From the NCBI RefSeq assembly GCF_029227915.1, contig NC_079875.1:11097001-11161000 (forward strand): DNA of 64,000 nucleotides, given 5' to 3'. This stretch comes from Hydractinia symbiolongicarpus. Lineage: Eukaryota > Cnidaria > Hydrozoa > Anthoathecata > Hydractiniidae. The notes beneath the pieces are model-generated. The model saw only the letters and a list, made by a program, of their open reading frames with translations. It made no database searches and was not told where the DNA came from. Below are positions 1 through 64,000 of the stretch, piece after piece. Numbering within the stretch: position 1 is the stretch's first letter; every line of letters begins with the position of its first letter. Both the position numbers and the translations under genes were made by a program.

Positions 1-189
1 AAGAACGGGAAGCCAACTAAAACTGAACTTCATTTGTACTCAAGGTAACTGAAATTGTACATTTCCTCGAAAATTTTAAATCCTTATACTTTTATTAGTA
101 AAAGTTTCGCTATTAGTTGAATTTTTAGGCATATTGGGCATTATTAAAGTACAGTAGCGAAATCTGAAGAAAAATTGTAATTATATTTT

Positions 190-1788
190 AATGGGTGCAA
201 GTACGACTGGTCATCTCAACCAATGTGGGCTGGATCAAGAGGTATCGGGAACCTCCTACTTACATCTGCAATCGATTTATCAGGCTCTTCATTCCATAAA
301 ATCGAGAAGTTCGCCAAATTGTTGAACTTAAAATTTCTGGGCAAATCCGTGTATTATGATCATCGCGGAAATTATGTTTATCCCGAAATCGATCACGCTT
401 GGCGAAAAAATCAAAGCGAGCAAATTTCGGAAATTACGGAGAGTGGAAGATCCCTGCAACTGGCATGGTCAATGCGACTCGCCTGGACACAACACTACCT
501 ATAGCACTGTCTCAGCTATGGATACAACAACAAGTCTTGAACTTCAAAATCGTGCATGTCAAGGCAAGTTCATCATCTTGTGTTCCGTAATGAATTTAAA
601 TGTGCACGTTTTTGATTTTTTTTCCTTCATTTATAGGAAGTTACAAGTTCTCAGGCAATGAAGAAGGAAGGATTTATACGTTGTATCGACGATATTCAGA
701 TGACACATAAACTACCCATCAGGTTGATTTCGACGGATAGACACGCGTCCATTAAAAAACTAATGAGGGCAGAGGAGCGATTTAAGGCCATTATACACCA
801 GTTTGACCCATGGCACATCGGCAAAGGCCTTATCAAAAAGTTGCTACAAGCTTCGAAAAAAAAAGGTTAGGATGAATATAATTTTCGCTCTAATCACTGC
901 AAGTAAGCAGCTAGTTAAGCAAGGTAATTTTAACACTACATCCTGTTCGTTACCTTAAGCTAGTATATCATTATAGATCTAAAGATACTCGCCAGATGGG
1001 CACCGTCTATCGTGAACCATTTATATTGGTCGATCGCAACGTGTAACGGTGAAGAGTTGGCAGAGCGATTTACTTCAGCAATCCACCATTCAGTCAACAG
1101 GCATGTGTTCGCACACAATAAATATTACAAGAAATGCGACCCTACATTATCAGAAGAAGAAGCACTTCGCAAAGAGTGGCTTGTAATGGGTTCGGCTGCG
1201 CACGAGAAATTGGTAAAAATCGTTACCCAACCAATGTTGGTAAAGGATCTACAGCAACTGACGGAGCAAATCCACACCACCCTACTGGAGGTTTTTTATG
1301 CGCTGAAGATCCGTTACCTACCCAAAGCCACCTACTTTAGAATGGAGAAGATGATTGCTGGGACTCAACTAGCAATATTAGACCATAACAACAACGTTGA
1401 TCGGGCTCGGGTAAGAATATTTAGGATTTTCAAGAAATAAACCATGTCACTATTTTTTTATAATTTTTTTTTCCTAACTAATGACTTTATTTACAACTTT
1501 ATTATAGAAGTGTACAACGGATGAGGAAGGCGAAAAATCCCGTTATTTCGAGTCGCATATTCCAAGCCCAATAAAAGGTTTGTTGCGAAAGTTGTACGAG
1601 AGGAAAAAAACTATGAATACTTGACCTACATTGTTCGCAAAATTTTAAAAAGAACTCAGTTGAAGAGAAACGCGACGAGTGGATCTCGTTTAAAACGCCA
1701 ATGTTCTTTACAGATAGCGCCTGAAGAACGACCTCCAAAAGAAGAGATCGTGGAAAAGAGTCAACAATTTAAAAGAATTAAGTTGTAG
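190..1788 (+). pseudogene. RNase H-fold transposase-like gene, broken by frameshifts
   Basis: This matches, from memory, an uncharacterised family widespread in cnidarians and fish that resembles a DDE transposase. In order the sequence shows a Cys/Trp block (GCKYDWSSQP), GNLLLTSAI, a QCDSPGHN block holding a likely catalytic Asp, then STDRHASI (second Asp), DPWHIGKG, NHLYWSIAT and a LLEVFYAL segment where relatives have an acidic residue. Coding runs in at least four exon-like blocks: about 190-556, 645-870, 979-1408 and 1507-1788. The first intron looks like GC-AG; the third has a clear gtaag donor near 1409 and an acceptor ending at 1506. There is a frameshift near 460-480, before the DSPGHN block, and another in an A7 run near 1602. 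The N-terminus is not visible. Its stop is only 31 bp from the stop of the converging P2X7-like gene. Family assignment is fairly firm; the transposase role is inferred. Confidence 0.65.
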
Positions 1789-1819
1789 ATTTTGTACTTT
1801 TTTTAAATTAGGCTTCCGT

Positions 1820-2577
1820 TCAATAATTTCCCCCCTCCCATAAAATATTAAGCTCTGGAATTTCTACCCCGTCTTTGTAGCCAACATAAACGCCGTCAGC
1901 ACTAGGGAACTCCTCGCGAATTTTGGATACCACACATGCTGGTATAACTCGTCGCACCCCCCTACCTAAACGATTGTGCACGAACCAGCAAAACTGTCGA
2001 TAAGCGGCATAGCGGTACGATCTAAACAATGTTGTAAATAGTTTATTGTACAGTGCAAAAAAATGAGTAAGTATAAACAACTTCAAACCCAGGGTCTTTT
2101 TATTGCTTACTTGTTTGATACTTCGTCACGTTTCGCCAATCCTCTGCTCTCTCTGTCATGGAGTGCCACCAAAGCTGTCCACAGCGTATTCTTCAATAAA
2201 ACCACCGCTCGGAAATCTTCGTGTTCCGTAATACATTTTTTATCTGAAAAATATTACAATATTACTCAATCACACTCGCATCTAAGAAATTCTTATGAAG
2301 GAGTAGAAAATTTTATACCATGTAATTGAAAGTATTTAATAGAATCTATCTCGTGACAGCACAAACATTCTACTTCAGAGGGCATCCTCTCACATTTATC
2401 GCACAGGCACCATAGACCTGCTTCAACATTTAGGCGAGTAGAAGCAACAAGGTCTCTGGCAATGTTATGTTCGTCTACGTCTTGAAAAGTTGGAACTAGC
2501 TCATCATTCCCTACTCTTTCCGGCTCGAATTGAAATCCTAGAACCTGCGAATTATTTTTATTCATTGCTATCTTCAT
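1820..2577 (-). CDS. P2X7-like cysteine-rich zinc (ballast) domain protein, three exons
   Basis: Three exons join in frame: 2577-2319, 2243-2111 and 2021-1820. The introns are 75 and 89 bp with GT donors and AG acceptors, giving a 197-residue protein. The conserved core is a Cys-rich start (C57, C59, C62, then ECLCCHEI at 70-77, and C90), followed by a YRYAAYRQF block, HNRLGRG and RRVIPACVVSKIREEFPS. This is the zinc-coordinating domain that forms the intracellular ballast of vertebrate P2X7 receptors. No transmembrane segment or P2X channel domain precedes it, so this is a free-standing version and not a channel. Such stand-alone copies are numerous in cnidarians; their function is unknown. 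The ATG at 2577 is chosen because the following GFQFEPE looks like the family N-terminus. It converges on the transposase-like gene, 31 bp between stops, which suggests the two travel together. Confidence 0.75.
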
Positions 2578-2913
2578 GAAGAACTTTTTTAAGCAAAGGA
2601 AAAAAATTATAAATAAACATTTAGTCGTTCGATACGCAAGTCAGGGGGTTTGCCTAATAAGAAGCCAGGTAGCTACGTCACAAGCAAAAATGTGCTGAAT
2701 AATGAATTTACCCAGTCCTTTTGCCGCGTTCGAAAGTTCGTGAAGATGGTAGGCGATTGAGACAAGATCATAACAAACAAACGATGGTGCTAAGTATTGG
2801 ATAAATCTTTGTTGTTTAAGAGTGCAATCTTCGTTATTTTTGATACTCAATAAAACAAAAGAAAAGATATTGTTTTTTAATCGGACAGTACCTTTAAACT
2901 TTTCTTTCAGATT

Positions 2914-3224
2914 CAGCCTTTCTAACTGCGCCCAACACACTCCAATTACCCACCTTTACCGTTGGCAAGCCTCCTGAAACCAACGAGTCCTTCGCATCCC
3001 TCAGGAACAAGTGTCCAGTGAGTTTAGATAACTTTAGTATGAACTCGATAACAGAAAGGGTGCACAGGATGCGTATAAACACAAATTGGTGGTGGAATGA
3101 TGCAGATGAAGCCACTTTCTTACACAAGATGATACCTTTTGCTCAAGAGTACTGGCGCACGACATCGAGACATTCTACCTCCAATGTGCACAACCAACAT
3201 CCAACCTTTGGAGCACTCAACTAA
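2914..3224 (+). CDS. Unrecognised exon-like ORF
   Basis: An open frame of about 104 residues begins directly after a good splice-acceptor-like tract (tttctttcag, ending near 2913) and stops at 3224. It contains a Trp-rich stretch (NTNWWWNDADEATF) and looks protein-like, but I do not recognise a family. It lies just upstream of a proline-rich segment that ends like an LTR-retrotransposon polyprotein, so it may be part of that element. The interval 2578-2913 before it shows nothing else I can support. Confidence 0.25.
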
Positions 3225-3225
3225 T

Positions 3226-3466
3226 GTCCAGCCTATGACGTGCAGAACCAACGCACAACCTCCAGCTGGTGAAGCCCCTACAAAATCCCCTACGCGTGCA
3301 GCAAATGTTCACCCTTCAACAAATGTGGCCAACAACCAACCTCCTTTGCGTGCTGCCTCCTAACAAGGAACAATCTCATCAGCCGAGGAGATCGACTCGA
3401 ATACATACAGTTAAGAAGTTTTATGAACCTGAAACCGCTAAATACGTTTCCCCAAATAAACGATAA
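3226..3466 (+). pseudogene. C-terminal tail of an LTR retrotransposon polyprotein
   Basis: A low-complexity Pro/Thr/Asn-rich segment leads, after a frame change near 3360, into a basic PRRSTRIHTVKKFYEP motif and a stop at 3466. A basic RRST-type motif just before the stop is typical of Ty3/gypsy polyprotein ends. A purine tract and a TG-starting LTR-like sequence follow within 60 bp. Upstream pol domains of this element are not present. Confidence 0.35.
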
Positions 3467-3517
3467 ACACTCTTCCGGACCGACGATGATTAACAGACAA
3501 TTAATCTGAGAGGGAGA

Positions 3518-3830
3518 TGTAGAATATGGACTGTTTACGTTATTATTTGTCATTATCATTGTTACTGTTACCTTTTGTTTATTTAGAAAACCACATTCTT
3601 TACTAAAAAATATATATGTAAAGAAAGACACTTTGTTTAATAAGGATAGAAGATAAGAATTGGATAGGAATACTCCCAATTTTAACAAAGTGGTTATACA
3701 AGTTTGTTAGACGGGTAATAAAACTTGTACTTTCTGCATGAAGATTTTCTGCCGTTATATTAAATGGATCTTGTGATTTTCCTGTATGGAGTGACTAGAT
3801 ATCACGTTTGACATCACTCTGAGATATGGA
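3518..3830 (+). repeat. Probable 3' LTR of a gypsy-like element
   Basis: A purine-rich tract (gagagggaga) runs directly into TGTAGAATATGG, the usual polypurine-tract/LTR junction of Ty3/gypsy elements. An AATAAA lies at about 3717. The right boundary cannot be fixed because no matching partner LTR lies in the window. Confidence 0.35.
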
Positions 3831-3849
3831 AAAAGAGTGATTTCCCTCG

Positions 3850-4450
3850 CTCTACTTATTACCCCAGTCAAAATTAAAACAAAATTAAATAAAAATTAAG
3901 TTAGCAAGGGGGTTTGATCATACTAGGTCTTGTCTTTGGAGAGTGACGACTCCACTTATTACCCCAGTTAAAAAATAAATAAATAAATAAAAAATAAAAA
4001 ATAAAATATATTAGCAGGGGGGTTTGATCACACATGATCTTGTCTTTGGAGAGTAACGACTCCACTTAGTACCTGAGTTAAAAACAAAGAATAGCACAGT
4101 TGAACAGAAAGTGGTCAAAGTTAATTTTAGGAAGATAGGGATGTCTAGTTTCTGCTGATGACCGTCCGCGGACCTCTTCGAGGTGACCCAGCTAGACATC
4201 CAGGGTACTTAGGTTCAGAAATATGGGTCGAAACCTACCTGCCCTTGGTTAAAATTCTGTTCAACTTTTCAAATGTGTTGTGTCCTTTTTATTTTTTTCT
4301 ATATTTTTTTAATTTCTTGTAAAAAGGGAGAATTGTGCTTTTAGAGGCATATTCTCTAGAGCAGTAAAACCTCTAGCTTGTTTCCAAAGACCTAACAGGT
4401 TGAGTTCATCATTGCGGTGGCTTGCCACCTCTTTGTAAATTATTTTCTTA
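3850..4450 (+). repeat. Structured retrotransposon 3' tail, subfamily A, 5'-truncated copy
   Basis: Contains three successive modules ending in ttattaccccagt (near 3865, 3970 and a diverged one near 4075), each of the last two preceded by a gtctttggagagt(g/a)acgactcc segment. These are followed by a conserved body with self-complementary cctcttcgaggtga and aggttgagttcatcattgcggtgg, ending in tttgtaaattattttctt. The same body and end follow the USP-coding insertion at 6484-7892, so this is read as the 3' untranslated tail of the same non-LTR element, truncated before its coding region. Confidence 0.6.
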
Positions 4451-5083
4451 GCATTAGTGGTGATTTTGGGAGTGTTTAGAACATGGTTAAGGTGAGAAGC
4501 AAATTCGACGACAATTTGCTACACGATTATATGTATTTGTAATGGAAGTTTTACTGTACAGTAAACAGTAAATACGGTCAAATTTTCTTTTGATTAAAAC
4601 TGCTTTCGTCTGTTATAATATCAGGTTCCCCTTGCTTGATGCGTTTCCTGCATTAAAGATTATATTTTTGTATGTTATAAAGTATAATCACAATAGAAAG
4701 GGTTGCGGAGAGTTGCCAAGGCAAGGGCATTAAGCATGGCAAGGAGAAGGCACGGCATAGGCGGATAGTCATTCAATTTATTATTTATTTATGTAAAGTA
4801 AATTAGTAATATATTTTTTTCCTATAAAACCACCAAAGAATTTACAAGGTTAAGAATGTCATCTATATAAGTATAACCTTTATAATCGTTCAGATGTATT
4901 ATAATATCTACGTTAGATAGATAGCTTCACAAATATCGAGGGATATAGCCTGTCTATTATTTCCAGGAGGGGCCATGGCTTAGATGGAGAGTCCTAGAGT
5001 ATCTAATGCTTATTTTGAGCTACGCAGACCCAATTAGGGACCGCGCTCTACTAGACAACTCCTGACAACATCCAAGGGCCCAA
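4451..5083. other. No gene seen
   Basis: AT-rich sequence between a retrotransposon tail and a gypsy LTR. I see no coding frame, tRNA or inverted repeat worth reporting. Part may be the outer flank of the gypsy insertion. Confidence 0.4.
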
Positions 5084-5201
5084 ACAGTTGGATAAAATCC
5101 ATTCAGTTATTATTTAACATATGAATGTTTTGGTCTAAACGAAAAGAACATAATATATATACGTAAACCTAGTATAGTGTCAATTAGTTCATTGTCCTAC
5201 A
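5084..5201 (-). repeat. Gypsy 3' LTR
   Basis: On the minus strand a purine tract (ggtgggggatg) meets TGTAGGACAATGAAC at 5201. About 110 bp, including a caaaacattcatatg block and aaataataac, is shared with the split 5' LTR at 11855-12238. Confidence 0.6.
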
Positions 5202-5235
5202 TCCCCCACCAGTTCGTTACTACTATAAACCGAAA

Positions 5236-6484
5236 TCAAATCCAATGTCCAATCTCAGGTTCATGTAGTGCTGGACGCCGTGTAGATCGACAAGGTAGGG
5301 AAGGAACCTCAAGGGTGCTGTCCTGATCTGTCGACGGGGGTGATGGTACCGTAACTGTTCCTGTGGCGGTAGGAGTGTCGATGGTGGAATCAGATGGTTG
5401 TTCGGGATCAACAGAGTAGTGCCATCCAAACATGCGTTGACGTCTGGGAGTTAGGGGGTGGGCAGGTCGAAATATGACACTGGGGACGGTCCACTTGTGA
5501 AGTTGCGATTGGTAATGGCAGGCGATGGTGGAAGGAAGCGTCGTAGGTACCGCCTTTTACGTCAAGTCACTCTTCCAGTGCCATCAACCTTAAGGGAGTA
5601 ACTGTCATTACCATACCTCTACCATTGTTCTGGAGTGATCCTTTAGTTTAGGGTGATTTCCAGTATATAGCAATGCTTTTATGTAGATAGTGCACGAGAA
5701 TGTTCATTTCGTCTTTCCGCAGAGTTGAGGAAACGTTCTCGCAGAGCTTCCTCCTCTTTGATCCAGGCATCCCTCCAATATTCTGGTTGATGAATTTTTC
5801 CAAACAGCTGGCAAAAGCAAACGCATCCCGGAGAGGTCTCCCAAAAACAAAGCTGGCGACAGATCACAATCACGGTCGGGAGTGTTCCGGAGCTGAATCA
5901 TGGCACAGAGGAAATGTTCTGAATTCAGGCTACCCAATGGTCTGGTATTGGAGCGCAGGACTTCACAGCCACCTCTGCACGGCTATTCGATTGTGCATTA
6001 TAAGCTGACGAAATCCTGCGGTCAACACGCCATTGTTTCAGGTAGGTTTCAGTCGCGTTGGACACAAACTCAAGGCCACCGTGGCTAGAGATCTTGGTTG
6101 GTATGCCAAAACGTGAGAAATAGTTTCGCTGACAAGTAATGAGGCCCTCCGGTCCTGCTTGATGAGAGCTAGGAGGGGCTTTGAATACATCACACAATCC
6201 TGAAAATCTATCACCAACGACCAGATAATGGGTCCCAACGCAATCGAAAAAATCAGCATGTATCATCTCGAACGGAGTTGACGGAGGTGTAGAGACAATG
6301 ACTGGGAGTGGGGCTTGTGATTGGGCATTCCTGACAAAATCTTTCCAGCTCTGTCTAGCACGTTTGATATTGTCGGTTATTCCAGGCCAGAAAACTATTG
6401 TTCGAGCACGAGCACCCATCACTGAGACATCTTGGTGCGCCGCAAAACTTGCTACAAGGTCTTCCAAAACAACAGTCGCATTGC
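5236..6484 (-). pseudogene. Gypsy integrase and pol C-terminus, frameshifted
   Basis: Read from 6467 downwards there is an integrase zinc-binding end (LVASFAAHQDVSVMG, FWPGITDNIKRA), then the catalytic core with MIHADFFD (first Asp), VVGDRFSG and FGIPTKISSHGGLEF, where the usual second-Asp SDGG reads SHGG, and AYNAQSNSRAEVAVK (Glu). A frameshift near 5935 leads into RNTPDRDCDLSPA and LRERFLNSAERRNEH. A further segment ends in PCRSTRRPALHEPE near 5240, next to the LTR. The SHGG substitution and the frameshifts make it inactive. Confidence 0.75.
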
Positions 6485-7370
6485 CATCTAACCCTGATTT
6501 TAGGAATAGCGGTCTAAAAAACTTGGGAAAAACATGTTATGCAAACTCCATCTTACAATGTTTTTATAACCTTCCAAAAGTTAAAGAAGCCATTTCTGTC
6601 AGCAAAACAACCTCAAAGTTAGGCGAAGCATTTGTATGTGTTCTTCAAAGTTTGGCTGTTTCTAGAAGTCCAGTTGATCCCTCCCATTTTTTGCGTGCTA
6701 TGAAACATCATATCTCAGCTGCAAAGGGATGTGCATTTAATATCTTTGCTCAGCACGACGTCCCGAGGTTCTTGAATATCTCCTACCTGGTCTGTCATTA
6801 GACTTTCCATTTCTTGGAAGTCTTTTTAGTATTGGCATCAAGACATCAACCACTTGCAATTCATGTCATATTACCAGCTCCTCAGAAGTTATAGCACCAT
6901 GCATCCAACTTTCTCTGTACCCTACGTTACAATCTTCCTTAGATAATTTTTTCGAAAGCGAGGAGTTGTCAGACACCAATGCCTACTTCTGCCATGTTTG
7001 CAACGCTCATCAAACTGCTCTAGTTAAAAAAGAGGTAGTGTCATGCGGTTCCCATCTCATTTTACAGCTAAAACGTTTTGCCAGTGCCAACGGCCTTGTG
7101 TCAAAAATTGTCTCTCGCATTACTGCTTACCCAGGTACCCTTTCCATACCTTTTACCGTAGATGGAGAAGTGAAATTTCGTAAAAATTTTCAATTAAGGG
7201 CTATTATCAACCATTGCGGCAACTTAAATAGTGGTCACTACACAACCATAGCCTTCGACCAAATGGTTCACAGGTGGATACATTGCAACGATAGAGCAGT
7301 AATTTTCTGTGATGACTGCCTTATTAACAGTCACGAGTCATATGTTTTCTTTTTAGAAGGGCTGAGGTAA
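6484..7370 (+). pseudogene. Ubiquitin-specific protease (USP/C19) domain, one frameshift
   Basis: The Cys box reads GLKNLGKTCYANSILQCF (family: GLxNxGNTCYxNSxLQ), with the nucleophilic Cys kept and the usual Asn replaced by Lys. Then come a QHDV segment, a zinc-finger-like pair (TTCNSCH near 6860 and FCHVCNAHQ near 6995), LILQLKRFA, and the His box SGHYTT followed by WIHCNDRAV and YVFFLEGL at the stop. The domain is compact, about 295 residues. Reading needs one frameshift near 6756-6762, right after QHDV. A catalytically complete USP would remove ubiquitin from substrates. Here it is embedded in a retrotransposon copy and followed by the element's tail, so it is read as element-encoded and not as a host gene. 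A second, better-linked copy lies at 9898-10771. Confidence 0.8.
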
Positions 7371-7892
7371 GAATATTTTAATCAAAATGAGTCATCAAGG
7401 CGGCTTGACTACACTCAGTCTTGTCTTTGGAGAGTGACGACTCCACTTATTACCCCAGTTAGAAAAAATAATAGCAGGGGGGTATGATCACACATGATCT
7501 TATCTTTGGAGAGTAACGACTCCACTTATTACTTGAGTTAAAAACAAAGAATAGCACAGTTGAACAGAAAGTTGTCAAAGTTTACTTTAGGAAGATAGGG
7601 ATGTCTAGTTTCTGCTGATGACCGTCCGCGGACCTCTTCGAGGTGACCCAGGTTCAGAGGTTCAGTAATATGGATCGAAACCTATCTGCCCTTGGTTAAA
7701 GTTCTGTTCATCTTTTTAAATGTGTTGTGTCCTTTTTATTTTTTTATATATTTTTTAATTAATTTCTTGTAAAAAGGGAGAATTGTGCTTTTAGAGGCAT
7801 TTTCTCTAGAGGAGTACAACCTCTAGTCAAAGACCTAGCAGGTTGAGTTCATCATTGCGGTGGCTTGCCACCTCTTTGTAAATTACTTTCTT
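7371..7892 (+). repeat. Structured 3' tail, subfamily A
   Basis: Starts directly after the USP stop. Two modules of the gtctttggagagtgacgactcc...ttattaccccagtt type (7430-7460, 7500-7540) precede the conserved body and the end tttgtaaattactttctt. Closely matches 3850-4450. Confidence 0.65.
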
Positions 7893-7897
7893 TTCTG

Positions 7898-8467
7898 TCG
7901 TGGAAGTTGGAGTTGGAAAATGTTGGATTGCATCAAAGAATTTGGGTAACGGGTCTATGCGTTCTTCCGATATATGAAATCCAAGCTACGTGGAATGGAG
8001 ACTCGGAGTGATGTGTCTCCCGTTTGCAGAATTTGTTTTAGCGGCGATAAGTCCACCGTAATTCGTGGGGATCCATTACCTTTCCTTGTGATCACCATCC
8101 TGTGGCACCATATCACCGGTTCGCCAACCGGGACTCGTTTGATCACCTTGAGATCTTCATCTCGTTTTGAATCAAACTGGACCTTGTCTCGCCAGTGAAT
8201 TGGTTTGGGGGCTGCTTTGTGGCACGAGGATGGTTCTACTTCGTCTTTCAGATGGATCTCCACAGGTGGACCGGTCATGGTGGGTAAGTTTTGATGCGGG
8301 CATCTGTTTAAGGTGGAGCACTTGTAACGTTCCAGAAGCCATGCTTCCATTCTATCATTGTTCCCAGGGGTGCATGGGAATGGAAGTTTGTCAGGTCGGG
8401 CAGGTACAAGTGTCCGCTTAGGGCAATCACAAATGCCTCCATCCTCTTTCGTGGCACCGCATATCAT
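7898..8467 (-). pseudogene. Gypsy RT N-terminal part with RT core deleted
   Basis: From 8467 downward the frame holds PPVEIHLKDEVEP, PKPIHWRDKVQ, EPVIWCHRMVITRKGNGSPR and ITVDLSPLKQ, the start of a gypsy RT domain including the motif 1-2 region. At about 7975 the reading jumps to a PLPKFFDAIQHFPTPTST segment that belongs to the RT/RNase H connection, so the palm with the catalytic YxDD is deleted. It then meets the USP-carrying insertion. Non-functional. Confidence 0.7.
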
Positions 8468-8565
8468 GCCAGCGTCATTCTTCCTGGTAATGTTGGCATC
8501 TCATAAGCAATGCCCGTCATCCTTTAGTGGGTTTGAGAACATACCAACTTGTGGAAATTCTCTAT

Positions 8566-9388
8566 TCACAATGCCGGACCCAGCATTGTATCATACGAAA
8601 GGTATAATGACTGTACATCCCGAATAACATAGATCATGGTATTGCAGGAGACTGACTGTCCCGTCGGAGAACTCCCAATGATTTTGGCAAAAAATGCACA
8701 GTCGATTTTGATAGGAGATTTATTAACTGCATTGAGCGAGAGGGAAACTGGTAAAAGGTCGTCCATCGTGAAGCCAGCTTGAAGGAATTTGCTAAGTGAC
8801 CACAAGTCGGACTGGACTCCAGAGTCCGCTACTGCTGTGATTGTTACGGATTGACGATTTTGTGTGGATAGTTCGAGCTGAATTGTTGGGTGGTCCTTAA
8901 TAACAACTCATCTCATTCCCCTTTGTTGAAGATATGGTGGTCTAACAGCACCGACCGATTGATAGTGGATATCTGCCCAACTAGGTTGGTTTGGTCATTT
9001 GTAATAAGGTTGGCCCCAGCCACCGGTTTCGAGCTTCTTGACTTCTTCCAGCAGGTTTCGCACTGCTTATGGGGACGACGGTTCCATCCTCTGGTTTTTC
9101 GTGTGTAGAGATGGTAGGTGTTGTCACTATCGGGACATTTCACAGTTTTTGAACGGTCAGCGGCATTTGGTGAAAGACTTGGACCAGTTGGCGAGGATTA
9201 TTTGATCGACGATAAGTCGACATCACGGATAACGATAGGAAAGGCGGCTTTGCATTGCGGATTTGCATTGTCAGCGATTTCTCTTGTCTCCACAAAAGCA
9301 ACAACTTGGGGGTCGGCTTGATCTGAATCCCATCCGAACTCAGGGCTTCACGGCGAATGTCGATATCGACCACATTTGTTGCCGACAC
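8566..9388 (-). pseudogene. Gypsy gag C-terminus and retropepsin-like region
   Basis: The frame at 9388-9140 continues the gag reading with VDIDIRREALSSDG, which in relatives follows directly on YTDEVIRD. A linker with scattered Cys/His follows (about 9143-8913). Around 8845-8790 an ADSGVQSDLWSL segment gives the retropepsin DSG active-site motif, continuing to 8566. The frames are not continuous, so the polyprotein is broken. Confidence 0.6.
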
Positions 9389-9890
9389 TAGTCCAAACTT
9401 TGTTTTTCCAAGCTACATTGCTGTGTCACAACTAAGACTTGACATAGTAATCTTTTCAAATAAGCTTAAACGACTTGTAATTATCGAACTCACTTGCCCT
9501 TGCGAAGAAAATACAAACTATTGGCACTCCACCAAAGTCGCTAAATATTCTTGCTTGGTTAACGTAATTCTATCCAGTGGTTGGCAAGTTGATTTCTTTG
9601 CTGTAGAAGTAGGGGCAAGAGGCTATTGCGCGAGAACAACCATGTCGTGTCTGAAAAGGCTGGGTTTTTCCAACAAAATGGCATATTCCACCTCAAAAAA
9701 CCTTAGTAAAATCAGTATGACAACTTTCTCTGTATGGATTGCTCGGGAGTCAAGAGACTCGTCTCAAGACTCCTTAATTAAGGCACCCGGAACGAGGAAG
9801 ACTTTTCCAAGTAATCCAGCTCCAGTAAAAGAAATGCCCAAGGGTTGCTTTGCAGGTCCACGAACTGCGGCCTCTAAAAATCAACCGTAA
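9388..9890 (+). pseudogene. C-terminal restriction-like endonuclease domain of an R2/NeSL-like retrotransposon
   Basis: Shows RLDIVIFSN (family RPD, here RLD), VIIELTCPCEENTNYW (catalytic E in IELT), a KVAKYSCLV helix and FFAVEVGARGYCARTT. This is the pattern of the PD-(D/E)XK endonuclease at the C-terminus of R2/NeSL-like non-LTR elements, which nicks the target for target-primed reverse transcription. The Pro-to-Leu change in RPD and the missing RT make this copy inactive. The frame stops at 9890, but a single frameshift just before, in the ctaaaaatc stretch near 9880, continues into the USP domain. Confidence 0.65.
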
Positions 9891-9897
9891 CAAAATT

Positions 9898-10771
9898 AGT
9901 GCCAAAACAAAGTCAAATTTTATAAATGCAGGCAATACGTGCTATGCCATTGTTTTTTTGAAAGCATTAAGTACTATTCCATCCCTATGGTCCCAGAGTG
10001 CTTGAGATCCCGCTTGTCACCAAGTATGAAGGCGATTGCCATTAACATGACCATGCTAAACCGTTCTTTGACCCCCGTTGATTCTTCAAACTTTCTCAAG
10101 GCCCTGGAACGTAAGATACACTCTTCTGGAAATTCAACTTTCCAATACAATTCTCAGCAAGATGTAGCAGAGATGTTACTTCTTGTCTTTGATGAATTGA
10201 AAGGGTACTCAGTAATTTGCGTCTCAGAAGATGTCGACAGAAGTATCGGTGTCAGTTAGCTGTAACACCTGTCTCTGTTCTGTTGTTGTTGTTGAAAGTC
10301 AAGACATCCTAACACTGTCACCGTCTTCCAGTGTCCAATTGTCAGTTAGTACATTTTTAGGTTCTGAAAATCTGGAGAATAAAAATGAATGGTTTTGCCC
10401 ACAATGTTCCCGGCACCAAGAGAGCACTAGGGAAACAAGGATTACGAGGAATAGCGAAATTTTAATGAAATTTTGCAAGAGATGGAGAACATCTGGTTAA
10501 GGACAATAAATTTCTTGAAAGTTTTTCCTCTTATAATCCTTATCTCAATATCCCAATATCTAGTGACTCTGACACATCTTTTACTCAAAAGTATGATTTG
10601 ATAGCTGCGATAAATCACTTTGGAACATTGAATGCAGGCCACTATTGGGCCCATATCAAAGATCGGACCACAAACTCTTGGTACCTCTGCAATGATAAGG
10701 CAATAAGCAAAGTTGATCCAACAGTTGATTCAACAGCACTACATCATGTTTTCTTTTATACCCGCTGCTAG
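9898..10771 (+). pseudogene. USP (C19) domain fused downstream of the REL domain
   Basis: The Cys box INAGNTCYA (near 9925) keeps the nucleophile. A frameshift near 9990 leads to YNSQQDVAEMLLLVFDEL, then a zinc-finger-like pair (SCNTC near 10260 and FCPQCSRHQ near 10400), and after another frame change near 10460 the His box NAGHYWAHI with WYLCNDKAI and HHVFFYTRC at the stop. Domain order and spacing match the copy at 6484-7370, although sequence identity is moderate, so these are different subfamilies. A USP this compact, joined to a retroelement endonuclease, is the unusual point. Confidence 0.75.
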
Positions 10772-11205
10772 TTTTTTTTTCCTCTTTTTAAAATAATCCA
10801 AGCGGTTTTGTATTACCCCAGCTGGTTCTTACAAGCCAGTTTACAGTATATGCCCAGAGTATAAAGTGTTCAGCTCACTCTTCTCTGGTAACTTATAAGA
10901 AGCTTAGCAAGAGGGTTTGCTTTTAGCTTGTCTTTGGGTGTAACGACCCCACTTTTTACCCCAGTTCAGTAAGGTGCCAAAGTTTACTAACTTCAAGCTT
11001 GACAACCCTGCTGTCCTTAGTCAAAATATCGACAGGCTGGTCCTGTTGACAACCTCCTGTGTAAGGCTGAGTGTTGGGGCCCTGTAACACATGTGGAAAG
11101 CTACAGCCAAAGTCACAAGTTCTGGCGCACAGAAGGGTCCGAATCCCAGTTTTGACAACCACCGTCCCTGTAGACGAAATACTTAAGTGCAGCTTGCTGT
11201 ATTGT
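10772..11205 (+). repeat. Structured 3' tail, subfamily B-like
   Basis: After the USP stop the sequence has ttaccccagctggttc, a gtctttgggtgtaacgaccccac module, ttaccccagttcag, and a cctgtgtaaggctgagtg ... gtaacacatgtggaaagctac block also found at 13960-14030 and 22880-22950. It ends near a cagcttgctgt motif shared with those copies. Confidence 0.55.
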
Positions 11206-11780
11206 AAACCTTTTTCATTAAGCAGCGCGTCACGAATTACTTCGTCAGTATAGTAAACGTTACCATGGATGTGATTATTGCAATTTGTACAAGTCGTGTC
11301 GAAAGATTTACCCTGTACTCCGGCTGAGAAGGTACAAAACGGCTCATCAGGGTCCTGTTTCGTAGCAAATAGTTCAGAACGAAGGACTCCAAGAGCAACA
11401 TGAACTACAGCAACCGATTTAAGGATTGTCATAGCATCAGGCAAGGATTTCGTGGCAATCATTGGATCTGCACGAAGTATAATGTTCCCCAACTTTTCAG
11501 ATGTGTATTCCGGAAGCTGCCCCGAGGCTGTAGCGTCTCTTATTCCGGATCCAACGCGAAATGTTTCCCAACGACGAATGAATGCATTCCAATCTTCATT
11601 GGTGGAGTGTAGCAGGAGCTTTGGACGTCCAATTTTCGGACCCCTCACAGGGGGACGGCCGTGTGCTGGGGCTGAGACATGCAAGTGTGAATGTACATTG
11701 AGAATAGTTGCAGCTCCTACCACATCGACGTCCTGGGTTTCGAAATCACAGCCCGGGATTGGGCATGTCAGCATCGTCAT
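11190..11780 (-). pseudogene. Gypsy gag, truncated by insertion
   Basis: Starts at 11780. It has an N-terminal Cys2-type finger (MLTCPIPGCDFET), then the capsid-like region with WNAFIRRWETFRVGSGI, DPMIATKSLPDAM and DEPFCTFSAGVQGK, a C/H cluster (CTNCNNHIHG) and YTDEVIRDALLNEKG. Coding then runs into the REL+USP insertion and resumes near 9388. The upstream part up to the LTR contains near-tandem 25-bp units (ataaaaccaga) at about 11780-11850. Confidence 0.65.
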
Positions 11781-11897
11781 GATTAGAAGAAAACCAGTTT
11801 GTCACAAGAGCAATAAAACCAGATTTTCACAAGATCAATAAAACCAGATTGTCATAAGACCAAAACATGGATAAAAACCATTAAATTATTATTTAAC

Positions 11898-12176
11898 CTG
11901 TTCGCAGACCTCTTTTGAGGTGACTCAGCTAGACATTTTGGGTACCTTGCTTCAGGAATGAGTCGAAACCCTTGTACCCTTTACAGAAGTCCTGTCCTAC
12001 TCTCTCTGTCTGTTTGTTTGTTTAATTTTTGTGCCAAATATGTCCTTGGAAAAAAGAAGAATTGTGTTCCTTTATATGAGCTTATTCTTTAGAGGAGCAA
12101 AACCACTAGAATTTAAATTTTAAGACTTAAGTGGTCGAGTTTATCATTGTACGTGCACTTTGTAATTTTCATTCTT
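11898..12176 (+). repeat. Structured 3' tail, subfamily C, inserted in the gypsy 5' LTR
   Basis: The LTR reads ...ttatttaac at 11897 and resumes atatgaatgttttgg at 12178, exactly as it is continuous at 5115-5140. The inserted 279 bp match 38385-38520 (tgttcgcagacctcttttgaggtgactc, cctactctctctgtctgtttg) and end in tttgtaattttcattctt, the same end as the 37145-37197 insertion. The insertion boundaries are therefore known to within one or two bases. Confidence 0.75.
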
Positions 12177-12238
12177 CATATGAATGTTTTGGTTTAAACG
12201 AAAAGAACATAACGTGTCCATTAGTTCATTGTCCAACA

Positions 12239-13689
12239 ACAGTGTGCCATCTCCCCAATTTTTCTCACATGGCTTGGGTTAACCCGGGGATATGGTAACA
12301 TTCACTCGCCCATGTTGAATCGCCGTCAGTATAGCTCTCCTGCACAGAGTACGAGAGATATAACCACTTTTGCTGTTTAGCTTATATAAATTAAATAGAC
12401 TGTTATTAATACGAAACGGGAACATAGTGATAGCAACGTTAGTGAATAGCTACGTTCACCTGATTAGTTAAAACTTTATAAAGAGCTGTTATAACCATTT
12501 TAGAGCTAAGAGAAGAAGATAGAGAGAAGTAGAAGATAAAAGAAGAAGCGCAAGAGTGTGAATGGATAAACGTTAGGAATCTATGGCATCAATATGGTGT
12601 TTTCGCGTTGGATTAAATGCTAATTAACAAATAATTAGTTCAATTTTGGTGTATAAATACAGGCGCGGCTCTAGCCAATTTTTTTACTATGTCAGAGCTT
12701 TGAATATAGAAAACAAAAAACAATGAAAGGGGGTCTTAGCGTGTTATACGCCATTGCTTCAGAAGCTTCGCTACTAAAATGAGTTTTACGTACCCTAATC
12801 TGCCAAGTTGTTTTCCTCAACAAGGTCGTGACACAAATAAAAATATCAAGCCGTATCGTTTAGTTTTATTTACGTCTTAGTAATACATTTTCCTCCTAAA
12901 AAATTTTCTTGAACATTTTAGTTTCTTCAGCATCTTTCTAGTTGCTGTACCTAAAAAGTATAAAATACATTTTTGAGTGCTGAAAATGTTTGCTGCATTT
13001 TCTATACAGAAATGCAAAATCAGCGATCAAACAACCCTAACGGTTGATGGCATTGGTTATGGCACTGGTTTCCAAACCAATCAGCTTGATTTTTCGAGAA
13101 TTTAAACCAATCAGGATATTTTAAAATCATAAACTTTTTTAATTGACATGTGAGGCGAAGAAACTTTTTTAATAACTAAAGTCAATTTTATTTTAAAAAT
13201 AAAATCACTAAAAAGCTTATAGAAAAAGCTAACAAAAACGAACGATACCGTTCGGTATAGAAGAAATTGGAAAAACTCAACGAAATTTCCCTCTTCCCCG
13301 CCGTCATCAAAAATATCATTAAGGGAAAAATTAAGAGTTTAGTTTACTAGACTTTTTTATAAGATAAACGCTAGAAATTATCTAAACACAAAATGTAGCA
13401 ACCTGAAACCACATACAGCTAAATTCACCAGAAAATTTACTGAAAATAGCTCTTCTCAGGCCAATATTTTGCATGTTTTGATTTGCTAATATTATGAACA
13501 AAAGATTCTAGCCATAATAAGAAATAAGGAGAAACACATAGCTTAGCTATTATAGAAACAAACTAACCATAAAGTAAAGCTACTGTGCAGCGATCCTTGT
13601 TTGTTGTTACATGGGCAGGAAGATAGTTCTCTGCAGGTTAAATATCTTTGGATTAAACAAATATCAACTTGCTTTTGTAGTGCGTCAGG
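12239..13689. other. No gene seen
   Basis: AT-rich DNA with no supported frame. It lies between the gypsy 5' LTR and the next structured tail. Confidence 0.4.
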
Positions 13690-14317
13690 AAATGATAATA
13701 TCATAAGAAGCATAGCAAGGGGGTTCGACTATATCTTTCTTTTGGTGCGACGACCCCACTTTTTACCCCAGTCCAGTAGGGAGGTCAAGTTTGCTCACTT
13801 GGTCTGCAGGGTTAATGATCCTGCTGTACCCATAGTTATTCTTGTAAGAAGCTCTGCAAGGGGATGTGAAATTTCTCTTTCATGTCTTCGTGGTTTTACG
13901 CCCACGCATATCACCCCAGTAACTTCAGGCTGGTCCTGACCAAGGCTGGTCCTAAGCATCAATCACCTGTGTAAGGCTGCGTTTTGGGATCCCGTAACAC
14001 GTGTAAAGCTACTGCCAGGTTCACAAGTCCTGGCGCATAGGTAGTTGTTTGCCTCCTTTTTATAGTTTTTATTTATTTGTGTATATATGCGTTTTATGTC
14101 AATATATGTTGTTTTTTTTGTTTTGTTGCAATATTTGTATTGTCCAGAGGGTTGCTTTTTTTCAGTTAACTTGGTTGTACAGACCATCCTTGTAAAAGGG
14201 AGATCTTGCTTTGCATAGAGATCTTTAGAGGGTTTAACCTCTACCACTTAAATTAAGAGTCATTTGACTAGTCGAATCACTACAGCTTGCTGTTTTGTTT
14301 TCTCATAATCATAGAAT
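13690..14317 (+). repeat. Structured 3' tail, subfamily B
   Basis: Nearly colinear with 22610-23260: aagaagc(a/t)cag.aag.gggttcgacta, gcgacgaccccac, ttaccccagtccagtaggga, a gggttaa.gatcctgctgtaccc block, ttacgcccacgcatat.accccagtaac, tcaatcacctgtgtaaggctg, and the end ctagtcgaatcactacagcttg. No coding part is present. The pogo-like transposon begins three bases after this unit's end. Confidence 0.6.
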
Positions 14318-14319
14318 TA

Positions 14320-14360
14320 CCTTAAGGGAACTTATTTTGGCGGGAACTAATTTTGGCGGA
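14320..14360 (+). repeat. Left terminal inverted repeat of the pogo-like transposon
   Basis: 41 bp starting CCTTAAGGGAAC, identical to the reverse complement of 17756-17796. Preceded by TA. Confidence 0.9.
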
Positions 14361-14535
14361 CGAAGGAAATCTAAAAAAAATTTAATTTTGGCGGGAACTA
14401 ATTTTGGCGGATCAACGAAATTTTTAATTTTGGCGGGAACTTATTTTGGCGGGTGGCGGTTTTTTTTAATTTTGGCGGGAACTTATTTTGGCGGGTCAGC
14501 GGATTTTTTAATTTTGGCGGGAACTAATTTTGGCG
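14331..14535 (+). repeat. Left subterminal array of the transposon
   Basis: Five near-identical units, each containing gcgggaact(t/a)attttggcgg with short spacers (attttt-rich), spaced about 40-50 bp apart. Such subterminal repeats commonly bind the transposase or host factors. The frame at 14295-14540 across the array is an artefact of the repeat. Confidence 0.8.
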
Positions 14536-14633
14536 AGTGAAGGATTTTTTCAAATTTCAACGAAAATTTTCTTTGGTAAAGATGTAGAAATAAGCATTAC
14601 AAAGCAAAGAATTTTAAAACAAATACTAAAAAT

Positions 14634-16474
14634 CTACTCTTCTTCATCGTCTATGATAATGTCAAATGCATTCCGACTAAAGTCTATGTCATCCTCGTCA
14701 CGCGTGTACTCCTCTTCTTTGTCATCGTCATTTTCGACTCGCACGTTGATGAAGCTATCCTTTAATAAATCTGGCGCATTGATTATGTCGGTTATGGGCT
14801 GAGTAATTACACTATTGCTTTCTGGCAGCGGTGATAGATCTTGAAAAGGGTCAAGGGATTCAAGTGAAGTGGATCCCATGCGAACTGCGTCGTAAATTCC
14901 AGATGCTTTCCACCCATTCAAAACGACTTCACGGCCATCTGCCGAAGTGATATGGTTATAAAACTGGAGGAGCCAACTTGCATGAAGAGGCTTGATGGTG
15001 GTCAGCTTTAATTGAATATTTATATCTTCGATCTTTTTGTTAAGGGATAGCTCTTTCTCGATCTGTTTTGAATACCATTCAGTGAACAAATTTCTCATGA
15101 ATTGCTTGCAATGATTATTCACAGTAAGATCCAAGGGCTGGAATATATGTGTCATGTTACTTGGAACCAAAACCAGGAAGATGTTGTTCTTCTTCAGCAA
15201 TTCGGTAACTTCCTCAGTAATTTGTCCTCGAAAGACATCGAATATTAGAAGAGCAGCTTGCTTTGGGTTATTTAACTTCTTCCTCTGGTCTTCAACGTGC
15301 TTTAGAACGATCTCTTTGATGACTTTGATGGATTCTTGTGTATTGCTGTAGTGTTTGGGATTAACGCTTAGTGAGAACGATTCGGGGAATTCAAACTTTG
15401 GGAGGCTTTGATTTGTTTTCCCCCCATATATCAGTTGCATTGGCAGAAAAGAACCATCAAGCGTAATAATAAAGGTACCAGTAAGGCATCTTTTGTCGGA
15501 AGATCCAACGATAGGGACGGACGATGAACCCTTTTTCGCCATGGTGTGATTCATTCTTGGAACAAACTTAAGAGGTGTCTGGTCCAGATTCATAACAAGT
15601 TGGTGAGGGATGCTGTGTTGTTCGATGGTCGAAACAATATCGTGAAGAAATAGTAATTCGCACTCCTTTTTGGCTCCTTCAGTGATTTCAACTTTGGAGG
15701 TCGTTTTCATTCTTTTCTTGAAACCCATTCTCTTGAAGAGGCTTTTTGCCCAACTGTTATCAATTTTAATATGCCCCAACTCAAATTGAGGGTTTCGTGA
15801 TATTAGAGCTTTCGCTGCAGCGGTTGCAACTGTTCTTGAAACAACACCTCCTCGATTTCTCAGTGCAATTAAAAATCTTTGTACCATCTCATCTAGACTG
15901 CCAAGGAACAGAGGTCTACCGCGTTTCAAAGGAACAAATTTGGTTACCACGCTACGTTTTTCTCGGGTTGAATCTTTCAGCTCTTTTTTGTAAAGATTGC
16001 CAAATCTTCGAGCTGTACTCTCACTTAACGGCCTGTCTTTGGTTTGAAACTTTGTGATTGCAGCCGCACCACCATGAATCGCAACATATTTTCCGATATC
16101 AAATCTTTCTTTTTCTGACCAACGGTTGTATGATTTTTTGCCACTGGATTTAACATTTTCAGTCGCGTCTGTAACAGCTTCGTAGTCTAACGAACCAAGG
16201 GATGATTCTTGCTGGAAGTCAGTTGGTTGTGGGCCTAAAATGAATAAAACGAACCACTATGTAATTGCGAATTTTGACCAAAAATTAAAAATTTTCAAAC
16301 AAAGAAAGAAACTTCTTCGCAGGTAGGTATAACAAAAAAAAACATCAAAGAGAAATACTTACTTTGTTCCCTAGAACTGTTTGAAGGTGTTTCGTCTGAA
16401 GTTTTTTCCTTTTCAGCGGCCCTTTGTTGAGCTTCTTTCTCTTGTAATTTAGCTAACTTCCTGATGTAAGACAT
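14634..16474 (-). CDS. Pogo-like (Tc1/mariner superfamily) DD35D transposase, two exons
   Basis: Exons 16474-16363 and 16234-14634 join in frame across a 128-bp GT-AG intron (donor a|gtaagt, acceptor ttttag), giving 570 residues. The N-terminus is Lys/Glu-rich. A helix-turn-helix region follows (RWSEKERFDIGKY, about residues 70-120), then a second HTH/CENP-B-like DNA-binding segment (GRPLFLGSLDEMVQRFL to GFKKRMKTTSK, about 142-216). The DDE_1 catalytic domain has D255 (NLDQTP), D370 (LLIFDVF) and D406 (IFQPLDLTVN); D370 and D406 are 35 residues apart. The C-terminus is very acidic (DDEEE at the stop), as in pogo/Tigger proteins. It should cut at the terminal repeats and insert at TA. It is transcribed away from the HIRAN gene across a shared 355-bp spacer. 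No lesion was seen. Confidence 0.88.
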
Positions 16475-16829
16475 TTTGAAAGCCGGGAGATAAAAAAGGA
16501 AACGTAAGTTATCTGTATCCTGTATATTTACTCGAACATAAACATTCCATTCACTTGGCCTATATTTACACTAAAAATCGAACAAAAACATTCTTTTTTT
16601 CTTGGCTAAGGCCCGTTTAGACTACCCAATCGAACAAAAACATTCTTTTTTTCTTCGCTAAGGCCCGTTTAGACTAACCAATCGAACAAAAACATTCTAT
16701 TTAATTGGGAAAGTTCGGTCTACACTGACAAATAGAACAAAAACGTTCTATTTTCATGCTAGGCAATTAAAAAATCGATCGATTGACATTTTTGTTTTTC
16801 ATCAGAGCTAGAAAAGAAAAGACGTCCAT
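16475..16829. promoter_or_regulatory. Bidirectional promoter region with 52-bp tandem repeats
   Basis: The 355-bp spacer between the divergent transposase and HIRAN starts holds at least three tandem units of about 52 bp beginning aatcgaacaaaaacattct at 16576, 16628 and 16680, with a fourth diverged copy at 16731. The first two share ggctaaggcccgtttagact. Position suggests a shared regulatory region, or internal transposase-binding sites. No TATA box is clear. Confidence 0.55.
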
Positions 16830-17480
16830 ATGGCTTACAACAAGACGTTCGAGTTTACAGCTGCTGTCAGAGGATTCCATTATTATAAAACTTATTGGAA
16901 ACCTGAGGAAAATCAATCACTGGACTGCTTTCATGAGAACAACAATGTTTTCGATAGATTTGCAATCAAAGTTTGTGAATTCGGAAATGACAAACCAGTT
17001 GGCCATTTACCCAAAGAAATCTCAAGGGTTACAAAATTTCTTCTGGACAGAGGAGCGTCTATGAAATCCACGTTGACAAGTGTACACTATCGAAGATCAC
17101 CTCTCGTTCAAGGAGGCTTGGAGATCCCCTGTAAAATAACTGTTACTTTACCAGGGACAGTAAACAATCTTTTGGTTCTTGCAAGATACCAACAACTTGT
17201 AGAAGCCTTGTATACAGAGCCGAAAGAGGAATTGATTCTTGGTTCGTTCTTACATATTGCAGTTATTTTAGATGTCGTGGTTCCAACCGAAGAGAGACCA
17301 AAGCGTAAAAAAAATACAGCCAAAAGCCAAAGCAAAGAGACGAAAAAGCAAAAAGATATTCGAAACTTTTTTGGAAACACCTCAGCTGCACCAGCCCCAA
17401 AAAGGCAAAAAGTTAACAACAAACCTAAAAAGTCGTCACCATCGTCAAGCAAGGACTTAGAAATCATAAATATTGATTAA
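16830..17480 (+). CDS. Transposon-encoded HIRAN-domain protein with PIP box
   Basis: An intronless 216-residue protein. Residues about 5-130 form a HIRAN domain: AAVRGFHYYKTYWKPEE, CFHENNNVFDRFAIKV, VGHLPKEISRVTKFLLDRG and a HYRRSPLVQGG segment. HIRAN domains (as in HLTF and Rad5) bind free 3' DNA ends, especially at stalled forks. The tail is basic, with RPKRKKN and PKRQK as likely nuclear signals, and contains QKDIRNFF at 174-181, an exact match to the PCNA-binding PIP-box pattern QxxIxxFF. No helicase or RING domain is present, so it is a short adaptor-like protein. Inside the transposon it probably helps transposition at replicating DNA or processes ends; this role is inferred. A related fragment lies at 19068-19307. 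Confidence 0.85.
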   Translation: MAYNKTFEFTAAVRGFHYYKTYWKPEENQSLDCFHENNNVFDRFAIKVCEFGNDKPVGHLPKEISRVTKFLLDRGASMKSTLTSVHYRRSPLVQGGLEIPCKITVTLPGTVNNLLVLARYQQLVEALYTEPKEELILGSFLHIAVILDVVVPTEERPKRKKNTAKSQSKETKKQKDIRNFFGNTSAAPAPKRQKVNNKPKKSSPSSSKDLEIINID

Positions 17481-17587
17481 AAATTATCTTGTATTAGAGG
17501 TTTATTATGACATAATATTTCTAGCGCAAAGGTATATTTCTAAAAGATATAAAAAATTGAAAAAAAGTTGATTTTTGTCGATTTTTT

Positions 17588-17737
17588 AAGGGGAACTTAT
17601 TTTGGCGGATCAACGAAATTTTTAATTTTGGCGGGAACTTATTTTGGCGGGTGGCGATTTTTTTTAATTTTGGCGGGAACTAATTTTGGCGGGTGAGTAA
17701 AATATTTAATTTTGGCGGGAACTAATTTTGGCGGATT
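17588..17737 (+). repeat. Right subterminal array of the transposon
   Basis: Three to four units of attttggcgggaact(t/a)attttggcgg in the same orientation as the left array, followed by the inverted right terminal repeat. Some spacers match the left array closely (gatcaacgaaattttt). Confidence 0.8.
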
Positions 17738-17755
17738 TTGCCCCAATCCGCCAAA

Positions 17756-17796
17756 TCCGCCAAAATTAGTTCCCGCCAAAATAAGTTCCCTTAAGG
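17756..17796 (-). repeat. Right terminal inverted repeat of the pogo-like transposon
   Basis: Perfect reverse complement of the left 41 bp, followed by TA. Confidence 0.9.
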
Positions 17797-18029
17797 TACA
17801 TTTAAGTCCCTCTAGCAATTCGGCATAAATTTTATGTATCTAATCAGAATTTTCTCATTCGAAAACCAACTTCACATGCTCTCGCAAGCTATTGCAACCC
17901 ATGTTAATAACGGAAAGATCCCTTCGAACATGTGCGACCGATATTTATACAAAACGCCTATAATCTTTATTAATACGTAGGACAGGGTTTCTGTGCTATG
18001 AAGTCTAGTTGCACGGTCAAACCCTTACG

Positions 18030-18507
18030 AAGAACATACCAAAGTTAAGTGTTCATGTCTAAGGTCAGAAAGCTTTTCTGTTTCCAGGTTTGCTGCTTTT
18101 CATTCTTCGTCACAACCATTCTAAAGGTTTGGTTCCAAGTCTACCTTTTTTAGCCCTGGGCTTTGTGTCAGTAGGTAAAAGCAACAACGATACGATTTGT
18201 AGTGGTCGACTCTTCTTTTTCCAATGTTTAACAAAAGTTTGAGGTTTTGGGGAATGGTGTCAATGAATGTGGCTGGTGTCTTGCAGGAGGCAGGGGATGC
18301 TTACTCAAGGGCCCGCACCAGATCCCAAGCACGAGTGAATTTCGCCAATCCTCATGTTTCCACATTCATAGGTGTTTGTTTCGGTACAGCCGAAATCCAT
18401 TAGCTTTTCGGTCATCCCTGTAAAGGGGAGAATACAGAAGTTCTCCAGTTGTTTCTTATTCTTTGGAGAGAAACCTCCTTTTTTTATTAACATCTCTGTC
18501 TTAAAAG
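18030..18507 (+). repeat. Dispersed repeat, copy 1
   Basis: About 475 bp strongly matching 38756-39224, including gtgttcatgtctaaggtc, ctgtgtcagtaggtaaaa and catttcataggtgttt-like blocks, and ending at ttaaaaggct. It has no open frame. It could be a 3' untranslated region of a LINE or a non-autonomous element; no family is recognised. Sequence from 17799 to 18030 shows nothing else. Confidence 0.6.
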
Positions 18508-18523
18508 GCTATTTTAATGGGAG

Positions 18524-18672
18524 AAATTACGTGAGACAAATTTGCGCGAATTTTGCGAATTTGCCCAAAGTTCGCGAAAATAAATTAAAAAACAACCAAT
18601 TATTGGCATTCGCGAAAATAAATCCCCTAAACCTTTATCAATTTGGCCATTCCCGAAAATAAATCTCGTAAT
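18524..18672. repeat. Array of ttcgcgaaaataaat units
   Basis: At least three spaced copies of cgcgaaaataaat or cccgaaaataaat, plus gcgcgaattttgcgaattt. The layout resembles the subterminal array of the pogo-like transposon but with a different motif. It lies 400 bp from a HIRAN gene remnant and is read as the end of a related, decayed transposon. Confidence 0.45.
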
Positions 18673-19067
18673 TTTTTTTCAATAAAATGATAAAAAATGA
18701 AAAATATTTCAAAAATTTTCAGATTAAAGAAAGTTCACGTTTCATATAACGTAGGCTTACGGGGATATATGCTCTAAAAGATTTCGAATTGATGAAGTCG
18801 TAGAAGTTCAGAGGTACGTGTCAAGCGGAAGAAAAATATTTCGAATAATTATTGTATACATGTATGTATTTTTGGATCAACAAAATCAATAAAAATGTTT
18901 TTCTCCTTCGAAGAAAAACTGCTTTGTTGCTTGCTTGCTGCTTGTCGAAACATATTTCGAATGTCCAACGTTTTTTCTTTTTTTTTTTCACGACTTTCAA
19001 TTTTGGTTCGTGCGCTTGCGTCTTAGTAGCACTTCTTTCTGCGGGCTGTTAAAAAAGAGTCATTTCA

Positions 19068-19307
19068 TCAGCAAGAATCGAACCAAGGATTTGCGCTCCC
19101 TCCTTGCACGAGTGGAGATCTTCTGTAATGCGTTTCAAAACGAATAGCAGTAATATCGGCACCTCTTTCCATTGAAAACTTCGTCACCCTAGTGAGCTCT
19201 CGCGGTAGATGACAGACTGTGTTACCTTCTCTGTTGCATGTTCTGATTGCAAATACGTCAAAAGGATTGTTCAACGTTGGCTTCATAATAAAGGCAACAT
19301 AAGCCAT
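19068..19307 (-). pseudogene. HIRAN-domain gene remnant
   Basis: About 65 residues align with the second half of the 16830-17480 HIRAN domain: NPFDVFAIRTCNREGN, LPRELTRVTKFSMERGADI and HYRRSPLVQGG are shared, with many substitutions. The N-terminal part and the basic/PIP tail are missing, and the frame diverges after VQGG. It marks a second, older HIRAN-bearing element. No transposase remnant was found next to it. Confidence 0.7.
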
Positions 19308-19339
19308 GCGAATTCTATTATCCAGATATTGTCACCTCC

Positions 19340-20449
19340 TCCCCCTTCAGACTTTGGTTACAATTGCCATCAGAATTGACCTCTTCCCCGCCGCATGTCA
19401 AGTCAATATCTTTAATCATGCCACACATAAATCAGTGTAACTCACCAATACACCCCTCAAAGTTTCTGCGAGCTTTTCAAAGTAGTAGGCGTGTACATAT
19501 CCGGGAATATTTTACAGTCATTGATAAGCTTGTATATATAGGCTGATCACAACAACATTGTGCAAGTCCTGACATTTATATATATTTTAAAGAGCAGAAA
19601 GACCAATACCGCCTATGTACAACTCAATAACAACATGTCTCAGTACATTTTTACAACCACAGTAACTCCTGGCCAGCAATAAGTGGTTTTGTCTTTTAAT
19701 AACAGGTACCACTTAGTTGCAACCATCAACCAATCAGGTACTACTGGCCACTTGTTAGGGCACCTGCCTCTAGTGTGACGACTGCTTAAATAGCTGTTAT
19801 GCACCTGAAAAATTCGACTGAAATCATAATGGTCCGTGATTTTACTTGCAATTATCTTACCCCTTAATAAGTTTAATACCAAAAAAGAATCGTTTTTGAG
19901 GAACTTTGTGATCTTTGTGGTAATTTATTTATTTTCCTTTTGCTACTTACAAGGAAAGGATGTGTCGTTCCATTGGGAAATTTGTTGGAATTTATGCTTG
20001 TTTGTTCCATTTCAATTCTTTTATATATCATAATGGTAAATTATGCGAATTGATTATCGTAATGAATAGATGCTTTATGTGTGGAATACTCTGAAACCTA
20101 ATTGACATTGTGCCATTGAAAGAGATTTCATTCTTGCTCTTACTTTAACTCTACTATAGAGAGCGTATTTTATTATAAAAAGGAATTGTTTTATGAGAAG
20201 TTTTGCAACTAATACTTTGTACTAGTCGTTACCCGTGGAAAAATCAACGGAGTCGTCCGTCTTTAAACTACATGCTGTTTGGTGTGCTAGTTGCACGACA
20301 CTTTTCTTATGCACAGACAGACAAAATATAGAGAAAAGAAGTAAAATATAAAAGTAGGTTTATCAAACTTAACCTTTATAATAATTATGATTCATTTCTA
20401 TTAGGAAGAAATGAATGCCTTATTTGTTTACCTTATTTATTTTTCCTTT
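19340..20449. other. No gene seen
   Basis: AT-rich sequence without a supported frame or clear inverted repeat. Confidence 0.4.
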
Positions 20450-20796
20450 GTTAAACTGCTCTAGTTGAAAAGAAGGTGGTGTAGTGCGGTTCTCATCCCG
20501 TTTCATGCCTAAAACATTTTGCCTGTAGCAACGTACGTACCTCCCGTATTACTGCTTAACCTAGTACCATTTCCATACTTTTTTACTTTAATAGAAAAGT
20601 GAAATGTCGTAAACATTTTTAATTAAGTGCTATTATTAACCATCGGGGCAACCTAAATAATGACCACCACACAACCATTTTCTTTGACCAAAAGGTTTTC
20701 AGGTGGACATATTGCGACGATAGAGCAGGGTTTTTCTGTCATGACTGCCTTAACAGCTACGAGTCATACGTTTTCTTTTTAAAAGAGTTGATGTAA
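20450..20796 (+). pseudogene. USP (C19) C-terminal remnant
   Basis: Colinear with 7015-7370: an aaacattttgcctgt (KHFA) block, TISIP, a GNLNN.HHTT segment replacing the GHYTT His box, WTYCDDRAG and ESYVFFLKEL before a stop. Several in-frame stops and frame changes are present, and the catalytic His box is altered (GHY to DHH). An older copy of the USP-carrying element. Confidence 0.65.
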
Positions 20797-20814
20797 GAGT
20801 ATTTAAACCGGAAT

Positions 20815-21070
20815 GAGTAATGACTCCACTTATTATATCAATCAAAAATAAAAACGTAAGCACATACTGTTTTTTTGGAGAGTGACGATTCCACTTATTA
20901 CCTGAGTCAAACAAAAAGAATAGCAATGTTAGACAGAAAAGGTTTACTTTAAGAAGATTGGAAATTCTAGTCTCTGCTGATGACCGTGTGTGGATCTCTT
21001 CGAGATGACCAAGCTAGGCATCCAGGGTACTAAGGTTCAGAAATATGGGTCGAAACTTTCTATAAATAAT
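20815..21070 (+). repeat. Structured 3' tail, subfamily A, decayed
   Basis: Follows the USP remnant. Retains gactccacttattat, ttggagagtgacgattcc, ttattacctgagtca and the atctcttcgagatgacc.agctaggcatccaggg body, then stops matching near 21070. Confidence 0.6.
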
Positions 21071-21129
21071 GATGAGATGACAAAACAGCAAGCTGCAATG
21101 AAAAAACTTGTCTCAAGACAGTGATCATG

Positions 21130-21560
21130 GCTACGTAGAGGTTTGACTCTCTAAAGACTATGCTGTGATACAAATCTTGCTTGTTACAAGGAATAGGCAA
21201 GTTTTGTCTTTGTGTGTGACGACCCCATTATTACCCCAGTCAACCCTTGTTTTATATACAAATAGATTGCATGGATTAAAGGACATTTGATAACAGAAGA
21301 GGATTCTAGGGTCTCCTGATGACCATTTAGTGGACCTCGGTTTAGAGGTCCCCTGCTTGGGATCCTGACACCTCTTGGCTGAGGCTTTTGGGGGAAAACC
21401 GTTTGGTGTCAAGGTTGGTATTGTGCAATCTTTTGTTGTGTGTGTGTTTTTTGTTTTTGTTTTACTGATATTGTGTAACCTTCTAAAAGTAAGTTTAACT
21501 GTCTTCTTGGCAATAATTTTGGAGGAACAAAACCTCTATGATTTAATCCTCTCATGTCGT
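21130..21560 (+). repeat. Structured 3' tail, subfamily D
   Basis: Has gtctttgtgtgtgacgacccc, attattaccccagtca, tgatgaccatttagtggacct, a ggtttagaggtcccct hairpin-like segment, and ggaacaaaacctctatgatttaatcctc. Same module order as the other tails, but a distinct body. Confidence 0.55.
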
Positions 21561-21756
21561 GAATAGGTGAAAAACAGACAACTATCTGTGTTCCAGAACT
21601 TCTGACTTTGTTAGTAGCTTCACACGTGCCAACACTGAGTCTTACTCAAGGTAACTAAGTGAATTTTGTTATTTAAAATAGTGGGTTATACCAATCCACT
21701 TACTTTGCCAGCTATGGTCAATAAGAAGAAGATCTTGCAAGAAATTATTACTTAAA

Positions 21757-22170
21757 AGTTATGAAAAAAGAACATTTAAACTTGACATTAAAAACATCGG
21801 GCCTTTATATTGATGCAGAGCATCCACATTTAGATGCCTCACATGATGGGTTGGTGAAGAGTTAATTGAGATAAAGTGCCCATGCAAATACTGTTTTGGA
21901 TTTGTTGACTGGCAAAGTGATGCACAATTTCGAATCGATGAGAATGATAAAATTAAAAAAAAACCCGCAAGTATTTCACTCAAGTACATGGACAGAAGCT
22001 ATATTGCGATGTTTTAGTATGTTGGGCAGTTGGAAGTAATTTCTTAGTGGGCATTAGTAGGGATCTAAATTTCATTCGAATAAAAACAAAATTGGATCAG
22101 TACTATTATGCCACTGCCCCAAAGAAAACAGTAATCAAGGAAAATGAGATTGGTTTAGATATGAACAAAA
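21757..22170 (+). pseudogene. YqaJ-type exonuclease remnant
   Basis: Frames hold AEHPHLDASHDGL (family SPDG, here SHDG), LIEIKCPCKYCFGF with the catalytic ExK, and QVHGQKLYCDVLVCWAVG. These are the ordered motifs of YqaJ viral-type recombinase/exonuclease domains. At least two frameshifts and an in-frame stop break it. No DDE transposase accompanies it, unlike the copy at 54250-55919. Sequence 22170-22600 shows nothing further. Confidence 0.6.
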
Positions 22171-22609
22171 AACTAAAGCCTATGCCGTCGACCATGATTT
22201 GAGAGATTTGAAAGTTAACGTTTAATATTTAATATCATGTTCTCACGTATATGCAATGACTTCATTTGACGTCAGTCATTAGTGTCAAAACTGGCCAACA
22301 AGAATTTGTTTTGGTGTCTGCATTTCGATATAAGTTCATTTCTCTGGTTCAAAAGGTTGTTTCCTTTAAACATTAAAATTGCGTACTTTTCGTGAAGGGA
22401 GAGGTTACATTTTTTGAAATTGGGCTTTTACGGGGAACATTTTTTGATTATTTCTTCTCCATACTTCTTTCGATAAAGCTCTATCATTCATGTATCGTTC
22501 CGTGTTGAATGACTTCTTTGGGTTAGCGTAACGTTTCTTAAATACCACTTCGCTATTGCCAGTCTACCGCCAACCTAGAGTTTGCTCACTCTACACTCTC
22601 TTATAGAGT

Positions 22610-23260
22610 AATCATAAGAAGCTCAGTAAGTGGGTTTGACTATGTCTTTTCTTTGGGTGCGACGACCCAACTTTTTACCCCAGTCCAGTAGGGATGCTAA
22701 TTTTCCTCACTTGGTCTACAGGGTTAACGATCCTGCTGTACCCATAGTTTTTCTTGTAAGAACCTCTGTGGGGTGTGTGAAATTTCTCTTTTATATCTTC
22801 GTTGCTTTACGCCCACGCATATTACCCCAGTAACTTCAGGCTGGTTCTGACCCTAAGCTGGTCCTAAACATCAATCACCTGTGTAAGGCTGAGTGTTGGA
22901 TCCCGTAACACATGTAAAGCTACAGCTAGGTTCACAAGTCCTGGGGCGCATAGGTGGTTGCTTGCTTCCTTTTTATAGTTTCTATGTATTTGTATAAATT
23001 TATGTTTAATGTTAATATATGTTTCTTTGTCGAGATGTCGTTCTTTTACGGTGTCTCTTTAGTATTATTGTGTGCACATTATTTGTATTGTCCAGAGTGT
23101 TGCTCTTTCAATTACCTTGAGTGTACAGACAAACCCTGCAAAAGGAAAATCTTGCTTTGCACAGAGATAGCGTTTAACTTCTACTACTTTAAATAATATA
23201 GTCATTAGACTAGTCGAATCACTACAGCTTGTTGTTTTGTTGTCTCTTAACCATAGTTTG
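22610..23260 (+). repeat. Structured 3' tail, subfamily B, second copy
   Basis: Colinear with 13690-14317 over its whole length, ending at ctagtcgaatcactacagcttg. No coding sequence precedes it. Confidence 0.65.
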
Positions 23261-23598
23261 TCTCATACTGCGGATTTTCTTCAGATTTCAGATAAACAAT
23301 GCATGATGTTAGGCATTGGTTGTTTAGGGGACGTTGTTCTTTTTTGATGCAGTGGCAGTTTTATTCTTATTGGGAAGGTTTGGTGTTAATAATGTTTTTA
23401 TATGCGTATTTATGTGTTGTTTCATGTTGGGCACGCAACCGTGACGTTGTTTCGGTTAAATATTTTAAGATACTTGTGTGTTTCGAGTAAATTTTTTGTC
23501 GATTAGCGATAAAATAGCTTTGTTTAATGTAGGTAAGTTTTTTGCAATAACCTAAGTGTGTGAGCGCTTGTTCGTAGTAAGGTGTAGATTGGAAAGTT

Positions 23599-23636
23599 TT
23601 TTTTTTTTTTTTTGGTTTTTTTTTTTTTTTGGTTTT
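23599..23636 (-). other. LINE 3' A-rich tail
   Basis: Two runs of about 17 T on the plus strand separated by gg: an A-rich tail on the minus strand that marks the LINE 3' end. Confidence 0.7.
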
Positions 23637-23732
23637 CCCCCGAAGGAGCAGGTGGAAGCGATGTTGCTCCGCACCTGTTGTATTTAGTTATATGAGTACA
23701 GTTTCGTTAGTTAAAAATTATAAATACATGTA

Positions 23733-26700
23733 TTAGGTTACGTTTAGTATAATACGACCATTGATATATTGGAAAAAAGTTTCTTCTCGAAAGTTGGTTT
23801 TAAAACTGTCAAGGCTTCCTTGCTTCATTGCAATTATGCGCTGGGATAGGACGGCTGAAGAAAGGCACTTGTGAAAGTAAGCCTTGGTATCGACCGTCGC
23901 GTTATCGTATAGCGATTTGTTCCTGCCAAACCATATGGCTTGGTATGCGCAGGTCCGCAGTGTTTCCAATGGGTTGCGGACTTTGTCGCTTTGGTCGTGG
24001 AATCCTGTAATCACGTATTGTTGGGTTTTAGTAGGGTCTAATTTGGTGAAGAAGCGGGATAAAAAGAAGAAGTGAAACCATAGGTTTCTAGAGATTTGGC
24101 ATGCTAGAAAAATGTGGAACGCAGTCTCTTCACTTTTGTTGCACCTGGTGCACATCGGACTATCCTGTGGGACATTCCGAGATTGTCATTGGTGCAACAT
24201 TTTTCGTGTGGTGACGCGTCGATGCAGAAACTTATAGATAACATCTGAGGTTGGTTTGTGTATGTAATGGTTGTACATGAAGGTGAAGATTTTCTGCCAC
24301 GGTTGGTTTCCAATCTCTCTTTCCCACAGTCTGTGGCAGGGTTGTCCGGCGTTGAGCCGGTCTGAGATAAATTTTTCAGGAGGTTTTTGTAGGAGGAGAT
24401 AAAAGCATTTTGCGGATAGTGCTGTTATTTTTGACGTCGGATTCTTTTGTGTCGGTGTGAAAATTGTAAGTGTGTCCGCCGCCGACGTTGTGGCTTGTGT
24501 GCATATGGCATTGTGCCATTGCCGCGGCAGGCACTCTTTCAATTTTAAAAGACGTTCTTGTGTACAAAGTACGTTTGTTAATTCACTGACTTGCTCATGA
24601 GAGAGGAAGCCAGGCGTAACTGTGTACGTAATGTCTTCGATGTTTGTGATGTTTTTGGTAACCCATTTAGGTGGGGTTACCATTTTCTGTGACCCTGTGT
24701 TGTTATCGACAGTTGTTATGAAAGGGTTCCAGAAGAAAGGTTCCTTCTGGATCTCTTCAACTGTGGTTGGTTGTGGTCTTTTGTTGTCGGTTAGCTCTAT
24801 CCAGTCAGATATTAGGGCGCGATGGAAAGGTGGTAGGTTTATGGTGTTGTACGGTGACAAGAAAGTCTTGAATACATGCTTGCCAAGCGGATAGTCTCGG
24901 TATTTGTTGAGAACATATAGCATGAACGTTTTCCAAGAGCCCTTGACACGGTTGTTGTACAAGTCTCTGATCCAGGTTAATCTTGTGGCGCGGAATTTGC
25001 GTTGAATATCGATGACGTTGAGGCCGCCGTGTTTTACTGGTAATGCGATGATGTTTTTATCAATGCGGGTCTTCTTCTGGTTCCAAAAGAATTCCCAAAT
25101 GGCGTCTCGAATTTCTCGTAGTGTTCGTTTCGGACACGTGTATATGAAGGATGGGTAGCACAGTTTGGCCACGGCGAGTTGGTTAATGACAATTTTTCTT
25201 TCTTTTAATGAGAGATTCCGGTATTGCCATAACCGTAGAGTCTTTTTAAATGACTCGACCCTCCGCGGCCAAACTGTTTCGCAGTGGTTGGCGTTACCAA
25301 AGTCCAACCCTAGTATGCGAAAGCTGTGGTTTGTCCATTTATATATCCCCGGTGAGTCAGTTCTGCTCCGGTTTCTCCCTAGCCACAGGTCCTCGCATTT
25401 TTCAGGGTGAACCTTGGCACCAGAAGCTTGTTGATAGTTTTGGAGTATTTGTTGAAGTGGATGAAGAGACGAGGTACTGGTGAGAAAAAGTGTGGTGTCG
25501 TCTGCGTACTGTGAGACTTTGCATTGTTCATTCTGGTAGGTTATCGGCTTGATGTTTTGGTCATTTCGGATGGCCGCTGCCAGCACCTCCGCTACAATTA
25601 CGTAGAGAAGCGCGGAGAGCGGGCATCCTTGTCTGACGCCTCTAGTGGTTTTAAAGTTTCGAGACAGTTTGCCGTTGGCTTTGATGCAAGCAGTAGTGAA
25701 AGCGTTGTTGTTTTTACGAGTTTAATGAGATCGGGCCCGAAACCGAATTGCTTTAGTACTCGTTCTAGGAACGGTCGGTCTACCCTGTCAAACGCTTTCA
25801 CTTGGTCGATGGTTAGGATGTACGCATCCAAGTCACGGTCGTTCGCGTACGTTATAACGTCGCGGATGAGAGACATGTTGTGGTAGATGTTTCGCCCTGG
25901 TACATCATATGTTTGATCGTGGTTGATGATAAGCGGGAGGACTTTCAAGAGGCGAGCCGCTATGGCTCTTGTGAATATCTTATAGTCAGCGTTTAAGAGG
26001 CTGACCGGGCGCCAATTGGAGAGTTGTTTTAGGTCTCCTTTTTTTGGGAGACAAGATATCACAGCTTCGCGTTGGGAAACGGTAAGGTTTCCCGTGCGAA
26101 AAGCCTCCTGGAAGACCTCCGTAAGGTCGTCCGCGATGTCATTCCAGAATTTTTTGTAGAATTCTGCCGGAAGGCCGTCTGATCCGGGGGACTTGCCATT
26201 GTTTAATTTTTGTAGTGCGCGGTAGAGTTCGTCGCGAGTTATGTTTCCTTCACAGAAGGTCTTCTGCACTGGTGTTAGTTTAGGCTTCAGTCCTGCTAAA
26301 AAGATGTCTTGTATTTTCAGGTCTGTGTCTTCCGCAGTGTAGTGTTGTTCGTAGAACAGCGACATCTCTTGCAAGATGTCGTCTGTATTGTCCGCAAAGG
26401 TTCCGTCGTCTCTCCGCAGAGTGTTGATGGTGGTGTTGTTTCTGCGGATTTGTTCTAGCCTTAGAAAGTATTTGGTACATCGCTCACCTTCTTCAACCCA
26501 CTGCGCCTTTGCCTTTACAACGTGGATTCCAGCGCGCTCCTCCTCTATTTTTCGTACCTCACTTGTGAGATACTCGATTAGATGAGGATCGGCCGGTTTC
26601 CTCGCTGCATTGGCGAGGCGCTTTTGTAGGGAATGAAGGCGGCGGTTCTCGCGTTTCCGTCTGTTCTTGGCGAATTTAATCGAGAGGCGTTTGATGCCCG

Positions 26701-27736
26701 CTTTACACTCATCCCACCACTGAAGGCGGTCTGAGTATAATTCTTTTTTCGATTTCCATTCGTCGATGTGGGTCACGATAGTGTCGACATATTGTTGGTT
26801 TTGTAGGAGTGTTTGGTTTAGCATCCACATACCTGGTCCGTGATCTACGCCAGAGGCGCAGATTCGGACATGGACAGAGGCGTGATCAGAGTGGCAAAAA
26901 GGTCGAATATTGGTTTGTGTAACTCTCTGACGTATGCCGCGGCTCGTATAGACTCTGTCTATTCTTGTACGATAGCCCGCGGTGCTGGTAAAGGTGTATC
27001 CGCGCTCTGTCGGGTGCTGTACTCTCCAAATGTCTTCGACGTCGTGAAGACGTTTCAGACTTTGGAGAGTGTGGATAGAAACCTCCTGTTTGTTGTTGTT
27101 ACTTTCTCTGTCAATAGTCGGCTCTTCTGTCATGTTGAAGTCGCCGAGCACTACAATGTTGTGTTGATCGCGTTTATGCTGTTGTATTTTTTGGGAGAGT
27201 TCTGTGAAGAAACTCTTTCTCGCTTGAGCAGCGCTTTGTGTGGTGGAGGATGGCGGGGCATAAATGCCGACGCAAAGAAAAATTGTAGATTGGCAGACCA
27301 CTTGGACGATAATATACCGTCCATGTGGATCCGCCTCTAATAGATCCGGTTGGCAATTCCCTTTTGACAAAACAGCCAGTCCGGCGTTCGTTCCGTGTTG
27401 GTTGTGCGCACGTGTGACCGTTCCTGCCCAGTTGGCAGTAAGCTTCTGTTCTAGGTGTTTGTCCAGATGTGTGTCGACGGGGGGAAAAAAATCGTCTTTT
27501 GCCTGTTGAAAAATATGGCATATTGTTTGGAGTTTTTTCCGAGACTTGGGGTCTCGAAGTCTGTTCACGTTTACGGTACATATTCCCAAATCGTTCTTCA
27601 TTATAAATCGGTAAAGATTGTGGGGAATATGTACAAGCGTGAACGGGCTGGTAGCGCGGGAAAGTAGGAGAGTCCTTTTGCATCTGAGCGCCTGTAAAAG
27701 CGCGCGAAGATAGGAGTTGTCCTTTTGCGTCCGCAT
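23733..27736 (-). pseudogene. LINE ORF2: APE endonuclease and reverse transcriptase, two lesions
   Basis: The APE endonuclease (about 27600-26880) shows ICTVNVNRL, DTHLDKHL, VVLGDFNMTE, RIDRVYTS and SDHASVHV. The RT follows, with NNGKSPGSDGLPAEFYKKFW, NWRPVSLLNADYKI, LTIDQVKAFDRVD (motif A), RQGCPLSALLY and SQYADDTTLFL (motif C, YADD), then LGLDFG, a thumb-like region and a C-terminal C-x2-C-x8-H-x4-C finger (CTRCNKSEETAFHIFLAC). A single A deletion near 25715 shifts the frame between motifs A and B, and an in-frame TGA near 24188 precedes the zinc finger. Otherwise it is full length, so the copy is young but disabled. The reading begins upstream of the first endonuclease motif; the exact start is uncertain. 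Confidence 0.85.
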
Positions 27737-28810
27737 ATCTGGAAAGTGTGTTTTCTATACACTTCATAACGATAGCCTCTCAATAGAGAGACGATATAAA
27801 AAAGTAATATAGCGCAGTTTGCATTGAAGGAAACCTTAGGAATGCCTTTAGATAGCAAAAAAAGTTTGTGCCTTTGTTTGTTTGCTTGTGTTTGTGCCTG
27901 TAAGAGGCTGAAAATCTGACGTTTGGTTGTAAAAAAGTAGCAAAAATGTGCATGAGTGACCTATAAATATCGTTTGGCTATTGCTCAGGAAATAAAACCT
28001 GGCAGTTAAGCAGAACCTCGTTGGTACTAGCCACACACTAAAGGACGGCTCTTTACGCCAAAAATTAAGGGCACAATTAAGCGTGGAAGTTGGTGAAGAA
28101 ACACAGATTTGAGAGGTGCGGAGAATGTTACTAATTCTTCCGCAAGAAAGGCGAGTATTGTTAGAGAGTTTAGGTGGTCGTTCAGGGCTATCTTCCGGTG
28201 TGTGCAGTACGAGTAAAATAATAATTATTATAAATAACATTAAGAAGTTCATAAATTGGTGTTGTACTAGCGCGCGAAAACAAGAGTTGTCCTTTTGCGT
28301 CCGCAGAAAGTATAGAGTTGGTATAACTGAAAGCGTGTTTTCTACACGCTGTAAAAGGTAGACTTTTAGATAAAGGAGCGACATAATAAAGCAACATGGT
28401 GCAGTTTGCATCGCAGCTAGTCGTAATAATGTAGCTAGATGTTAAAATAAATGTTGCAAGACAAATTATTGCTGGGGGAGGCCCAAAACCTGAGATTTTT
28501 TTGCAAAAACACAGCAAAAATGTGAGAAAAAGGCGCATAATTAGCGATTGACTTGCGTTCAAAAAATAAAAACTTGCAGTGGTGCAGAACCTTATTGGTA
28601 CTAGCCACACACCAAAAGACACCCCTTCATGCCTATTAGTAAGATCACAAGTGATCGTCAAAGTTTGTGAGAAAACACAGATTAAGAAAGTGCGGAAAGT
28701 AGGTTTGTTACTACTGCGTCCGCAGGAAAGACGAGTGCTGTTTAAAAATTTGAGTGGGCGTTCAGGGCTACCTTCCGGTGTGTGCAGTACGAGTAAAATA
28801 AATATTAAAG
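27690..28810 (-). repeat. Tandem duplication (about 560 bp units) between LINE ORF1 and ORF2
   Basis: Two direct copies, about 27695-28215 and 28262-28805, share gagttgtccttttgcgtccg, gcgcagtttgcat (unit 1) / gtgcagtttgcat (unit 2), tggtactagccacacac and cttccggtgtgtgcagtac in the same order. Third-copy fragments of the start lie near 27640-27690. Short frames here (such as 28188-28817) are repeat artefacts. It could be a promoter or 5' untranslated array. Confidence 0.7.
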
Positions 28811-28827
28811 TAAACATTTAAAGGCTC

Positions 28828-29868
28828 TTACAACACTGCGTTGCGTTTCTTCCTTCGCTTCGTTCTCGTTGGTATTTTTTCGGCTTGTTTTGCGGGTGTT
28901 TTGGGAGGTGTTGTCGCTTCCTCAATATCGTGGTCTTCCTTCTCAGAGGGTGGTGTGGCATTTGTTGTTTTTTCTTTTTCGGAGGGTGGTGGAGAGGCCT
29001 CAGTAGGTGTTTCATTATGAGGAGCCTCAAGTTGCACGTTTGTTCCCTCCACAGCCTCGAGTGGCACGTTTGTTTCCTCCACAGCGGTGTTTGCCGGCTC
29101 GGTGTTGATCGGTGGGTCGCTTGGTGGGTTTTGTGTGTCCTCGGCGGGCTGAGGTGAAGGCTGCTGTTGTGGTGACTTCACTGGAGATGCCTTTGGTGTG
29201 GTGCACGAGCCCAGGTGTGTCCTGTCGTTGCATTTATTGCATCTGATCGGTCGTCCGTTATACAACAGAGCACACCACTGTCCGGCAAGTTTTACGAAGT
29301 TAGGTATGGTTTCGTTTGCGTGAGTTTTTATGAATGAGACCACGCCGTCTATCCTTATGCCGTTCTTGTCAACTTTGTAGGAAGTGTTTTGGGATTCACC
29401 GTAGAAACCCAGCACCTCCTCGATCCGTGCACGGCCCACCCAAATCGGAGCGTTTGGGATGTAGACTCTGGTAAATTCACTCATCCTTCCCCTGATGGTG
29501 GATTGACCGATTTGGCAGCCGTGTTTCACTAGAGTAACTTTGAACTCTGGCTTCTGAAACACAACATCAAATCTGCCTTTGAATCGTGTGTCGGGAACCA
29601 CTGCGTAAAATACGTCTTTGAGGATGAGCTTTGGGTGGTATTTGATGACCGTATTGAAAGTACCATCCATGATCATCTGTGGAGTGGTGCCAGGATGGAT
29701 TCGATAGATTCGGAAGTGAGTTGTCCTGAAAAGTTCAGGGGCGTCTCCCTCGTTCACGGTACTTGCGAGCTCCGGAGGTGTGTGTGCGATGCGTTGTAAT
29801 GGATATGTACAGCTTTCATCAGATGATGAGTCGTTAACGTCCATTGTGTAGATTTGTAGAATTACCAA
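28828..29868 (-). CDS. LINE ORF1, gag-like protein with zinc knuckle
   Basis: A 346-residue open frame. The N-terminal two thirds hold an RNA-binding-like fold with FRTTHFRIYRIHPG, FDVVFQKPEFKVTLVK and RVYIPNAPIWVGRARIEEVL. A CNKCNDRTHLGSC motif (about residue 216-228) is a C-x2-C-x4-H-x3-C knuckle, one residue short of the classic CCHC spacing. The C-terminal third is Pro/Glu/Thr-rich with a basic end (TRTKRRKKRN). ORF1 proteins of Tx1/L1-type LINEs coat the element RNA and chaperone reverse transcription. Upstream ATGs at 29868 and 29844 are both possible starts. Downstream lies the duplicated spacer and then ORF2. Confidence 0.75.
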   Translation of the reverse strand: MVILQIYTMDVNDSSSDESCTYPLQRIAHTPPELASTVNEGDAPELFRTTHFRIYRIHPGTTPQMIMDGTFNTVIKYHPKLILKDVFYAVVPDTRFKGRFDVVFQKPEFKVTLVKHGCQIGQSTIRGRMSEFTRVYIPNAPIWVGRARIEEVLGFYGESQNTSYKVDKNGIRIDGVVSFIKTHANETIPNFVKLAGQWCALLYNGRPIRCNKCNDRTHLGSCTTPKASPVKSPQQQPSPQPAEDTQNPPSDPPINTEPANTAVEETNVPLEAVEGTNVQLEAPHNETPTEASPPPSEKEKTTNATPPSEKEDHDIEEATTPPKTPAKQAEKIPTRTKRRKKRNAVL

Positions 29869-30059
29869 CTTTTCTTTTCTTCTATCTTTTATACTTACGA
29901 CGTTGATCAGTCTTTACCTCATTGATCAGTCTTTTTTTCATTCGAAGGCTTCAGTGAAAGTCGTTCTTTTAATTATATCGGAAATTGTTTAATATTTGAA
30001 TGAGGATGGTTAAATTCTACTTGTGTGTAACTGGTTTCATCATTAGGTATACAATGAGG

Positions 30060-30700
30060 TTTGTGTGTTCTGTTGTTCACATTTTCATGTTACTCTGAAT
30101 TGTTATTGATAATCCACAGTCTTTAAATGTTTCTTTGGTGTCTTTCCTATTTTTTTCTACTTGTGGTCCACTTTTCTGCTTAAACACGGCTAACCTATCG
30201 TCTGTGTACCAATCAATATCGCTTTTTTGTATTTCCTCGTTACAAGATCCAATATGTACGTTTCTACAAGTTCATAAGTTTTAGCGCAATCATATGCGCC
30301 TCTTTTAACGTCAAATAAACAATTGTTTGATTTTATCCATGTGTCATTACCGTTAAACAGTAAACATTTTTTGAATGTTTTGTTTATTTCTTTATCCTTT
30401 TTAGAGATTTTGAGAATTGTCTTGGCGAATGTTAATGCTTTTATTAATAGAAAGTTTAAAATCCTTGACGTCAAACATTAAGAATTTGTTTGTTTTTATT
30501 TTCAATTTTGTTAAACCATTCAATAATATTTTTTGTACTTTTCTATTGCTTTACCTGTAGAGCTTTCACCAATTTTTTGGTAATAGTTTTAAAGATTTCT
30601 TTGCTCATACGTCCAAGATCTGCTAGAACACAGTTTTCGCGTGCTACAAAAATTAGAAAACCTGATTCAATTGAAATTACTTTTTCTGAAGCTTTTCCAC
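30060..30700 (-). pseudogene. Decayed reverse-transcriptase-like gene of the YRDDGLA type
   Basis: Minus-strand blocks read GRMSKEIFKTITKKLVKAL, then EWFNKIENKNKQ, FDVKRGAYDCAKTYELVE and, after a frame change near 30210, YTDDRLAVFKQKSGPQ. This matches my memory of a cnidarian RT family with FDV.GAYDGAE..ELV and Y(R)DDGLAVFKN motifs. Its wider classification is unclear to me. Multiple stops make it non-functional. Sequence 30810-32040 contains no supported gene. Confidence 0.5.
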
Positions 30701-32042
30701 CCCAACCTGACGGAGTAATTCCAAATAAATACTTTATTGTGATATGTCATTATATTAAAAATCAGTTTGTGCTCTGGCATTTAGGTTTAGCGACGATTCA
30801 ATAAAAATTTCAGTACAGTCATTTATGCATACACAATTTTTAAAACTTTTAAGCAGATTTGCTCTCAGAGCTTCTCTTTTTGACCAAACAATAATTTTTT
30901 TAAAATATCTGAAATTTCTGGGACCATGATCTATAAATTGTGGACACTCGACCTTTAGTTATAATAAAATAAATTGCCAGTTCTTTGTTCATAGTACTAA
31001 GTTTTAATTTCTTAAAAACTAGTTAGAGGTGATTTTCGACCGAGAAAGTAATTAAAATTTTTCTGGATGGCCGATTTACAATTTCTAACAACCATTTATA
31101 TACCACAGGTTTTCGAATACCAGTCAAGAAATTTAACCTATTTTCTTTGATATTATGATCCAATAGTTTACGCTTCACAGTTTACAATTATGCTTGTGTT
31201 TGTTGCAACTGAACTTTCAGTTTATGTTGTCATAATCTACTTTCCCAAACTTGTGATTTTAGGATCTTTTCTCGTGCAGATAGTAGGTTGTCTGTTTGTG
31301 TTGCTAGAAATAACCATTACAAGGAAGAAATTAGCTAGCTATACTTACCAAGCATCTACTAAAGTAAAATTGAAACCATATATTTCCACCATTATATCCT
31401 TCAGCACTTTTCTCTGTCATCACTGGTTCAACTTGCTGCCTTTTTTGTAGCCTTTCATATGGACCTAATGACTCTTTATTTCTTTTCTCTGGGGATTTGA
31501 AAAGAAAAACGTTTTGTCACATAATCAATGTGATTTGTGTCATTCAATTTTTTTCCCAAAATAAAAGTGAAATGAGTTTGTTTTGACTGCCAGCATTTTG
31601 CTCAATTAGTTCGCAAAATCAAAGCACACAGAAGACATCTATGCTGCAAAAGCCAAGTTATGTATGGATAGATTACGAGATCAAACAACGTGTACTTTAC
31701 CTTTAGGCGAAATCAATAGTAACACCACAAATTTAAAAACATCTGAAATTACTGTGGAACAAGAAATGCCTGTTCAAACAAGGCTGTTGAAAAACAGTAA
31801 GTAACACTTTTTTAGAAACGCAAAAAACACACGTCTGTTTGCAAAGAAAATTTTAAATGACTGCCTTCAAAACCAAGATACAAGAATATGTGCTGCTACT
31901 AATTAGCATAACAATATCAAATAAAATTTACAAAACAAAGAATATAAATTTGAATGGTGAATCGAAAAAAACATAAAGGTAATTAAGCGTGACTTTTTAA
32001 CTTCTCGCCTCTTGAACCATAGGTTTCAACTATATACATCTC

Positions 32043-33180
32043 TCAGTTTCGTAAAGTCTGTCCTTCAAGGGCCGCTCTCTTTGGTGTTCGCGTACGATTC
32101 ACACTTGGTCCCAGGTCATGCTCATCAATGGAACTTTCTTCGCTTTCGACAATTTCAAATGGCACAAGTGTCTGGATTGGCCAGTGGCATGATGTTATCT
32201 TACTAGTCTTTGATGTAGTGGTCAACTTTCCACCTGTAACAACATTGTCCGTGCCTATAATTAATTCCTCCACTTTTCCAAATTTCCATTTATACCGGGT
32301 GCGGTCTCATCTTTTATAAGTACAATATCGTTTAACTTTAATATCTCATTAGATTGTGACTTTTCTCGGCGATACAGGTGCGCTTGCCGTAATTCGCTGA
32401 GGTAAGCAGATACAAATATCTTCCAGTATTTATCTTGAAGATTCTTTAAATAAATCAAGCGCTTCAAAGTATGCACGGGGTCACTCGTATCAACAACATC
32501 CACACTATTATGAATCACGTTATGTCCAAACAATAAATGGAACGGAGTTAAAACTTTTTGTAAATAATCATTTGAAATGAAGTTAATGGAGGACTATTAA
32601 TGACAGCTTCCACACTACACAGCATAGTCTCCGTTTTTTTATACGTGAGAAGACTTTTACCAAGCGATTTCCTCAATGACAACTTAACAGATCGTACCAA
32701 GCGTTCGTAGAACCCGCCCCACCAGGGTGAGACAGAAAGAATAAAACGCTGTTTGATTTTATTCTAAACAAGAAATTGTTTAAAATTTCGGGCTTTGACC
32801 GTTTTGGCGTTGTCATGATTTATCAACGACGGTTTTTCTTTTCTAGCGTTGTACGGCACGTAAAAAAAAGATTTTCTAATGTCTGGGGTCAGCTTCAAGT
32901 GAATCGCACGACTGGTAGCGCATGTAAACAATAACACGTACACTTTTAGAGTTAGGTCCTTGTCTTTAATAAAGATCCAGCATAGTCTAAACCAACAATT
33001 ACCAAACTTCGCCTATGTACTCTACAAACAGGCAAGTCCGTTGTCGGCGGGGAAGTCAACGCTTTTTCTTGGTAACGCATGTGTGTAGTGGTTTGTGCGC
33101 TGGGCACGGGATGGTCAGGACATTTATTGTCCTCTTCATCCATTTGTTTTATGTGTTTTCTCGATTTCATTTATTTTGAT
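32043..33180 (-). pseudogene. BEL/Pao integrase core and DUF5641 domain
   Basis: Reading downward: LTSPPTTDLPVCRVHRRS, VGLDYAGSLL (first Asp of the core), a middle that is partly unreadable, SPWWGGFYERLVRSVKLS with the catalytic Glu in GFYERL, VEAVINSPPLTS, LLFGHNVI, LKRLIYLKNLQDKYWKIF, NDIVLIKDETAPG and VEELIIGTDNVVTGGKL. The WWGGFYERLV motif and the DUF5641 tail are diagnostic of BEL/Pao. Frameshifts lie near 32560 and 32270. Confidence 0.75.
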
Positions 33181-33184
33181 GTTT

Positions 33185-35090
33185 TTTATGTTATTTGTTG
33201 GCTCGGTTTGGTGGAGGAAGTAGGATGAGTCGTGTAATGATGTACCTCGTTGGTAAAGAGTGAAGGGCAGTAAAGAGGGATAAGGTGGAGAAGAAGAAGT
33301 AGAAATGTAGAAATGCAGGGATGGAGGCGGTGGTTTGGCTTTGTATAATTGCTAGATTTTCCTCTTTGTTCCTTTTCAGAAATTCTTTGTTGCTATTTTC
33401 AGTTTCTCATTTTATTATTTTATTTTATTTTATTTTTTATGAATTTATTCCGAAAATTTTATCTACGTACTATCGTTTATTAATTGAATGGGGGTTGGTA
33501 TTCTGTCAAACGTGGGGTAATAGTTGACTTTGTTTATTAAGTAGTTTTTGATGCCTTTATTATGTTCTTCCACGTTTTGGAGCCATTTTCTTGCAAGTGC
33601 AATAATTCTATTTTTTATAGTAGGGACATTTGCAATTTGAAGCAGCAGGCTATTTGGTCTACTTCTGCTGAGGCCGTAAATGTAGCGAAGGTACTTTGTT
33701 TGTATTACTTCTAGTTTTTTTAGGTTTGTTTCATTTAAAGTTATCATGGCAGTAGCACCATACTCCATTTTGCTTCTAACGTAGCAGTTGAAAAGATACT
33801 TCATTACGGGGACATTTGGACCGAAGGTGTTGTTTTTTAGTGTATACAGTATACTGGTTTTGTGTTTTATGGCTTTTATTGTATTGTTTATGTGTGCGTT
33901 GAAGTTGAAGTATTCGTCGAAGATGACGCCAAGAAATTTGGCTTCCGATCTTTTTTCTATATTTTCATTTTTTATTTTCAAACTCATACATGCATTCTGT
34001 CTTTTTTTTCTAAAGTTTATTTGGGTTGACTTGGTAGTATTTAAACTATCGTCTATTTTATCCAGTTGAGTCTGGAGTGTTTTTTTCATCTGGGATGTGT
34101 TTTTATGGGAAAACCAGATTGCAATGTCATCCGCAAATTGTGTTTGGATCACTTGGCTTGTTGGGATAGGGAGGTCATTAACAAATAATATATATAGGAT
34201 AGGGCTCAAAGGGCTTCCTTGGGGAACTCCAAAATTGGGATGGAATGCTATTCCTTCTACCCCATCAACTACTACCCTGATCTCTCTATTTGTTAGGAAA
34301 CTTTTTATCCAAAACAGAGTTTTCTTGTTGATATTCATTTTTTGAAGTTTCCATATGAGTCCGCTATGCCACACTCTATCAAAGGCTTTCTCTACATCCA
34401 AAAAGATGGCAGTGGAGGTTCTGTTTCTATTAAAACCTTGTGTTACATATTGACTAAGTCTGAATATGTGATCTTGAGTGGAATGACGTTTCCGGAACCC
34501 ACTCTGATTTTCGTTCAGCAAATTGTTTGTTTCTGCCCATTCTTGAATTTTTTTTGCCATAATTTTTTCTAATAATTTTCCTAAGTTACTTAGGAGGCTG
34601 ATAGGTCTGTAGTTCTTTGCTAGCCTATGGTCTTTTCCCACCTTTGGAATCATTGTCACTAATGCGAATTTCCATATTTTTGGATGATAACCTTGGCTGA
34701 GACAGCCATTAAAAATAGGAAGGAGGATATCTGGGAGACTGTATTTGATGGCTTTTATTAGTTTGTTTCTGATTTTATCTGGGCCACTTGCTTTTTTAGG
34801 GTCAATGTCATTTATGATGGTTACTATATCCTCGCGGGAAATGTTTTCTTCACAGTTTGGGTAGTCAGAGGGATCAGATTTATCGTTTTTCAGTTCATCT
34901 TCGATAATTTTTTTTACGTCCGCTCTGTATGTAGGTGAATCGAGCTTCTCGTTGCAGAGGGTGTCTTTTAGGAGGGAAGTAAAGATCTTACATTTTTCAT
35001 CGTTTGTTTGGTATTTTTTGTTCTCATGTTTTAAAGTTGGTGTTGTTTTCTTTTCATTTTTATTTGGATCTATCCTTGGTAACGTTTACA
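33185..35090 (-). mobile_element. Jockey/CR1-like LINE inserted in BEL/Pao, 5'-truncated
   Basis: Interrupts the BEL integrase between its zinc-binding N-terminus (ending near 35093) and core (starting near 33180). Contains the C-terminal half of ORF2 including the RT but no endonuclease, plus a roughly 280-bp 3' region. This shape is typical of 5' truncation. Confidence 0.7.
33463..35070 (-). pseudogene. LINE reverse transcriptase, 5'-truncated but otherwise open
   Basis: The open frame extends upstream of the first Met at 34659 to about 35070 without a stop. Motifs are DPKKASGPDKIRN, YRPISLLSNLGKLLEKI, TAIFLDVEKAFDRVWH (motif A), GVPQGSPLSPILYILFVND (motif B) and TQFADDIAIWF (motif C, FADD), then FLGVIFDEYFNFNAHIN and the thumb/connection to a stop near 33465. 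No frameshift was noticed, so the insertion is fairly young. The endonuclease domain is absent. Confidence 0.8.
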
Positions 35091-35092
35091 CA

Positions 35093-36390
35093 TTACACAT
35101 TTATACAAACACTTTTCACAGTTCTTATAATATAAGAAAGAGTCGTTTCTACACCATGATGATAAACTTTATAGTTAGAATCTTTAATCAATAGTTTCGT
35201 AAAACTGCTTTTGATACCACGCAGTATCAATGAATACTTCTTGTTCCTTACTAACATAGCATTGCCAAAACATCCTCGTAAAGGATAACAATTCGCATCG
35301 TCAACAAATAATTTCAAACTACTTTTCAACTTCAAAAATCTAGTCGTTTCTTTAATTCGCCTTTTTCCGTTGTTATCCATAATTCCATTGCACATTTCGT
35401 TTGTCTAAAGTTATCGTCTCGCAAAACGTAAGCTGTACTATTGAGTAGTTTGTTCAACGCACTAGATCTATCAATGTCAATGATTTCTTTGACAAAGTAA
35501 GTTGGACTGTCCACCTTACTAATCATAACTGTATCAGTTCTTCCAACATCACTATCTATCATATCAACATTACCATCAGCTAACCGATCAAACCCATTAA
35601 ATACAGACGCATTAGCACTACTCAAACAATCACTAGACAATTCCTCTTGCGAACCACCACCACAATACAACGCACCACTAAGATTTGTCAACAACTTATT
35701 TTTATTCCTCAATTCTTCAACGACACCTAATAAAATACCAGACGACTCATTCAACTTATCAACATCCTCCACTCCACTGACACCACTCAGTAAAACATCA
35801 GACACGAAATCCAACTCATCACCAGCTAAAACCAGACTTTTTCTTGACTTTTGCAACCTTTTTACTTTCTCTCAAAACGTCCACCATTTACAACTTCCTT
35901 TCAAACTCACCAACCTCAAAATCATATCATACAAAAACTCCAGTCCACAAAACCACAGTTTTTTAACCACGCTGTCGAACGCTGTCGACCTAGTGGCAAT
36001 ATCGGCTTCCCTGAAACATGATTCCACCTTCCTTTTTGAACAATTTTTTCTCATTTTAACAACCCAAAATTTTCTTTTCAATCAACACAATGCAACTTCT
36101 GAGTCGGTCCAACAAAAAACATCAAATTTAAAACGTGTCTCAAAAGCTACACTTATATCTCTGATCAACTCACTGAGCAAAACACATCCCAACAATTTTC
36201 AAGCAAGGTATACGTAATTCTTACTTTGTTACTTTAATTTAACACTGACTCCAACAGATGACTTCTCTCTAATATAAACTGCTCCAAAATATGCTCGCTG
36301 AGAACTATCGCAAAAACCATGGAGCTGAAACTGATTAACTCCAGAACTACCCAAAGAATCTGGGAAACCAATCTGGGAAACCGCAAACTA
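35093..36390 (-). pseudogene. BEL/Pao RNase H, connection and integrase N-terminus
   Basis: Blocks read FCWTDSEVALCWLK (RNase H), READIATRSTAFDSVVKKLWF (family NPADxxTRG...LW), then a long linker frame (35856-35332), then PLRGCFGNAMLVRNKK and HHGVETTLSYIIR, where the integrase HHCC zinc region should be. Several frame changes. The linker ORF is unusually free of stops (174 residues). Confidence 0.6.
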
Positions 36391-37470
36391 CACAAACAAT
36401 ACAATTCTTACAACAAACTGAACCAACTTAACATCATCTGGCACTTCTTCATCGCAACCAATACTATCTCTACACAAAAGCTGAAAGATAATCTTGATTT
36501 TGACTGTAATTGGCGATATCAAGCCTAAAGGATCGTATACAGAAGCTGCAACCTTGAGCACATTCCTTTTCGAAGGTCTCAATAGCAAAGCTTCCTGAGC
36601 GAACTCGTCGATGCTTAACACTCTCCTCACTTCACCACTAGCTTTCATTTGCGTTTCCAAATATTTGATATCGTCACCAGACTCCATTTTTGCAGAGTCA
36701 CTTCTGTCATTATCAAAGAATTGTTTCTTCAAGGAATCCATCTTTAAACTCAACAAGGTTGAACATACTTCTCTAAATAAAGACGGATCGTTCCATTCAG
36801 TAGAAATGACTACAACCTTTGCCAAAAACGACACGTAAAAATCGATAAATGATCAGGTTTTCGTCGGGGGTATTTAAATCAGTCCACAAAAATCGAACAA
36901 GATCTTGGTGCTCTTGCGAAAGTTCCACATTTAGGAAGCCTTGCTTGATATCAGCGAGAATACCAATTCAATTAGTTCTAAAACGCAGGAAAAAATCAAA
37001 AATCTTTGTTAAAAGATTTGGATAAGAATATAAGCAACTATTCAAAGATGGTTGGTTTACAGAGCATGAAACATCGAATACAGCTCTAATTTTTGAGGCA
37101 TCTTTGTTGTAACGGATCACAGGACGGTGCGGTAAATAGAAAACAATTGGTCGAGTTTATCATTGTGCGTGCACTTTGTAATTTTCATTCTTTCTTTGCC
37201 AGGTGCTTCAGCCACTTCACTTTCAGGAACACGCTCTATGATTCCGTTTTTTTTGTATTGCTTGAAAGTAGATCATTATCATCAATCATGTTTTTCAACT
37301 TCTGTAATCTTGTGAATGACGTTTGGAAATTACCCGGCAAGATGTCATGATCTGGTCGAAAAGGAAGCTTAGTGACATAACGATGAACATTGAAAGTGAT
37401 ATCCATCCCAAAACTAGTGACTACACTATCTTTTCCTGAAGACCCAACTGACTTAACACTTCCCCGATAA
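36388..37470 (-). pseudogene. BEL/Pao reverse transcriptase
   Basis: Blocks in order: YVTKLPFRPDHDILPGN-like start (near 37380), the split APGK/VFYLPHRPVIRYNK region (37200/37140), FDVSCSVNQPSLN, GILADIKQGFLNVELSQEHQ (motif A Asp) and RFLWTDLNTPDENL. The downstream frame has SIDEFAQEALLLRPSKRNVLKVAASVYDPLGLISP, a hallmark of BEL/Pao. The YxDD motif itself was not found in an open frame. Confidence 0.65.
37145..37197 (+). repeat. Minimal (about 50 bp) insertion of a structured-tail 3' end
   Basis: The sequence ggtcgagtttatcattgt(a/g)cgtgcactttgtaattttcattctt matches the last bases of the tail at 11898-12176. It splits the BEL RT reading between PGK and VFYLPHRP. Its right end coincides exactly with the tail 3' end, as expected of extreme 5' truncation during target-primed reverse transcription. 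Confidence 0.75.
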
Positions 37471-37544
37471 CGTAAGGCGCGTAGCGCCGCAATGTATTGA
37501 GATTTTATGAATATAAAATTGAAATACGATTTAATATTGGTTAA

Positions 37545-38143
37545 TTAAGCCCATTCTTGCAAATAATGGCACCCCGACCGAAGCGAATTTTCAGACCGGG
37601 TTTTATCAAAATCAAATAAGAAAAAAACACACTGTGAACACACATAATCGTTTATCAGTATGGGTATGTGTTCATCATTACTTGGAATTCTAATATATGC
37701 AATTTTTAGTAAGTGTGATTTGTCTTGTAGCGTTTGACAATGTATATCATCAATACATTCGTCGTTGTAACAATTTGCAGTCCTAGTGCTAGCGGTACTA
37801 GTATCTAGATCTTTAGACGAGTGGAACGGGTGTTTAGTCAAAGTACATTGACTGCATATCCAATCACACGGTGCAGTTTACGTCATTTTCTTTTGCAATG
37901 TTAGAGAAGTTGGAGCACATACTGCATGTGTCAAATTTTGACATACTGAGCAAAACAATCTCTTTCGGTTGGTGCTAACTCCCTTAAAACAAACACTACA
38001 TTTTGGTGACGTTTTGATAGTTTTCTGCGTGTTCGTTCGGAGATTGGATAATCCTTTACGGAGGGTATGTCCCGGATTCCGTTCAATATCTCCCGATAAG
38101 ATAATTTGGTATGACGCGTAATGATTACTGTAGTATTGTACAC
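37545..38143 (-). pseudogene. PHD-like zinc finger fragment, possibly LINE ORF N-terminus
   Basis: On the minus strand a Cys/His cluster reads CSVCFKGVS, LFCSVCQNLTHAVC and, after a frame change near 37870, DWICSQCTLTKHPFHSS, which fits a PHD-type C4HC3 pattern. A basic lead (SERTRRKLSKRH) precedes it and an unrecognised segment follows to 37545. Cnidarian CR1/jockey-like LINEs often carry such a PHD finger at the start of an ORF, so a LINE origin is likely but not shown. Confidence 0.4.
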
Positions 38144-38284
38144 TGCTTTTGCTTCTTCTCAGTTTTACTTTATGATTATGTGCATTAGTTTCTTTTGTTA
38201 TACCGACATTCCATCCTCTAGGCGATATAAATAAACGATAACGATGCCATTGTTACGTTGCGATGTCCCAGATTGAAAATTAAA

Positions 38285-38520
38285 AATCGACTCCACTTCT
38301 TACCCCAGTCACACAAGATTGCACAGAGTAGGACAGATGATAAGTTATGGATGAAAGAAATGTCTAGTTCCTGCTGAAAACTGTTCGCAGACCTCTTTTG
38401 AGGTGACTCAGCTAGACATGTTGGGTACCTTGGTTCAGGAATATGAGTCGAAACCCTTGTACCCTTTACAGAAGTCCTGTCCTACTCTCTCTGTCTGTTT
38501 GTTTGTTTAATTTTTGTGCC
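38285..38520 (+). repeat. Structured 3' tail, subfamily C, internal part
   Basis: cgactccacttcttaccccagt, then agaaatgtctagttcctgctg, the tgttcgcagacctcttttgaggtgactc hairpin-like body and cctactctctctgtctgtttg match 11898-12050. The match stops abruptly at ttgtgcc (38520), where the next repeat begins, so the natural 3' end is missing here. Confidence 0.6.
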
Positions 38521-38755
38521 ATCCAGTTGACTGCCAGGAAAGACTGGTTGACACTGGGACTAGTGGCTGTGGGAAAGACCACTGACGGTGGGAAAGACCA
38601 TAGATCGATGCATAAAAGTTGACTGGGTGGTGAAGTGAATTCCTTGTTTAAGTTCGAGACGATATGTAATGGTTTTCTGGGTAGCCGCCGCTGGGTTCCT
38701 AATCTACCTTTCTAAGGGGTGGTTTCTTGGTCAGCCCATGCATTACTATTAGATT

Positions 38756-39224
38756 TCTCAAGTGTTTATGTCTGAGGTTGGAAAGCTTTTTTGTTTCCAG
38801 GTGTGCTGCTTTTCACTCTTTGTCACAACCTTTCTAAGGACTGGGTTCCAAGTCTACCTTTCTTAGCCCTGGGCTCTGTGTCAGTAGGTAAAAACAACAA
38901 CGATACGATTTGTTAGTTGTCGACTCTTCTTTTTCCAACGTTTAACAAAAGTTCTTGGTTTTGGCAGATGGTGTCAATGAATGTGGCTTGTGTCTCGCAG
39001 GAGGCAGGGGATGCTTACTCAAGGGCCCGCAGCAGATCCTAAGCATGAGTGAATTTCGCCAATCCTCATGTTTCCACATTCATAGGTGTTTGTTTCAGTA
39101 CAGCCGAAATGCATTAGCTTTTCGATCATCCCTGTAAAGGGGAGAATACAGAAGTTTTCCAGTTGCTTCTTATTCTTTGGAGAGAAACCTCCTTTTTTCA
39201 TTAACATCTCTGTCTTGAAAGGCT
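38756..39224 (+). repeat. Dispersed repeat, copy 2
   Basis: Close match to 18030-18507 across its length. This copy extends further left (38521-38755), with a gggaaagacca direct pair, and right into unmatched sequence. Confidence 0.6.
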
Positions 39225-39839
39225 TGTTATATCTGCATTGCGATGTAGTTACTCCTATTATCAAATAACTCTGTTAATGGTAAATATACTTTACTTTACT
39301 CATAAAAACAATTCTCCTCTGAACAACACGTCCGCACTCCACGGCTGATCAGTGTTATGAATAAGTCCCATGTACCATACAAACAACCCTGTTCACAACC
39401 ATAGATAAATTCCATAATATTTTTTGATCCGATGCAACACCTGTATCGAGCTGAACTAGCAGAATCTTTTATCATTGCCTCATCTGTTTTGTCTACGTTT
39501 GCGTGCCTAACCTTTATGTTCCAACAAAATTTTCAATTTGTTATTATTTATTATTTATTTATTTAAAAATATTTATACAGGATGAGGACTTCAGTAATTT
39601 GCAAATATATACATAAATACAAAAAAAACTATTATCAATGTCCGTCCTGTCTGAGAATAAAAATGGAAAAAAGCAGTAAAAACAGTTAAAACGATAAAAA
39701 CAAGCGAAAAATTGATCAACTAGAAATGCAACAGTATGCAGACAAGGTGTGAGAGCTAATTAAGACATAGGTATAGTTTAAAATGTGACTAAGATAGCCG
39801 CTGAGAGTCACATCGCCCAATAGCTGGTATCGTCTATTA

Positions 39840-40972
39840 CGAGAAGTACCCTCTGAGCGCCTTCATAAAAAGAGACATATTATCGATTCTTCGAATTTCA
39901 AGTGGCGCAGTGAATTATACAGTTTACCCCCTGCAAAATAGAAACTCTGCCGGCCGATTTCTAGTTTGACCCGAGGTAACCTGACAATGCAGCCGTTATT
40001 TCGTGTGTAATTGACATGTTGTTGGCTGACAAAATAATTGTCAAAATGTTCAGATGTTAGTTCATTTAGTAGACACTCTTTAACGAGTGCACAAATATTA
40101 CGGTTGACGAGTCCTGTGATGGATGGAATATTATCACTCCGGACAATCGATCTAGCACGGTTCTCAAGCGATTTTAATTTGTTGAGCTGTGTAATTGTGA
40201 AAGGTATTCTCAATGCACTACTATAAGTGATTAAAGGTACAATCATCATCGAGAAAACATTGTGTGCGGTTTCAGCGGTATGGTACGGTCGTAATCTTTG
40301 TAGTAGGCGTAAACGGCTGCTTGCGCTTTTATATGATCGGTCGAAGTTGTCATTAGGCATTAACTTGCTGTCGATTACTGTCCCCAGATACTTATACTGA
40401 GAAACGAAATTTATCGGATTTTCTTGATATACAACTTGTAGAGCCTTGCCATGTGTTTTCAAGCGTTTAGCCGTTCCGAACAACATGACTTCTGTTTTCC
40501 CTTTTTTTAGATTTATAATTAACTCATTTTCACGGAAATATACTGATAGTCTCTCAAGGTCTTGATTGAGAAATTGTTCAATTCTAGTAACAGCTTTATG
40601 AGCAACGTATATGACGGTGTCATCTGCGTACATTATAACTTTAGAATTTGAGATATGGTCTACAAAATCCTCATAAAAAATTATAAAAAGCAGTGGTCCC
40701 AAAATGGAATCTTGTGGAACACCGCAGTAAATTCCCATTCCGGGTGGTAACTCGTCTATACCGGTTGCTTTATTTCGTTTGAGTGATCTGAGTTCTTTCT
40801 CTACCAAAATCTTAGAAATATAACCTGTCATGAAAAAAGGTGGTACGTATCTCCATGTAAAATTGATAAGTTGAATTGACTTGGATTTAAGGGAGTTAAC
40901 AGCTGTACTAAAAAACTTTCTGAAGTTGCTTACTTTACTTCTGCTTTCACTATCTTTTGACATTTGACACAC
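39840..40972 (-). pseudogene. LINE reverse transcriptase with internal deletion
   Basis: The frame holds EKELRSLKRNKATGIDELPP, then jumps directly to YCGVPQDSILGPLLFIIFYED (motif B, with Gly replaced by Asp in PQG) and VIMYADDTVIYV (motif C). Motif A and the fingers between are missing, about 100 residues. It continues with YLGTVIDSKL, LITYSSAL and a thumb region. Coding before it (41240-40975) gives the expected NPRKFWKAIK pre-RT segment. Catalytically dead. Confidence 0.75.
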
Positions 40973-41310
40973 TTTTTTCGGTTTGCTTGGGAATACTAAT
41001 TTTATTGCCTTCCAAAACTTTCTTGGATTTGACAGATTTTCGTTAAGAAGATCACGCTGGTGGTTAGCCTTTGCTTTCAGTATAATATTGTTGCAACTAT
41101 TTCTAATCTTTTTATATATTTCTCTGCATCTTCTGTTTTACCTGATTTGCGAGCCTTGCGATGAAGTTTGTCACGGTTGTTCATTTGAGATTTTATTTTT
41201 GAAGTTAGCCATTTACAAGGTCGTGATTTAGCTCTTTTTCGACTAACGGTGCGTGTTTATCAAAAGCATCTCTTAGCTTCGAGTTAAAATACGTAACTGC
41301 AGAATTTACA

Positions 41311-42404
41311 TCACTGGCGTCGTATACAGGGCACCAATTCAATTTCGGAGACGTCATTAAAAAGACTTTCAGGAACATAGTTAGTGTAATTACGGCACTT
41401 CAGAGTTGGCATAGGATGCTTGATGTTGTGTATCCTACGTATTCCACCAACCATATCATGTCGCTCAGCGCGGTAGGGAATACGTCTGTGCAGTGAACAT
41501 TTTCGGGACAATTAGTGAAAAATTAATCAATTGTCGTTGATGACGTAGCAGACGTTCCCGTGGGTTTATTGATAAGTTGTTTAAGACCATGGACATTAAT
41601 TGTAGATTTAAAATCTTTATTGACGTTTGTAACATCACATTGAAATCTTCCATGAGTATAGTTTCCTTATTTTCTTGATTGATACAATTTAAATGATGTT
41701 TCGTTATATAGGTTATATTTAGATGGTAAGTACTTTGAACCCTCTGGAGGGCGATAGAAACACCCTACTAAAATTGATTTCGATTTTTTAATAAAAATTT
41801 CAAGCCACAGAGACTCTAAAGTTGAATTTTCTAAATCCAGCCTTTGTTTAAATTTAATATTGTTTTTGACGTAAACAGCCACGCCTCCTCCTTTTCCAGA
41901 TGTTCTGTTTCTTTTAACCAAAGTGTAGCCAGACAGTTCATAAAGAGCATCATTGTCACTAAAATCCTCATTCAAAATATGTGTTTCAGACAAGATTATA
42001 ATGTCAATTTTTGAATCATGTATGTGTACTAACGCTTCCAAGTGGGCAAAGTTTGAAAGTAACCCGCGAATATTTTGATGAATACATTTCAGACCTCTCT
42101 TACCACAAAATAAACCAAGGCTTTTCGGTCCAGGACATGCTTCTATGTCACCACACAAGAGAAGTAAAACTATAAACAAACTTTTGCGTCTTGTACAACC
42201 TACTGTTGGTCGAGGTTTTTGTTTACAAACATGGATTGAACTGAAAGTAAACGTTTCTCCAATCTTCTCGTAGTAGTCTTGAACATTAAGTGTTAAACTT
42301 TTTCCATCTAGGTTCACAAATCTTGGTTTAATTACACAAAAACAACAATAAATTCCAACAATCAAACCAGCTAGAAAAAACGCGTGCGATCTCTTCGTCG
42401 CCAT
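41311..42404 (-). pseudogene. LINE ORF2 N-terminus: hydrophobic leader, 2A-like motif and APE endonuclease
   Basis: Starts at 42404 with a hydrophobic stretch (about residues 9-26, ending in a Cys-rich part). At residues 84-93 CGDIEACPGP resembles the 2A ribosome-skipping motif D(V/I)ExNPGP but has Cys for the critical Asn. The APE domain follows: CIHQNIRGLL, IIILSETHILNEDF, KGGGVAVYVKNNIKF and GCFYRPPEG. After frame changes come MEDFNV in place of GDFN and a SDHDMVGG segment near 41455. The GDFN change and the frameshifts make it inactive. Confidence 0.75.
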
Positions 42405-42627
42405 TATACTGTTCTTTACATTCCCTCGTGCCTTTTTCTTCTTCTACTCTTTTTAATTCCAACTCTTGTACACTTTCACAAATCCCTACTTTCTCGTTTT
42501 TTAACTGGTTAATACTTCTAATCAGGCTGAATATTTCGAACACTAAAAATGGCAAAATGAAGTGTGAAGGCAAAAAAAATAATAAAACAGTAAATATCAC
42601 ACGTAATACATTCATTCTTAACTATGA

Positions 42628-42686
42628 ACCATGTAGGATTTAAACCTTTTCTGATTAACAGATGCTCTAACCACTGAGCAAATGGT
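42628..42686 (-). other. tRNA-like sequence (decayed tRNA or SINE head)
   Basis: On the minus strand ttgctcagtggttagagcat (A-box-like) is followed after about 15 bases by aggtttaaatcct (B-box-like), and accat/atggt can close an acceptor stem. The anticodon arm is weak, so it is not a functional tRNA. Confidence 0.45.
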
Positions 42687-43011
42687 GCTACATTGTTTTT
42701 TTTTACAAACTATTGTTCACCTTTGTCATTATTTGCATCTGCCAAGTCACTTGCTTTTCGTTTCAGACTTTCATATCTATGTCATATCTCTGGCGAAGAG
42801 GGTTGTACAAAAAAAAATGCACAAAAGACAATAACATGGTGGTTTAAAACAAGCAAAAATTATTTACTTTTTTCGTTCTTGTTGTTAATAATCTTGTTCT
42901 TGGATATGCTCTGCAATCTTTATTATACTTCGTCTAAATGTTTCTGTGCTGCCACGTACTAACAAACAACAACAATTTTAATGAATTTTTGAATAAATTT
43001 GTTATCTATTT

Positions 43012-43253
43012 ACTCTAACATATACACCCTGAGAAAAAACAGAAATAATTATGTAAGTTCAAAAGAAATAATTGCTATCAGAAGCAGATCATAACTCTTG
43101 TTTTCATTCCTCACTCTTAACACAATAACAAACTCTAACATATACACCCTGAGAAAAGTAAAACAGAAATAATTATGTAAGTTCAAAAGAAATAATTGCT
43201 ACCAGAAGCAGATCATAACTCTTGTTTTCATTCCTCACTCTTAACACAATAAC
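43012..43253 (+). repeat. Tandem duplication, 120-bp unit, two copies
   Basis: Units start at 43012 and 43132 with actctaacatatacaccctg and are nearly identical; the second has a 4-base insertion (agta) after gagaa. Non-coding. Confidence 0.8.
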
Positions 43254-43391
43254 AAAAAGTCAAAATACTGCCAAATATTGTCCGAGGTCTAAGTGCCGAC
43301 GGAGTTTGCGAGGTCGGTGCAATGATTTAGGGCGATATTTTCGGTACAGCACAGGGTAATCGGTTTTTATTGTATTTGTTAACCGTCTAAG
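43240..43391 (-). mobile_element. MITE-like element, copy 1
   Basis: Related in reverse orientation to 49832-49977: shared gggtaatcggtttttatt end, ggtcggtgcaatga and ccgaggtctaagtgccgac core. The left end is less well preserved. Confidence 0.5.
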
Positions 43392-46300
43392 TTAGATAAA
43401 AGTAAAAAATAAGAATGTCGGTTTAATGTTCTTATAATAATATAATCCACTGACACTACTTTCGTTAACACTCGAGGTCAAACTTCGAAACAGTCCTGTC
43501 ATGTTCAACGAAAATTTAGTTACAGCGAATGTTGAAGTAAAGGCAAGTTAGCCAAGAATAACATGGGCTTTAAGGAGTTTTATATTGACGTAGTAACCAA
43601 AAAGGCTAAAGAAGTGAGTCTGAAAATGGAAGGAGACGTATTTGTTATAATTTCGTCTTCCTGTTTTTAGTATATTTTATATAACTGGATATTAGATCAT
43701 CGTTTTTTATGGACAATCTATCTAGTTAACTAGCCGTGTTGAAAAAGCATCCAGACAGAATGTTGCTGTATCTGGTTATTTTAACTGTTAAACTTGGCAT
43801 TTCTGTTGTTTCTATCCTGTAAAAATGTTTTTATCGAAAAAAGAATTGTAGGAGTTAGATAAATAATCATTTCCAATGATTCTTAAAAACTTATTTTTCT
43901 TGCTTTTTTTACATTTTAAGCTACCATTTTGACGACGGGCAATAAATACCGTTCCATATCGGCCCGTCGCCAAGAGCACTAAGCCAAGCAGAATGCCTAA
44001 AAACCCGTATGGCCCGCTTGCAAAATCCAGACGCTTAACAAAACTCTGTAATTCACATAAAGTTCACTATGGAAAAAAACTCAAATTAAAAACTAGCTAT
44101 AGCTGCAGCAACATCTTACATTCTTAAACCAGCTCTCATACACAGTCCTTTTTGGCTGAATAAACTGATTCAAAAGGGCCGACATGCTTCTTAGCTGTGT
44201 GTTACGAGATAGGCAAGGAGAACCTTAAAATAAAGTACTACCAAATGCAATCTGGCTAAATCTGTTTTTGTTTTAAATAAAGATAAATAGTTTATTTAAA
44301 ATCCTAGTTCAGGACTATATGTAAAAAATGTTTCATCCCCGAGTACAGGAGCTCTCTTTTAGAAACTCCTGTTTTTGGACATATTTCATCCAGAAAGTGC
44401 CAATAAACTTGATAAAAACTGTATAGTTCTGAATTAGAGAATTCCCCCCTACTAGTATCTTTCCGCTCATATCAACACAAGCATGGTTTGAGTTGATGGC
44501 ATATAGTTTTATTTAGCGATTATGGGCAAACTAGACAGTATCTGAATGTATCTCCAAAGTTCGATCGCATATCTAACCCTGAGAGAATGTCTTTTACTTG
44601 ATACAAGTCATTTAACTATATAACTTTTATGATAAGTAAAAGTGTAGTTGGTTAGTAGATATTTAGGGATATTTAGCTACAGGAATAAGAGACACATCTC
44701 CGCTCGCTTTTGGCCGTGACCGACGGTACGGAAGCAATAAACAGAAAAGCTCCATGACATCACACGGGAAATTTTTAAGCTAATATGACCGCCGTGTACA
44801 TGGCTGCAATTTCAAAATTTCGCATAACGGAATCTACTGTTTATTTTGTAAATTGCAAAAAATTCGCGATTTGAGATAAAAGTAAAATTGGCAACTTGGG
44901 TGGACAGGTTTAGGCGTCAATTTTTAGACTATCCTAACTTCTTACAGGCGTTTAAAGAGCGTTGGTTTCCAGGGCACCGACTTAAATCAATAGAAGAATT
45001 TACAACGACCAACCCCCTAGTTGTCGCTAAAACTTTTAAGGACTAGGTTGTTGTGAAAAGTGTTTGCGTGTTATAGAAAGACAACAAATCGAGCTACACG
45101 CTTTCTTTAAGAATATTAAATTTAACCATGCTGATCATTATTCTCATTTCTTTATCGTTCTACAATAAACTTATTGTTTTTAACCTGAAATCCAGTCTGA
45201 TATTCTTATAAAGCATATTTTTTTCATAAGATGAGCGTGTACCCAACGATACGAAACATGGATCATCATCCTGCCACAACATGAAAATCAAATTTTGGGT
45301 AGTTAATTATTTATCGGCCATAAAAATGGGTGGTTATTCTAAGGGTTGAAATTTGTTACCACCCCACAAAAAGTAAATTTCTTATACCCGTACACGTAAA
45401 TGCTTAAGATAACTCTTACACACGATATAACAAAAGCGATGTATAAATCAGCTTTCTGATAATGGAAACTAACCTTAATAGACACTTTAAAAACTGTTAA
45501 TAGAAGCAGTGTAATTTTAATCTGTAGGCAATAAACTGTTAATGAAGCAGTGTTACTCCTATGGGAGAAATTTTGAACGTCAAAATGTTGTGTTTTAAAA
45601 CAATCAAGCAGGATAAAAAAATATGAGAGATGCGAACGCACGCATGAAAATATTTTTTTCATCCGAAGTATTTATTGGATGTTTTTAAGGTGAACTTGTT
45701 TATGTTTGTTGTTGTTGTTTTTGACCACACAAAGCACACGTTTTTTTGTTTTGTTTTTGCTGTTTCCTAGTTATTATTCTGGGATTAAAAACACTAAACG
45801 CACCATGTTTCCTTTAATAAGCGCTCCTCTTCTAATAAGCGCCCCTGTAATAAACGCCCCGTCTAATAAGTGTACTCTGTAACTTTTTGCCAAAAATTAT
45901 TCTGATATATCCTAAGCATGTTCTTCTCACAGATCTAAGGATCTGAGAATGCAAACTGGTGTAAAAATGAGGTGCTCTTTGTTGTTTAAGCAGCGTAATT
46001 GAACTGACTTAGTAGTATTCATGAGTCTTATTTATTTCACAATTTTCTTTTAGATGTCGATCAATCGAAATAACGCGTCTTTGGAACGCTGGTTATGCGA
46101 TATTATATATCATAGTTATATGTGCATATTATGGAAGCAGAATGTTCTCGAGTAGCTTCCTTTCGATTAAGCTATGCCCTTTGTTGATTATCTCATCCAC
46201 CATAGTTACATTGCTACAAAGATTTAGTTTTATCTAAATGCAACTCGAGAACTTTCTAGTAAAGGTATGAGGTTATGAGTACTTGTGGAATGCATAGGTT

Positions 46301-47855
46301 TGCGTGCGCGTCAGGTAGCGTCACTTCTGATCATGCTTTGGGGTATTTTTAAGTTAAAAGGTTTGAGCGGCGGTGTCGGTGGCTGTGTTGGTGGCAATAG
46401 TTTGGGCGATTAAGACAAAATATTTTTGGGGATATACACCGGTAGTGTGGAAGGTATAAGTAGGCTAGGTAGGTTTTAATGAGTGGAAGGTTTTCAATAA
46501 AATTCGACCTAATGACATTCGTATAAATTTTGTGTTAAATAGAAAATTTTGCTCCGCTATATAAAAATAAAAATAAAAGCGATTTTCAATTTTTTTTTAC
46601 TCTTCAAATTATTGGATTCGACATCCACTGCATTGCTTTCTGACATAAGACCTGTAGTTCCATTTTATTAACTTGATTGCCCTTCTTCGTGTGTCCTTGT
46701 GTAGAGGCATTTCTGCTTGTATATTTTGAAAGATAAAAAGCTGAAAATAATAATAAGCAGAAATAGTATTGAAGGAACTCATTTGGTATAGCTTGTCATA
46801 AATATTCAGAACACTTATCAAAATTTCATGGTACTAACTCAGGCAAAAATGGCTCAGCTTAACTTACGACTACAGTTTAGTTCTACAACGTTTTTTGTGA
46901 ACTTTGCAAGTGACGAAAATTTCATTTGTTGAATAAGATTTCTTCCGGACTAAGTTGTTTTTTGACAAATAATTCATTCCGAACGAATACGCTTCTAAAA
47001 CCTAATTGCGACAAATGATTGAGCAAAAATAAAAAGAATAAATAACTGCGTAAAAAAAAAAAAGAAAAACTGCAATCTCCGACTTTAATTTTTTTTGTGA
47101 AAATTAGTTCCAACATACGATTAAAAAGTTAGATTTTTATGTCACCACTGTGCTTGGTAATAATCCAGAACTTTGTGGATATATAACTGTATTGGTGTTT
47201 AATAAGCATTTCTTTGACAGTGAATAGAACTTCGAAAAAGTCTCGTCATTTTATTTTATCCTCCAGCACAAGAACGTGCCATTACCAATGGTCTTGTTTT
47301 CATTTTAAGAGATGTATTCATAAAGTGCTAAAAATGATAAGGTTTTCGGGTATTCTATTTTATGAATCGTCCTTTTATTATTCCAAGCAACGCATTACTT
47401 TTCTACACTTGAAAATTCATTTATTCTTTATTTTAACAGTTCACCAAAAGTAATGCAGTGATATTTTTTATCTAAGAATTAATAACGTACAATAAGCCTC
47501 AATCTTACTTTAAAAGTTTCTTCTTTCTTTTGAAAATTATACCACTGAGTGAATAAAATGTGTGTATCGCTTTTATTTCTCTAGTAAATTCTGTCCATAT
47601 ACGAATGTCACAAAACTGTCTCTCAATCAAATTTTTAAAATTCAATTTCCAACAGGAGGAGCTATTTTATTATTAAGACAAAATTTTAACTTTTTATTCT
47701 CGTTTCTAAATTGTTTTTCAAACGCAAAGACTACAAGTTTTGTTTTAGCTTCACGGTTTTTCCCTCCCAAGTTATTGTAAGGGAGGGTTTTTTAACCCAG
47801 TTGCAAAAACAAATCGTACCCTTTGCTCACTCGTTTTAGTCCAAAAATGTAAAAA
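43392..47855. other. No gene seen; scattered short repeats
   Basis: No supported coding frame. Near 43934-43974 cgacgggc and gcccgtcg can form a short stem. At 45815-45880 three to four degenerate ctaataagcgcccc units occur, possibly the subterminal part of an unseen transposon. The rest is AT-rich. Confidence 0.4.
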
Positions 47856-48281
47856 TTAAAATACTAAAGTAAGCAAAAATCTCAGGTCTGTCAGGAAGCA
47901 GGATATAAGGCGAAAGAATCTCCCAAAACGGGCTGTCAAACCTATTCCAGACGAACTTCTAATTTTTCCTCTGTAGAACTCAGGCACGATTTTTATTTTG
48001 ATAAAAGGAGCGTTGAAAACGGGGTGGCAGTTTAGGGAGCTATTGTGCATGTAATGCCGGTCACCGTGTGAATTCCTCCAACGAACTTGGCTTGAATTAT
48101 ATTCCACTGCATGATCTTCTGTGACGCTAAATTTTTCAAAAACATAGCAAATACTCTCATTGCACGTGTAACTAGCAGAATGTGGATAGGGCGTAAGCAT
48201 TTTGCGCGAATAAAATTCGACAATGTACTCAAACCACATGTCTTCCGTCAATGCACGGTGTAACTTGTTGATGTGCGACAC
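47856..48281 (-). CDS. Unrecognised 141-residue ORF
   Basis: Begins at 48281 and contains MWFEYIVEFYSRKML, YTCNESICYVFEKF and PFIKIKIVPEFYRGK, which look protein-like in composition. I recognise no family. A donor-like ccag|gtaaat lies just upstream (near 48315), so it could be an internal exon or part of a degraded element. Chance openness cannot be excluded. Confidence 0.25.
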   Translation of the reverse strand: MSHINKLHRALTEDMWFEYIVEFYSRKMLTPYPHSASYTCNESICYVFEKFSVTEDHAVEYNSSQVRWRNSHGDRHYMHNSSLNCHPVFNAPFIKIKIVPEFYRGKIRSSSGIGLTARFGRFFRLISCFLTDLRFLLTLVF

Positions 48282-48624
48282 ATTTGAAAGAAAAGAACGT
48301 GATTTACCTGGATTATGGAATGACTTAAATTCATTCTTACAACAACAAACAAATTTTGTCTGTTGTTATGAATAGATTTAAGTTATTTCAAATATTCAGT
48401 TAGGACATGTTCCTTTTTTTCAAATGTTTCGCATGTCAGCAAGTTACACTGTGCATTGAAGGAAATCTTAGGATTTTTTTTAATTCTTAATAAAAAAAAA
48501 CGAAATAAAAATTAAGTAAGACCCCTGCCTTTTTTATTTTTCTTGTTGTCAACTCGGCAATTTATTTGTAGTTGCGTTCTGGTAGTGCAATCCAACTGTT
48601 TCCTATGTTCCTGCTTACTTATAC

Positions 48625-48870
48625 AGAGCGACTGAGACTATTTCGAATGTGAGTAACTGAGACTATTTCGAACGAAGGCTGCTCATAGTAACTGAGACTA
48701 TTTGTATTTCGAATGAAAGCTGTCTAGAAGTAATTGAGACTAATTCGATCGAACGCTGTTCAGAGTAACTGAGACTATTTCAAACGAAGGCTACTTTGAG
48801 TAATTGAAGCTATTTGAGACTATTTTGATATTGAACGAACGATGCTTAGAGTAACTGAAACTACTTATTT
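48625..48870 (+). repeat. Minisatellite with gagtaactgagactattt unit
   Basis: Six to seven degenerate units of about 35-45 bp, each with gt(a)act/gta att gagactatttcgaa and an aacgaaggctgct spacer. Spacer lengths vary. No coding. Confidence 0.7.
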
Positions 48871-48976
48871 AGACTGCACGACATTCACATTTTGATTTTA
48901 GATAGATGTAGACTCAACAGATATTCACACTTTATTTTATTATCGAGACTAATTCGATCAGAGAAATGTTTGTGTT

Positions 48977-49054
48977 ACCAGTGGCGGGTTCGAACCACCG
49001 AATCAGTGATCACTCGTTCAGAGTGCAATGCGCTAACCAACTGCGCCACTGATC
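48977..49054 (-). tRNA. tRNA-like gene, possible GAA anticodon, perhaps a pseudogene
   Basis: On the minus strand gatcagt pairs with actggta apart from the terminal pair. The D-arm/A-box is tggcgcagttggttagcgc, an anticodon stem cact/agtg can enclose a ctgaacg loop (GAA, tRNA-Phe), and the T-arm/B-box is ggttcgaaccc. The variable region is longer than usual and the first acceptor pair is mismatched. It could be a tRNA-derived SINE. Confidence 0.45.
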
Positions 49055-49831
49055 CCCTGTCAAGTAAAGTACAAAAGCTTATGCCATTTAAAGAATTTGT
49101 TCTACGAAATAATTTTTCAATTAATATGATAAAAATTCAATAAAATATCGCATAGATAAACGCGACAACAAGTTGTGCCGCTGTTTAATATATCTGTGGA
49201 AAAATAATAATATTTTAAAAAGCCCTTGCAATCAAGGTTGGTTCCCAATCGCTACGTTCGATGTCTGATACTGCACTGCATTGACGTGTTAACTAACTTT
49301 GCCACTGGTTTCATATACTTTTTGCGCAAAACTGAAGGGTTCACGAGACATGCATTTAATACAAAATCCACCAGAATCCACCAAACACAGGAACATTCAA
49401 ATAAATGAGGTATAACATGCTCCATATGGTGGGAGCACGACGGGATTAAGAATGGATAAAATTGTGGTCCACAACAAAGTACTGGCACAAAATATATTTA
49501 GACCTATTTTGCTTCCGTGATTCTTGGACAATTTTTGTTAAATTCCAGAAACAAAATTGATATGGCGCAGTAAAAAAAATTGTTATGCGTATGCAATGGA
49601 GCGTTAATAAAATCAATATAAATATTAATGAAATCAATATAAAAAGTTGTCAAATCTGACGTTATTCTTGACTATAGCTAGTTATTTCATATTTCCTGTA
49701 ACTGAACATCGCAATGTTTGATTTTATTGTCCAAGAAGTTTTGAATTTTGGATATAATGTTTAGTGAAAGGTAGTGTCATAAAAACACTAAAATAATTTA
49801 TTTTTCATTCTTTTTATCTTACTTAGACAGT

Positions 49832-49977
49832 TAACAAACACAATAATAACCGATTACCCCGTGCTGGACCAAAAATATTGCCCTCAGTCATTGCACCGAC
49901 TTCGCAAGCTCAGTCAGTCGGCACTTACACCTCGGGCGATATTTTGAGGCCAAGGATAATCGATTATTATTTTGTTA
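49832..49977 (+). mobile_element. MITE-like element, copy 2
   Basis: Imperfect terminal inverted repeats (taacaaacacaataataacc left; reverse of ggataatcgattattatttt right) enclose about 100 bp with a self-complementary gtcggtgc-type core. A second copy lies in opposite orientation at 43240-43391. Confidence 0.55.
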
Positions 49978-50258
49978 GCGTTCCATAGCATGTGCATAAA
50001 GTTTTTTCTTGTTACCCCTTACTTTATCGTCAGAAAGCACTAAAACTTAACAGGTTGAGTACTTCATTCATTGTGGTTTGCTGCAATATTCAAAATTTCC
50101 CTTTGTGAATAAGTTGCAATTATTTTCTCATGTTATGTTTTTGCCCGAATTTAAAACAAATGGTACACGCATTAGCTACCGTTAAATTTTGATGAACGGA
50201 GTTAATAAATAAATAAATTTTTATTCTGTCTAAAAAGAGATAAAAGAGCTATAGCATT

Positions 50259-50323
50259 GAGCCAAGTGGGATTCGAACCCACGTCGGAAATAACTCCCGC
50301 TCTACCAACTGAGCTACTGGCTC
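50259..50323 (-). other. tRNA pseudogene or tRNA-derived repeat
   Basis: On the minus strand a 7-bp acceptor stem (gagccag with ttggctc), D-arm gctcagttggtagagc and T-arm gtgggttcgaatcccac are well formed, but the anticodon stem cggga/ttccg closes a loop of only 5 bases. Total length is 65 nt. It therefore lacks a readable anticodon. Confidence 0.55.
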
Positions 50324-50649
50324 CAGTCAAATCATTGGCTGACCACTCAAAGATACTAAAGACAAACAGGAAACGCAGTGTATTACAGCAATCGTGTCTT
50401 TGCAAAAGATTGTTTCCATACACTTGATACGACAATCTATGAACAATATAAAGTAAGTGCGCCATTGTTAAATATTTGAGCATGCCTAAGTAAAGACCAC
50501 AATAATTTTGGCGAATTAATTATGAGGAAGCGGCATGGGGTTACATTTTTACCACAGCCAGCGGTTACACATGAGATAAGATCAGTTTTGAAACTGAGAT
50601 TTTAAGTATAGTGTAATTTAGGTCCCTCGTCCTTGTGCTTTTGTTTACA

Positions 50650-52170
50650 CTCAGCATTCCCTGCGAACAAGCTTCACGCTCTTGATATTTGAAGCAGAAT
50701 GGGGTTTTAAGCACAAGGCTTTGGGGCAGAGAGAATAAAGCAAAAGGCTCAGCGATAAAGAAGGCTTTTAGGAATAACCCCTATTCAGCTGGCAAAGCCT
50801 TACTTAATCTTAATACCCTCTTGTTTAATGTTTTTAAATCGTGTTTAAAAAATTGTGTTGTACCTGTTCAATGGCGTTATGCCCGTGAAATTTATATTCC
50901 TAAATCAAAAACTCCTATGGAGTCCAACATAACTGACTTTCGGCCTATCGCACTTCTAAATGTCGAAGGTAAGCTTCTATTTAGCCTTGTATCAAGGCGG
51001 TTGGAAGCTCACATTATAGCCAACAACAAATTCTTCAATACGTCTATCCAAAAAGGTTGTATAGAGAAACTTCGTGGGTGCTGCGAACATATGTCAATGG
51101 TTTGGTCGGCACTAAAAGACGCTCGCTCAGCAAAGTCAGATTTGGCAACCATCTGGCTAGATATTGCAAGTGCGTATCCCACAATTCCTCACAGACTTAT
51201 CTTTTTCGCTCTTCAGCGTTACGGTGTCCCGCAACATTGTATTACTTTTATTAAAAACTACTATATCGGCATATACAGCAAATCTTTTTCTGAAGATGTC
51301 CCAAGCAATTGGCATAAACATATGCGAGGTATATTTGCTGGCTGTACACTATCTATCATTCGTTTTTTAGCTGGCATAAGCATCATCCTAGAATATACGC
51401 TAGAAGCATCTGTACCAAGGTTTATCACATCAAGCAAAGTGTCAATTCCATTACTGAGAGCTTTCATGGACGATATAAACTTGATGTCATCGTCTGTTTG
51501 CGGTGCGCAAAAGCTATTAACCAGGTGTGCTACCGCTTTAAAGTGGGCTGGTATGGTATTCCGTGCCCACAAGTCACGCAGCATAGTAATCGTAAAAGGC
51601 AGGTCCTTAAATTCTACACCCTTCTCAGTTCAGAAGCCTTTAAATCCAACAGATTTTTCTTCATTTATACCCTCTATCCATTCCATGCCAGTACGATTTT
51701 TAGGTCGTATCATAGACGGTTCTATTTCCGATAGAAAAGCTATCGATGAGCTTGGAGAGAAACTATCAGCAGGGCTTTTTACGATTGACAAATCCTTTTA
51801 CAAAAGTACTCAGAAACTGTGGATCCTTCAACACCTTCTTGTCCCACGTATCCAGTGGCCTTTGCTCATTTACGAAGTTTCAATGTCGTATGTCAATACT
51901 CTCCAGCAAAAGGTATCTTCTTTTATAAGGAAATGGCTGCACCTTCATCGCACTACCACTAATGTTTGTTTATACTCAGCCTGCTCACCATGTCCTTTGC
52001 CAATAAAAAGTCTAACGTCCATTCTTAAATCTGCTAAAATAAGCGGACACTTACTGCTTAGATATTCAAAGGACCCCTAGTATCAGCGGCACCACCAACA
52101 ATAAAGGCAGGAAAGTGGAGTGTAACTGCCACAGTTACGACGGCAGAGGTAGAAGTAAAAGTGAGGGCAA
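50650..52170 (+). pseudogene. R2/NeSL-like non-LTR retrotransposon reverse transcriptase
   Basis: A 463-residue open frame from 50689 with AREIYIPKSKTP, NITDFRPIALLNVEGKL, ATIWLDIASAYPTIPH (motif A), FAGCTLSI (motif B), RAFMDDINLM (motif C, FMDD for YxDD), RFLGRIIDGSISD, and ILQHLLVPRIQWPLLIYEVSM in the thumb. It ends in a frameshift near 52077 that would otherwise continue as LVSAAPPTIKAGKW. From memory this RT group is the one whose C-terminus carries the ELTxPxE REL endonuclease seen at 9388-9890. The first 38 residues are not family-like, so the true start is lost. Confidence 0.7.
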
Positions 52171-52189
52171 TGATGGGCTCGCACCAACA

Positions 52190-52380
52190 CGGAAATCCAG
52201 ATCGTGCTTGATGTAGTTATTCCATTTACTCCAGTACCCTTGCACCTGAAGTTGCGTAACTCTACCTACTTGTTCTTCTTCTTCTATTTCCTTTGCAGTG
52301 TTTGTTATTAGCTTCCTGTAAGAGTAACATTGTCGGGAAGCAGGCATTTTAGCTTTGGAGGGATGTCTTAAAGCAGACAT
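52190..52380 (-). pseudogene. Inverted downstream segment of the same RT family
   Basis: The minus-strand frame from 52380 reads ASRQCYSYRKLITN, EIEEEEQVGRVTQLQVQGYW and SKWNNYIKHDLDF, which corresponds to the region that follows the RT thumb in this family (EEE..R...QG.W..W). It therefore runs opposite to the RT at 50650-52170. The junction lies near 52170-52200. Confidence 0.5.
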
Positions 52381-52612
52381 TTTTTCAGGTCCTGTACGAA
52401 TTTACCTCTATGGATCGAACTGACCAACTATGTATAATTTGCAATCATTTTTAACCTTAACAGGTTTTTATATTCCTTCTATCCTGCTACCTAAAATGTT
52501 CAAAAACGTCTCTGTTTAGCAAAATTTTATTTCTTTAGGCCAATTCGCCGTTCCCGTAAAAGAGAGTTTTCGCAATGCATTGTGGTAAATGTAGTCAAAA
52601 ACATAAACAATC

Positions 52613-54204
52613 ATGGAGGCGTCAGGAGAAAAAACACTTAATACAGATATTTTATCAGCTTGTTCAACACCTAAAAACAGCTTTTTTCAAAGCTTTACTT
52701 CACCAAACAAAATCGAAGTTTCCTTAAACAATTTATCTACAGATTTCACCGTAGAGAATGCTACAAACATTGAGAATTTGCCAGGAACTTCAACAACAAA
52801 CGCTGCAGCTGGGGGAGGATTTACATGTTGTGTACCTTTATGTTACAACAACTCAAAAAGAAACAGAGAATTGTCGTTTTACGTCATTCCAAAAGATGAA
52901 GGTTTAAGAAAGACTTGGCTTTCAAAAATAAGTATAAAAAACTTTAAACTAACATCAGGCCATAGAGTATGCTCTGCTCATTTTAAAGGTGGTAAAAAAA
53001 CGTACATGAACAATATTCCAACGATTGTACCAAAAACTATAGCACCTACACCGGTTAAAAAAAGAAACACCATGACTAGTCTTGGTTTAAAAAGAAAGCT
53101 ACCTTCCCCTGAAAAACCTAAAGATCCTGAGCTGACTGTAGAAGAGGCATTACAGCAAGAGATTCAAAAATTGGAAGCCACCATAGCTAATATGAAAGTT
53201 GAAATAACAAAAAAAGAAAACTCATTATTAGCAGAGATAAATTCTTTACAAACAGAAGTTGATGAAAATAAATTTACAGTGGACAGATTTAAACACAACA
53301 CTGCACATTTTAAATTTTACACTGGTTTTGAAAGCTACGAAATGTTTAAACTTGTACTTGAATATTTACAACCAGCTGCTGACTCTCTAATATACTGGGG
53401 ATCAAATACTAACATTGAAAACACAAAAACCTATAATGGTAAACGTGGGCGATCCAGAGCTACAACAGCTGAAACAGAATTTTTTATGATTCTTATTAGA
53501 CTTCGCTGTGGATTTCCTATTGAAGATATGGCAATACGATTTACCATGTCGACTAGTAATGTAAGTCGAATATTCATTACTTGGATAGACTTTTTGCACA
53601 CTCAACTGAGAGTACTTCCTATATGGGCTTCAAAAAAAACAGTAGCAGAGACAATGCCAAAATGTTTTAATGATTTATATCCCACAACACGTGTTATAAT
53701 AGACTGTACAGAAATATTTACAGAGATGCCTTCTTCATACCGCAGCCAATCAGCTACTTTTTCCAGCTATAAACATCACAACACTGCTAAAGGATTGGTA
53801 GGGATTGCACCAAGTGGAGCAGTTACATTCGTATCTGATTTATATGCTGGAAGAAGTAGTGACCAAAAAATTACTCGACACAGTGGAATTTTAAATTTAT
53901 TAGAACATGGTGACTCGTTAATGGCTGATCGAGGATTCGATATTGAAGAGGATTTACCTGATGGAGTAACTCTTAATATACCTGCGTTTCTAAAAGGTAA
54001 AACACAACTAGATTTGGGAGAAGAACTTGAAACTAGAAGAATTGCTTCTGTAAGAGTTCATGTGGAGAGAGCAATTAATCGAGTTAAAAACTTTAAAATT
54101 TTACAGTCAATATTTCAATGGCACCTGATTTAAATAAAGTCTGGGTAATTTGCTATTATTTAGTCAATTTTCTTCCACCACTTATAGCACAGAATGAGGA
54201 ATAA
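52613..54204 (+). pseudogene. THAP-domain DDE transposase (ISL2EU type), one C-terminal frameshift
   Basis: The 506-residue frame has a THAP C2CH zinc finger at about 70-140 (C73, C77, C120, H123, with IPTIVP after it), a coiled coil at about 175-220, a helix-turn-helix (FTMSTSNVSRIF), and a DDE_Tnp_4-like core with IIDCTEI (D364), FVSDLYAGRSSD (D409), MADRGFDI (D439) and HVERAINR (E485). The frame stops at 54133. The expected C-terminal block (MAPDLNKVW to LPPLI) follows in the next frame up to 54204, so a small deletion near 54115 truncates the protein after the catalytic Glu. Confidence 0.85.
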
Positions 54205-54249
54205 ACAATATATATATACGAATATAAAATGTATATAAAAATATATATG

Positions 54250-55919
54250 CTATGTATCTTTAAATATTTCGTTGGACATAAAGTCAAAATAAAATTTTGT
54301 CAGACATGGTAACCAATTCGTGTTCCATTTTTCACTCTCAAACTTTAAAGTTTTAATGTGCATAAATTTTTCAGTATAAACTATAAAATCCAATTCACTA
54401 ATTCCAGTTACTGCCATGACACCTTGGCACTGAAAATAATATATGTGACTCCGTTTAAGTTTGGGTTCTTCATCACACATTTGTCGCCACATGCTTCTTC
54501 GATCGTCAAATCTTTTTTTGAAAAAGGGCATTTAACTTCAATTGCTTTTGTTTCGCTAACAATTCCATCTGGACTGCAACCCAACCAAGGCCATTTAGGA
54601 TTTATAAAAAAACCACATTTTTCCACAGTAACTTCTTTTGCTAATTCATATTTTTTTACTGCAATACTTTCCGTAGAAATTTCATAATTACAGGCTTCTG
54701 AAAAAATAGACTTATTTTGACACAAAATCTTTTTCAACAATGAAGTTGGAAAGACCCCTTTACGCCTGTTTATTACACTTCCAAAATTAGATGCAGTTAA
54801 CCTTTTTTTTCTGCTCTGCAAACCACGCTTTGCTATTAGATTGCTTTATCGTTTTCTCTTCAATAGTCTTAATTTCTTTGCATGTTACACTCAAATGATT
54901 TTTCACGAAATTAAGATTAAGCTCTGTCAGCAGGGTACTTTCAATATCAAAATTAAAGTTTTCAATGAGTTAATTAATATGTTTTCTAACTGGTGCATTT
55001 TCCTCTGCTTCCATCTCACAGTTTGTCACAGATGTTGTGAAAAAAGAGCAAGGCTCATAGTCATTTCCTTGTAGCAAAGTAGCCATTGTTACTCCTTGTT
55101 TAAGTTTTAATAAGTTCCCACTAAGCTGCTTCATTTTTTCACTTGACGGTTCTCTTGCAAATAACGGTGTCGAACAGTGCTTTCGGTCACCAGTAACTAT
55201 TGGTCTTTTGCGACTTTTATTTTTGTCCTTTTCAAAATCAGCATTTTCAAACTGCAAGTTTGAAAATAAAATAGCCTCAGAGTTCGCAGCTTCACCAGGT
55301 ACATGCCACTGTTGCAAAACATCTGTACATACTTTATCCTCAGGAACACTTTTCAGTTCTAGTTCCCTGTAATCTACAAGCTGGTAAAGGACTGCAGCGA
55401 CATGCTTACAACAACCCCCTGCTCCAGCTTTGCAGTTGCATTTAGCATATAAAACATCTCCAGTTTTTGACAAAGGTGAATGTACACGCTGTATTAAATT
55501 TTCTTCATGGAGGCTGTTACCAGGCATTTAACAATAAACAAACTTGTATTTGCAACAATATTTGGTTTTACTCTGACCTTCTTCACGAAATGCTCTTTAA
55601 ATAACCTGTATCCCAGAATTTTGTGCTTAATTGCACCTCTTGATTTATTATCCACTTCTAAAGTATCTTCTACCATATACTTTTGTAGTTTTTTATGAGA
55701 AATGCCAGGCAAAAGAGATAAGTCTTTGGACCATTCTTTTATACTACAGGTCAGTTCCTCTTCTTCGTCTCTTTCAATTTCCTGATTTGAAATTTCTCTG
55801 AAAACTGGTCTTGATACCGTGCTAGAGCTTTGAGAAAAGCTAGGCTCAAGGGCAGTATCATTATCCGTAAAAAATATACTTAAATCTTCATTAATATCCA
55901 TTATAAGTTGTCGTTTCAC
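54250..55919 (-). pseudogene. YqaJ exonuclease with SWIM zinc finger (ISL2EU ORF2), multiply broken
   Basis: From 55919: an acidic N-terminus, then a SWIM-type finger (CNCKAGAGGCCKHVAAVLYQL, near 55450-55390), a linker, and the YqaJ nuclease with LTASNFGSVINRR, WLGCSPDGIVS, AIEVKCPFSK (ExK) and YYFQCQGVMAVTG. Lesions are a frameshift near 55505, an in-frame TAA near 54968, a one-base insertion in an A run near 54800 and another frameshift near 54490. In ISL2EU elements this enzyme is thought to act on DNA ends in transposition. Confidence 0.8.
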
Positions 55920-56182
55920 TATCCTTCCCTCAAATAAGCCTTTTTCTTCTTTGTTTTGTTAAACACTTGATTAATCTATTACAGAGATAAAGTTTTTACA
56001 AAGAGCTATGATCATGGAGATAATTATTTTGTAACAAAACATGATTATTCTCCACAATATATTGCTACGGTTATTTAATTGTTATACGCAAGCAATTTTT
56101 TTTAATTTCGGCTTTTTTTCTTGACTTCAAGTACCACAATGCATTGCGCAACTCACTATTTATGGGAACGGTGAATTTGTCC

Positions 56183-58418
56183 TTTAAAAGTGTTTCTTTG
56201 CCTAACTAGCGAGGGGAAAAGGGTAATGTGGGCGTGCCTAATGGATTTCCGACTTTGAAGTAGAATTTTGTCAGCGTTTTTCTATAAAGAAAGCTTTTCT
56301 CTAAAGCGGACAAAATCTCTTGTTCTTCAAGTGTCCGCTTAAAGGAGGTTTCATTGTATTTTAAAATTTGAAGTATGTTAAAACGATGGAAAATAACTTT
56401 TTATTTTATTTTATGATAATACGCCTTAAAGCGGGCTGATGGAAGAGGCAATGTCTTAAGTGATTAAGGAAATCAGAATTTCTTTTTAAAAGGAAAATTT
56501 GGCGTTTTGAGGATTTAACTTTCGCAAGAACTAAGGCATAATATTTATCTTTGTTTAAACGTTAATATAGATTAAAATGTTACAAGAGTGAGGAAGAAAA
56601 AAACTAACCCTTTTTGCCAAAAATTATTTTTATTACAACGTGGCTCGCTTCTATTACAAAATGCGTCAGCTTCTTTATCAACAAAATTTATATATGAAAT
56701 AAAGAAATCAAACCAAAGCTATGTAGATAACTATGCATAAAATATGCTTTCAACGTCTTATAAATGTTGGCTGAATAATTAAGCATCTTGGTCAGAAAGC
56801 TCCCGTCCTTATATCTACGCTACGATCCCTTCCCTTCCCGAGCTAGCAAATTTCCCAGTTGATCTATGGCGAATATTTTTCAGAAGCAACACACACTGCG
56901 TTTAAACAGAAACATAATGTGCTTCAGCATGATAAATTCACTACTAGTGAACATGCGAAAGCTGATTGTCTGGTTCACATTTCCCGAACTGTGTTGGTAG
57001 AATAATTATAGGTGCTGAAAACAACCACTTGAGAAACTTGTGATCAAGAAAGGCCTTAGAAATCTAATGTCTGACCCGAGTGGTTAGAGATTAACCTAAT
57101 TGTTTATTACTTAAAGGTTATATAGCTAGTCACTTAAACTTTATCTTTGGTTAGTATGTTTTTAGGATCTTTAACAAAATATGTCTTGTGGATAATATCA
57201 TTTTAACTGTAAATCCTTTTTGAGGTGTTTTTAGAGCTAAATTTTCTTTTTGTCTGCTAGCTAGCTATACATAACATACCAACAAAAATTTTTACGCTTG
57301 TTAAGTAGTCAGATCAGTTGGTTAAAATTGGAACATGCATTTACCTTGTCTGACTAAAATTGCACTTTGGAATGAGCACTTAGCATATTAAGTAGAAAAA
57401 TGAATGAAAAATAAGATTTATTTTTATTCAGTAACGGCTCATTACGCCTGCCAATGTATATGCATGTTAGCAGGATAGCTTGCCAACTAGTCTTTTCTCG
57501 TGTTTTACAAAACTATAAAAAGAACCTTTCTTTTCATTTAAAATGTCAACAATGGAAAATGAAAGCCCAAATAACATCTTTCATAAAATATTTACTTGCC
57601 TCATTGTTTTTTGGTCAATATTTATGAACATTTTTTCATAGTCAGGAATCCTTTTATGTTTTATTGTTTTTGTAGCAAAATCCGCTATCTTTATAGTAAA
57701 TCGTTGCATATATTATGACACGTGAATGAATTATCTATGTTAGTCGTAACAAGCCTGTTCAAGGGGTTTTTTCGCCGCTGGTCTCGATGTCAAAAAGGCA
57801 GAAGCCCCTTTCGATGCTTACTATTTCTTATTCGTGATGAATGGCCGCACGCACCGCGTGTAGATTTAATACCAAATATTTTTCCGTTTATTGCATTGTT
57901 GTGAGGCCACGAAGAGGCAAATAATCAAGGCAGTTTTCATCGCAAGCGGGTGAGGTGGTAAAAAAAAATTTTCGGAAAATTTAGCTAGCTGGCTAAGGCG
58001 AAGTTATAGAACAGAATGGTTGTAGGTTAAGCTAGCTAATATTTTTCACTTTTCCAATATGTCTTCAAAAATAAAGGTAGCTATAGCTAACTGGTTGTGT
58101 AAATATCAGTTAACATTATAAAAATACTTCAAAATGAATGACCTCAAACTTGTCTTGCTAGCTGGAATTTGTTTTGATATTTCTGTGTGTGGAACATTCA
58201 AGTAGTTAGCTACTTGTTTTATTATTTATAGGCAAGAAATAATTTGAAGGGTATGTGCTAGCTACAATTATCCCCCATTAAAAACGCAAAAATGTCATCC
58301 ACACTATACGTTGACATGTCATTTCAGACCGATACTAAAAACGTGCGGGGAAAATTCGACTAGATGTGTTATATCATATGTGCTGGAGGGTAAAACATCT
58401 TCAGAATTTATATTGACA
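56183..58418. other. No gene seen
   Basis: AT-rich sequence with repeated agctagct words. No supported frame, tRNA or inverted repeat. Confidence 0.4.
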
Positions 58419-58872
58419 ACAAACTCGACAACAAAGGGAAAAAACAGTTTCCTTCACTAAAGATAACAACATAACGCACATTACGATAGACACAGTAATC
58501 AACGAATGTCAGCTGGTGGATTCTATTGTTATGGTTCTTTCTTCGTCACAGCAAAAACAGGTGAGCAGTGTGTCGCTGCAAGAACATTTTGTCTTTGATG
58601 GCACAGCTAAAATAATTTTAACTGTGTTCGGTAACCATATCACCTTGCAGAAAGGAAGTGTTATAGCAATCAATGTTATACCAATACCCAAGTATCGGCA
58701 TGTAAAAACAACAGTGGAGTCGACTAATTTCGAACTTCCCAACATAGATGATGATAGCTGTGACTCAGAAGCTGTGCAGAGTAAAACAAGACAGTCCTAC
58801 AGAAGTCACTGTGATAATGGAAATAGTTGCAATTGTCGATTCCAGTTTAAACTCGACAATATCATGCATTAA
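58419..58872 (+). CDS. Unrecognised ORF with OB-fold-like pattern
   Basis: An open frame from 58419 to the stop at 58872 (about 150 residues), with no ATG before 58549. The middle alternates hydrophobic residues like a beta-barrel: LVDSIVMVLSSS, HFVFDGTAKIILTVFGN and KGSVIAINVIPIPKYRHVKTT. That pattern resembles a single-stranded-DNA-binding OB fold, but I cannot name a family. A frame change near 58440 may join it to an earlier frame starting near 58370. The tail has a small Cys cluster (CDNGNSCNC). Could be a host exon or element debris. Confidence 0.35.
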
Positions 58873-58874
58873 TT

Positions 58875-59168
58875 GTGACATTTAAATTACACTTGGTTCG
58901 AAATATGAGATGGTTAGCTCTTGTTATTTCACATTGGCGATTAAAGAACGACGCCAAAAGAATATCACGAACAAAAATTGAATGTATTTTAGACAGCTTT
59001 TTTCAGGAACATAGAACAAAAGGACTGTACAACATCTTGAGAAGCAGTATCTCGGCTACTCTACCAGAGTTCTGGAGGGATTACCCGGGTAAAAAATCAC
59101 AACATACAAATCGGTCTTACATCGGAATTAACATCGGAAGTACCGATATTATCTCATGCGTGCTATAA
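58875..59168 (+). CDS. Short unrecognised ORF
   Basis: A 97-residue frame directly after the previous stop, with ISHWRLKNDAKRIS and IECILDSFFQEHR, which looks helical. It may be the frameshifted continuation of the upstream ORF. No family recognised. Confidence 0.2.
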   Translation: MTFKLHLVRNMRWLALVISHWRLKNDAKRISRTKIECILDSFFQEHRTKGLYNILRSSISATLPEFWRDYPGKKSQHTNRSYIGINIGSTDIISCVL

Positions 59169-59294
59169 GTTAAAGCGAGTTACCAGGGTGATCGACAGGC
59201 AGTCAAAAATTAATCAAAAGCCAAACAAACACCCTGAAAAGTCGCGATAGTATTCAGTAAATGACCAAAAATTCTATTAAACAATTTTAGAACC

Positions 59295-59583
59295 CAGTAT
59301 GAAAGGGTGACCACTCCTCCTTAAATTCCTTAAATAACCTTAGAAAAAAGAAAATCTCCTTAAAAGTACTTAAATATACTTAAAAAAGTTGAAATTTTAG
59401 CTATTCTTCTTAATTTCTTTTTATTTCTTATTTTTTCTGATCGTAAGCTTTTTGGAAATATGTTCATGGATTTTTCATCACCAATCAAGTAAGACATATT
59501 TCTCTGTTACCTAAAATCCTCTATTTTCTATCTTTCAGGGCATAATTTTGTGTCATTTTATTAGTGGTCACCCTGTATGACTG
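59295..59583. mobile_element. MITE with 21-bp inverted ends
   Basis: Ends cagtatgaaagggtgaccac and, reversed, cagtcatacagggtgaccac match at 16-17 of 21 positions over 21 bp. The 289-bp interior is AT-rich and non-coding. No clear target duplication. Confidence 0.6.
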
Positions 59584-60580
59584 TTAAAGCTACTAAGCTT
59601 TCTTGCTGAAATTTTAAACAAGCAGAAAAACGTAAAAAAGGAAAATACGAATCTGCTAGGTAAAATCATTCACTAAGAAAATATCAAAAAGTTAAAAAGT
59701 TATCGAAAATAAATTTATTTTTTTAACGTTTCATTTTCGTACATCTTCCTTCTTGCAAAACTAGAAATGCACAAAAATCTTTGTATACAATCAAATGGTG
59801 TGACCTTAAATTTTTATCAGCCGCTGGTCCTTTGATATTCCTTTCAAGACAAATTTAACTTTTAGTTAGTGAAAATGTAAACTTTTTGCAACACGTGAAA
59901 TCAACTTTTATTGCGTTTGAATACTTTCTAAATATGGGATACATTAAGACAGAAAAGTTTAGAAAGAAAAATTTCGAACGTTTCTAAGGAAATATTTCAT
60001 CGTGTATTCCCGCCTTAAAGATATGTAAAATTTTCGCGGTTTCTTCAAATCGCAAATTTTCTTCACGCTAAAATACCTGACAAGAAATTAGTAATGCAAT
60101 ATCATGCAGTGTGTATATTTCCATATTATAAACTACTAAAAACATGAACGAGTGTTCAACAAATATTTTTTTTAAATTAGCAAATGACAAAAATGTTTTG
60201 CAACAAAGTTGTACAAGAACTTAACAGTATTAGGTGTTTGTCAATCAATATAATGTTGGTAATTTATTAAGTAAATTTATGTTGATATACTTGCCTTTTT
60301 GTCATCACCTATAGTTAGTATTGCTAGACTGCTTAGCATAAATAGCAGTAGTCGAAACTCCTGTGTTTTAACGTATGTTTCTTATGACATAATGCTATAA
60401 GGAATCCAGGTTCAAATCCTGGCGGGAGATGTTACATATTTTTGTACCTTCGTTTATTAACATGCGTTAGTAATCCCTTCAATAACATTTTTTAGAAATC
60501 GGCGGGAAAATTCCATTTGTTGTTGTAGACTGAAGATGATTCTATTTTTGTAGTGCTGGAATCCAAATGTTAGGTAATCG

Positions 60581-61020
60581 CTATTGAATGCTGTTTATAT
60601 GATTGGGATCACTGATTGAATGAATCGACTCTTTGATTTTTCTTTGAGTCCAGTTGGATTCTCGATCGATTATCTTTTTGTTGTCGAAGTTGAATCGATG
60701 GTCGTTTCTCCAACTGTGATCAACAATCTCATTCGTCTCTGTATCACCATTTCTGATAGCTCTTTCATGTTCACTACTCCTTTGTTTGAATCTGTTTGCT
60801 CTCTCCAATGTAGACAGCATTGCAATCAAAACATGGAATTTTGTATGCGATGTTGTTTTGTATAGATTTATCGACCGGATCTTTTGGATGACTGAGTGTG
60901 TTGCGAAGATTTTTTTTTGTGTAGAATGTGCAACGAATGTTATGTTTGGAAAGAATCCTCCGTAGTGTTTCACTGGTACCCTGGTAGATTTTTCATGGTA
61001 GATTTTCGTGTCTTATTGTT
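60581..61020 (-). pseudogene. Penelope-like element: RT end and GIY-YIG endonuclease
   Basis: Minus-strand blocks: GTSETLRRILSKHNI (RT C-terminal region), a HPKDPVDKS linker, AYKIPCFDCNAVYIGES (the GIY-YIG motif region), then, after frame changes near 60920 and 60790, SEHERAIRNGDTETNEI, HSWRNDHRFNFDN, IIDRESNWTQRKIKES and IHSISDPNHINS. This is the GIY-YIG domain of Penelope-like retroelements. The RT core upstream is not present. Confidence 0.7.
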
Positions 61021-61079
61021 TTTGAGTAGGTTTCCGCCAATCATAAGAAAATTTCTTTGTTGCAAATTTCGCAGTTAAT

Positions 61080-62928
61080 TTTTAAGAATTTTCTTTTAAC
61101 AAGAATATGATATTTTTTTTTATTTCTGTTCTACGGGTGCCGTGTAGCTTTGATTCAACAGAAAAAAATTGAACTGAGTAACTCAAAGACATTTCTGTCT
61201 TAACATTATTATTTTTGAACTAGAAGACTGTAAAACTCTGAATCAAAACTTGCAGGCACAATGCGCTAAATATAAAGAATTAAATGTAGTCGAATTATTA
61301 ATAGTGGTTATGCAAATTAGGAGCAGTAGCTAGCTACACATTCAAGTTGAAAAGGATTGCTTAAACGAAATATAGAAAGTAAACATGAGGCTGTATGTAT
61401 GTCTGAAGAAACTTTGTTATAAAGCTGAAGGCGAAGTTTTAAAAGCGAATAGACGATTTTTGTTGTGATCTGCAAACTTTCAGTTAAATAAATTTTCAAG
61501 AAACATTACTATGGTGTAGCTATCAGATAGATTCTTCATAAACTTTTTCATGGTTTTGACCAAAGAATATTCCTTACTCTTTTCAAAGAGGCCTTAATAA
61601 AAATCAGTTAAGTAAAACCAGTCTAATCTAAATCAGTTTTGTTAGGTGTGAATGGGGTATCCAGCTCAGTGAAACAAGTGCTGATAAAAAATCTGATAAA
61701 GTTCTAAATTCCAAGATAATATAAATGGCTACCGTTGATTCCAAAGTTTAAAATTTAGCACTTGTAGTATCATCTTTAAATAAAAGTCAGTTTATTTCGA
61801 ATTTGCGGGAAGCTACGTCAATAAACAGCAATCCCGGATGTTTGTTATCTTTAAAGTAGGTTCTGTGAAAACCTATAGAGTCAGGCCGCTGTTTAAATTT
61901 TAACAAAAAGTAGCTCAAAAAACAAAAAACATTTCACGGGATATTATTGCCTTTTGAGCAAATTTAACTTATAGATTTTAAGATTTCTTTTAAACTCTTT
62001 ATGGCTGGATCCAAACGTTTTTGATCATTTTATTTTTTCATTTTTTTTAAATATCTTTTCCACTCTGTTTTGCAAAATCCAGCTATAATATTTCACAAAC
62101 TTTCTTAACACATTTTGGTTGAAAAAACTTTCTCTAAATAAAATTTTGTTGGCCATGTTGTTAAAAAAGTGTTGTGACTGTTCGACTTTTTTGCAAATTT
62201 TTATTGATTTTTATTTGATTTGCAGAAAGGATCTCAAATTCTTAACATTAAAATCCCTGCAAATCTATCAACTTACTTTCTTAATTTTCTCAATATTTTT
62301 CAATGTAAGCTCTCCACCATAGTGGTCACTTTTTGAACTAATTATATTGTCCTTTAATCATTTCAGTTAACTCTGTTCAGGTTGATTAAAGCGAGGGCGA
62401 AAGTGTACTCCCAGGTTTTTTGGGCTGTACTTGACGTCATATATCTTCACATATTGTTTTTTAAGAATCAAGTCATTGGAAACATTCTATACAATTCTTG
62501 AGAATTTATTTCACCACACTCCTTTGTAACGCGTTAAGCCTTCCTTCAATGTAATGATCAAGGTTTTGGTCAATATATCTCCCTACCATAATACCATTAT
62601 TTCTGTCCGTCGTTTAATTTTGTCATACCGTGGCACAGTAATTGTACCAATTCATGGTTACAGGCGAAGAAGATTGCACCAAAAAACAATGTGATAAAAA
62701 CGTGGAACAGACAAAAAAATATCAAGGATTTTTTTATAGACTATGACTAGTTTTTAAAATACTTTTTTACTGCCGGAATGTAATACCTTTTTCATAATTT
62801 CCACAATCAACAATGAAATTTTATAATACACAAATTGCAAAATATAATGAGTCAAATTTTTTGCTCCTCTGAGCAAATCATAGTGGCCACGTGGACAAAT
62901 ATAACTGCCCCCATGAAACTATTCTGCT
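61080..62928. other. No gene seen
   Basis: AT-rich DNA without a supported frame. Confidence 0.4.
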
Positions 62929-62965
62929 TTTTATTGGTCTCTATATTATATAAAGACCAATAAAA
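62929..62965. repeat. Perfect 12-bp hairpin
   Basis: ttttattggtct (62929-62940) and agaccaataaaa (62954-62965) are perfect inverted copies with a 13-base loop. No T run or gene context suggests a terminator. Confidence 0.6.
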
Positions 62966-63286
62966 TTTTATGCACGTATTTGGTCTCTCTGTACGCCAGG
63001 AAAAATTATGCCATGGACACACGAAATGCAAAAAATAAAGGACGAGAATAGTAGCCGTAATTGCTTAAAAAGTTTGCGCCGCAACTCTATTTTGAAAAAT
63101 CTCCACAGAATCCAATTTTTACGGACTTTGTTTTGGTTACACGCAGCTCAATTTCAGAATCACAGCAAAATCCGAAAACGCAACGGAAACATGCCACGAA
63201 GACCATTTTGTTTTGGAAGTGGTTAAGGTTTGTAAGTCTCCTTTTGACATTTTATTCCACCAACCTGATGTTGTATGCAGTTAAGT

Positions 63287-63377
63287 CAACCTCGTTCCCA
63301 GGGCAATTTTTCGCTTTTTTGATATCGCCGCCGTTCGAGATTGTCAAAAGAGAAAAATGGGCCCGGGAACGAGGTTG
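63287..63377. mobile_element. Short MITE with caacctcgttccc ends
   Basis: caacctcgttcccagggc at the left and its near-perfect reverse complement gcccgggaacgaggttg at the right enclose 91 bp in all. This motif is one I remember from other marine invertebrate genomes. Confidence 0.65.
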
Positions 63378-63930
63378 CAGCTAAGTATCTACAGCTTTTA
63401 CTTTATTATAAACGTTGACAAAAATTTTAAAGCTTACTGTGAGAAAACATTTGGGTAACGACTAAAGTGACAATTAATTTTGAGAATTACACAAAAACTT
63501 ATTTCACAAAATATAGTGGCTTAGTTACTGTTTTAACGTAGTAACAACCTGTGTTCTTATTCACACCGATAGCAAGAAAGGGATATTTTGCCTAATGTGG
63601 CGATCTAATGTTAGCAGTGTATATAGATGTGCGCCATAGTTTACTTCTAATAAGTGCTCAACTTACCAGAAACGGGTAATCTTTCAACTTTCACAAATTC
63701 CGCAAAATAAATATATGCTGTTCAATTGTTTTTAACGGAGTTATGACGGACTAACAACAGGTTGCAACCTGTGTTCTAATTTTTGCTAAAGTTGCGTAAA
63801 AGTTTGAAAAATATATCATTTCACTGGATTTATATACTACAGCGCTCCACCTGGTCGTGCATTGCAGTTTAACCGCACTTGAGCAATTGTCCTGATGTTG
63901 ATTGTTGGAGAGGCTTTATCGCTGTAGTGT

Positions 63931-64000
63931 AGTGGCACTTGGCCTTGTGGTTATGGAGTTCGCTGTTGATCACAAAGTTCGTGGTTAGATCCACTGCGTG
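63931..64000 (+). other. tRNA-like SINE head, cut by the window end
   Basis: ttggccttgtggttatggagt (A-box-like) followed by cgtggttagatccactgcg (B-box-like) at tRNA spacing. Its continuation lies outside the window. Confidence 0.4.

Follow-up and report, generated by a model that had tools for sequence, protein, structure and literature searches.

A pogo-type transposon of Hydractinia symbiolongicarpus with a conserved HIRAN gene as a candidate link to replication

Copy gain by eukaryotic cut-and-paste DNA transposons is usually explained by movement during replication. In the pogo superfamily, as surveyed by Gao et al. (2020, PMC7386202), elements of 1.2-5.2 kb carry one or two open reading frames (ORFs) that encode the transposase, and neither a HIRAN nor an accessory gene is mentioned in the main text of that survey. 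The spacing of the catalytic residues defines classes, with DD35D typical of Passer and Fot and groups that span 33-40 (PMC7386202, PMC7325037). PIP boxes, i.e., PCNA-binding motifs, have been reported for the transposases of pogo, Tigger and Lemi1, and their functional relevance there was called unclear (PMC5371812). The same source describes TnsE of Tn7, which recognizes recessed 3' ends, is equipped with a beta-clamp motif and targets insertion to forks. For HLTF, the HIRAN domain was reported to bind a single-stranded dinucleotide, and only the double change of NN90,91 among the alanine exchanges tested abolished function fully (PMC4666394). Additional ORFs are described for other members of the Tc1/mariner group, the Tec and TBE elements of ciliates, where the extra gene encodes a recombinase in Tec and the extras in TBE encode a zinc-finger protein and a protein of unknown function (PMC7325037). 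No published account of a pogo-type element carrying a HIRAN gene was found in literature searches, Repbase lying outside them.

The window, a stretch of 64,000 nucleotides from the H. symbiolongicarpus genome, contains such an element. Positions 14318-17798 are occupied by an intact pogo-type element of 3.5 kb (TE1) of the cut-and-paste type, which bears the marks of the pogo superfamily: a DDE_1 domain, a DD35D triad, a TA target-site duplication and short terminal inverted repeats (TIRs). In these features and in its length it resembles the Passer/Fot-like elements (PMC7386202), to which it adds a conserved non-transposase gene and 42-bp arrays. The TIRs (14320..14360, + strand; 17756..17796, - strand) are 41 bp long, whereas those of Tec measure about 700 bp and the Tec/TBE transposases are of the DD34E type (PMC7325037). 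Together with the flanking TA on each side (14318..14319 and 17797..17798) they form arms of 43 nt (14318-14360 and 17756-17798) that are 100% complementary, in full agreement with the perfect repeats and TA flanks described in the initial annotation. The subterminal arrays described there are confirmed as well. The left array (14385..14537, +) consists of about four 42-bp units of ATTTTGGCGGGAACTWATTTTGGCGG. The right one (17591..17734, +) has four 42-bp units that run in the same direction and are therefore inverted relative to their own terminal repeat. With up to three mismatches GGGAACTWATTTTGGCGG occurs at 12 sites, mostly arranged as 42-bp units and every one of them within the element, while shuffled sequences yield a mean of 0.13. 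No empty site for this copy was found within the window. TA followed by CCTTA marks the termini of family A, to which the window element belongs, of the related family B and of a relic, TE3. A piggyBac-like TTAA duplication was ruled out because TE3 shows TTAT at this place and retains TACC...GGTA; the termini of family B (TACCTTAAGGGAA) and of TE3 (TACCTTAT) likewise argue against it.

The transposase gene is predicted to consist of two exons on the minus strand. Exon 1 (16363..16474) starts with MSYIRKLAKLQ and is separated by a GT-AG intron (16235..16362), predicted from reading the sequence, from exon 2 (14634..16234), which encodes the DDE_1 domain (Pfam E 3.8e-10, 40.1 bits, cut-off 22). 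The predicted spliced product (16474-16363 joined to 16234-14634) comprises 570 amino acids with neither a stop nor a frameshift, and 35 residues separate the last two of the catalytic aspartates 255, 370 and 406, such that the earlier description of a lesion-free, two-exon DD35D transposase stands. HTH_Tnp_Tc5 reached 14.5 bits in this protein (cut-off 22.2). The HIRAN gene (16830..17480, +) had been described as open and divergent from the transposase, and it is indeed a single exon for 216 amino acids recognized by Pfam PF08797 (E 7.8e-8; 32.5 bits against a gathering cut-off of 24.7). Four repeats of about 52 bp (16545..16750, repeat family D3) occupy the shared divergent promoter region. 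When the HIRAN domain (residues 8-86, 16851..17087, +) is aligned to that of HLTF, the DNA-pocket residues Y72, N90 and N91 are retained and Y93 is replaced by F, the HLTF residues being those of PMC4666394 with numbering counted by hand on the alignment. Y72 and NN90,91 are common to the HIRAN domains of the window protein and HLTF/Rad5 (PMC4666394). Unlike HLTF/Rad5, the window protein stands alone without SWI/SNF or RING domains and ends in a basic tail with a PIP-like box and a SUMO-binding-like terminus. A single-sequence structure model of it had a pLDDT of 35, too low a value to be of use in judging the beta-barrel fold. The HIRAN loci of families B and D exceed the Pfam cut-off in the genome scoring of HIRAN candidates; that of family C is not among the 91 Pfam HIRAN matches, with 150 of 251 candidates scored.

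The initial annotation proposed HIRAN as a second conserved component of the element and asked whether its frame accompanies other copies. It does. In the host genome all 20 transposase matches of family A, 19 of which are full-length in exon 2, adjoin a HIRAN gene in divergent orientation with a gap of 598 bp each. Among transposase matches of at least 45% identity, HIRAN lies within 6 kb in 59 of 66 cases, 58 of them divergent. At 36-43% identity, a scored HIRAN gene was present beside only one of 16 matches, and the sole paired match turned out to be a fragment of a 51% element; related transposases may thus do without HIRAN. Conversely, HIRAN copies without a scored transposase amount to 4 of 24 in family A and 3 of 10 same-score copies in family B. 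Among the matches listed, at least 22 HIRAN copies, including that in the window, are identical over residues 1-216 with the same score, and at least 19 transposase exon-2 matches reach 100% over 1-532, with 17 sharing the top score. Identity of so many HIRAN copies over 216 amino acids indicates recent amplification and supports family A as young, with about 20 near-identical intact copies. Transposase and HIRAN gene form a stable unit across families whose proteins now share about 45-60% identity, and the window holds one intact copy of such a two-gene transposon of the pogo type, which was amplified recently.

Both genes are under purifying selection between families. For families A and B, pN and pS are 0.306 and 0.747 for HIRAN (204 codons) and 0.258 and 0.845 for the transposase (525 codons), meaning that the HIRAN frame is constrained like that of the transposase and has not drifted neutrally. 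Comparison of HIRAN with the decayed neighbour TE2 gave a dN/dS of 0.165 over 58 codons, and the amino-acid identity of this pair was reached in none of 20,000 neutral simulations. Pairing across copies and purifying selection rule out that HIRAN is a chance ORF.

The tail of the HIRAN protein holds two short motifs that were first spotted by eye. The PIP region (residues 174-181, 17349..17372, +) reads QKDIRNFF in family A, QKDIRSFF in B, DIRVMF in C and DIRDML in D, so that DIR-x-[FM]-[FL] is present in the tails of all four families. The PIP consensus Qxx[ILM]xxF[FY] (PMC5371812) is satisfied in two of the four, A and B, while C and D are degenerate. Note that the pattern Q..[ILM]..[FY][FY] occurs in 3 of 270 window ORFs of at least 60 amino acids, the HIRAN gene being one of these three, and arises in 0.64% of shuffles of the HIRAN protein. 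At the C-terminus, the ends are IINID (17463..17477, +) in family A, IITID-SD in B, VIVID in C and IVID in D, and we predict a SUMO-binding-like motif of the I-x-ID type in all four families. An [IV]-x-ID-type pattern within the final seven residues is present in 4/4 tails and was obtained in 0/20,000 shuffled tail sets, whereas any 3-mer common to all four tails was found in 352/20,000. A PDB search using the tail gave no match. A search for PIP boxes by strict and by loose criteria was negative for the A, B and C transposases (exon 1 was covered for family A only). What is new here are these four-family DIR-x-[FM]-[FL] and I-x-ID tail motifs beside PIP-less transposases in families A, B and C.

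Among the possible functions of the HIRAN protein, we favour a trans-acting adaptor that couples transposition to replication forks in a TnsE-like manner, and we judge the arguments for and against to be evenly balanced. Cutting and joining would be carried out by the transposase alone, with the HIRAN protein as its partner at replicating DNA. Basic stretches would take the protein to the nucleus, the HIRAN pocket would engage a single-stranded 3' end, the PIP-like motif would contact PCNA and the C-terminal motif SUMO, perhaps SUMO on PCNA. The transposase or the cut element would thereby be brought to forks or freshly replicated DNA, with the outcome that a daughter copy is retained or that the insertion sites are replicating ones. 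Steering to replicating DNA, which the initial annotation had suggested, is a proposal that the PIP-like and SUMO-binding-like motifs favour. The C-terminus of yeast Srs2 has a PIP-like motif followed by a SUMO-binding end of the I-I-x-I-D type, with which it reads SUMO-PCNA; the HIRAN tail may be similar in order, but Srs2 is a helicase without HIRAN. In Drosophila pogo, an element of this type that also has a PCNA-binding motif (PMC5371812), the PIP box resides in the transposase, while in the window element it is part of the separate HIRAN protein. As a fork partner with a PIP-like motif, the HIRAN protein would take over the PCNA contact that the pogo transposase makes itself. The proposed match in mode of action to TnsE is that of a transposon accessory protein combining 3'-end recognition with a sliding-clamp motif (PMC5371812), though TnsE is bacterial, and in the HIRAN protein it is the domain and motifs that are shown.

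Pairing, purifying selection, the retained HLTF residues, the tail motifs, the PIP-less transposases and the TnsE precedent count in favour of the adaptor. Against it count the degenerate PIP region in families C and D, the transposases of 36-43% identity without scored HIRAN, the tail likeness of the relics, weak for TE2 and not significant for TE3, the discovery of the motifs by eye and the occurrence of the PIP pattern in two other window ORFs. A more far-reaching and distinctly more tentative proposal is that in this eukaryotic transposon lineage the tasks have been divided between a catalytic transposase and a dedicated fork reader (with HIRAN recognizing 3' ends, PIP binding PCNA and the SUMO-binding end SUMO-PCNA), an independently evolved counterpart of TnsE, with tandem E2F-like sites at the ends adding S-phase timing. 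In this element the presumed replication link sits in a gene of its own that can be deleted, mutated or swapped, and the question of replication coupling therefore becomes directly testable. The HIRAN gene may also prove useful in building transposon tools.

Alternatively, the HIRAN protein may serve the element's own ends by holding or protecting the 3' ends where the element is excised or newly joined and by recruiting repair, with PCNA needed just for gap filling. The HIRAN domain of HLTF holds a single-stranded dinucleotide, and its key residues are retained in the window protein. Proteins of gap repair, too, typically carry PIP boxes. However, such a role alone leaves the conserved SUMO-binding-like C-terminus unexplained, and less similar transposases of the same genome have no scored HIRAN partner; we therefore consider it possible yet rather doubtful. 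It is unlikely that the protein acts in regulation or counter-defence, either by blunting host silencing or damage signalling via PCNA or SUMO or by repressing the shared promoter. The four tandem 52-bp repeats between the divergent genes, the SUMO-binding-like ends and the copies with HIRAN alone would suit this role, but ordinary deletion would also yield HIRAN-only copies and conserved DNA-pocket residues would be odd for pure signalling. Replication coupling could also stem from the arrays rather than from HIRAN, if TTTTGGCGGGAA and TTTTCGCGGGAA were E2F sites timing the element to S phase. TTTTGGCGGGAA occurs nine times in exact form in the element and was not found elsewhere in the window, and families B and C have the core TTTTCGCGGGAA or TTTTCGCGAGAA; the change falls at a position that is degenerate in the E2F consensus. 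End repeats are more simply explained as transposase-binding sites, and those of TE3 are of the TTTTTACCGACGAA type without an E2F core, which renders the E2F explanation quite improbable. Finally, HIRAN does occur elsewhere in the genome, in a separate multicopy family and in a strong match (C3:13870189, E 2.0e-20) that possibly represents HLTF of the host, but a passenger captured once by a single copy and without a role in the element is ruled out for practical purposes by the 20/20 and 59/66 pairing, the constant orientation and purifying selection.

Relatives of the element were found neither in viral or prokaryote contigs nor in phages; on reading the sequences, two short stretches of viral contigs with TIR-like matches were set aside as chance. 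The HIRAN likeness of TE3 is weak and supportive only (31.9% across 91 positions; E 0.005 in one locus), giving E 0.19 against a TE1+TE2 profile and yet ranking first of the remaining ORFs. Past the terminal TACCTTA, the ends of TE1 and TE3 show no significant likeness (103/300 and 183/300 shuffles), nor do their tails (573/2000). AAAACATTC was dropped as an intergenic motif common to both since its alignment was reached by 37/300 shuffles. TE2 is a decayed relative that consists of a right-type terminus with array (18510..18690, -), in which TTCGCGAAAATAAAT-like units lie at 18571, 18609 and 18650, and a HIRAN relic (19086..19303, -) with 54.7% identity over 64 aligned positions (E 8.6e-16); no transposase was found beside it. 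Both relics remain below the Pfam HIRAN cut-off of 24.7, TE2 with 12.5 bits and TE3 without a match. The tails of TE1 and TE2 align weakly (61/4000 shuffles). Of the end comparisons between TE1 and TE2 only the colinear test was strong, its score being reached by 0/5000 shuffles as opposed to 10/300 for free local alignment of the TE1 right end. A host repeat's match to 38760-39224 stops at the TE2 terminus.

TE1, the two-gene pogo-type element that places a transposase gene and a HIRAN gene in divergent orientation, spans window positions 14318-17798 with TA at either side. In full agreement with the initial annotation, which had been made from the sequence alone, its terminal arms of 41 bp plus TA match each other perfectly. 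The subterminal arrays reported there were also found, with a spacing of 42 bp; the two cores of the terminus lie 16 bp apart, and a search of the window located the 18-base core GGGAACTWATTTTGGCGG twelve times at up to three mismatches, always within TE1 (shuffle mean 0.13). Both arrays run in one direction, which makes the right one inverted relative to its own terminus. The transposase, read as two exons, comprises 570 aa with aspartates 255, 370 and 406, i.e., the proposed DD35D arrangement, and matches Pfam DDE_1 (E 3.8e-10). The HIRAN gene (16830-17480) is open as described, encodes 216 aa and matches Pfam HIRAN (E 7.8e-8). Catalytic domain, spacing and TA place TE1 among the pogo-type elements; its match to the DNA-binding domain HTH_Tnp_Tc5 stays below the cut-off (14.5 against 22.2 bits). 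The array cores look like E2F sites: TTTTGGCGGGAA occurs nine times in the TE1 family, family A (window 14320-17796), and TTTTCGCGGGAA is present in the related families B (L032:482-3928) and C (L033).

TE1 has recently been amplified. The host genome (480.9 Mb, 76 contigs; the window corresponds to C1:11097001-11161000) yielded 150 matches for the HIRAN protein, from 150 scored of 784 candidates, and 82 for transposase exon 2, from 81 scored of 1098 candidates. At least 22 stop-free HIRAN copies share one score and are 100% identical to that of TE1 over aa 1-216; two further copies of this family among the matches listed are truncated (99-100%). At least 19 transposase copies are 100% identical over residues 1-532, 17 of them tying at the top score, and one extra match at 100% among those listed covers 1-232. 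Family B contributes at least ten HIRAN copies at 55%, all with one score and an open frame of 236 residues.

The combination of both genes is conserved. Taking a HIRAN match no more than 6 kb from a transposase match as pairing, all 20 of the 100% transposase matches listed are paired, always divergently and with a gap of 598 bp, so that none of these matches lacks HIRAN. Among the matches listed, pairing was also found for 8 of 10 at 59-62% (all eight divergent), 31 of 36 at 45-58% (30 divergent) and 1 of 16 at 36-43%. The one paired match of that last group (C5:23468070) is a short piece next to a match at 51% that belongs to one and the same element; without it, the 36-43% group stands at 0 of 15. 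These counts are lower bounds, and since they refer to matches, a broken copy may count twice. Reading the rows by eye (91 matches; 150 of 251 candidates scored), we found no Pfam HIRAN partner within 6 kb for the 36-43% group. These transposases may either truly be without HIRAN or have one too diverged to score, the latter being suggested by TE3 (42%). This relic element of 2229 bp with TACCTTA termini carries a weak HIRAN-like frame at the same divergent position; its transposase relic, in L008, was the only one in 21 sampled genome stretches of 10 kb, and eight more stretches contained none. Conversely, for 4 of the 24 listed HIRAN matches of the TE1 family (C5:5657639, C12:23576263, C14:18503414 and C3:20058411) and three of ten same-score copies of family B, no transposase was scored at a distance of up to 6 kb.

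Both genes are under constraint, as comparison with the family B element, the family C element and the family D HIRAN gene shows. Stop to stop, the HIRAN frames extend over 236 (B), 234 (C) and 214 (D) residues and those of the transposases over 551 (B) and 549 (C); the family B element ends in TACCTTAAGGGAA with TA at both sides (L032:482-3928). Between families A and B, pN is lower than pS for HIRAN (0.306 and 0.747; 204 codons; 70/56/118 differences by codon position) and for the transposase (0.258 and 0.845; 525 codons; 181/105/321), which indicates purifying selection on HIRAN as well as on the transposase. As dS is saturated for five of six HIRAN pairs and all three transposase pairs, ratios are mostly not given; that for HIRAN A-D is 0.214.

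A decayed relative, TE2, lies 0.7 kb away from TE1. A tblastn search of the window with the TE1 HIRAN protein detected its HIRAN relic on the minus strand at 19271-19086, with 54.7% of 64 positions identical (E 8.6e-16). A host-repeat match to 38760-39224 stops at about 18510, where the TE2 terminus with its own array starts. This terminus is colinear with the TE1 right end at an ungapped score of 23, which neither any of 5000 dinucleotide shuffles nor any of 3000 stretches drawn at random from the window attained. With free local alignment the result is less strong: 10 of 300 shuffles reach its score. No credible transposase piece was found beside TE2 (best E 0.51). Over 58 aligned HIRAN codons, 32 amino acids are identical to TE1 and differences by codon position are 21/14/34. 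The dN/dS value is 0.165, and none of 20,000 neutral simulations reached the observed identity, a conservative test because the relic kept decaying after its death.

In the HIRAN tails that follow the domain, invariant alignment columns include DIR, a terminal I-x-ID and one upstream proline. QKDIRNFF (A) and QKDIRSFF (B) fit the printed consensus for the PCNA-binding PIP motif (PMC5371812), and PDIRVMF (C) and HDIRDML (D) do not; none of the family A, B and C transposases contains the motif in strict or loose form. The C-termini read EIINID, KIITIDSD, TVIVID and TIVID. In 20,000 sets of shuffled tails, some 3-mer was common to all four in 352 and the terminal pattern in none, with tail start points and pattern having been picked after the tails were seen. 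A hydrophobic core of this kind occurs in the last 12 residues of 35 of 270 window ORFs of at least 60 aa, and together with at least three acidic residues in just one, the TE1 HIRAN gene. An acidic, SUMO-binding-type appearance is also noted at the transposase C-terminus (window 14634-14670, minus strand), with AFDIIIDDEEE in A and AFDFIIDDECNE in B; C differs.

In the HIRAN domain of HLTF, Y72 and Y93 hold a dinucleotide between them, and NN90,91 are needed as well (PMC4666394). According to PMC5371812, PCNA interacts with pogo transposase, whose PIP box is common to Tigger and Lemi1. The same paper describes the Tn7 protein TnsE, which binds DNA at recessed 3' ends, contains a beta-clamp motif and directs insertions towards forks. 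By analogy, the HIRAN protein would in this lineage fill the role that the PIP box may have in pogo and that TnsE has in Tn7. A contribution of SUMO is suggested by motif likeness and by a parallel between the SUMO-binding-like HIRAN end and Srs2. The protein might instead act in end protection or repair, or else in regulation.

The word HIRAN did not turn up in the main text of either of two large pogo surveys (PMC7386202, PMC7325037). Among 5.39 million open-access papers, seven pair HIRAN with transposase, and their titles and abstract beginnings describe no HIRAN-bearing transposon. With the search covering open-access papers, a prior description elsewhere (Repbase, Dfam, bioRxiv or subscription papers) is possible.

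A second multicopy HIRAN family occupies at least 16 sites of the host genome (e.g., C2:20239069, C9:21816921 and C12:8536769), 16 of which are listed with the same score of 35.2 bits; 12 of these show an open frame of 192 residues. It is absent from the matches listed for the TE1 HIRAN search and, by eye, none of its listed copies is as close as 6 kb to an unpaired pogo transposase. Possibly, another mobile element of this genome has acquired HIRAN.

At the window edge lie ORFs (181-1440, plus strand) whose gene or element is unclassified; neither of the two searched has a Pfam match. The window further contains a DNA transposase gene with THAP and DDE_Tnp_4 domains (52613-54133, plus strand), RVT_1 reverse-transcriptase ORFs of the non-LTR retrotransposon type (24186-27736 and 33463-34659, minus strand; 50689-52080, plus strand), one also with an endonuclease domain, and dispersed host repeats (3871-4084, 7362-7544, 13736-13856, 20815-20919 and 22614-22768) with recurring words like GACTCCACTTATTACCCCAGT.
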